Shown here: positions 1-33,196 of the stretch, piece after piece
Layout of the letters: each line of letters opens with the position of its first letter
How positions within the stretch are numbered: the stretch's first letter is position 1
From: Gammaproteobacteria bacterium
Lineage (GTDB): Bacteria > Pseudomonadota > Gammaproteobacteria > SZUA-152
Direction: 5' to 3'
NCBI GenBank assembly: GCA_021648485.1
Contig: JAKISS010000033.1
Span: 1-33,196 of the forward strand
DNA: 33,196 nt
Notes under the pieces: generated by a model
What the model was told of the DNA's origin: nothing
The model's database searches: none
Seen by the model: only the letters and a program-made list of their open reading frames with translations
Position numbers and translations under genes: made by a program

Positions 1-812
1 TCCAAAAACTGGGAGGCACAGCAGCCTTTGTGGATGCTGAGCATGCTTTGGACCCAAGCTACGCGGGCAAGCTGGGTGTGGATGTGGATGAATTGCTGGT
101 TTCGCAGCCGGATACCGGCGAACAGGCATTAGAGATCACCGATATGCTGGTGCGTTCCGGTGCAGTGGATGTGGTGGTGGTGGATTCTGTGGCAGCACTG
201 ACACCGAAAGCCGAAATTGAGGGTGACATGGGTGATCATCACGTTGGCCTGCAAGCGCGATTGATGTCACAAGCTTTGCGTAAACTCACTGCCAATATCA
301 AACGGTCCAATACGCTGGTGATTTTTATCAACCAGATTCGTATGAAAATTGGTGTGATGTTTGGTAATCCCGAAACCACCACTGGTGGTAATGCGCTGAA
401 ATTTTACGCCTCGGTGCGTCTGGATATTCGTCGTATTGGCGCAGTGAAAAAAGGCGATGAGATTCTGGGTAACGAGACCCGCGTCAAAGTGGTGAAAAAC
501 AAAGTGGCCCCCCCGTTTAAAAAAGTCGAGTTTGATATTCTCTACGGCGAAGGTATTTCTCGTGAGGGCGAGATTATTACTCTCGGTGTGCAGGAAGGTA
601 TTATTGATAAAAGCGGTGCATGGTATAGCTACAACGGTGACCGTATTGGCCAGGGTAAAGACAACGTACGCGGCTATTTGAAAGAAAACCCGCATATTGC
701 TGAGGAAATAGAAGCCCAGGTGCGCGCCAAATTATTGCCGGATGTTACGGATAAACCCGCAAAAAAATCTGCTGGCAAGGCCGCCGATGAAAGTGCTGAG
801 ACCGAGGCCTGA
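1..812 (+). CDS. recA: RecA recombinase, 5'-truncated by the window edge
   Basis: DNA-dependent ATPase that forms filaments on single-stranded DNA, catalyses homologous strand exchange and triggers LexA self-cleavage in the SOS response. The reading frame is open from base 3, and the first visible residues ([18 protein letters not shown]) fall just after the Walker A motif, which lies outside the window. Visible RecA signatures are the Walker B region [20 protein letters not shown], the DNA-binding loop around [20 protein letters not shown], the segment [14 protein letters not shown] and the C-terminal segment [19 protein letters not shown]. The C-terminal tail is Ala/Lys/Asp/Glu-rich, as in other proteobacterial RecA proteins. 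recX follows after 5 bp, so the two are probably co-transcribed. The SOS operator, if any, would be upstream of the window. Confidence 0.98.
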
Positions 813-817
813 GAATC

Positions 818-1327
818 ATGAATCGGGCACAGGAAGAGGCGGCAGGAGTCGGTGACTCGCTGTTATCATCGGAACCGCAGTGCCTCAAAATTCATAACAA
901 GATACGCAAGAAAGCCATGGATTTACTGATGCGGCGTGAACACGCTGTGGCTGAATTGCAGAAAAAGCTGGAGGCCAGGGATTACGATACGAATATTGTG
1001 GCCGAAGTGGTTGCACAGTTAGCGGACGAAGGGCTGGTGAGTGATGCGCGTTTCACCGAAGCCTTCGTGCGTTATCGCTGCAATAATGGTCGTGGTCCAC
1101 AGCGTATTCAGTCAGAATTGCGCGAACGCGGCGTGAGTGAGAAAATACAGGCCGCTTACCTCGATATTGGGGACCCTCAGTGGTTTGAGCGTGCCGCACA
1201 GGTACGTAGCAAACGCTTTGGGGATGCGCTGCCGGAGGATTTCAAAGAACGGGCCCGTCAGGCCCGTTTTCTTCAGTATCGGGGGTTTACCTCTGAGCAG
1301 ATTCGGGAGGTGCTGAATGATGTTTAA
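818..1327 (+). CDS. recX: RecX, regulator of RecA
   Basis: Small helical-repeat protein that binds RecA filaments and limits their extension and activity. The 169-residue length is close to the E. coli protein (166). Recognisable family features are the first repeat with LLMRREHAVAELQKKL, then LADEGLVSDARFTEAFVRYR and GRGPQRIQSELRERGV in the middle, and a final repeat with RQARFLQYRGFTSEQIREVL. It starts 5 bp after the recA stop, the usual recA-recX arrangement. No strong Shine-Dalgarno sequence is visible before the ATG, which fits translational coupling to recA. The first 25 residues are poorly conserved in type, so a slightly later start cannot be excluded. Confidence 0.93.
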   Translation: MNRAQEEAAGVGDSLLSSEPQCLKIHNKIRKKAMDLLMRREHAVAELQKKLEARDYDTNIVAEVVAQLADEGLVSDARFTEAFVRYRCNNGRGPQRIQSELRERGVSEKIQAAYLDIGDPQWFERAAQVRSKRFGDALPEDFKERARQARFLQYRGFTSEQIREVLNDV

Positions 1328-1394
1328 CAGCAAATAACTACAATTAGATAGCGCAATAACAACTATGCGCGGGTGGAACAGGTTAACAAACACA

Positions 1395-4022
1395 ATGAAA
1401 AGCGCAGATATTCGTAAACTGTTTTTAGACTATTTTCACCAGCATGGCCATGAGTTAGTGCCCAGCAGCCCGCTGGTGCCTGCCAATGACGCCACTCTGC
1501 TGTTCACCAATGCGGGCATGGTGCAATTCAAGGAAGTCTTTACCGGGCAGGACACACGCAGTTATAAACGTGCTGTCAGTTCGCAGCGTTGTGTGCGAGC
1601 GGGTGGCAAGCATAATGACCTGGAAAATGTCGGCTACACTGCCCGTCATCACACCTTTTTCGAGATGCTGGGCAACTTCAGTTTTGGCGATTATTTCAAA
1701 CGTGAAGCCATCCGGTTTGCCTGGGAATTTCTTACCGTCGTCGTCAAACTGCCCGCAGATCGCCTGTGGATTACCATTTATTCCGAAGATGACGAAGCGG
1801 CTGATATCTGGCTGAATGAAATCGGTGTTGATCCTGCACGGTTTTCGCGCATCGGCGACAAGCCCGGCGGCAAAAAACACGAAAGTGATAACTTCTGGTC
1901 CATGGGCGACACTGGCCCCTGCGGACCCTGCTCGGAAATTTTTTATGATCATGGAGCGGATGTAGCCGGTGGTCCGCCGGGCACACCGGAAGAAGACGGT
2001 GACCGTTATATCGAAATCTGGAATCTCGTGTTCATGCAATTTGACCGTGATGCCGCAGGCGACATGAATTTATTGCCACATCCCTCTGTGGATACCGGCA
2101 TGGGTCTGGAACGCCTTGCTGCTGTGTTGCAGGGTGTGCATAACAATTACGATATTGACCTGTTTCAACATCTTATTGCAGCCATTGCCACATTGGCCGG
2201 AGAAAAGAATCTTGGCAATACCTCTTTGCGGGTTATCGCTGATCACATCCGCGCCTGTGCCTTTTTGGTGGTGGATGGTGTGGCGCCCTCCAACGAAGGC
2301 CGTGGTTATGTGTTGCGGCGGATTATTCGCCGTGCCATTCGTCATGGTCACAAACTGGGTCTGCGCGAGCCGTTTTTCTTCAAACTGGTTGTGGCGTTAA
2401 GCGAAGTAATGGGTGAGGCCTATCCGGAATTAGTCAAAGGCCAACCGCAAGTAGAGCGTGTGCTGAAACAGGAAGAAGAACGCTTTGCAGAAACATTGGA
2501 TCATGGCATGGGCATCCTTGAAGAAGCCGTGACGAACCTCTCCGGTAAAGAAATCGCTGGAGAGACGGTGTTCAAACTTTATGACACCTACGGTTTTCCC
2601 GTTGATCTTACCGCTGACATTGCCCGTGAACGGGGATTGACTCTGGACATGAAAGGTTTTGAGCAGGAAATGGAGGCACAGCGTGAGCGTGCGCGTGCGG
2701 CCAGTAGTTTTGGTATTACAACAGGTGAAGGGCTAGCCATCAATGGGCGGACGGAATTCACTGGGTACGATCACTTACAGGACAATGGCACGGTAGTGGC
2801 ACTGTTTCGTGACGGTGCCGAAACTGAGCAATTAGCTGCGGGTGATGAAGGTCTGTTAGTGCTGGATCGCACGCCTTTTTATGCAGAATCTGGTGGTCAA
2901 GTGGGTGATTGTGGTGTGCTGACAACAGGTAGTGCGCAACTTACGGTGCGGGATACACAAAAACAGGGCGATGCTTTTTTGCACCGGGTGACAGTGCAAT
3001 CCGGCAGTGTGATGGTAGGCGTGGATGCCAGGGCGAAGGTGGATGAGCAAAGCAGGCAGGACATTGCCTGTAACCATTCAGCAACGCATTTATTGCATGC
3101 AGCGCTACGCCAGATATTGGGCGAGCATGTACAGCAAAAGGGCTCGCTGGTGGAAGCTGAGCGGTTGCGTTTTGACTTTTCCCACTTTGAGGCGATTACC
3201 TCGGGGCAGCTGGCGGAAATCGAAGCACGGGTCAATCGTGAGGTTCGTGCCAATTCGCTTGTGGAAACAAAATTGATGTCGCAGGAAGAAGCCCAGGCTT
3301 CCGGTGCCATGGCGCTGTTTGGTGAAAAATATGGTGACGTGGTACGCGTACTGAGGATGGGTGATTTTTCCGTGGAGCTGTGCGGTGGTACCCATGTTAA
3401 GCGCACAGGCGATATTGGTTTGTTCAAAATTACCTCCGAAGGTGGCGTGGCCGCAGGTGTACGGCGTATAGAGGCGGTGGCAGGAGAGGGTGCGTTGCGC
3501 TATATCGGCGAAACGGAAAAAAATCTGGCGCAAATTGCCGTTTTGTTAAAAGCCGACAGCGGCACGGTACAAGCCAAAACGCAGCAACTTATCGAGCGCA
3601 GCCGTCATCTGGAAAAAGAGCTGGAGCAATTAAAAGCCAAGCTGGCCAGTAGTCAGGGCGGTGATTTGGCTGCGCAGGCAGTGGAGATCGAGGGTATCAA
3701 GGTACTGGCGGCGAAACTGGAAGGTGGTGATGCTAAGTCTTTGCGTGACACAGTGGATCAGTTGAAAAACAAACTGGGCACGGCAGTGGTGGTGTTGGCG
3801 GCGGTGGACGGTGGCAAGGTTAGCCTCGTGGCGGGCGTTACTAAAGCGGAGACCACGCGCGTGCGTGCAGGTGATCTGGTCAATGTTGTTGCACAACAGG
3901 TGGGCGGGAAGGGGGGAGGCCGCCCTGATCTGGCGATGGCAGGTGGCAAAGATCCATCAGGCCTGGATGCGGCATTACAGGCTGTACCGGACTGGGTGAA
4001 ATCGCAGTTAACGGCAAATTGA
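1395..4022 (+). CDS. alaS: Alanyl-tRNA synthetase
   Basis: Class II aminoacyl-tRNA synthetase that charges tRNA-Ala and edits mis-charged Ser and Gly. I place the start at 1395, giving 875 residues (E. coli 876) and the canonical N-terminus [19 protein letters not shown]. An upstream in-frame ATG at 1365 would add ten residues unlike the family. The aminoacylation core shows [19 protein letters not shown] and [17 protein letters not shown]. The editing domain has the HSATHLLH zinc-site motif at about residues 559-566 and the second half, CGGTHV, at about 662-667. The C-terminal oligomerisation domain ends with the glycine-rich [15 protein letters not shown] near residue 837. It lies between recX and lysC on the same strand. 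Confidence 0.98.
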
Positions 4023-4086
4023 CGAGTCGCGCTTGCACCATAAAACCCCGAGAATTGCACCAATGCTGTGCATGAAAATGAATTTC

Positions 4087-4116
4087 TTGTCTATTGTGTA
4101 AGAATTGTCCTACAAT
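4087..4116 (+). promoter_or_regulatory. Candidate sigma-70 promoter for lysC
   Basis: In the 152-bp alaS-lysC gap there is a TTGTCT box and a TACAAT box separated by 18 bp, about 60 bp before the lysC ATG. This is a reasonable -35/-10 pair by eye. A second, weaker pair (TTGTCC and TATAAA, 19 bp apart) overlaps it slightly downstream. No transcription data support either, so this is a motif-level call. Confidence 0.4.
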
Positions 4117-4174
4117 GTTCTTCAAGCGAGTATAAAGTAGTGTTAAATTTGCATCTTTGTAGTGAGCTGTCGGC

Positions 4175-5419
4175 ATGGCGCTGATTGTTCAAAAATACGG
4201 TGGTACATCAGTGGGCTCGGTGGAACGCATTGAGCATGTTGCTGAAAAAATTGCAGCTTTTGGTGCGCAGGGCCATAAAGTAGTCGTCGTTGTTTCCGCT
4301 ATGAGTGGTGAAACAAACCGGTTAATGGAACTCGCGACGGCGATTCAACCGCAACCGGATTGCCGCGAACTGGATGTGCTGTTGTCCACAGGTGAGCAGG
4401 TGACGATTGCTTTGTTGGCCATGGCACTGAAAAAACAGGGTGTTGCTGCACGGTCGTTTACGGGGGGGCAAGTATGTATCCGTACCGACGCTGCGCACAA
4501 CAAAGCGCGCATTGTGGACATCAACCAGCAGCGGGTAAGTGAGGCGTTGGACGCTGATGAGGTAGTGGTGGTAGCCGGTTTTCAAGGTATTGATGAACAC
4601 GGCAATATCACGACCTTGGGGCGTGGAGGCTCGGATACCACCGCAGTGGCTTTAGCCGCAGCACTAGAGGCCGATGAATGCCAGATTTACACCGATGTGG
4701 ATGGGGTTTACACCACCGATCCGCGAATAGAGCCAAAGGCGCGACGGCTGGACCGCATCACCTTTGAGGAGATGCTGGAAATGGCTAGTCTGGGTTCCAA
4801 AGTATTACAGATTCGCGCCGTGGAGTTTGCAGGTAAATACAATGTACCACTGCGGGTACTGTCCAGTTTTGAGGATGTTGGCATTGAACAAACAGGAACG
4901 CTGATCAGTTACGAGGGAGAAGGCATGGAGCAGGCGTTGATTTCGGGAATCGCATTTAACAAAGATGAAGCCAAGTTGACGGTGCAGGGTGTACCGGATC
5001 ATCCCGGTGTTGCACACCAGATTCTAGGTCCAGTAGGCGCAGCAAATATCGAAGTGGATATGATTATCCAGAACGTGGGTGCTGATGGCACCACAGACTT
5101 TACCTTCACGGTGCATCGCAATGATTTTCAGCGGGCGCAGACCGTGCTGGAGCAGGTCACCAAAGACCTGGGAGCCCGTGAAGTGAGCGCTGACGACAAG
5201 ATTGTCAAAATTTCACTGGTGGGTGTGGGGATGCGTTCACACGCAGGTATCGCCAGTCAGATGTTTGAAATTCTGGCCAATGAGGGCATTAATATTCGTA
5301 TGATATCTACCTCCGAGATCAAAATTTCAGTGGTGGTAGATGAAAAGTATCTGGAGCTGGGTGTGCGAGCATTGCACAGCGGTTTTGGGTTGGAGCAGTC
5401 AATCGAAGTATCGCAGTAG
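4175..5419 (+). CDS. lysC: Aspartokinase (lysine/threonine/methionine pathway)
   Basis: Phosphorylates aspartate in the first committed step to lysine, threonine, methionine and diaminopimelate. The 414 residues match the monofunctional LysC type of Pseudomonas and many other Proteobacteria. The N-terminal kinase domain opens with the substrate/ATP motif KYGGTSVGS (residues 7-15) and contains LLSTGEQVTIALLAMAL, GRGGSDTTAVALAAAL and YTDVDGVYTTDPR. The C-terminal third holds two ACT domains (about 265-335 and 345-410) that normally bind lysine and threonine for feedback inhibition; the second has GIASQMFEILANEGINIRMI. Families like this often carry an internal start that yields a separate regulatory subunit, and I did not find decisive evidence for one here. 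The gene sits between alaS and csrA. Confidence 0.97.
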   Translation: MALIVQKYGGTSVGSVERIEHVAEKIAAFGAQGHKVVVVVSAMSGETNRLMELATAIQPQPDCRELDVLLSTGEQVTIALLAMALKKQGVAARSFTGGQVCIRTDAAHNKARIVDINQQRVSEALDADEVVVVAGFQGIDEHGNITTLGRGGSDTTAVALAAALEADECQIYTDVDGVYTTDPRIEPKARRLDRITFEEMLEMASLGSKVLQIRAVEFAGKYNVPLRVLSSFEDVGIEQTGTLISYEGEGMEQALISGIAFNKDEAKLTVQGVPDHPGVAHQILGPVGAANIEVDMIIQNVGADGTTDFTFTVHRNDFQRAQTVLEQVTKDLGAREVSADDKIVKISLVGVGMRSHAGIASQMFEILANEGINIRMISTSEIKISVVVDEKYLELGVRALHSGFGLEQSIEVSQ

Positions 5420-5441
5420 TGAATGCGCATGCAGTTTCGCA

Positions 5442-5571
5442 CAAGGACAGTGTGGGTTGGTGTACGCAAGTGCGAATCGAGTCTGTAGTTTAGGCAAAAA
5501 ATGCCGATGGTTTCTTCAGTGCGGGCCAGCAGGGACGTGATGGAGAGTTTGAAGTAAACAAGGAGATAAGC
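5442..5571 (+). promoter_or_regulatory. csrA leader with several GGA motifs
   Basis: The 152-bp gap before csrA contains at least four GGA trinucleotides: AGGAC near 5442, GGGAC near 5532, TGGAG near 5541, and the Shine-Dalgarno itself, AAGGAG at about 5560-5565. There is also a small hairpin GGCA-AAAAA-TGCC near 5493. CsrA binds GGA in RNA loops and represses its own mRNA in E. coli, so autoregulation here is plausible. It is inferred from motif spacing only. Confidence 0.35.
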
Positions 5572-5760
5572 ATGTTAATTTTGACGCGACGCGTGGGTGA
5601 ATCCCTGATTATTGGAGATGACGTCACCGTAACTGTCCTGGGCGTCAAAGGCAACCAGGTCCGTATTGGGGTCAACGCCCCCAAAGAAGTATCTGTACAT
5701 CGTGAAGAAATTTACGAACGTATCCAAAATGAAAAGGCATCGAAAGAATCTGCATCGTAA
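5572..5760 (+). CDS. csrA: Carbon storage regulator CsrA/RsmA
   Basis: Homodimeric RNA-binding protein that represses or activates translation by binding GGA motifs in mRNA leaders, controlling carbon flux, motility and biofilm switching. The 62 residues match family length. The N-terminus [17 protein letters not shown] is essentially canonical, including Leu4 and Arg6, which belong to the RNA-binding surface. The RNA-contact segment [11 protein letters not shown] around residues 43-53 (Arg44) is also present. A strong Shine-Dalgarno (AAGGAG) precedes the ATG. The tail KASKESAS is variable in the family. The location downstream of alaS-lysC and upstream of tRNA-Ser/tRNA-Arg is the conserved gammaproteobacterial context. 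Confidence 0.98.
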
Positions 5761-6049
5761 CGCGGATTTTTCGGGGGGTTCTATAGCAGCGGTTGCCCGT
5801 TTGCTGTTCAACAGGTGTGTTAGCAGTATTTTGTAGACGTAATTGCAGTGCCTCCCCTGTGTCGTTTTTGTCGTTCATTTGACGAAACACCACTCCATAC
5901 TTGCCAACCTATTTGGCGAAGTTGTTGCGGAAGGTTGAATAGTTAGCTATTTCATCGGAAAGAGTCGCCGGAGTGGGTTTTCTATTGCGCTCAATTCTGG
6001 GAGAATAGCGCCCTTGTTGCGTTCGCAGATAATTGCGTTGTTGTGACTG
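5761..6049. other. Gene-poor spacer between csrA and tRNA-Ser
   Basis: About 290 bp with no convincing open frame on either strand. A possible -10 box (GATAAT, 6028-6033) lies 16 bp before the tRNA, but I see no good -35 partner. I see no clear intrinsic terminator for csrA. Confidence 0.5.
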
Positions 6050-6137
6050 GGAGAGCTGGCCGAGTGGCTGAAGGCGCGCCCCTGCTAAGGGCGTATACGG
6101 CAACGTATCGAGGGTTCGAATCCCTCGCTCTCCGCCA
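6050..6137 (+). tRNA. tRNA-Ser (anticodon GCU)
   Basis: A complete cloverleaf can be drawn. The acceptor arms are GGAGAGC and GCTCTCC, followed by the discriminator G and an encoded CCA. The anticodon stem CGCCC/GGGCG encloses the loop CTGCTAA, giving anticodon GCT, which reads AGC/AGU serine codons. The long variable arm expected of serine tRNAs (about GTATACGGCAACGTATC) and a T-arm GAGGGTTCGAATCCCTC are present. Its place after csrA and before tRNA-Arg is conserved in Gammaproteobacteria. Confidence 0.97.
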
Positions 6138-6213
6138 TTTTTAAATGAGTGGCAAGTAATTGATTTTAGAGGAAGGACAACAAGTTCACCCGTTCCCTTG
6201 CAACTGAATGACG

Positions 6214-6239
6214 GAGCCGGTATATTCCCCGGCTCTTTT
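6214..6239 (+). terminator. Intrinsic terminator between the two tRNAs
   Basis: A 7-bp perfect G+C-rich stem, GAGCCGG/CCGGCTC, with an 8-nt loop is followed immediately by TTTT. It lies 77 bp after the tRNA-Ser end and 33 bp before tRNA-Arg, so it probably ends the tRNA-Ser transcript. That implies tRNA-Arg has its own promoter or relies on readthrough. Confidence 0.7.
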
Positions 6240-6272
6240 GGTCTTGTCATTTGACGTTAGCCATTTTTTTAC

Positions 6273-6349
6273 GCGCCCGTAGCTCAGTTGGATAGAGTAC
6301 CTGGCTACGAACCAGGCGGTCGGAGGTTCGAATCCTTCCGGGCGCGCCA
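6273..6349 (+). tRNA. tRNA-Arg (anticodon ACG); likely integration site
   Basis: A 77-nt cloverleaf with acceptor GCGCCCG/CGGGCGC, discriminator G and encoded CCA. The anticodon stem CCTGG/CCAGG encloses the loop CTACGAA, giving anticodon ACG (inosine-modified in vivo, reading CGU/CGC/CGA). The T-arm is GGAGGTTCGAATCCTTCC. An integrase-gene remnant ends only 38 bp beyond its 3' end, so this tRNA is the probable attachment site of the adjacent ICE remnant. I did not find a second copy of its 3' end at the far side of the remnant. Confidence 0.97.
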
Positions 6350-6387
6350 TTATTTAGTAGTGCAATCAATGGGTTGGAAGATTTCTT

Positions 6388-6575
6388 CTAGCCCATTTTT
6401 CTTTTAAGTAAAGTCAGTGTGGGCGTTTTGTGGACACTCTGTCCGCAAACCCGTTCGGCTCTTGCAATCAGTTCCTCCAGTTCTGCTGCCGAGTAGTGGG
6501 TCGTGATGTCACCGTTCTTGTGCCCGAGTAACACCTGCCGCGCGCCATGCTCTTTTCCACGCCAGGCCTCGTTTG
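6388..6575 (-). pseudogene. Tyrosine integrase, C-terminal fragment
   Basis: The minus-strand frame ending at 6388 carries LLGHKNGDITTHYSAAELEE and then TPTLTLLKRKMG. This matches the last part of phage/ICE tyrosine recombinases, with the H-N box (LLGHK) and the catalytic tyrosine in THYS. Everything upstream, including the Arg-containing catalytic part, is missing. Around 6575 the homology passes into an unrelated ICE membrane protein in a different frame, so the fragment was joined by deletion. Its stop codon lies 38 bp from the end of tRNA-Arg, the usual position of an integrase at an ICE or island end. It cannot be active. Confidence 0.7.
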
Positions 6576-7052
6576 GCGCGATGGTAGATAAAGCCGGATT
6601 CCCGTTCGCCACCGGTACGGTGTAGGTACCAGCCAACAAAGCCATCGGCCACGGCAGTGATCAGTATCAGGAAGGGTAGCGTCAAGATCAGAATACCAAC
6701 CCGAAGGGCAAACAATTTCAGGTCGATCATGGCCGTTTCCAGGACCGGCCACAGAGTGTTTGCGAAGTCGTGTGCTGTATAGCCAGTGTTTCAGCGCCGG
6801 ATTGCCGCAATGTACTATCAATGCCCGTTGAGACAAATACCTGCTCATAGAAAGCCTGGGTAACATCGACCAGAAAAGCCACCTGGGGGGGGGTGCAGGT
6901 CGAGTATGAAAGACGGATTCCAGGTGGCGCGCGCCATTGGGGGACCTGAGGACAAACACACAGAAGATGTCCACGACCAGTATAAAAAGAGATAGCAGAA
7001 AGAACCACTTGGCCAGCCATAACAAGCCTGTCAGTCGCGGTTGCTCAGCCAT
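6560..7052 (-). pseudogene. ICE membrane protein (TIGR03747/PFL_4697-like), frameshifted
   Basis: Starting at 7052 the minus strand encodes MAEQPRLTGLLWLAKWFFLL, followed by a hydrophobic stretch (LFILVVDIFCVFVL). This closely resembles the N-terminus of the integrating-conjugative-element membrane protein that follows traD in ICE transfer regions. The frame breaks near a run of nine G (6885-6893). Recognisable parts continue in other frames: AFLVDVTQAFYEQVFVSTG, then VGILILTLPFLILITAVADG and WYLHRTGGERESGFIYHRAK. At least two frameshifts are therefore needed to follow it. The start overlaps the end of traD by 8 bp, preserving the original operon order. Family assignment is from memory of conserved motifs. 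Confidence 0.6.
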
Positions 7053-8040
7053 GCTCCATTTCATAAAAGGCGAGGCGTTCCCGGCGGATGGCTTCCATGT
7101 TTTTCGGTAGCAATGGGTCACTGCCAGGCAGGGGCAGTCGCAGCTTGTAGAGCTGACCGTCTTCCAGCAGTGCGCAGGCCTGGTCTTTGGGCAGCTGCAC
7201 CAGGTCGACCGATGTGAGCATATCCATCTCCGTTTCGGTGAGCCGATCCTCGTTGCGGGTGGTGAAATCGGTGCTGGTGCCTGGATCATTATTATCGGTG
7301 ACCTAGGAAGCGGCGAGCTTGGTATAGACGCGCGCCTTGGGGAGCTGGTCGGTCAGGGTGCAGGCGGTGATCTCGTTCTGCCTTGGCGCGATCCCTGATA
7401 CCGGTCTCGAGATCGCTGGCGTTCTGCGCGTAGGCGGTGACCTGGAATCCCGCGCCACCGGTCTTGTTGAGCAGCGGGATGAATTCGTCGGCGTGGATGG
7501 TCTTCTTGACGCTGGTGTGACCATCGAGCGTGGGTAGCCCCCTGGGTATCGCCGTGTTTGTAGAGCTGGCCGGCAATCAGCACCGTCTATGTAGTAGGGA
7601 GACAGCAGTGCGCCGATGCGGCCGCTGGTGAGTTTTTCCAGCAGAGGCAGCAGGCTGGCGGTGAGCTTGTCGAAATAGGTCTTGTCGTATTCGAAGGCGC
7701 TGGGCAAGCCATCCGCCACGGGATTGGAGAGATTGTGTTCCTTGGCGTATTGGGTGAGGGCAATGGCATGAAAATCACGGCCCCGCAGTGCCATGGGCAG
7801 GGTTTTCTCGTTGAGGTTTCCCTCGATCCGCTGCACCCCTTGTTTCCAATCCTCAGGTGCTTCCTTGTCCAGCCACAGGTGGAAATAGTCGGTGAGCAGC
7901 GGCTCGATCATGGTCACATAACGGACGATGGTGTGATAGTCGGGACGGCGGCCGAGACCCATCAGGGCACGGGCCGCGACATTGGTAAACCGCCAGGCAA
8001 ATTCGCGGAAACCGAAGGTATCGCGCCGCTGTTGCCTGAA
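7045..8040 (-). pseudogene. traD: Conjugative coupling protein TraD (SXT/TOL-type ICE), decayed
   Basis: TraD is a VirD4-like ATPase that brings DNA to the type IV secretion channel. The right part encodes FAWRFTNVAARALMGLGRRP through LTSGRIGALLSPYYIDGAD in one frame. The next pieces lie in other frames: AGQLYKHGD, then IHADEFIPLLNKTGGAGFQV with TAYAQNASDLETGI, then TDQLPKARVYTKLAAS followed by a stop. The tail NNDPGTSTDFTTRNEDRLTE to LLPKNMEAIRRERLAFYEME is again readable, down to the stop at 7045. The N-terminal half, including Walker A, is absent, and a segment after YYIDGAD is deleted. The gene is thus broken by several frameshifts, a 5' truncation near 8040 and an internal loss. It is visibly more G+C-rich than the DNA to its right. 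Confidence 0.72.
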
Positions 8041-8121
8041 GGGGTACAATTTAATGATGACGATGCCATGGACGCCTTCAATAATGTTTGGACAGAACTG
8101 GTTGCCCGAATAAAAAGGTGA
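8035..8121 (+). pseudogene. Possible C-terminal stub of an unidentified plus-strand gene
   Basis: Just beyond the point where traD homology ends, the plus strand reads EGVQFNDDDAMDAFNNVWTE and LVARIKR before a stop at 8119-8121. The composition is protein-like and acidic/amphipathic. The part of this frame to the left is only the antisense of traD. I read it as the surviving tail of a gene cut by the ICE remnant. The family is not recognised, and coincidence is possible with so few residues. Confidence 0.3.
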
Positions 8122-8330
8122 CCCATGGAAACTATCCGAGAAAGTGATAGATGAGCTGCGTAACGGGAAGATGCCGAATTTGCTTCGATAGTGAATTTCT
8201 ATCCTTTCGTTTGTTTTTATTGGAGCCGCCGATAAAATAAATGAGACGAGAAGGGCATAGCTTGAATGAATATGTCAAATTGGTCGAGGCAAATAGTGAT
8301 GTAAGCTAACGGGTCAAGAGAAAAAGAGAT

Positions 8331-8636
8331 ATGCGTACATTAAAGGAAATTTGTGGTCTGCTGATAGTGGTTGGAATCATCGCGGTATTCGGTCAGTTTC
8401 TGCCCGGACTGAATGTGCTTTTTGATGATTATTTTGCAGGTTTTTTACTGGTCGCGATTGTTATCCCGGTCGCTCGAATGATGTACAACTCCCACATGGA
8501 TAAGATTGCCACACTATCTCCGGAAGTACGGCAAAAAAAGGAAAAAGAGAGTCAGGAACAGTGGGAAGAAACGTGCGAGGCGACATTCTCTCTCTCAGAG
8601 CCGCTCGACCTTCGTAATATGATAAATGACGATTAG
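8331..8636 (+). CDS. Small two-helix membrane protein, unknown function
   Basis: 101 residues. The N-terminal half has two hydrophobic segments, about residues 8-27 (CGLLIVVGIIAVFGQFLPGL) and 33-50 (YFAGFLLVAIVIPVARMM). The second half is charged (KIATLSPEVRQKKEKESQEQ) and probably cytoplasmic. A purine-rich stretch (AGAGAAAAAGAG) before the ATG could serve as ribosome binding site. I do not recognise the family. It lies on the same strand as the Avs-like gene, 220 bp upstream, so it may be unrelated cargo or an accessory of that locus. The continuous frame and clear membrane pattern argue that it is real. Confidence 0.55.
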   Translation: MRTLKEICGLLIVVGIIAVFGQFLPGLNVLFDDYFAGFLLVAIVIPVARMMYNSHMDKIATLSPEVRQKKEKESQEQWEETCEATFSLSEPLDLRNMINDD

Positions 8637-8667
8637 TAGCTTTGGTTGTCGGTGTCAGATTGCTAGC

Positions 8668-8799
8668 ATGGTTGCTTTAAGAGCTGCTCAAATAGAATCA
8701 ATAAATGGTGAGTTAATACTGAAATCGACATTTGCGTTTAGTCGATGGATGGCCGGAGTCGACCCTAAGCGGTCATTAGTGATATCAAGAGGAAGATAG
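8668..8799 (+). CDS. Possible small ORF (43 aa) upstream of the Avs-like gene
   Basis: An ATG-started frame reads MVALRAAQIESINGELILKS and continues through RWMAGVDPKRSLVISRGR. The composition is protein-like, but there is no visible Shine-Dalgarno and no recognised family. It may be a leader peptide, a gene remnant or chance. The rest of the 220-bp gap (8637-8856) shows nothing else that I can support. Confidence 0.2.
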   Translation: MVALRAAQIESINGELILKSTFAFSRWMAGVDPKRSLVISRGR

Positions 8800-8856
8800 G
8801 GGCATGCCCTCAAACTCAAACAAATGCTTGGAGCTGTATTCTATAAAAATGGATAA

Positions 8857-11800
8857 ATGACAAAGAAAAAGAAATCTCAACCGAATAAAAAGGCAGTCTC
8901 TCCCGATTTGCTTATCTATTCCAGAGCGGGAGATACATTTCACTACCGCTGGGCGGCTAGACGTTGCCTACGTTTACTGGATTTCAACTCCAACCTAGAT
9001 CAGATCACGATAGAGGGTTCCAAAGAGCCAAAGCTGGGGGGAGAATATGTTATTGATACCGCTGAATATAGCGCTGATGATATCAACGGCCAATCCGTTG
9101 AATACTTCCAGTTAAAGCATTCTACGACACAACTTGATAAGAACTTTACTCTGAGCGGCCTTAAAGAGACTGTCGAGGGGTTTGCCAGTCGCTTTAGGCA
9201 TTTGGATAAAAGTCCGCACAATTTTTCCAGCATAAAATTTACTATTGTTACCAATCGCCCGATTAGCCCACAATTCAAAAAATCGGTAATGAAGTTGGCC
9301 TCTGGTGAATCCGGTGGTACAAATTTTGATAAAACCATAAAAGCCTATACCAAGCTGAAAGGAAAAAAGCTGACAGCGTTTTGCCGTTGTCTACAACTTA
9401 TTGATGGCGAAGGTGATTATGATGCGCAAAAGCATGAGCTTCATCGGGAGCTTGCCAGGCTGACATGTGAGGCCAGCGATACTAAACCATTGCTTAGTCT
9501 TGTTGAGTTAGTCAGGACGCGTATTGAACCCAAAAGCACCCGGAAAGATATTAACAAAGATGATGTGCTGGAACAGTTTGAGCAAACCTCGGAAAAAGAT
9601 CTCTTCCCTGCGCCGCCTTTGTTTGAACAATTATCGGTACCTATTGCGCGTGAACAACATGACGATCTGTATCAATCGATTATTGATCTGAAATCATCTT
9701 TTTTGATATTTAAGGCTATAGCTGGCACAGGCAAATCCATTACCTGCAATCAGTTGATTGATCGTTTCGGCGATGGCTCTTTGGCCGTGGCCTATGACTG
9801 TTTTGGCAATGGTGGATACCGCAAGCTCAGCGAACACAGGCACAGGGTCTGCGACGCATATGTGCAGGTTGCAAATCAACTCGCCCAGCAGGGTTTATGT
9901 GAGCCGATGATACCTGTTAAGCGGGATCAGGATGACAAGTTAACTCAGGCATTTTTGTTGCGATTATCGCAGGCGATTGAAAAACTACGCGAAAGCAATA
10001 AAGACGCTTTATTGATTATCCTATTTGATGCGGTAGATAACGCAGAGATGGCTGCGCGAGAATTTGGTGATCGCTGCTTTGCCAGCCATCTGTTGCGAGA
10101 AACACTGCCTGAAGGTTGTCGGGTTGTCTACCTGTCAAGGCCAGAGCGTGTTCATCTATTCAACCCGCCTGATTCAATTCTACAAGTAGAAATTGAGCCA
10201 TTTAGTGACAAAGAATCTCTTCAATACCTTCAGACCAAATACCCTGATGCTTGCCTGAAAGATGCTGTTGAATTCCGCCGATTGACCGATGGTAATCCGC
10301 GCGTTCAGGCCAATACATTAGCTCTTGGCAAACAATTCATTGGAGAAGTCCTAGCCTATCTGGGGGCAGGTGGTAAAACCGTTGATGATTTAATTGAGGA
10401 GCAACTTAGAAGTGCAGTTGCCAAGGTAAAAGCTTTATATCCACAGAGCTTTGAACAGCATGTCGAAGATATATGTACTGGCTTGGCATCGCTTCCGCCC
10501 TTTGTTCCTCTTGAGGTATTAGCAGCTGTATCAAGTACGGATGTAGCGACAGTGAAAAGCTTTATTGCTGATTTTGGCAGACCGCTCTGGTTAATTGATA
10601 ACTATGTGCAGTTCCGGGATGAGCCAACGGAAACCTGGTTTACCAATACCTTTGCAGCTACACCAGAGCAAATCAAAACCTATATTTCCAGATTGAAACC
10701 GTTAGCTGATGACTTTTCTTATGTGGCAGAAGCACTGCCTTCGTTACTGTTAAAATCCGGACAATATAACGAACTGATAGCACTGGCTTTGTCAGAAGAT
10801 AAGCTGCCAACAGATAACCCTGTCGACGCAAGAAATATTCAAGTTTACCGCCTGCAATTTGCGTTTAAGGCCGCACTAAAAGATAAGCACTATGCGGATG
10901 CCTGTAAAATAGCCCTGCGAGCGGGTGAAGAGGTGGCTGGTAGTGATCGACAACTGGGAATTTTATCCGAGAATATCGATCTCGCTACTCGTTTCTTATC
11001 AGAACAACGGGTGATGGAGCTGGCTCACCAACGCAATATGTGTGGTGCGTGGAACGGGTCCGAAGCCCTGTATTCCTCCGCAATGTTATCGTCAATTCCA
11101 GAATGCGAAGGAGAGGCGCGCAGTTATTTGCGCTCAGGCTGGCACTGGTTGAAGCGTTATTTTGAAGAACGAGATAAGGAAGAAAACGCTCTTGGGAATG
11201 ATAGGTTAGAAGATAGCGATATATTGACCATGCTTTTTTGCCACTATCAGCTTGATGGCGAAGAATCCGCCGTTGAGTTTATACGACGCTGGCGCTCCGA
11301 CGAATTAATTTACCGAGTGATGCTTGAATTTGCAGAAAGACTTACAGATGCATCAGAATTCGCAGTGCTGGAGAGAATGGCACTGTATGGCAAGGACTGT
11401 CCGAGCCTAGTTATTGCGATAAATCATGAACTGTTAAAAGTGGGCCGAACACCAGACAAAAAATGTCTGGCACGCATATTGAGTAAAATTATTGGGCCGG
11501 GAAAGTGGCTGGATAAGCCCAATGACGCCTTTGACCAATACCGTATCAGTGCCAGTGCTTATTTGTCATTTTTTGAAGCCTGCATTATCAATAAACTACC
11601 AGCAGCTAATATCAGGCGTGCACTAAATCACTATATCGATGAGCCAAGAATTTATACAATTAAGGATGATTGGCATAGTGAATATAGAACCAACTTCTTT
11701 CGAAGTATCTCAATCCGTGCCTGCATTAAGAATAATTACGATTTATCTGTTGCCGACATTACGCCAAAGTGCTGGCAAAAAGAGGAGCAGTCCCATCGAG

Positions 11801-14800
11801 ATAATGAGGAGTTAAAGGAAGCCAATAGGGTCATGGAATCGCTACTACCTTGGTATATGGTCAGGGCGAAATTGTTAGCAGGAAAACGTCTGTCTATTGA
11901 TAAATGGCATAAGAAAGCTCAGCAAATATCTTCGCAAAAATTAAGTGGGCGCTACCGGGAGTATGATCCTCTCCCTTTTGAAATTACCGATGCACGCTTT
12001 TTTAATCTGCTGTTGGCAAAAGGCAATGTGGACTCAGAGCTCAATAAGCTGATTGAAGGTATACAAAGTGGCGGCCTTAAGTTTCGTCATCCTGATAAAT
12101 TGCGCGCACTACGGATAGCTAACCGGAACAATCGATTACAGGCTATCGCCGATAGTCTTGAAGACTCGTGTTATCAAACCTTACAGATTGTTGATGAAGA
12201 AGAAGGGCCTGTGGAAAATGCCAATGGTCTTATCTTGTTGTCGCGGGCCGTACTGGCATCCAGTGAAGCCGATGCCGAAGTTTATTTTGAAAAAGCCATA
12301 GAAGTAGTTTCGCGCTTTGGTGATGAAGCCGTTGAACGATGGGAAGCTGTGGTTAGTATTGCCAAGTACTGTGCCACTGGTGGGAATCTGGGGCCAGAGC
12401 AGGCCTACCGTTTTATGCGTTGTGCTGAGTTGATTGGCAATACTGTAACAAGAGAAAAGCATTGGGACAGGGATGAGGCGATGACAACTTGCTTCCGCCT
12501 ATGCCCTACATCAGCGTTTGCAATTGCCAGCCGCTGGAATGATCGAGCTGTTGGGCGTTCAGGACGCATGTTTGCGGCTTTACTTGAAACAGCACTGAAT
12601 GACAATGCCATTTCTCCTACTTCAGCCTGGGCAGCAGCGGCTATGCCGTTTGACTATGACTTGGTGGCTTTTGCTAGCAAATGTATCGAGAAGGAAACGG
12701 ATGTAGAAAAACAGCAAATTATTTTTAATGATTTGGTGACAAACTATCGCAAACGCGGGATTACCGGTGATAAGTGGCAGTCTATCGACAAGCTGGCTAG
12801 AACACACTGCCTCCATCATGAGGCATTGAAGCAATTGGAGATGTTGATTGGCAAAGAAAAAGAGGCCGATAAATCGAGACCAAGGAGTTCGTTGCGCGAA
12901 GAAGACAATACTCACGGCAGTTGTGAAGAATTATATGGTGATATTAATTTTCTCTCTGATGATGGTTTACGCAAAGCATTGGATAGGTTTGAAGCGTTGG
13001 AAGCTCCGAGGGATGTTAAAGACTTATGGCAATATGCAGCCAGTAAAGTATCCAATACCAATGCTGTTAAATATTTATCGTTGATTGCCAATGCTGAATA
13101 TTTAGATTTTTATGAAATCCGTACAGCATTACGAACCTTTCCAGATACATTAAAGAAAAAACTGGGTGTACAGAAAGCTTGGCCTAATATTGTTAAAACT
13201 ATCGCGGAACGTTACCCCGATGACTTTATTCGCTGCTACCACCGCCATTGGGTATTAAGAGATATTGGAGCAGATGATACTACGCTTAATGCTGTCAGGG
13301 AGGGGGTGCTAAAAAGCTTGTCGGAATCCAATGGTCTGGAATCTGCCAGTACCTTTTATGGTTTTGCCGGCTCCTGCGCACAAGAATTAACGATGGAAGA
13401 AGCGGAAGCTCTGTTTGACTTTGCACTGACCCGATTTGAGCTTCATATTGAGAGTGACTATGCCGATGGCCTGTGGAGAGCTGAGCTGCACCCACCTGAG
13501 AAAATCACTGCATCGCTAACAGGCTATATCTGGGGTTGTTTAGGCTCACCTGAATCATGCGAGCGTTGGTGTGCAGCCCATGCGGTTAGGCGCCTATATC
13601 AATTAGGCTGCCAGCAGGAAATCGATGCATTGATAACATGGATGTGCAGTGGGCAAGTTGACGCGTTTATTAGTAGCAATCACCCCTTCTACATCATGCA
13701 CGCTAAACAGTATTTTCTTGTAGCGCTGGCACGCTGTGCGGCTGATACCCCTGCTTTATTGACCAAGCATAGTAAAATATTCTGCGATATTGCATTGCAA
13801 GGTGAAGCACATATTTTAATACAGCAGTATGCCGCAGCTATTGCTTTAGCTATCGCGCAGGTTACACCAACAGCCTATAAGCCCAATATTATCCACCAGT
13901 TGAAGCAAGTAGGTAAAACACCATTTCCAATAGAAATAGCCGAAGATTATTACGAAAAGCGTGATACCCCCTGGCACCAGCAAGGTAATGTCGATACATC
14001 GCTAGACTTGTCTTTTGGCCATGACTTTGACCGTTATTGGTTTGAGCCTTTAGGCGATGTCTTTAAAGTGCCTGGCAAACAGGTTGAGGAATTAGCTGCC
14101 GAAGTCGTATTAAAGGATTGGCGGCTTTCTTTTGCGGAGCGCTATATCCGCGATCCTCGACAGGAACTCTGGAATAACCGGAGAGATAGAAGTACCTGGC
14201 ATAGTCATTCAAGCTATCCGAAAACCGACGACTACAGTTTCTATCTGTCATACCACGTCATGATGGCGGTTGCTGCCAAATTATTGAAGGCCATGCCTGT
14301 TATTCATTCTTGCGATTGGCATGATGATGAATGGCAAGATTGGTTGGATCGTCATCTTTTAACCCGAAATATTGGAAGCTGGTTAGCTGACAGGCGAGAC
14401 TTTATCCCTGCTGTGCGCAGGCAATGGCTAAACGATAAGACGGACAATGACTGGCGCTGGCAGATCTGGCCCAAAGACTTTCTCGATGTATTACTCTTTG
14501 AACAACAGGGCCAAACGTGGTTAAACGTTGCCGGTTCCTGGAACGAGTATCGCGATGGTCATAATGAATCCATATACATTTCAAGCAGACTGGTGCCAAG
14601 CGGGGCCTCCGCGTCATTACAGCGTGCTGTTATCTACCACCAAAGTGATGTGCCGGACAGTAAAAGTCTTGCACATTTTGATAGTCGGGATTACGACGAT
14701 CGTGCCGATCATTCATTCAAGTTGAAAGGTTGGTATACACAAGGCGATTGCCATGACAGGGTTGACGAGTTTGACCCTTATGCAGGCTCGCTGGATTACC

Positions 14801-15207
14801 CGCCCATCACGCTTAATCGGGAGATTGTATCAGAGTTCAAGCTAACACCTGATAACGAAAACCGCTATTGGTACGATACTGACACTGATAAAGTTATGCT
14901 ATGCAGTCAGTTATGGAGTGAGGATAAACCGCAGCGGGAAGATAACGACTATTGCAGCAAGGGTAAACGCTTGCAGGCCTCATTAACGTTTTTAAAGACC
15001 TTATTAAGCACGCTGGATATGGATTTAGCTATCCAGGTAGATATTCGTCGACAGTTCACCGATAGATATAGGGATAAAGATAATGATGTTGGATATACCC
15101 CCCCATATAGAAAAATTTATATCCTCTCAAAAGATGGACGACTTAGAGACACAAGAACGTCTTTTGTACTTAGGGAAAAAGTTAGAAAAAAATCTCGAAA
15201 AAAATAA
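8857..15207 (+). CDS. Avs-like anti-phage STAND NTPase with N-terminal Cap4/DUF4297 nuclease
   Basis: A 2116-residue multidomain protein. The N-terminus (about 18-230) matches the Cap4/DUF4297 PD-(D/E)xK nuclease found on defence STANDs: AGDTFHYRWAARRCLRLL, then YVIDTAEY with Asp67 and YFQLKHST with Gln85 and Lys87 as the catalytic Q-x-K. A P-loop NTPase follows, with Walker A AGTGKS at 289-294 and Walker B LIILFDAVDN with Asp391 and Asp394. The remaining 1500 or so residues have no obvious catalytic motif and look like helical repeats (TPR-like) ending in a Trp/Asp-rich region, the expected sensor. In characterised Avs2/Avs3 proteins this architecture recognises phage terminase, and the nuclease then degrades DNA. 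A small ORF overlaps the 3' end, as in the type 3 layout. The subtype and target are inferred, not shown. There are no frameshifts across 6.3 kb. Confidence 0.8.
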   Translation: MTKKKKSQPNKKAVSPDLLIYSRAGDTFHYRWAARRCLRLLDFNSNLDQITIEGSKEPKLGGEYVIDTAEYSADDINGQSVEYFQLKHSTTQLDKNFTLSGLKETVEGFASRFRHLDKSPHNFSSIKFTIVTNRPISPQFKKSVMKLASGESGGTNFDKTIKAYTKLKGKKLTAFCRCLQLIDGEGDYDAQKHELHRELARLTCEASDTKPLLSLVELVRTRIEPKSTRKDINKDDVLEQFEQTSEKDLFPAPPLFEQLSVPIAREQHDDLYQSIIDLKSSFLIFKAIAGTGKSITCNQLIDRFGDGSLAVAYDCFGNGGYRKLSEHRHRVCDAYVQVANQLAQQGLCEPMIPVKRDQDDKLTQAFLLRLSQAIEKLRESNKDALLIILFDAVDNAEMAAREFGDRCFASHLLRETLPEGCRVVYLSRPERVHLFNPPDSILQVEIEPFSDKESLQYLQTKYPDACLKDAVEFRRLTDGNPRVQANTLALGKQFIGEVLAYLGAGGKTVDDLIEEQLRSAVAKVKALYPQSFEQHVEDICTGLASLPPFVPLEVLAAVSSTDVATVKSFIADFGRPLWLIDNYVQFRDEPTETWFTNTFAATPEQIKTYISRLKPLADDFSYVAEALPSLLLKSGQYNELIALALSEDKLPTDNPVDARNIQVYRLQFAFKAALKDKHYADACKIALRAGEEVAGSDRQLGILSENIDLATRFLSEQRVMELAHQRNMCGAWNGSEALYSSAMLSSIPECEGEARSYLRSGWHWLKRYFEERDKEENALGNDRLEDSDILTMLFCHYQLDGEESAVEFIRRWRSDELIYRVMLEFAERLTDASEFAVLERMALYGKDCPSLVIAINHELLKVGRTPDKKCLARILSKIIGPGKWLDKPNDAFDQYRISASAYLSFFEACIINKLPAANIRRALNHYIDEPRIYTIKDDWHSEYRTNFFRSISIRACIKNNYDLSVADITPKCWQKEEQSHRDNEELKEANRVMESLLPWYMVRAKLLAGKRLSIDKWHKKAQQISSQKLSGRYREYDPLPFEITDARFFNLLLAKGNVDSELNKLIEGIQSGGLKFRHPDKLRALRIANRNNRLQAIADSLEDSCYQTLQIVDEEEGPVENANGLILLSRAVLASSEADAEVYFEKAIEVVSRFGDEAVERWEAVVSIAKYCATGGNLGPEQAYRFMRCAELIGNTVTREKHWDRDEAMTTCFRLCPTSAFAIASRWNDRAVGRSGRMFAALLETALNDNAISPTSAWAAAAMPFDYDLVAFASKCIEKETDVEKQQIIFNDLVTNYRKRGITGDKWQSIDKLARTHCLHHEALKQLEMLIGKEKEADKSRPRSSLREEDNTHGSCEELYGDINFLSDDGLRKALDRFEALEAPRDVKDLWQYAASKVSNTNAVKYLSLIANAEYLDFYEIRTALRTFPDTLKKKLGVQKAWPNIVKTIAERYPDDFIRCYHRHWVLRDIGADDTTLNAVREGVLKSLSESNGLESASTFYGFAGSCAQELTMEEAEALFDFALTRFELHIESDYADGLWRAELHPPEKITASLTGYIWGCLGSPESCERWCAAHAVRRLYQLGCQQEIDALITWMCSGQVDAFISSNHPFYIMHAKQYFLVALARCAADTPALLTKHSKIFCDIALQGEAHILIQQYAAAIALAIAQVTPTAYKPNIIHQLKQVGKTPFPIEIAEDYYEKRDTPWHQQGNVDTSLDLSFGHDFDRYWFEPLGDVFKVPGKQVEELAAEVVLKDWRLSFAERYIRDPRQELWNNRRDRSTWHSHSSYPKTDDYSFYLSYHVMMAVAAKLLKAMPVIHSCDWHDDEWQDWLDRHLLTRNIGSWLADRRDFIPAVRRQWLNDKTDNDWRWQIWPKDFLDVLLFEQQGQTWLNVAGSWNEYRDGHNESIYISSRLVPSGASASLQRAVIYHQSDVPDSKSLAHFDSRDYDDRADHSFKLKGWYTQGDCHDRVDEFDPYAGSLDYPPITLNREIVSEFKLTPDNENRYWYDTDTDKVMLCSQLWSEDKPQREDNDYCSKGKRLQASLTFLKTLLSTLDMDLAIQVDIRRQFTDRYRDKDNDVGYTPPYRKIYILSKDGRLRDTRTSFVLREKVRKKSRKK

Positions 15208-15499
15208 CGGTAATGAAATAAATGCATGGATGGCACATTATATTGCTGAAAAAATGGCAGCCATAGGCTCTGCTCGCGGCAAAGCAAAAGCATCTGCACA
15301 GCGAGAGTGCTTTGAGGCGATTTTAACGCTATGGGATCAATTAAAGCTGGTGCCCGAGCTTGATGAAAAAGATACAACTCAAGATCAGAATGAGAAAAGG
15401 AAAAATGAACTATTTGAACATATTGATCGGTTAGAGGAATTTGAGAGCCTAAGTGGAGAGATTAAATCTATACTTAAAGCTGAACTGGGGAAGTTTTAG
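15083..15499 (+). CDS. Small partner protein, Avs3b-like
   Basis: 138 residues if started at 15083, overlapping the large gene by 125 bp in another frame. An in-frame ATG at 15134 (MDDLETQERLLYLGKKLEKN) is the more likely start, giving about 121 residues and a shorter overlap. The core WMAHYIAEKMAAIGSARGKA and ECFEAILTLWDQ, with Lys/Glu-rich helical flanks, matches my memory of small proteins encoded beside STAND defence genes, including the type 3 AVAST partner. It is predicted to be soluble and all-helical, with no catalytic motif. The overlap implies translational coupling with the large protein. Confidence 0.6.
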   Translation: MMLDIPPHIEKFISSQKMDDLETQERLLYLGKKLEKNLEKNNGNEINAWMAHYIAEKMAAIGSARGKAKASAQRECFEAILTLWDQLKLVPELDEKDTTQDQNEKRKNELFEHIDRLEEFESLSGEIKSILKAELGKF

Positions 15500-15764
15500 G
15501 CGGAATATTAGGTTTCGCATTTTCATAAATTGAAATTCTAAGTACAGAAATGCAATGTTCGATTTTGGCCGGAATCTGATTAATTGGTTAACTTGTCGCA
15601 AGCTTGTTTCGCTGGTTTGTGGTAGCCTAGTGATTCTATATGAGTGACAGAAGGTGGTCGGATGTTCCTATTTTCGGTCAGTAACTGTATGTTTGAACAG
15701 GGTTAAGTTATTCAAAATTATGATTAGTAAAACAGTTCAGATGACTTGTTAGTTAGTTTCGTTT

Positions 15765-15878
15765 TTACCTTATCCATCGGAGTCGCCCTCCAAAAGTATG
15801 CTTTAGTTGTGTGCTCCTCTGAGCACATTTCCATTCCTTAGTTTCCTTCCAAGCCCGTTTCCAATCAGTGTTATTCAT
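15765..15878 (-). CDS. Possible 37-aa microprotein or gene fragment
   Basis: The frame begins MNNTDWKRAWKETKEWKCAQ and ends KHTFGGRLRWIR. It is strikingly rich in Trp, Lys and Arg, and a GGGA lies 5 nt before the ATG. The order looks protein-like rather than random, but there is no family match that I know. It could also be the stub of a larger lost gene, since an open segment with another stop lies just upstream. Confidence 0.25.
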   Translation of the reverse strand: MNNTDWKRAWKETKEWKCAQRSTQLKHTFGGRLRWIR

Positions 15879-16057
15879 TTTTCCCGCGCGATACTGATGT
15901 GGATGCATGTTGAAAGCTTTGGTAGTCCAAACGTTATTGGGTTGTCGTCTGGATGTGACTGCAAGCAGTGCTGGAATGTTGCTTGGTCGTCAATAAAATG
16001 AGTTTTGGAATGCTTGAAGACAACGTTCAGAAAGCCAGTGTGAGCGCTCAACTGCGA

Positions 16058-16082
16058 AGAGACCGCAAAGGTTTCTGTTTTT
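16058..16082 (+). terminator. Plus-strand intrinsic terminator with no visible gene
   Basis: The stem AGAGACC/GGTTTCT (7 bp, one G-U pair) with a 5-nt loop is followed by G and then TTTTT. It points rightward, opposite to the chemoreceptor gene that ends at 16118. No plus-strand gene ends here, so it may terminate a small RNA or readthrough from the Avs-like locus. Confidence 0.4.
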
Positions 16083-16117
16083 CTTTACGATTACAACACA
16101 TCAGCCGCTGACAAAAA

Positions 16118-17818
16118 TCAAACCTCAAATTGTGCAATATGGGATTGCAGGTTACAGGCTAGTCGCGAGAGTTCTTCGCTGGAGGCGGTGATCTGGTTCG
16201 AGGCTGCCGCGTTCTGTTCAGCAACGTCGCTGATGGCAGTGATGTTGCGATTAATTTCTTCTGCAACTGCGCTTTGTTCTTCCGCCGCGCTGGCGATCTG
16301 CGTGTTCATGTCGCTGATGTAGCTGATGGCCTGAGTAATGGTTTCCAGCGAGGTACCGGCTTTGGCGGCCTGTTTTACGCTGGCTTCGGTCTGGCTGCGG
16401 CCATCCTCCATGGCATGAACTGCATTTTTTGAACTGTCCTGCAAACGTACGATAACCCCCTCGATTTCTTTGGTGGATTCTTGAGTGCGTTTGGCGAGAG
16501 TGCGCACTTCGTCAGCGACTACGGCAAAACCACGTCCCTGTTCTCCGGCGCGGGCAGCTTCGATAGCGGCATTCAACGCGAGCAAGTTGGTTTGTTCTGC
16601 GATAGATTTGATCACGTCCAATACTGTACTAATGTCACTGCTGTCCTCGCCCACTTGATGAATTACCCGGGTAGCGTCTTCCACAGCAGTGGACAGGGAG
16701 CTGATGGAATCAATGGTATTGCTGACTTCCTGTTGACCCAGATGAGCTTCCGCGCTGGCATGTGTAGCGGAATTGGCTGTGTCTTGTGCGTTTCTGGCAA
16801 CTTCCTGCACGGTGGCGCTCATTTCGTTAATGGCGGTTGCTGCCTGTTGTACCTCGGACTGCTGTTCATGCAATGTGCGGTTGGTATCTTCACTAACTGC
16901 TGCCAGTTCTTCAGCCGAAGCCGCCAGCTCTGTGGATGCCTGATTCATTTCATTGATTATTTGATGCAACTTGTTGCGCATAATACTCAAGGCGTTTAAC
17001 AGTTGTGCTATTTCATCAGAACCTTCAACGTGTACTTCTTTAGTCAGATTACCCGCAGCTACGGATTGGGCCACACGGATTGCATCACGAAGACCGCGGG
17101 TAATACTGCTGATTACCAGAAATGCAATGATGGTTCCCAGCAGCCCGGAAACCATACCAATAGCACTCAGAGTGGAAAAAGCACTTTTTTCATGCTGTTC
17201 CGCGTTCAGGGCAGCCGTTTCAGTAAATTGCCCGATTTTTATTTGTAGCGCTTCAAGCTCATGACTGATGGCTTTTTCTTCCGTTTCAATATTCTCCGCA
17301 GCTTCAAAAGCGTCGTGTAACCTGCCTTGTTTGATTAATCCAATAGTATGTTCAGCATGCTTGACATAATCTTCATGTTCTTTTTTGACTCGCGTTAAAA
17401 TGTCAACAACCTGTTTGAATTCCTGTTGTTCATTGTCATTGTGGGCAAATGTTATGGCTTTTTGGGCAATTTGTTCACCGCTGCTGAATTCTTCACTTAT
17501 CTGTTGGGAAAAATCAGTGAATGTTTCGACGGATTCACGGAAATGAGCTGCGGCTTTGGTCTCAGTATTCATTCTTTCTCCGAAGCGCAGGGCACGCTCG
17601 AAGTTGATGGCTTGTTTCAATTGATGGATGGTGATTTGTGATATCACTTGTGTCAGTGGGATGTTTTCCTCGGAAATCGCGGCTAATTCTTCACCGATTT
17701 GATTCATGCTATTGAGTGCATAGATGATGCTAACAGCCAATGCGCCTATGAATACTATTGATATGCTGTAAATCTTGGCTTTGATGGTGTAGCTATTGAG
17801 GTGAAGTGGACCGCTCAT
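16118..17818 (-). CDS. Methyl-accepting chemotaxis protein (four-helix-bundle-like sensor)
   Basis: A membrane chemoreceptor that signals through CheW/CheA. I choose the start at 17818 ([17 protein letters not shown]), giving 566 residues. An upstream ATG at 17920 would add 34 polar residues before the first membrane helix. Transmembrane helix 1 is about 14-36 ([16 protein letters not shown]). A periplasmic helical sensor of about 180 residues with many Glu/Gln follows, then transmembrane helix 2 (about 216-240), a HAMP linker and the cytoplasmic coiled coil. The signalling tip [16 protein letters not shown] is canonical. Methylation-type Glu/Gln pairs flank it. No CheR-docking pentapeptide is present at the end ([10 protein letters not shown]). 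The ligand cannot be told from sequence. Confidence 0.93.
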
Positions 17819-18148
17819 TAGTTTGGAATCTTTTATATGTTTATGGAAAGTGTGCGTAAGGTTCCTTTGGTTGTGAGCCAAATATCTTCTTATGGCACAC
17901 CGTAATCCGTCTTTCCTCACTGTCGGCAGAAACAGCGAAAAACTTTAGCAGACGGTTGATTTGGCAAGATAAAGTTATTGATGAGGTTATTAATAATGGT
18001 GTTTTGCTTTTTTAAGAAAAACTCAAACTTATTAGCTCGGTGTTACACACTGCCAGTGCAGTATTGCTGTTCTATTTTTTGAGGCAACTATTTTTAGTGA
18101 TGTAAAAAATTCGCAACGCGGCCAGAATTTAGGATAATGGGTTATATT
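17819..18148. other. Spacer between the two chemoreceptor genes
   Basis: About 330 A+T-rich bases with no credible gene. It presumably holds the promoter of the left receptor and the end of the right receptor's transcript. I see a short palindrome CACTG-CC-AGTG near 18047 but no classic terminator. Confidence 0.45.
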
Positions 18149-20479
18149 TCAGGTTTTGAACTGCGTCACCATTTGTTGCAGTTCAGCAGCCAGATTAGCC
18201 AGATCTTCACTGGCCCGGGCAGTCTGCTCGGCACCCTGCGCTGATTCGTCACTCACCTGGCTGATGATTACCACGTTCTGGTTGATTTCTTCGGCTACGG
18301 CACTTTGTTCTTCGGCAGCACTGGCAATCTGGGTATTCATATCGTTGATGCGCGCCACTTCATCGGCGATGGCAGTGAGGGCATCTCCTGCTTTTGCCGT
18401 TTGCTCAACGCCGATCTGTGTCTGCTCACGACTTTCATCCATGAGTTCTACAGCCTCTTTGGAGCCGGCTTGCAGGGATTCAATCATTGCCTGAATTTCC
18501 TGGGTTGATTCCTGAGTGCGTCCGGCCAGCGTACGTACTTCGTCGGCGACCACGGCAAAGCCCCGACCTTGTTCACCGGCGCGGGCGGCTTCAATGGCTG
18601 CATTCAAAGCAAGTAAATTGGTTTGTTCGGCAATGCCACGAATCACATCCAGCACGGTGCCGATGCGGTCACTGTCGGCTTCTACTCGCTGAATGGCTTC
18701 AGCAGAGCGACTAATGGCCTGGGCAAGGCTGTTAATGGTGTTGACGGCATTATTAACCACCTCGCGTCCTGTAGATGATTCATCATTGGCTGTAGAGGCA
18801 GCTCCCGCCGCTTCCATGGCGTGGCGGGCGACTTCTTGTACTGTGGCCGCCATCTCGTTCATGGCTGTGGCCAACTGGTCGGTTTGTGATTGTTGTTTTT
18901 GAATACCGTGACTGGTTTGCAGGGTGACTGCGGACATCTCTTCCGCAGCTGCCGCCAGCTGTGCTGTTGATCCCGTAACCTGTTGCACGATGTTCTGGAA
19001 TTTGTCCAGCATGCTGTTGAGGCTGGCGGCCATATCGCCGCTTTCATCTTTGCTGTGGATATCAATACGGCGGGTCAAGTCGGATTGTTGTTCGATTATG
19101 CCCATGGCGTCTTTCAGCAGGATCAGTGGTTTTGTCAATCTGTCGGCAAAAAACCAGGCTGCAACCACCGCAATGCTGATCATCAGCAGGATGCTCCAGA
19201 GGGCGGCCCACAAAATGTTACTTTCCATTGTATGTTCGGCGGCAAAGGCTTCTGCCGCGTCAATTTCCGCCAGTATGGCCCACTCCAGCCCCAATATGTT
19301 AATGGGCGCATAAGCGGACAATACGTCTACATTGCGATAATCCTTGGTGAGTTTAAAGCCGGTTTTTCCGGACAATGCAGATTCTACGGCAAAAGTTTTT
19401 ACCGGAAGCAGGCCGATAGTCGTTTCTTTGCTGTTGATGACACCGTGAATACGTTCCTCAATCTTCATATTTTTGATGGTTTCCATGAAGACTGTTTTGT
19501 CCTCAATGAGAAATCGACTTTGGCTGCGCATGAGGCTGTCGCTTCCGACCAGGTAGGTTTTGCCGGATGCGCCCAGGCCAACTTCATGCCAGCGTTCAGT
19601 GTTGGTCATTACCTGATTGATGTTGTTGATCGGCATTTGGAAGATAAGAATGCCTTCCATTTTGCCGCTGTCCCCGAAGATGGGCGATGAAATAAATGAA
19701 GCCGGGTCGTCGTAGGACGGTGTATAGGGAGCAAAATCGTCGAGGTAAACAAAATCTGCTTTGCTGGCTTTTTGAGCTGCTTTGAAAGCACGGCCAATGC
19801 CGGTATCGGCATAGGGGCCGCTGGTTAAAGAAGTGGCAAAGTCCAGCTCTTTATAAACGGAATACACGATTTTACCGGTATCTGCATCTACCAGAAAAAT
19901 GTCGTAATAGCCGAATTTATTGAGGAAATCGCGAATATGGGGATGGTAGCGTGCGTGGAGTTGGTCGTAATGGGAGCCGTTACCGGTTTTGACCAATACA
20001 TCTTTTGAACCCAGAGGGTTGTTATTGGCTTTGATGTAAGTGTATTGCAGAGCCACGGCATTATCATCAATGTTATCAGACATGGCCTGAGTGTTAATGC
20101 TTTCCCCGTGATTCTGGCTTTTGTATTTGTTGGCAAAGTCATTGGTGTAGTAGTGGGTGAGCTGGTTGCGATATTGACTGATGTTGCCACTCAGGGCTTC
20201 TTCCCGATAATGGTAGAAGGCTGGCTTGAAGTTCTGCATGGCATCGATGATCATCTCATCGTTGGAGAAGGTTTTGATTTGGTTGGAAATAATATTGAAG
20301 TAGTTTTCGATCTGGGTTTTTTTGATTTCCCGGAGCGATACCAATTGGTTATCAATCTGTTTTTCCAGAGCATTTTTTGCTGTACCCGTAGCGACTGACT
20401 CAATAAATAAACTGGCAAGGATGACCGGTATTGCAGTGAGCAGGGATGAGCCGAGAATTAATTTATTTTTGATGTTCAT
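18149..20479 (-). CDS. Methyl-accepting chemotaxis protein with large periplasmic sensor
   Basis: 776 residues. Transmembrane helix 1 covers about 6-30 ([19 protein letters not shown]). A periplasmic region of some 390 residues looks like a double-Cache sensor: [20 protein letters not shown], then [12 protein letters not shown] and [13 protein letters not shown]. Transmembrane helix 2 is near 425-447 ([14 protein letters not shown]), followed by HAMP and a signalling domain with [16 protein letters not shown] near 615-630. It ends [11 protein letters not shown], without a CheR pentapeptide. The signalling half is similar to that of the receptor on its left, whereas the sensors differ, suggesting different ligands. 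Its ATG lies 2 bp from the end of a palindromic repeat element that therefore forms its leader. Confidence 0.94.
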
Positions 20480-20481
20480 GT

Positions 20482-20647
20482 ATATACCCGTAGCAATTGA
20501 TATTTAGGCGCTCATTGCACACCCTCTTCATTCCATGGCTGCGTTGAAATTCCTCACAATAGATCGACTATTACTCGTCATTTCGCCTTGCCATGAAATG
20601 AATATGACGCACATTGAACACCTAAATATCAATCGCTACGGGTATAT
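20482..20647. repeat. 166-bp imperfect palindrome, MITE-like
   Basis: The two ends are 27-bp inverted repeats that match at 26 positions: ATATACCCGTAGCAATTGAT at 20482, and the complementary end running to 20647, with TATTTAGG completing each arm. The interior also folds on itself imperfectly around AATAG-ATCGA-CTATT near 20565, so the whole element can form a long hairpin. It has no coding capacity. The size and structure fit a miniature inverted-repeat element or a large intergenic hairpin repeat. It occupies the 5' leader of the chemoreceptor gene to its left. Confidence 0.8.
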
Positions 20648-20798
20648 CCTTATTACATCTGTCCGTTGAGCCCGGATTTAAGCATTGTTCATGTTCAGGA
20701 TATTTCGGCAATACACAAAGCATCTTTAGACAACGTTCTTTGAGTGTGTGAAGTTTTTGCAGGGAAAAGTTTTAGCCTGCCAGTCAGTTGTCAAATAT

Positions 20799-21350
20799 TT
20801 ACGGTTGGCGTCGCAGTAAAACATACACTGCGCCCATACCCCCGTCTTTTGCCTGTGCGGAACTGAAGGCAAGCACAAACGGCACATCCCGTAGCCACTG
20901 GTTAACCTGGGCCTTGAGCACCGGACGACCCTCGGAGGATCGATGGCCTTTGCCGTGGATGACATGCACGCAGCGCTGGTGGTTGTTTTGGGCATTACTT
21001 AAAAAGCGGGCAAGTAAAGCAGCGGCTTCCATGAGGGTGCAGCCATGCAGATCCAGCTGGGCTTCGGGGCGTAAATCGCCATGCCTGAACTGGCGTAGCA
21101 GGCGGTGTTGCAGGCCGCCACGACTGAAAAACAGGGATTCTTCCGGAGCAACGTCGGGCACATAATCACGGGGAATGAAGTCGGTTGTTGTGCCGCTTTG
21201 TCTGTTATTGGTGCGTTGTTGTGGTGAGGGGCGGGTTTTGTTGTTGGAGGGAATACATCTTTCAGCGGATTTTTTATGCGACAAGGGTTTAACATCTGAC
21301 ATCATTTGTCGGAACAGGTCGTCATCGTTGTCAGGTTTTTTTTTGCTCAT
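20799..21350 (-). CDS. Smr-domain protein (SmrB/YfcN-like)
   Basis: 183 residues. The C-terminal half is an Smr domain with the diagnostic LDLHG (residues 99-103) and HGKG (132-135) motifs. The N-terminal half is polar, with DDDLFRQMMSDVKPL near the start. E. coli SmrB, of similar size, is an endonuclease that cleaves mRNA at collided ribosomes to start rescue; here the LDLHG motif places Asp100 and His102 where that family has them. SmrB-type assignment rests on length and N-terminal style, and a SmrA-like role is possible. It is divergent from surE with a 101-bp shared intergenic region. Confidence 0.87.
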   Translation of the reverse strand: MSKKKPDNDDDLFRQMMSDVKPLSHKKSAERCIPSNNKTRPSPQQRTNNRQSGTTTDFIPRDYVPDVAPEESLFFSRGGLQHRLLRQFRHGDLRPEAQLDLHGCTLMEAAALLARFLSNAQNNHQRCVHVIHGKGHRSSEGRPVLKAQVNQWLRDVPFVLAFSSAQAKDGGMGAVYVLLRRQP

Positions 21351-21451
21351 AGTGGGGTGGATATTTTACGTGAAAGCGGGGGTGGCTTGTAAAGAGGGAA
21401 GTAATTAGCCAAAACACGGTTTTTCCTCGTGAGGCTCGATATAATGCTCCC

Positions 21452-22198
21452 ATGAAAATATTGTTGAGCAACGATGATGGTTATCAGGCACCGGGACTGC
21501 TTTGCCTGGCAGCAGCGCTGGGCAAAGTAGCCGAGGTGCGTGTTGTTGCGCCGGATCGTAATCGCAGTGGTGCCAGTAATTCATTGACGCTGGAAAACCC
21601 CATTCGTGCGCATGAGGCCGACAACGGTTTTGTGTTTGTGGATGGCACGCCCACAGACTGTGTACACCTGGCCATTACCGGTTTGCTGAAACATGAGCCC
21701 GATATGGTTATCGCGGGCATTAATGCCGGAGCCAATATGGGTGACGATGTGTTGTATTCCGGTACTGTAGCGGCAGCCATGGAGGGGCGTTTTTTGGGTT
21801 TGCCTGCCATTGCCGTGTCGCTGGCCGGAGAAAAATTCCAGCATTTTGAGACAGCAGCGCACGTTGTCGTGTCATTGCTGGAGCGGCTGAAAAGTGATCC
21901 GTTGCCGGTGGATACCATTCTTAACGTCAACGTGCCGGATGTGCCATGGGCTTCGCTGCAAGGTTTTGAAGTGACCCGCCTTGGGCGGCGACATAAATCC
22001 GAACCGGTGGTAAAAATGCAAGACCCGCGTGGTAAAGAAATTTATTGGGTGGGCCCGGTGGGTGCCGAACAGGATGCCAGCGAAGGCACGGATTTTCATG
22101 CGGTGCGTCAGAACCGGGTGTCACTCACGCCGTTGCATGTGGACCTTACCCGTTATACGGCGATGGAGCAGGTCTCCACCTGGGTGGCAGGATTATGA
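21452..22198 (+). CDS. surE: 5'/3'-nucleotidase SurE
   Basis: Metal-dependent phosphatase acting on nucleoside monophosphates and short polyphosphates, associated with stationary-phase survival. The 248 residues match the family. Metal-binding residues are visible: NDDG with Asp8 and Asp9, Ser39 in [10 protein letters not shown], and the Asn of [11 protein letters not shown] near residue 92. The [11 protein letters not shown] segment is also typical. Its stop codon overlaps the pcm start by 4 bp (ATGA), indicating translational coupling in the surE-pcm-(yqaA)-nlpD-rpoS cluster. Confidence 0.97.
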
Positions 22199-22851
22199 GC
22201 CGCCTTCAGGGTATTGGCATGACCAGCCAGCGCACTCGTGACCGGCTGGTGCGACGTTTGCAGGAAGAAGGTATCAGCAATCAGCGCGTGCTGGAGGTGA
22301 TTCGCAGCACACCACGTCACATTTTTGTGGACGAAGCATTGGCCAGCCGCGCCTACGAAGATACTGCCCTGCCCATTGGCCACGGTCAGACTATTTCTCA
22401 GCCCTATGTGGTTGCACGTATGACCGCCGCTTTGCTGGAAAGTGGCCCGTTGACCCGGGTGCTGGAAGTGGGTACTGGCTCGGGCTATCAGGCGGCGGTG
22501 ATGGCACCACTGGCGGGTGAAGTGTATAGCGTTGAACGTATACGCCCTTTGCTGGATCTGGCACGGGAAAGGCTGGAGGAATTACAGCTGCGCAATGTGC
22601 GACTCAAACACAGCGATGGGAGTTGGGGCTGGCCTGAGTTTGCGCCTTATGATGCCATCATTGCCACCGCTGCACCGGAACAGGTGCCACAGGCATTATT
22701 GCAACAGCTTGCGATAGGTGGACGGTTGGTAATGCCCGTGGGTCCGCAGGGTGTGCAGGAACTGGTATTGCTGACACGCACCCCGGAGGGCATCGAACGA
22801 CAGGTGCTGGACAAAGTGAGCTTTGTGCCCATGCTGGGCGGCACGCAATAA
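22195..22851 (+). CDS. pcm: Protein-L-isoaspartate O-methyltransferase
   Basis: S-adenosylmethionine-dependent enzyme that repairs isoaspartyl residues in aged proteins. I take the ATG at 22195, which overlaps the surE stop and gives 218 residues. Another in-frame ATG at 22219 ([10 protein letters not shown]) matches the Pseudomonas N-terminus and could be the true start. Family motifs are [12 protein letters not shown] (59-70), the SAM-binding loop [10 protein letters not shown] (91-100) and [17 protein letters not shown]. It has the usual place between surE and nlpD. Confidence 0.96.
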
Positions 22852-22972
22852 GCTCGCTAAAAATTACTGAATGATTGAAATCACACTGAAAAACATCTTT
22901 GTGTCTTGGCGTCTGTACGTTGGGGCTTATAAAAATTGCTACAAAGAAAAAAATGAGGCCATTGAATAACCC

Positions 22973-23554
22973 ATGAAATTATTTTCCAGTTTATACGAGC
23001 ATGCCATGCGTTGGGCTGTACACCGACATGCGCAATGGTATCTGGCGGGTTTGAGCTTTGCTGAATCCTCTTTTTTTCCGATTCCGCCGGATGTGATGCT
23101 GGCTCCCATGGCTCTGGCTGACAACAAAAAAGCCTGGCGATACGCGACACTGACCACAGTGGCTTCAGTGGCGGGCGGCATGCTGGGATATTTGATTGGT
23201 TATCTGGCATTTGATGCCATCGAGCCCTGGGTGATGGATGCCGGTTACGGCGATAAATACCAATTGGCAGTAAACTGGTTTGAGCAATGGGGCATCTGGG
23301 CGATTTTGATCGCAGGCTTTTCCCCGATACCCTATAAAATTTTCACCATCGCCGCTGGCGCCATTTCCATGGCCTTTTTACCCTTTGTACTGGCCTCTTT
23401 GGCAGGGCGCGGTGCCCGTTTCTTTCTGGTCACGGCACTCATTGTGTGGGGTGGGGAACGCATGGAACACACCATCAAAAAATACGTGGACTGGCTGGGC
23501 TGGGGATTGGTGATCATCATCGTCGTGGCGTTGGCCTGGCATCAGTTTTATTAG
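22973..23554 (+). CDS. YqaA/DedA-family inner-membrane protein
   Basis: 193 residues with several hydrophobic helices. The segment FAESSFFPIPPDVMLAPMAL near residues 30-48 and GFSPIPYKIFTIAAGAISMA near 117-136 are the re-entrant-loop signatures of the SNARE-associated/VTT (DedA-like) superfamily, YqaA branch. Members are linked to membrane homeostasis, possibly lipid flipping, but this branch is not well characterised. It is inserted between pcm and nlpD, a position seen in various Gammaproteobacteria. The Shine-Dalgarno is weak. Confidence 0.9.
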   Translation: MKLFSSLYEHAMRWAVHRHAQWYLAGLSFAESSFFPIPPDVMLAPMALADNKKAWRYATLTTVASVAGGMLGYLIGYLAFDAIEPWVMDAGYGDKYQLAVNWFEQWGIWAILIAGFSPIPYKIFTIAAGAISMAFLPFVLASLAGRGARFFLVTALIVWGGERMEHTIKKYVDWLGWGLVIIIVVALAWHQFY

Positions 23555-23593
23555 CCGGTTGCATTTACTGTGTGAGTTGCGTTAACTGCGCTT

Positions 23594-24520
23594 ATGGCTT
23601 TTATACTTCCCGGTAAAATATATGTTCTGAGTTTTATATTGTTACTGATGCTGCTCACTGCTTGTGGGGGGCATGTTTTTCATCGTGTCGAACGCGGAGA
23701 AACCCTGTACTCCATTGGCTGGGTGTACGGTTACGATTACCGGCAACTTGCCCGCTGGAATAACATTCAGGCACCGTACATCTTAACGCCTGGACAACGT
23801 GTTCGTGTTGCTCCGCCGTCAGGAAAAAATATTTCCCCATCACAGGAATACCGTAGCGCCAGCGTCCGAAAAGGGCAGAGCCCCTCATCGCGTAAAACCC
23901 CGGCACCTGTTATTGAAGCGGGTGGCTCAGCTGTCGAAACCATGAGCAAGGCCGCTGGCAACGTTAGCAGAGAGCAACGGGCAGTGGTGCTGGATAAATC
24001 GAACGTGGCGCAAACAAACGAAGCAGAAAAACACGACGTGCAAAGTGTGGTTGCTGCTGCAAAAACAGCGGTAAAACGCGTATTTAATCAGACCGATACC
24101 ATTCCGCCCAAATCATTTACAGGAAAATCCGGCTGGCGCTGGCCCACCAAACAGCGACGTATATTGCGAACATTTCTGGCTGATAACCCTGCCCGGCAAG
24201 GCCTGGATATCGCGGGTGAAAAAGGCAGCCCGGTGTTGGCAGCAGCCACTGGTCGAGTAGTGTATGCTGGCAGTGGACTTGTTCGATACGGTCGGCTTAT
24301 TATTATCAAGCACAATGAACGATACTTAAGTGCTTATGCGCACAACCAAAAACTGCGAGTTAAGGAAGGCGATACAGTGAAAGCAGGTCAACGTATTGCT
24401 GACATGGGACGCACGGGAAATCTGGGCGATAACTTTATTAATGATAATCGAGCGAAATTACACTTTGAAATCAGGCAAAATGGAAAACCGGTTGATCCTC
24501 TGCGGTATTTGCCCAAATGA
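23594..24520 (+). CDS. nlpD: NlpD-like lipoprotein: LysM plus degenerate M23 domain
   Basis: Outer-membrane lipoprotein that in E. coli activates the amidase AmiC for septal peptidoglycan splitting. The N-terminus is a signal peptide with lipobox LTAC at residues 21-24 (Cys24 lipidated). A LysM domain covers about 29-73 (RVERGETLYSIGWVYGYDYR). A low-complexity linker leads to a C-terminal M23/LytM domain (about 195-308). The first zinc ligand position reads ARQGLDIAG, where active enzymes have His before Gly-x-Asp, so the domain is probably inactive as a peptidase, as in true NlpD. The rpoS gene follows; in relatives a main rpoS promoter lies inside nlpD. Confidence 0.93.
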   Translation: MAFILPGKIYVLSFILLLMLLTACGGHVFHRVERGETLYSIGWVYGYDYRQLARWNNIQAPYILTPGQRVRVAPPSGKNISPSQEYRSASVRKGQSPSSRKTPAPVIEAGGSAVETMSKAAGNVSREQRAVVLDKSNVAQTNEAEKHDVQSVVAAAKTAVKRVFNQTDTIPPKSFTGKSGWRWPTKQRRILRTFLADNPARQGLDIAGEKGSPVLAAATGRVVYAGSGLVRYGRLIIIKHNERYLSAYAHNQKLRVKEGDTVKAGQRIADMGRTGNLGDNFINDNRAKLHFEIRQNGKPVDPLRYLPK

Positions 24521-24585
24521 GAATTTGCTTGAAACATACCTGAGTTCAGATTGCTTTGGGTATATAACAACAGGTGTCTGACAGA

Positions 24586-25641
24586 ATGTTAGGTGAGGAT
24601 GATAAAAAGAAAATGAACATGGACACGGATACGCCAGAAGAAACAATATTGGATGATGAAAACGATATTCTGGAAAATGATATTGTTGAAGTCATTGCTG
24701 ATAACGATGTTGATATCGACAAAATAAAATCAATTGCAGAGCCCGGTGAAGAAAAGCCAGTGCGACGTAAAGAACGACGCACTGCCAGCCGCAAAGATAT
24801 TTCCGAACGTGATCTCGATGCCACTCGTCTGTACCTGGGTGAAATTGGTTTTTCGGCCCTGCTTAATGCGGAAGAAGAAGTCACCATTGCCCGCCGTATC
24901 CAAAAAGGTGATATGGATGCGCGGCGGCACATGATTGAAAGCAACCTGCGTTTAGTGGTGAAAATTGCACGACGGTATTTGAATCGTGGCCTCGCATTGC
25001 TGGATCTCATCGAAGAAGGCAATCTGGGGCTGATTCGTGCGGTAGAGAAGTTTGACCCCGAGCGCGGATTTCGTTTTTCCACTTATGCAACGTGGTGGAT
25101 TCGCCAAACCATCGAGCGCGGTATCATGAACCAGACGCGCACTATTCGTTTACCCATTCATGTCGTAAAAGAAATCAATATCTACCTGCGTGCCGCACGA
25201 CATTTGGCGCAAACGTTGGATCATGAACCCAGCCCCGAAGAAATCGCCCACATGCTCGACAAACCTATCAGCGATGTAAAGCGTATGTTGGGTTTGAATG
25301 AGCGTGTGACATCGGTGGATGTGCCCATGGGTCGGGACAGTGATAAATCGGTGTTAGACGGCATTGCCGATGAATACAACGTTGACCCTTCAGTATTATT
25401 GCAAAATGAAGACATGCACGACTGTCTGGAAATGTGGCTGGGTCAGATTAACGAAAAACAACGTGAAGTGGTGGAGCGTCGTTTTGGTTTGCATGGTCGG
25501 GATGTAGCCACGTTGGAGGAAGTTGGCAATGCACTGGGTGTTACCCGTGAGCGAGTGCGGCAAATTCAGCTGGAAGCCCTGAAACGTCTGCGTGCAGTCA
25601 TGGAGCGCGAAGGTTATTCTGTTGATACTATTCTGAAGTAG
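24586..25641 (+). CDS. rpoS: RNA polymerase sigma factor RpoS (sigma-38)
   Basis: Stationary-phase and general stress sigma factor. I choose the ATG at 24586 (351 residues), because AGGTG at 24572-24576 is suitably spaced before it. A GTG at 24574 and an ATG at 24613 are alternatives. The acidic N-terminal 60 residues are variable. Region 1.2 ([20 protein letters not shown]), region 2 ([20 protein letters not shown], then [20 protein letters not shown]), region 3 ([11 protein letters not shown]) and the region 4 helix-turn-helix ([20 protein letters not shown]) are all present. LPIHVVKE distinguishes it as RpoS-type rather than RpoD. Confidence 0.97.
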
Positions 25642-25706
25642 CTGTTTTTTAACTACCCAGTCTAGCTTTTAGGTGCATGTAACACTATCACGTCAAGTGT
25701 TGTAAA

Positions 25707-25768
25707 CGCGAAGGGCGCAGAGACGCAAAGAGCGCGAAGAAAAACGTTACGCTCTTTGCGCCTTCGCG
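25707..25768. repeat. Short G+C-rich hairpin repeat after rpoS
   Basis: The run CGCGAAGGGCGCAGAGACGC, continuing AAAGAGCGCGAAG, is partly complementary to CGCTCTTTGCGCCTTCGCG at 25750-25768, so the block can fold back. Repeats of this flavour (alternating CGCAAAG/CGCGAAG words) recur in intergenic regions of many bacterial genomes. It may also act as a transcription stop for rpoS, although there is no U-tract directly after it. Confidence 0.55.
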
Positions 25769-25824
25769 AAATTGGCACTAACGTGCAGGGTTTACCCGCG
25801 TTTTTATGCTTGGTGTGCTTGCAC

Positions 25825-26394
25825 TTAAAAAGGGGTATTTTGTGTATACACTCCAAAACCCCAGTATTTTCTCACAGATTTTTGTGGCCCTGACCAACCC
25901 AGGCGTAACAACTGTTTGTGTATAAACCAGATGATAGCGCCATGACCAACAAATAAAACTGACTCATGTTCTTTCGATAGCTTTACCAGTTGGTCAGTGC
26001 ATTCCCTAGTGCGGCACTTTATGTCTTTGTACGATTCAGTGTTTGATGTGTAACCCACCCGTTGAAGTATGCGAAACAGTGCTGACCATGAAGTTCCTGT
26101 TAATTCAGGGTATTTCCAGTTTGCATATGGCATTTCACATTCGCGAAACAGAGGGCTGATTATATCCGGGGTTTCAATATTTAACGCCCATGCCGACTCG
26201 ATTGAACGCGGTAAGGTGCTACACACAATAAATTCGCATTTTCCGGCTCTTTCGTAAGCCTCAGCTGTTGGTTGATGCTCAGCATCAATTCCTGATTGAT
26301 CATAACTTGCCACCCGCTTGCCAAAATTGGACGCACTCATTTTTCCTGAAAAATCTATTTTTGGTTTTCCGTGTCGTATCAGTACTATTTCCAC
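25825..26394 (-). CDS. Histidine phosphatase family protein
   Basis: 189 residues. The N-terminal catalytic motif IRHGKP has the phosphoryl-accepting His8 in RHG, and the second catalytic histidine lies in FVGHGAIIW near residue 150. STLPRSIESAWAL supplies the conserved Arg. The length and simplicity fit the small SixA/phosphoglycerate-mutase-like branch. The substrate cannot be predicted. It is convergent with rpoS and lies upstream of no clear partner. The right side is IS-ridden, so this is the last intact gene before the insertion cluster. Confidence 0.85.
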   Translation of the reverse strand: MEIVLIRHGKPKIDFSGKMSASNFGKRVASYDQSGIDAEHQPTAEAYERAGKCEFIVCSTLPRSIESAWALNIETPDIISPLFRECEMPYANWKYPELTGTSWSALFRILQRVGYTSNTESYKDIKCRTRECTDQLVKLSKEHESVLFVGHGAIIWFIHKQLLRLGWSGPQKSVRKYWGFGVYTQNTPF

Positions 26395-26460
26395 TTATGC
26401 TCCTTCAGTAATATTAAGGGTGTTGCCCAACACTCTTCAATTAAGCTATCTACGGGAGTA

Positions 26461-26686
26461 TTACCCCATATATGCATGATCAGATGCCAAATAGATTAAT
26501 TCTTCCTTAGAGCTTTCTCTTGATAAAATTGCGTTACGGTGAGGGAAGCGCCCATGCTTTTTAATAATATTTCGGTGATATTTTGCACATTCAACATTTC
26601 CTCCGAGGTTTACTTTACTATATAACTTTACTGACATATTTTGATCGTCTATGTTTTCATTATGCATAAACGGCAATTCCTTTTTT
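26461..26686 (-). pseudogene. DUF924-family protein, C-terminal stub cut by an IS element
   Basis: The frame reads LPFMHNENIDDQ, then KYHRNIIKKHGRFPHRNAIL and SRESSKEELIYLA. This is the characteristic C-terminus of DUF924 proteins (FGRFPHRN followed by a GR-S-EE segment). Full members are about 180 residues; only about 75 remain. The homology stops at 26686/26687, exactly where the left inverted repeat of the ISL3-like element begins. I found no N-terminal part on the far side of the element, so it was lost by deletion. Confidence 0.75.
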
Positions 26687-26802
26687 GGGTCTTCAGAAAA
26701 ACTTGTGGGTGAAATATTGAGTATTTAGGCAGGCTTGTGTCGCATTGAGTTTCATATCATGATGTTAGTTACCAGACCAATATCAAGAAACAGGGAAACC
26801 CA

Positions 26803-26946
26803 ATGCGAATAAGAACCCTGCTGAATCAATGCCAAAAATACAAGTCATTTTCATTCATCAAAGAATACATTGAAGAAATCAAAGGGGAGTCGGCGCTGAT
26901 CGTTGAAATTGATGCCCGAAAAAATGGCAAACCGATCTGTAGCTGA
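26803..26946 (+). pseudogene. ISL3-type transposase, N-terminal fragment
   Basis: 47 codons read MRIRTLLNQCQKYKSFSFIK and then ALIVEIDARKNGKPICS. This fits the start of ISL3-family transposases, where PRKNxKPxCSxC leads into the zinc finger. The frame hits a stop at 26944-26946 directly after PICS, where the zinc finger's second cysteine should follow. That point is the junction with the inner element. Confidence 0.65.
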
Positions 26947-28135
26947 TCAGCGGATTGATTGTCTGTCATAGCATAAGCTTTTCTGTCCAGTAGTTCAAAG
27001 TTGATGCCGTCCTTTAAATAACGTTTGACATCGGGTATTGATTTGAGCTTATCGTAAGGTGTTATCATGTTTTTGTAGTGATATTTCTTTCGATGCTTGC
27101 CGTTTTTATCTGTGATTATTTCTGGAAAGAAGCAAGGCCGATGGTAATTGATATGGGGGTTGAGATAACGCTGATTAACGTCATTTACCAGAGTGGCCCA
27201 CTTCCGTGGGATATAATGATAATCCAGTATTTTTCTGACCACGGAGGCATTCTTACTTTCTGCTAAGGCATTGTCATTGGAATGACGCGGTCTGGATTTT
27301 GTAAACTCGATGAGCAGCTTTTTGAGTAGTTTGGCTACATTGCGATTAATGTATTCACTGCCATTATCAGAATGGAAACTGATGATCTTGAAGGGAAAGA
27401 AATCCATCATCGCTTCCAGTATCGGAATCATGAATTGCTCGGAAATTTTCTCGACAGAACACACAGCTTCAAACTGAGTCACTTCATCAACGGCATTGAT
27501 ATGGTATACCCCTTTAACCTTGCCCCGATCGCCCTGATGCACCGTATCAATGCGTATATAACCCGGCTGCCTGCGGCAGGTTTCCGGCGTTCGCCGATAC
27601 TGGCGCTTTTAGGGCGCGTTTTCTCAAAATGTGTTCGCGTTCTTGAATAGGTTTTCGACTTTCTCAGGTTATAAAGATGACTGATGGAAATGGTGCTTAA
27701 GCGTTCATATTGTTTATCGTCAAATAGCCGATAAGCTCGCTCGCAAAGTTTCTTTATCGCCTGCCCACAGGGAGTGTCATGGCGTTCATCCATCTGGGCG
27801 ATTAAGTGAATATCCTTGTCCGTGTATTTTCCCTGAAACCCGTTGGATGTGACGTGACGATGCTTGATGTAGCCGGTCGTACGATACTGCTTGATCAGGC
27901 GAGTAATTTGTTGCCTGGAATAACCCGTGACCTTGATCAGGTAACGGATGACAATGCCTTTTCCGATTTTGCTTTGTACGGGATACTGGAATCGTACCAG
28001 TTCATGTTGTATCCATCGATAACGCTCTTCTTTAGCGGTACTGATTTTGAATATTACCGCTTGAGTTCCATCCAGGAATTGCGATAGCTGTTCGACCGTG
28101 GTGAGTTCTTCGAGTTTCATAATCGTCTTCATCAT
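26944..28135 (-). pseudogene. rve-type DDE transposase, frameshifted and 3'-truncated
   Basis: The first frame starts at 28135 (MMKTIMKLEELTTVEQLSQF), with a helix-turn-helix region (VTGYSRQQITRLIKQY), and runs to RRKPAAG. Near 27570 the homology moves to another frame, giving QPGYIRIDTVHQGDRGKVKG. Here lies the first catalytic Asp (RIDT); the second Asp is in SDNGSEY and the Glu in NALAESKN, so the DDE triad is complete across the shift. The shift sits in a short G/C-rich inverted sequence (CTGCCTGCGGCAGG). A point frameshift is more likely than programmed frameshifting, but both remain possible. After YAMTDNQSADQL the frame runs into ISL3 DNA. Confidence 0.75.
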
Positions 28136-28233
28136 GGGTTGATGATGAACGATTTTTAACCCAGATTGGTGATTTCAGGCTCATTCCATGTTGGAAACAA
28201 GCCGTTTCTTCAGACTCATTCCATATTGGACAA
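26944..28233 (-). mobile_element. Second IS (rve/DDE type) inside the ISL3-like element
   Basis: Bounded by the truncated ISL3 reading frames. At its right end two 21-bp direct repeats differing at two positions (28175-28195 and 28210-28230, each with CTCATTCCAT or a near copy) are spaced 35 bp apart, as in IS ends with tandem transposase-binding sites. No matching copy occurs at the left end, so that end was probably deleted together with the middle of the ISL3-like gene. The family is not certain (rve integrase-core group). Confidence 0.6.
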
Positions 28234-28391
28234 GGCTGCATTCAGCCGGTACGGTTGAGGGTCTGAATCGCATTGTTAATTTGGTCACCAGAAAAGCCTT
28301 TGGTTTTCGGGTGCATGAAACGCTTAAAATAGCGCTATTTCACACGATGGGAAAGCTTCCTGAGCCAAAATCAACCCACAGATTCTTCTGA
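28234..28391 (+). pseudogene. ISL3-type transposase, C-terminal fragment
   Basis: The frame LHSAGTVEGLNRIVNLVTRK and AFGFRVHETLKIALFH, ending LPEPKSTHRFF, is the typical end of ISL3 transposases. The E of VEGLN is the last catalytic acidic residue of the DDE domain. The stop codon lies inside the right inverted repeat, a common arrangement. Residues upstream of LHSAG in this frame are read from the inner element. Confidence 0.75.
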
Positions 28392-28489
28392 AGACCCTTA
28401 TTTTTATTGATCTGGACTTTTCTACGAACGAGTCTGATCACTTTTAATCGAATAAGTTGCCCGCAAACTTAGCCTGATATGGAGAAAAA

Positions 28490-31400
28490 ATGCCTTCAAA
28501 TGATAAGGATATTGCAGTTGCATACAAACCACTCGCCATAAAGTTAAATAATTTCAAATCCAGCAGCGGTCCGGAGGATGTCGAAGATGACAACGATAGC
28601 GGTCTGTTCATTGGCCGCAAGCGAATCATTAACAAGCTCGTTATGCTGCTGGAAGGAGCAAAAAAAAAGCGAGGCAGCTTTCTTGTCGCAGGTTATCGGG
28701 GTGCAGGAAAAACAAGCGTTGTAAATCGGGCTATTTATGAACACTCACGTCCGAAATTCAAATTTGCTCCCTGGCCAAAGAAAATATTATTAAAGCTGTA
28801 TTCAATCAAATGGTCGGCGCTGGGTTCAAAGTTTAGAGAGATAGCTGACCAAGGGCGTATATTAATTCCCTTTGCAAGACCAAGAAAACCTATTATCGTC
28901 AGGTTGAATCTTGGCAATAGAGATCGACTGACTCCAGATCATATTTTTTATTCGATCGCAAATATTTTACGAGATGAATTGTCCTCTCAGGTGCGAGATT
29001 CAGTAAGACGAATTGGTTATCTTTTGCTGTCATTGCTGATGATATTTTCTGCCTACTCAATTATTCACTATGTCACACCCATTATTAACCATATGTTCAC
29101 TGGTGGAAGTAAAATTATATGGCCAGTTATGTTTAATGCTGAAAATATTTGGAATTTCTCAAGCGGCATATTTATATCGGTTGCCTTACTCCTGTTCCTA
29201 ATATTTAGAAGCAATAACCTAAAAAAACTGGATCAACTTTTGCTCCGAATGGACTGTGAAATTACAGAAGTTCATAACATTTCCGGAAAAACAAGTTATT
29301 TCAATGCGGGATTAAGTCGAAAAATAAAATCTCGCCCTTTGAGCTGTCGTGAGATAGAGCACCAGATTTCAGGTTTGATCAACAATTTCAAAAGCTCATG
29401 GGTCAATAACCAGTATGAAGTCATTTTTATATTTGATGAGATTGATAAACTGTCTGAAAAAGATGAAAACTCTAGTTTTAATCGAGAGCAGAAACTTATT
29501 GTCGACAATCTTCTTGGCTCCCTGAAAAGCTTTATTACTACTACTCATGCTACATTTTTTTTTATTGCAGGAAGAGAAACCCTGGATAATTATTACTCTG
29601 AAAGAGGCAGTGCAAACTCACTGTATGAGAGTTTGTTTGACCATGTAATAGAGGTCCCCAGCTTTTTGACCGGAAAACGTATTAACTCAAGCGACAGGCC
29701 GCCGATGACAAGGTGCATTGAGCAGTATCTATGTGTTCGATTAGGATATAAAAATAAAGAAAAAAACCAGCCTTTCAAAACGCTTAATGAGTATTACGAA
29801 AACTTAACAAATAACGGTAACTATTCAAATAAGGATATAAGATCAACGATATTGGTGTTGCGAAACTTTGTTAATTATCTTGCGTTTCATTCATGGGGAA
29901 ATCCAAAGCGGCTTTCGGCAATAGTTGAAAGTTTTGTGATGCCTGAGGCGGAATTATCTGTAAAAATCAGAGAAAAAATAAGTTCTGATCCAAATACAGA
30001 AAATCACAATAATGCCCCTGTCTATTTTTGTTTTACGTTTGAAGAGCAGCGAAGCTTTGCCCTCACCTCCACTATTTTTACTATATTCCAACATCAACTA
30101 AGTCGTGAGGTTTCACGTATCGGTGATAAATTGACTGTCACCGCACTTTCTTCATTGCAGTTTATATTAAAGCTTCATCAACATGGCTTTACCCGTGAAT
30201 CGTTACACCGGATGTCAGAGGCTTTCAATATATATCGAGCACCTGAACTGAATGTGATTGTTGATGATTTATTGCGCCAGGTATTCAAGCCCTATATTCG
30301 ACGTATTCGTAACGGTACTTACAGGTATCGATTTAACAGCAGTTTTGAGCAAGAAATTCGTTACATATCGTATGTTAGTGACCTCGAATCAGCATCCTAT
30401 CATTTCTCGCTTGACGCGATGAATCCAGTCAAAGATCACTTAAAATTTGCATTTCTCGATGACAATGAAAAAAAGTCACCTCATACTTATATGGTGAAAG
30501 CACGAACGCACGTATCACTGGGAGATATGAACTTAATAGAGCAATCATTCAATCTCTCTTCAGCGCACTACTCCAACGCCATTGGAATATTAAGTAGCCA
30601 AATACAAGAAGTTGCCAAAATTAAAAAATATGATGAAGAGACCGTAGTTCTTTATCTGGAAGCGATGTTGAAGTATGGTGATTTAGAAGAGTACAGGCAA
30701 AATTATGGCAATGCAGCCGCCATATATTCTCAAGCAAACGTATTCATCAAAGAACTGATAGAAAACAAAAAATCAGTGCATGACCCTTTGTTAGAGTCAG
30801 GCGACTCGAAATGGGAAGTTTATCGACAAACTTATTGGGCAGAACTTTTTCTATCACTGAAACGCAGCCCTCCAACCAATATTGCAATACATGAAAAATC
30901 CAGTCTGAACAAAATATTATTCATTGAAAAAGGCGCAAGATATTATTATCGATATGCCAATCTTTGTTTTTATTTAATCACTTGCCAGAGCAATGATAAA
31001 ATATCGGATGAAATTGATTTGGCAGCAGAAAATTATGCAAAAACAATCTATTTTTCTGTAAAAAAATTTGGGGATAATATAACTATTCCAAATGAACGTA
31101 GAGATTATCTTGCTTGCTCTGCCCTTGTTGGTCTCGTGGAAACCAGCCTGATAAAAAAAGCGACAGACCAGGTAAAAAAACCCCAATATAGCAAAGAAGA
31201 TCCAGTCCAAAATGGAATGTATGGCTCGATACACCGCTATGATTCTATGTGCAGCATTTTAAAAGAAGGCTATTTTCATGTGGCACAACAACAACCTATT
31301 TGCCAGTTAATTAGTAGCTACACAAATAATGCTGAAAGCAGTCCAATAGAACTCATGAAAATTGCTGCTGAAAATTTTAAAAACAACAGTTTATACATAA

Positions 31401-32608
31401 GCGCTGTGATTGTTTATTTTAAAATTATTAGTTACACCATTATCTCGCTGGATTTCAAGAATAGTAAAGAACGAATAAAAATTGCTTCAGCCGATACGTT
31501 TGAGGATTATTTCAAAGACATTGAAATTTTTGCCAAAAAAGCAATGGAATGTATAGATCTTGACCGTCAACTTTGCTCTTCACAAGGGACTAAAACCCTG
31601 GCAGTATATGATTACAACAATGCAGTAGACAGTCCGCTACTCACAGGGCTTTTTGAGTTGTTGAATCAAAAAGAGTACAGCCCAGATCAAGAATATCCGA
31701 CAAATGAAGAGGTGTTTTGGCAGAGTTCGATTTGGGCAAAAAAACTGGCAGCAATATTATATTGGGTTGAATATGTTCGCTCTAAATATGATGGTGATAA
31801 ACATCCATCTAAGTTCTTTCCAATTCCTATGCTTACCAATGAAGGTACAAATAATAAATATATATTTGAGCCTTCTAAAATGATGACCCTCTCGATTCGT
31901 TCAAGTATTTTGATGCGCTGGGTTTTTGCTAGATCACTGATAAACAACGTTGTAAGTAGTAAAGGTACACCTATATGCAAAGACGCTTACCGTGCATCAA
32001 GAAACCTCTATTACCTAATGCTTGATATAAACCTGATATCGAGAAAAAATCTTGATTTGGTATTTCCAACACTACATCAAGTATATTACTCTCAATGGAA
32101 ATTACTCCGCCATTTGATCAGGCAACGGATTGAAACACTGTCGGCAGAGAAGGAGCTGAGTAAAGCCTTGAGGTCAGACAAAGAATATAAAGAAAAATAT
32201 ACCCCGCCACCTTTTTGTGAACCTAAATCCTTTCGTGAAATTGCTGCTTACATCCAAAATAAATTCATGAAAATGGATGATGAATTTTGTGGCGATGAAA
32301 GAATTTCGGCATCACATTTTGATTACGATTTCATATATCTCAAGTTTCAGACCCATTTGCAAAGCTCATTCAATATGCTTGACCAAACTAGTCGTACCCG
32401 AACTAGCATACTTCAACAAAAATACTTCGCCCATGATGATCATAGTGATCCTGAATTCCGCATGGACTGGACGTTGGAAATGATGATCTCTCCTATGGCT
32501 GGAATTTTTCAAAAAGACGCCATTGAAAAAAATAAAAAAATGCAACAAGAATTCGATGACCTTCTAAAAAAATCAGGCCGCAGCATTGCAAATAAAGAAA
32601 GCATATGA
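28490..32608 (+). CDS. Large membrane-anchored P-loop NTPase (KAP/STAND-like), unknown role
   Basis: 1372 residues with a good ribosome site (GGAG, 5 nt before ATG). Walker A GYRGAGKT is at 68-75 and Walker B VIFIFDEIDKL has Asp316 and Glu317. Between them lie two hydrophobic helices, about 178-200 (YLLLSLLMIFSAYSIIHYV) and 221-243 (GIFISVALLLFLIF). Membrane segments inserted in the NTPase core are the hallmark of KAP-family NTPases. FFFIAGRE and a HSWGNPKRL segment follow, resembling sensor/winged-helix parts of AAA/STAND proteins. The remaining 700 or so residues are helical and TPR-like. I do not recognise a named family. The DNA is markedly A+T-rich compared with the chromosome blocks and lies in an IS cluster, so acquisition is likely. 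The 3' end is probably frameshifted (next entry). Confidence 0.85.
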   Translation: MPSNDKDIAVAYKPLAIKLNNFKSSSGPEDVEDDNDSGLFIGRKRIINKLVMLLEGAKKKRGSFLVAGYRGAGKTSVVNRAIYEHSRPKFKFAPWPKKILLKLYSIKWSALGSKFREIADQGRILIPFARPRKPIIVRLNLGNRDRLTPDHIFYSIANILRDELSSQVRDSVRRIGYLLLSLLMIFSAYSIIHYVTPIINHMFTGGSKIIWPVMFNAENIWNFSSGIFISVALLLFLIFRSNNLKKLDQLLLRMDCEITEVHNISGKTSYFNAGLSRKIKSRPLSCREIEHQISGLINNFKSSWVNNQYEVIFIFDEIDKLSEKDENSSFNREQKLIVDNLLGSLKSFITTTHATFFFIAGRETLDNYYSERGSANSLYESLFDHVIEVPSFLTGKRINSSDRPPMTRCIEQYLCVRLGYKNKEKNQPFKTLNEYYENLTNNGNYSNKDIRSTILVLRNFVNYLAFHSWGNPKRLSAIVESFVMPEAELSVKIREKISSDPNTENHNNAPVYFCFTFEEQRSFALTSTIFTIFQHQLSREVSRIGDKLTVTALSSLQFILKLHQHGFTRESLHRMSEAFNIYRAPELNVIVDDLLRQVFKPYIRRIRNGTYRYRFNSSFEQEIRYISYVSDLESASYHFSLDAMNPVKDHLKFAFLDDNEKKSPHTYMVKARTHVSLGDMNLIEQSFNLSSAHYSNAIGILSSQIQEVAKIKKYDEETVVLYLEAMLKYGDLEEYRQNYGNAAAIYSQANVFIKELIENKKSVHDPLLESGDSKWEVYRQTYWAELFLSLKRSPPTNIAIHEKSSLNKILFIEKGARYYYRYANLCFYLITCQSNDKISDEIDLAAENYAKTIYFSVKKFGDNITIPNERRDYLACSALVGLVETSLIKKATDQVKKPQYSKEDPVQNGMYGSIHRYDSMCSILKEGYFHVAQQQPICQLISSYTNNAESSPIELMKIAAENFKNNSLYISAVIVYFKIISYTIISLDFKNSKERIKIASADTFEDYFKDIEIFAKKAMECIDLDRQLCSSQGTKTLAVYDYNNAVDSPLLTGLFELLNQKEYSPDQEYPTNEEVFWQSSIWAKKLAAILYWVEYVRSKYDGDKHPSKFFPIPMLTNEGTNNKYIFEPSKMMTLSIRSSILMRWVFARSLINNVVSSKGTPICKDAYRASRNLYYLMLDINLISRKNLDLVFPTLHQVYYSQWKLLRHLIRQRIETLSAEKELSKALRSDKEYKEKYTPPPFCEPKSFREIAAYIQNKFMKMDDEFCGDERISASHFDYDFIYLKFQTHLQSSFNMLDQTSRTRTSILQQKYFAHDDHSDPEFRMDWTLEMMISPMAGIFQKDAIEKNKKMQQEFDDLLKKSGRSIANKESI

Positions 32609-32702
32609 CGATGTAGTAGAATCTAAAAAAACAAAAACTATTTCGGACATTGAAAAAACAATTAAAGAGCAAGCCAAAAGCCAGATATATATCAAAGCAC
32701 CT
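32566..32702 (+). pseudogene. Out-of-frame continuation of the NTPase gene
   Basis: After a run of seven A (32566-32572), the plus-one frame reads QAAALQIKKAYDDVVESKKT, then KTISDIEKTIKEQAKSQIYI. This is Lys/Glu-rich and helical like the preceding in-frame sequence, whereas the annotated frame ends after only ten more residues. A run of six A would join the frames as LLKNQAAALQ. The frame then enters the IS256-type element near 32703 and stops at 32724-32726, so the native C-terminus is lost. Confidence 0.55.
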
Positions 32703-33196
32703 GAGCCTGTAAATAATTCTGTGTAACTGCCCAGATTAAAACTGTTCCGGCATTCTGTCCGGAAACTCAATCATAAATCGATTTAAGGCATTTTTCCAAT
32801 GGTGAATGGGCATGGTCCATTTTTTAGAGGCCGCCTGAATCGCCAGGTAGATGACTTTCGTGGCCGATTGATCTGTGGGGAAAATTTTTCGGTTCTTGAT
32901 CGCCTTTCGGATTACGCTGTTGAGTGATTCGATAGCGTTGGTGGTGTAGATCACTTTACGGATGTCATCTGGGTATTCAAATAGTGTGATCAGGTTGGGC
33001 CAGTGTTTGCGCCAAGATTGGCTGATGGTGGGAAACTTCTCATCCCAGCGTTGCGCAAAGGCATCCCGTTCTCGTTCGGCTTCTTCGACCGTCAATGATT
33101 GATAAATCTTTTTCAAATCAGCTGCGACGGCCTTGCGCTCTTTCCAGGAAACAAACCGCAGCGAGTTGCGCACCATATGCACGATACACAGTTGGA
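32703..33196 (-). mobile_element. IS256-family element, cut by the window edge
   Basis: The left boundary is placed near 32703. There the complement of GAGCCTGTAAATAATTCTGT reads outward from the transposase stop with a TTACACAGAATTATT core, which resembles the terminal repeats common in IS256-family elements. The other end is outside the window. The insertion point lies in the tail of the upstream NTPase gene. Confidence 0.65.
32736..33196 (-). CDS. IS256-family transposase, C-terminal part (partial)
   Basis: The minus-strand frame is open to the window edge. It contains the IS256 signatures QLCIVHMVRNSLRFVSWKER, then WPNLITLFEYPDDIRKVIYT followed by TNAIESLNSVIRKAIKNRKI; the Glu of the AIESLN motif is the last catalytic residue. 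It ends FMIEFPDRMPEQF. The N-terminal half lies beyond the window. The visible part shows no frameshift, so the element may be active. Confidence 0.92.
   Translation of the reverse strand, partial: QLCIVHMVRNSLRFVSWKERKAVAADLKKIYQSLTVEEAERERDAFAQRWDEKFPTISQSWRKHWPNLITLFEYPDDIRKVIYTTNAIESLNSVIRKAIKNRKIFPTDQSATKVIYLAIQAASKKWTMPIHHWKNALNRFMIEFPDRMPEQF

Follow-up and report, generated by a model that had tools for sequence, protein, structure and literature searches.

What does a very large NTPase with membrane helices inserted into its P-loop domain do when it is encoded alone between remnants of mobile elements, and to which group of NTPases does it belong? Such a gene lies at the end of the 33,196-nucleotide gammaproteobacterial contig JAKISS010000033.1 (the whole of this stretch of DNA is hereinafter called the window), and an initial annotation described its product as a giant membrane-anchored KAP/STAND-like NTPase and a candidate for an uncharacterised conflict system.

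The gene and its surroundings

The gene is an intact, ATG-initiated frame of 1372 codons on the plus strand (28490-32608), to which all coordinates of parts below also refer; it is real and starts where the initial annotation placed it, whereas the end given there, 32726, lies 118 bases beyond the stop codon. Given that 200 shuffles of positions 26001-33196 gave open frames of 185 codons at most and that the product aligns lengthwise with four relatives at 30-46% identity, this is not a chance frame. A Shine-Dalgarno-like GGAG (28481..28484) lies shortly before the ATG, and promoter and terminator scans yielded counts at the chance level. The gene region is A+T-rich, as previously noted (GC 37.0% vs 48.0% in the window upstream), and the reported IS elements were recovered with Pfam as mobile-element remnants on both sides: an integrase core (rve, 26829-27542) and an ISL3 fragment (28188-28388), each barely above the Pfam cut-off, upstream, and an IS256/Mutator match (32739-33194), far above the cut-off, downstream.

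Conserved motifs and the membrane insert

Alignment of the protein with its relatives (57 related sequences, some incomplete, of which 54 are readable for membrane spans) reveals the following arrangement: a GR[E/K] motif, then Walker A, the membrane insert and Walker B, next the sensor arginine and the GNP motif, and finally the predicted winged helix and the all-helical tail. The N-terminal LFIGRKRIINK (residues 39-49; 28604..28636), with G42 and R43 kept in more than 90% of 41 rows, is of the GR[E/K] type which we take to be typical of STAND and ORC proteins. Both Walker motifs were found where they had been predicted, namely Walker A, GYRGAGKT, at residues 68-75 (28691..28714), and Walker B, VIFIFDEIDK, at residues 311-320 rather than 311-319 (29420..29449), with D316, E317, D319 and K320 invariant in 41 rows. 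They are followed by a sensor-1-like strand with its arginine, TFFFIAGRE (residues 355-363; 29552..29578), where R362 is kept in 39 of the 41 rows of alignment A4 and 27 of the 29 rows of A3, and by HSWGNPKRL (residues 467-475; 29888..29914), where G470 is present in all 41 rows.

The two transmembrane helices claimed to precede Walker B correspond to hydrophobic spans at residues 175-193 (29012..29068; model helix 149-204) and 220-238 (29147..29203; model helix 211-239), whereas a third, weaker window (residues 967-985, score 1.73) is located inside the helical tail and is probably no membrane span. Across the family, at least one hydrophobic window is present between Walker A and Walker B in 52 of the 54 readable rows, with up to 11 spans, and this region holds 199 such windows in 19,710 residues, compared to 16 in the 64,363 residues elsewhere. 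In 15 of the 17 two-span rows, K and R are more frequent in the flanks than in the loop. Given that a close relative (L020) lacks any membrane span, at least one lineage can do without the insert.

Predicted fold and similarity to STAND proteins

The model of residues 1-700 (pLDDT 78.7, pTM 0.77) has among its best Foldseek matches Drosophila ORC/Cdc6 (7jgr, E 2.8e-4), RdrA (8hr8, E 9.4e-4) and CED-4 (2a5y, E 1.9e-3), all with low TM-scores of about 0.2-0.28 by query; Apaf-1 also appears, as do TnsC structures among the lower matches. Searches of the PDB by sequence gave weak matches only, including one to RdrA in the sequence-profile search (8hr7, E 0.0054). As modelled, the fold is that of a STAND-like AAA+ ATPase, nearest to ORC/Cdc6, RdrA and CED-4.

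The secondary structure of the models is compatible with a winged helix and a repeat tail following the NTPase. The predicted winged helix, assigned by eye from helices and a two-strand wing in the model, covers about residues 545-616 (30122..30337). The predicted all-helical, TPR-like tail extends over about residues 621-1372 (30350..32605), with TPR models matching a minority of the relatives. The AlphaFold2 model of residues 600-1372 (pLDDT 79.8, pTM 0.86) consists almost entirely of helices apart from two short strands at the beginning, in agreement with the previously proposed helical C-terminal half; its matches to LGN-type TPR superhelices, found among other helical folds, are weak, none reaching E<=0.001. 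Near the C-terminus, the tail carries the conserved sequence HDDHSDPEFRM (residues 1315-1325; 32432..32464), with D1320 in 29 of 29 rows. Taken together, the sequence motifs and the models make it very probable that the protein combines in a single chain a STAND-like AAA+ core, a predicted winged helix and an all-helical TPR-like tail, with two hydrophobic helices between Walker A and Walker B.

STAND NTPases are defined by a GR[E/K] motif N-terminal to Walker A, followed by Walker A, Walker B, the post-sensor-1 arginine and the G-x-P motif. The window protein has LFIGRKR at residues 39-45 and conserved GYRGAGKT, FIFDEIDK, FFIAGRE and GNPKRL, with DE instead of DD in Walker B. The STAND part of the proposed label is thus supported in fold and motifs, with no curated STAND profile passing its cut-off (nSTAND1, 21.7 bits against 27.1; AAA_16, 28.7 bits against 32.6). 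Compared to CED-4/Apaf-1 and Avs, the protein shares the order of motifs from GR[E/K] to GNP, the predicted winged helix and the helical repeat tail; it differs in the hydrophobic helices within the P-loop domain, in the DE.DK form of Walker B, and in the position of Walker A at residue 68, which leaves no room for an N-terminal effector domain. It has no match to the PADLOC Avs models and fits none of the other PADLOC models.

The resemblance to RdrA of RADAR, the second-best fold match, includes the modelled Cdc6-like AAA+ fold, a large insertion separating the two Walker motifs, and the helical tail. PMC9994260 describes the RdrA insertion as replacing helix alpha-2 and forming the crown of the heptamer. 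In the present family, by contrast, the insert is hydrophobic and there is no recurrent partner gene such as RdrB. Given this lack of a partner, the absence of a PADLOC match to RdrA at E<=1, and a profile match to four RdrA-like proteins that covers 30 columns only, membership in RdrA was rejected.

Distribution and phylogeny

The family is rare, patchy and uncharacterised, and is found mainly in Pseudomonadota, Bacteroidota and Nitrospirota; intact homologs are encoded, for example, by Nitrosomonas oligotropha Nm75 (L030), Dyadobacter soli DSM 25329 (L056) and Pseudoalteromonas rubra S2471 (L039). Within the genus, 1 of 12 genomes has a true member, as have 2 of 24 genomes of the order search, and the class-level search gave 7 of 369 genomes at E<=0.001; the plasmid, phage and viral-contig collections searched contain no copy. 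In the tree, the membrane clade comprises 53 of the 65 rows (SH-aLRT 100), and one genome encodes two members from separate subclades. The sister set, 11 rows (L023, L081 and L083-L091) from Acidobacteriota, Verrucomicrobiota, Chloroflexota, Myxococcota and others, is homologous to the family over 534 columns of the NTPase half (probability 100) and has the motifs GYRGVGKTS and FDELDK, whereas the region between the Walker motifs is free of hydrophobic windows in 10 of its 11 members, the exception being L085 with three.

Genomic neighborhoods

The absence of a partner gene, noted initially for the window, is borne out family-wide. Among the 811 neighbor genes of 70 loci, no family recurs in more than 7 loci; in the flanking-gene survey of 56 loci (46 of them with both flanks), a same-strand gene within 60 nt was found upstream in 4 and downstream in 6. 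The shared short frames within 500 nt, among the 20 pairs listed, come from just three locus pairs, two being pairs of near relatives (L049/L051 and L040/L042) and the third (L020/L071) sharing the upstream gene. Many loci are flanked by housekeeping genes (names by eye), which weighs against a defence role, and the conserved housekeeping operons that would speak against a conflict role were not found among the homologs. FHA-like genes, also named by eye, are located near 7 of the 70 loci, members of the sister set included.

The initial annotation proposed to look for enrichment next to known defence genes, and the matched PADLOC neighbor test revealed no significant enrichment. Defence genes account for at least 6 of the 119 nearest genes (4 of 30 loci) vs 1-2 of 119 in the controls (31 regions), where one of the two matches is GlgB, probably a housekeeping protein; Fisher p values are 0.12-0.28 by gene and 0.20-0.42 by locus. 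The test recorded 47 PADLOC neighbor families (25 of them listed), 45 of which are matched by the 10 traced neighbor proteins; most of these 10 were picked only by motif patterns for methylases, DEAH proteins and nucleotidyltransferases, so that some defence neighbors may be uncounted. Two of the three mad3 matches, one of the two mad8 matches, one of the two mad2 matches and two further families have no traced protein, and the traced mad3 and mad8 matches were not counted as defence because a single UvrA-like protein (L049; named by eye) accounts for both.

Restriction or abortive-infection genes adjoin four loci (L041, L050, L066 and L070), and 4 of 54 genomes have a strong match to N6_Mtase, a restriction-type methylase, no more than 10 kb away, vs 0.39 expected (p 5e-4, post hoc), a p value that is optimistic given that the test was chosen after such genes had been seen among the neighbors. 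Moreover, any accessory gene might show such clustering with restriction genes. The methylase association could not be replicated in more Bacteroidia because members were too few, with 3 of 395 genomes having places above 100 bits, two of them already known. In the window itself, PADLOC identifies Avs3a (8857-15207, 1528 bits), to which the initial annotation of the gene does not refer, 13,283 bp upstream of the gene. The proposal of a conflict system thus stands as plausible, with the neighbor enrichment not significant and many homologs alone between differing genes.

Alternative explanations

The KAP part of the initial label implies that the family diverged within the KAP NTPases, to which PifA and Tmn belong, and owes its membrane-inserted design to common descent, which appears improbable. 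Membrane segments inserted in the P-loop domain are ascribed to KAP NTPases by the title of Aravind 2004 (in the reference list of PMC11846954), and 52 of the 54 family members show this design. Moreover, the KAP_NTPase profile matches 5 of 29 members (E<=0.01; the best reaches 1.2e-5), the paralog from the same genome, scored with its neighbors in frame, reaches 22.7 bits against the Pfam cut-off of 20, and a profile comparison with six KAP proteins gives a match at 91% probability that covers 88 columns in the vicinity of Walker B. The Walker B motifs differ little, reading D[DE]xDR in these KAP proteins (DE in two of the six) and DExDK in the family, with the final K320 in 41 of 41 family rows vs R in 6 of 6. 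Against this, the window protein has no KAP (PF07693) match at E<=1, its pairwise match to PifA covers 14 residues at Walker A only (E 0.62), and the mostly spanless sister set, with its 534 homologous columns, is by far the nearest relative. In the same hydrophobicity scan, neither the six KAP proteins nor PifA have a window between their Walker motifs, so that the membrane-inserted design did not show up in the KAP sequences examined. The KAP label was therefore dropped in favor of weak kinship. In the literature, we found no paper linking QatA with KAP, as had been assumed, and none on PDC-M16. Tmn, according to PMC11846954 a KAP-family NTPase that has two unusual transmembrane domains and is able to inhibit T2, P1, phiVi and phiX, is the closest functional analog found in print and was not named in the initial annotation: by that description, it resembles the family as a membrane-NTPase design in a defence protein, whereas profile and pairwise tests on KAP proteins and PifA place the family in a different NTPase subfamily. 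No PADLOC match is named Tmn, in a PADLOC version that may or may not hold a Tmn model.

A membrane-bound AAA+ remodelling or transport machine of the chaperone or translocase type is quite improbable: 12 of 29 members match AAA (PF00004) at the Walker B region, and the profile search gives weak matches to AFG2/VCP-like ATPases (best E 6.5e-4), yet none of these extends beyond some 40-60 profile positions at Walker B, the best folds are those listed above rather than a transporter or chaperone, and no partner gene recurs. The IS remnants immediately at both sides in the window, a TniB match in 1 of 29 members and the TnsC structures among the lower fold matches could point to a TniB/TnsC-type gene that is carried by, or assists, a transposon or IS element; such an origin is very improbable given that no transposase cluster is prominent among the recurrent neighbor families of the 70 loci (names by eye), that it is hard to see what purpose a membrane insert would serve in an ATPase for transposition, and that TniB and TnsC have far shorter tails. 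A membrane-tethered STAND-like protein of signalling or stress response outside conflict, for instance one that senses envelope stress and relays it through the tail, is rather unlikely, even though the mostly solitary loci beside differing other genes, the non-significant PADLOC test, the FHA-like genes, which hint at signalling, and the absence of copies from the mobile-element collections are all in its favor. Given the very patchy presence of the family, the lack of a recurrent partner, the low GC content and the IS remnants at both sides of the gene in the window, and the two subclades represented in one genome, an accessory conflict gene fits better than a physiological regulator.

Proposed function

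The gene product is best explained as a single-protein, membrane-tethered STAND-like sensor with a candidate role in defence, for which the architecture is well supported and the function is what we infer from it. For the parts of this assignment, the chances of a conflict role appear evenly balanced, those of membrane damage as the output are more doubtful, and the combined reading, a membrane-tethered, STAND-like defence sensor, falls somewhat short of even. If this assignment is correct, the NTPase and the tail would reside in the cytoplasm, with the hairpin anchoring the protein in the inner membrane, and the tail would bind a foreign or stress-made protein. Nucleotide-dependent opening could then lead to assembly into a ring, in which the membrane inserts, located about where RdrA carries its crown, would gather round the axis and disturb or gate the membrane, resulting in growth stop or cell death before the invader, most likely a phage, multiplies.

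A more far-reaching version, which we consider unlikely, is that the family represents a new class of innate immune receptors where the STAND/AAA+ ring itself is the membrane device. Under this scenario, the RdrA-crown insertion would have turned into a membrane domain with anything from two to about eleven helices, ligand-driven assembly of the ring would build or gate a pore without a separate effector, and the mostly spanless sister set, the hairpin form and the polytopic form would be a modular series of one machine.

If the protein is indeed defensive, it would be a sensor that acts at the membrane, is encoded by a single gene and belongs to none of the families of the searched PADLOC version; being mostly solitary, it would sit where island-based searches miss systems. 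The family poses the testable question of how a signalling ATPase gains a membrane output, and the highly variable membrane insert within a conserved AAA+ core can be compared directly with the mostly spanless sister set.

Architecture and predicted structure of the NTPase

The gene is an intact ATG reading frame on the + strand (28490-32608; 1372 aa), with GGAG located a few bases 5' of the ATG; when the 7.2 kb around it were shuffled 200 times, no open frame exceeded 185 codons. The initial annotation had extended the gene to 32726, 118 bases beyond the actual stop at 32608, and had placed Walker A, two membrane spans and Walker B at or very near the positions found here, namely residues 68-75 (Walker A), 175-193 and 220-238 (hydrophobic spans), and 311-320 (Walker B). 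Across 41 aligned rows, G42-R43, the Walker A residues G68, R70, G71, G73 and K74, D316-E317-D319-K320, G361-R362-E363 (R362 in 39/41), G470 and P472-K473 are invariant or more than 90% conserved. Near the C-terminus, an HDD..D..F motif (residues 1315-1325; 32432-32464) includes D1320, which is present in 29/29 rows of the broad alignment.

The AlphaFold2 models of residues 1-700 (pLDDT 78.7, pTM 0.77) and 600-1372 (pLDDT 79.8, pTM 0.86) are both of fair to good quality. The former contains an AAA+-like core, in which two long helices bearing the hydrophobic spans come after the second strand, followed by helices and a two-strand wing (about residues 545-616) that can be read as a predicted winged helix; the nearest structures identified by Foldseek are Drosophila ORC/Cdc6, RdrA, other ORC subunits and CED-4, for which the TM-scores are low and the E-values modest, two of them being at E<=0.001. 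The latter is almost entirely helical and resembles TPR and other helical repeats, none at E<=0.001; TPR models match a minority of the members, at most 4/29 for any one model.

The domains follow the order known from STAND-type switches; what comes in addition is a membrane device inside the switch. A membrane-tethered sensor is the most economical interpretation, in which the tail would detect a trigger, after which a ring assembly would act on the membrane; every step beyond the anatomy is what we infer. TPRs fused to a STAND NTPase have been proposed as phage sensors (PMC9122126), and a precedent for such a design in another NTPase family is Tmn, which belongs to the KAP family, carries two transmembrane domains that are called unusual and inhibits several phages by a mechanism described as unexplored (PMC11846954). 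A literature search by topic, without an accession and with little coverage of subscription journals, found no published description of the present family.

Comparison with KAP, RdrA and known defense systems

The initial annotation described the protein as KAP/STAND-like; the KAP identity was rejected, the protein having no KAP match at E<=1. The KAP profile yields weak matches in 5/29 members, and the paralogue from the same genome barely exceeds the KAP cut-off once its pieces are summed. The profile match between the family and six KAP proteins spans 88 columns, and the best match of PifA is a 14-residue Walker A segment (E 0.62). For four RdrA-like proteins the match to the family spans 30 columns, whereas KAP and RdrA match one another over 233. 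The Walker B motifs differ at a single position, being D[DE]xDR in the six KAP proteins and DExDK in the family. KAP NTPases have a membrane insert of their own in the P-loop domain; given that the same scan detects no hydrophobic 19-residue window between the Walker motifs of the six KAP proteins or PifA, that insert is not seen in the sequences compared here. As an analogy for the insert of the family, RdrA is structurally the best, because its crown insertion likewise lies between Walker A (81-83) and Walker B (221-222) (PMC9994260). No PADLOC model matches the protein at E<=1, and its relatives show weak matches to PDC-M16A, PDC-M16B and mad8 (E 7e-4 to 6e-3).

Distribution of the family and history of the insert

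A five-member alignment, followed by a single scan of genome contigs with two peptide patterns, produced 67 loci. The family set comprises the sequences scoring above 100 bits on the profile, 57 in addition to the window protein, with four duplicate loci removed; it includes some truncated sequences and one gene that is present as two pieces (L021 and L022). The main sources are Pseudomonadota (including Nitrosomonas), Bacteroidota and Nitrospirota. The family is rare and patchy: true members were found in 1/12 genomes of the genus and in 2/24 in the order search (the remaining matches being short, with E 2e-4 or worse), 7/369 genomes of the class match at E<=0.001, with long matches in four, own genome counted, and 3/395 Bacteroidia genomes, search centre counted, have places above 100 bits. 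No copies were found in plasmid, phage and viral-contig collections. The same genome encodes a second, distant member (G000:C96, L018:8692-13236; 1514 aa), which belongs to a different subclade in the tree and has pilT-like and FHA-like genes (named by eye) nearby. At another locus (L080:9908-14871), the family gene is split into two frames of 522 and 1115 codons.

Both Walker motifs were readable in 54 of the 58 rows scanned (the window protein and the 57 others), and 52 of these 54 contain at least one hydrophobic window between Walker A and B. Such windows number 199 per 19,710 residues between the motifs vs 16 per 64,363 elsewhere, with 0 to 11 per row, and the distance between the motifs varies from 147 to 806 residues. 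A K/R bias is expected for a membrane hairpin under the positive-inside rule; as expected, the outer flanks are richer in K/R than the loop in 15/17 two-span rows, and poorer in one.

In a tree of 65 rows, built by a quick method with SH-aLRT support and leaving 14 forks open and four very long branches, a membrane clade of 53 rows is separated with support 100. Outside it fall L072 and a sister set of related NTPases (A10), homologous to the family across 534 profile columns. Given that L072 and 10/11 sister rows lack hydrophobic windows between the Walker motifs, while a long-branched sister from Myxococcota (L085:404-6271) has three, two scenarios are possible: (i) two gains of the insert, one at the base of the membrane clade and the other in L085, or (ii) an older origin followed by several losses. 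Inside the membrane clade, a deeply nested close relative without a membrane span (L020:9754-13530) has lost the insert; L034, L054 and L055 are unreadable in this region. A row from a binned Candidatus Omnitrophota genome (L033) falls among those of Pseudomonadota, reflecting either transfer or a binning error.

Gene neighborhoods

The absence of a partner gene, noted initially for this one locus, holds across the family. The most recurrent neighbor families occur at 7/70 loci at most; the two that reach this number resemble response regulators and FHA proteins (named by eye), the latter at L018, L023, L035, L057, L078, L089 and L091, sister-set members included. At 4/56 loci the upstream neighbor, and at 6/56 the downstream one, is on the same strand and within 60 nt (46 of the 56 have both flanks). 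The family gene is mostly solitary. At two distantly related loci (L020 and L071), it lies directly 3' of a sucB-lpd-like pair (named by eye).

For the suggested conflict system, enrichment next to known defense genes was examined: at least six of the 119 genes nearest to the family gene at 30 long-contig loci are defense genes, in four loci (type I restriction at L041 and L050, type I and other methylases at L070, AbiEi/AbiEii at L066). In a control of 119 genes from 31 matched regions of the same contigs, PD-Lambda-2_B and GlgB each occur once, and the excess over this control does not reach significance (p 0.12-0.28 counted by gene and 0.20-0.42 by locus). A strong N6_Mtase match lies within 10 kb of the family gene (0.6-9.5 kb) in 4/54 genomes (G376, G381, G389 and G391) vs 0.39 expected, p 5e-4 in a post hoc test that was chosen after restriction genes had been seen among the neighbors, uses counts entered by hand and does not correct for the tendency of accessory genes to cluster in general.

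In the window, the A+T richness reported initially is borne out (gene GC 37.0% vs 48.0% in the upstream part), as are the mobile elements on both flanks. Pfam matches to an integrase core (26829-27542) and an ISL3 transposase end (28188-28388), both barely above the cut-off, and to an IS256/Mutator transposase (32739-33194), within which the contig terminates, place the gene amid mobile-element remnants. The window also encodes a full-length Avs3a-like STAND protein that the initial annotation did not mention (8857-15207, + strand; 2116 aa), which scores 1528 bits in PADLOC and covers positions 5-2088 of the 2090 in the profile. Between this gene and the family gene, which begins 13.3 kb further downstream, lie surE, pcm, an nlpD-like gene and rpoS, so the two do not belong to the same island. 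Two adjacent genes for methyl-accepting chemotaxis proteins (16118-17920 and 18149-20479, - strand) lie between the Avs3a-like gene and surE.
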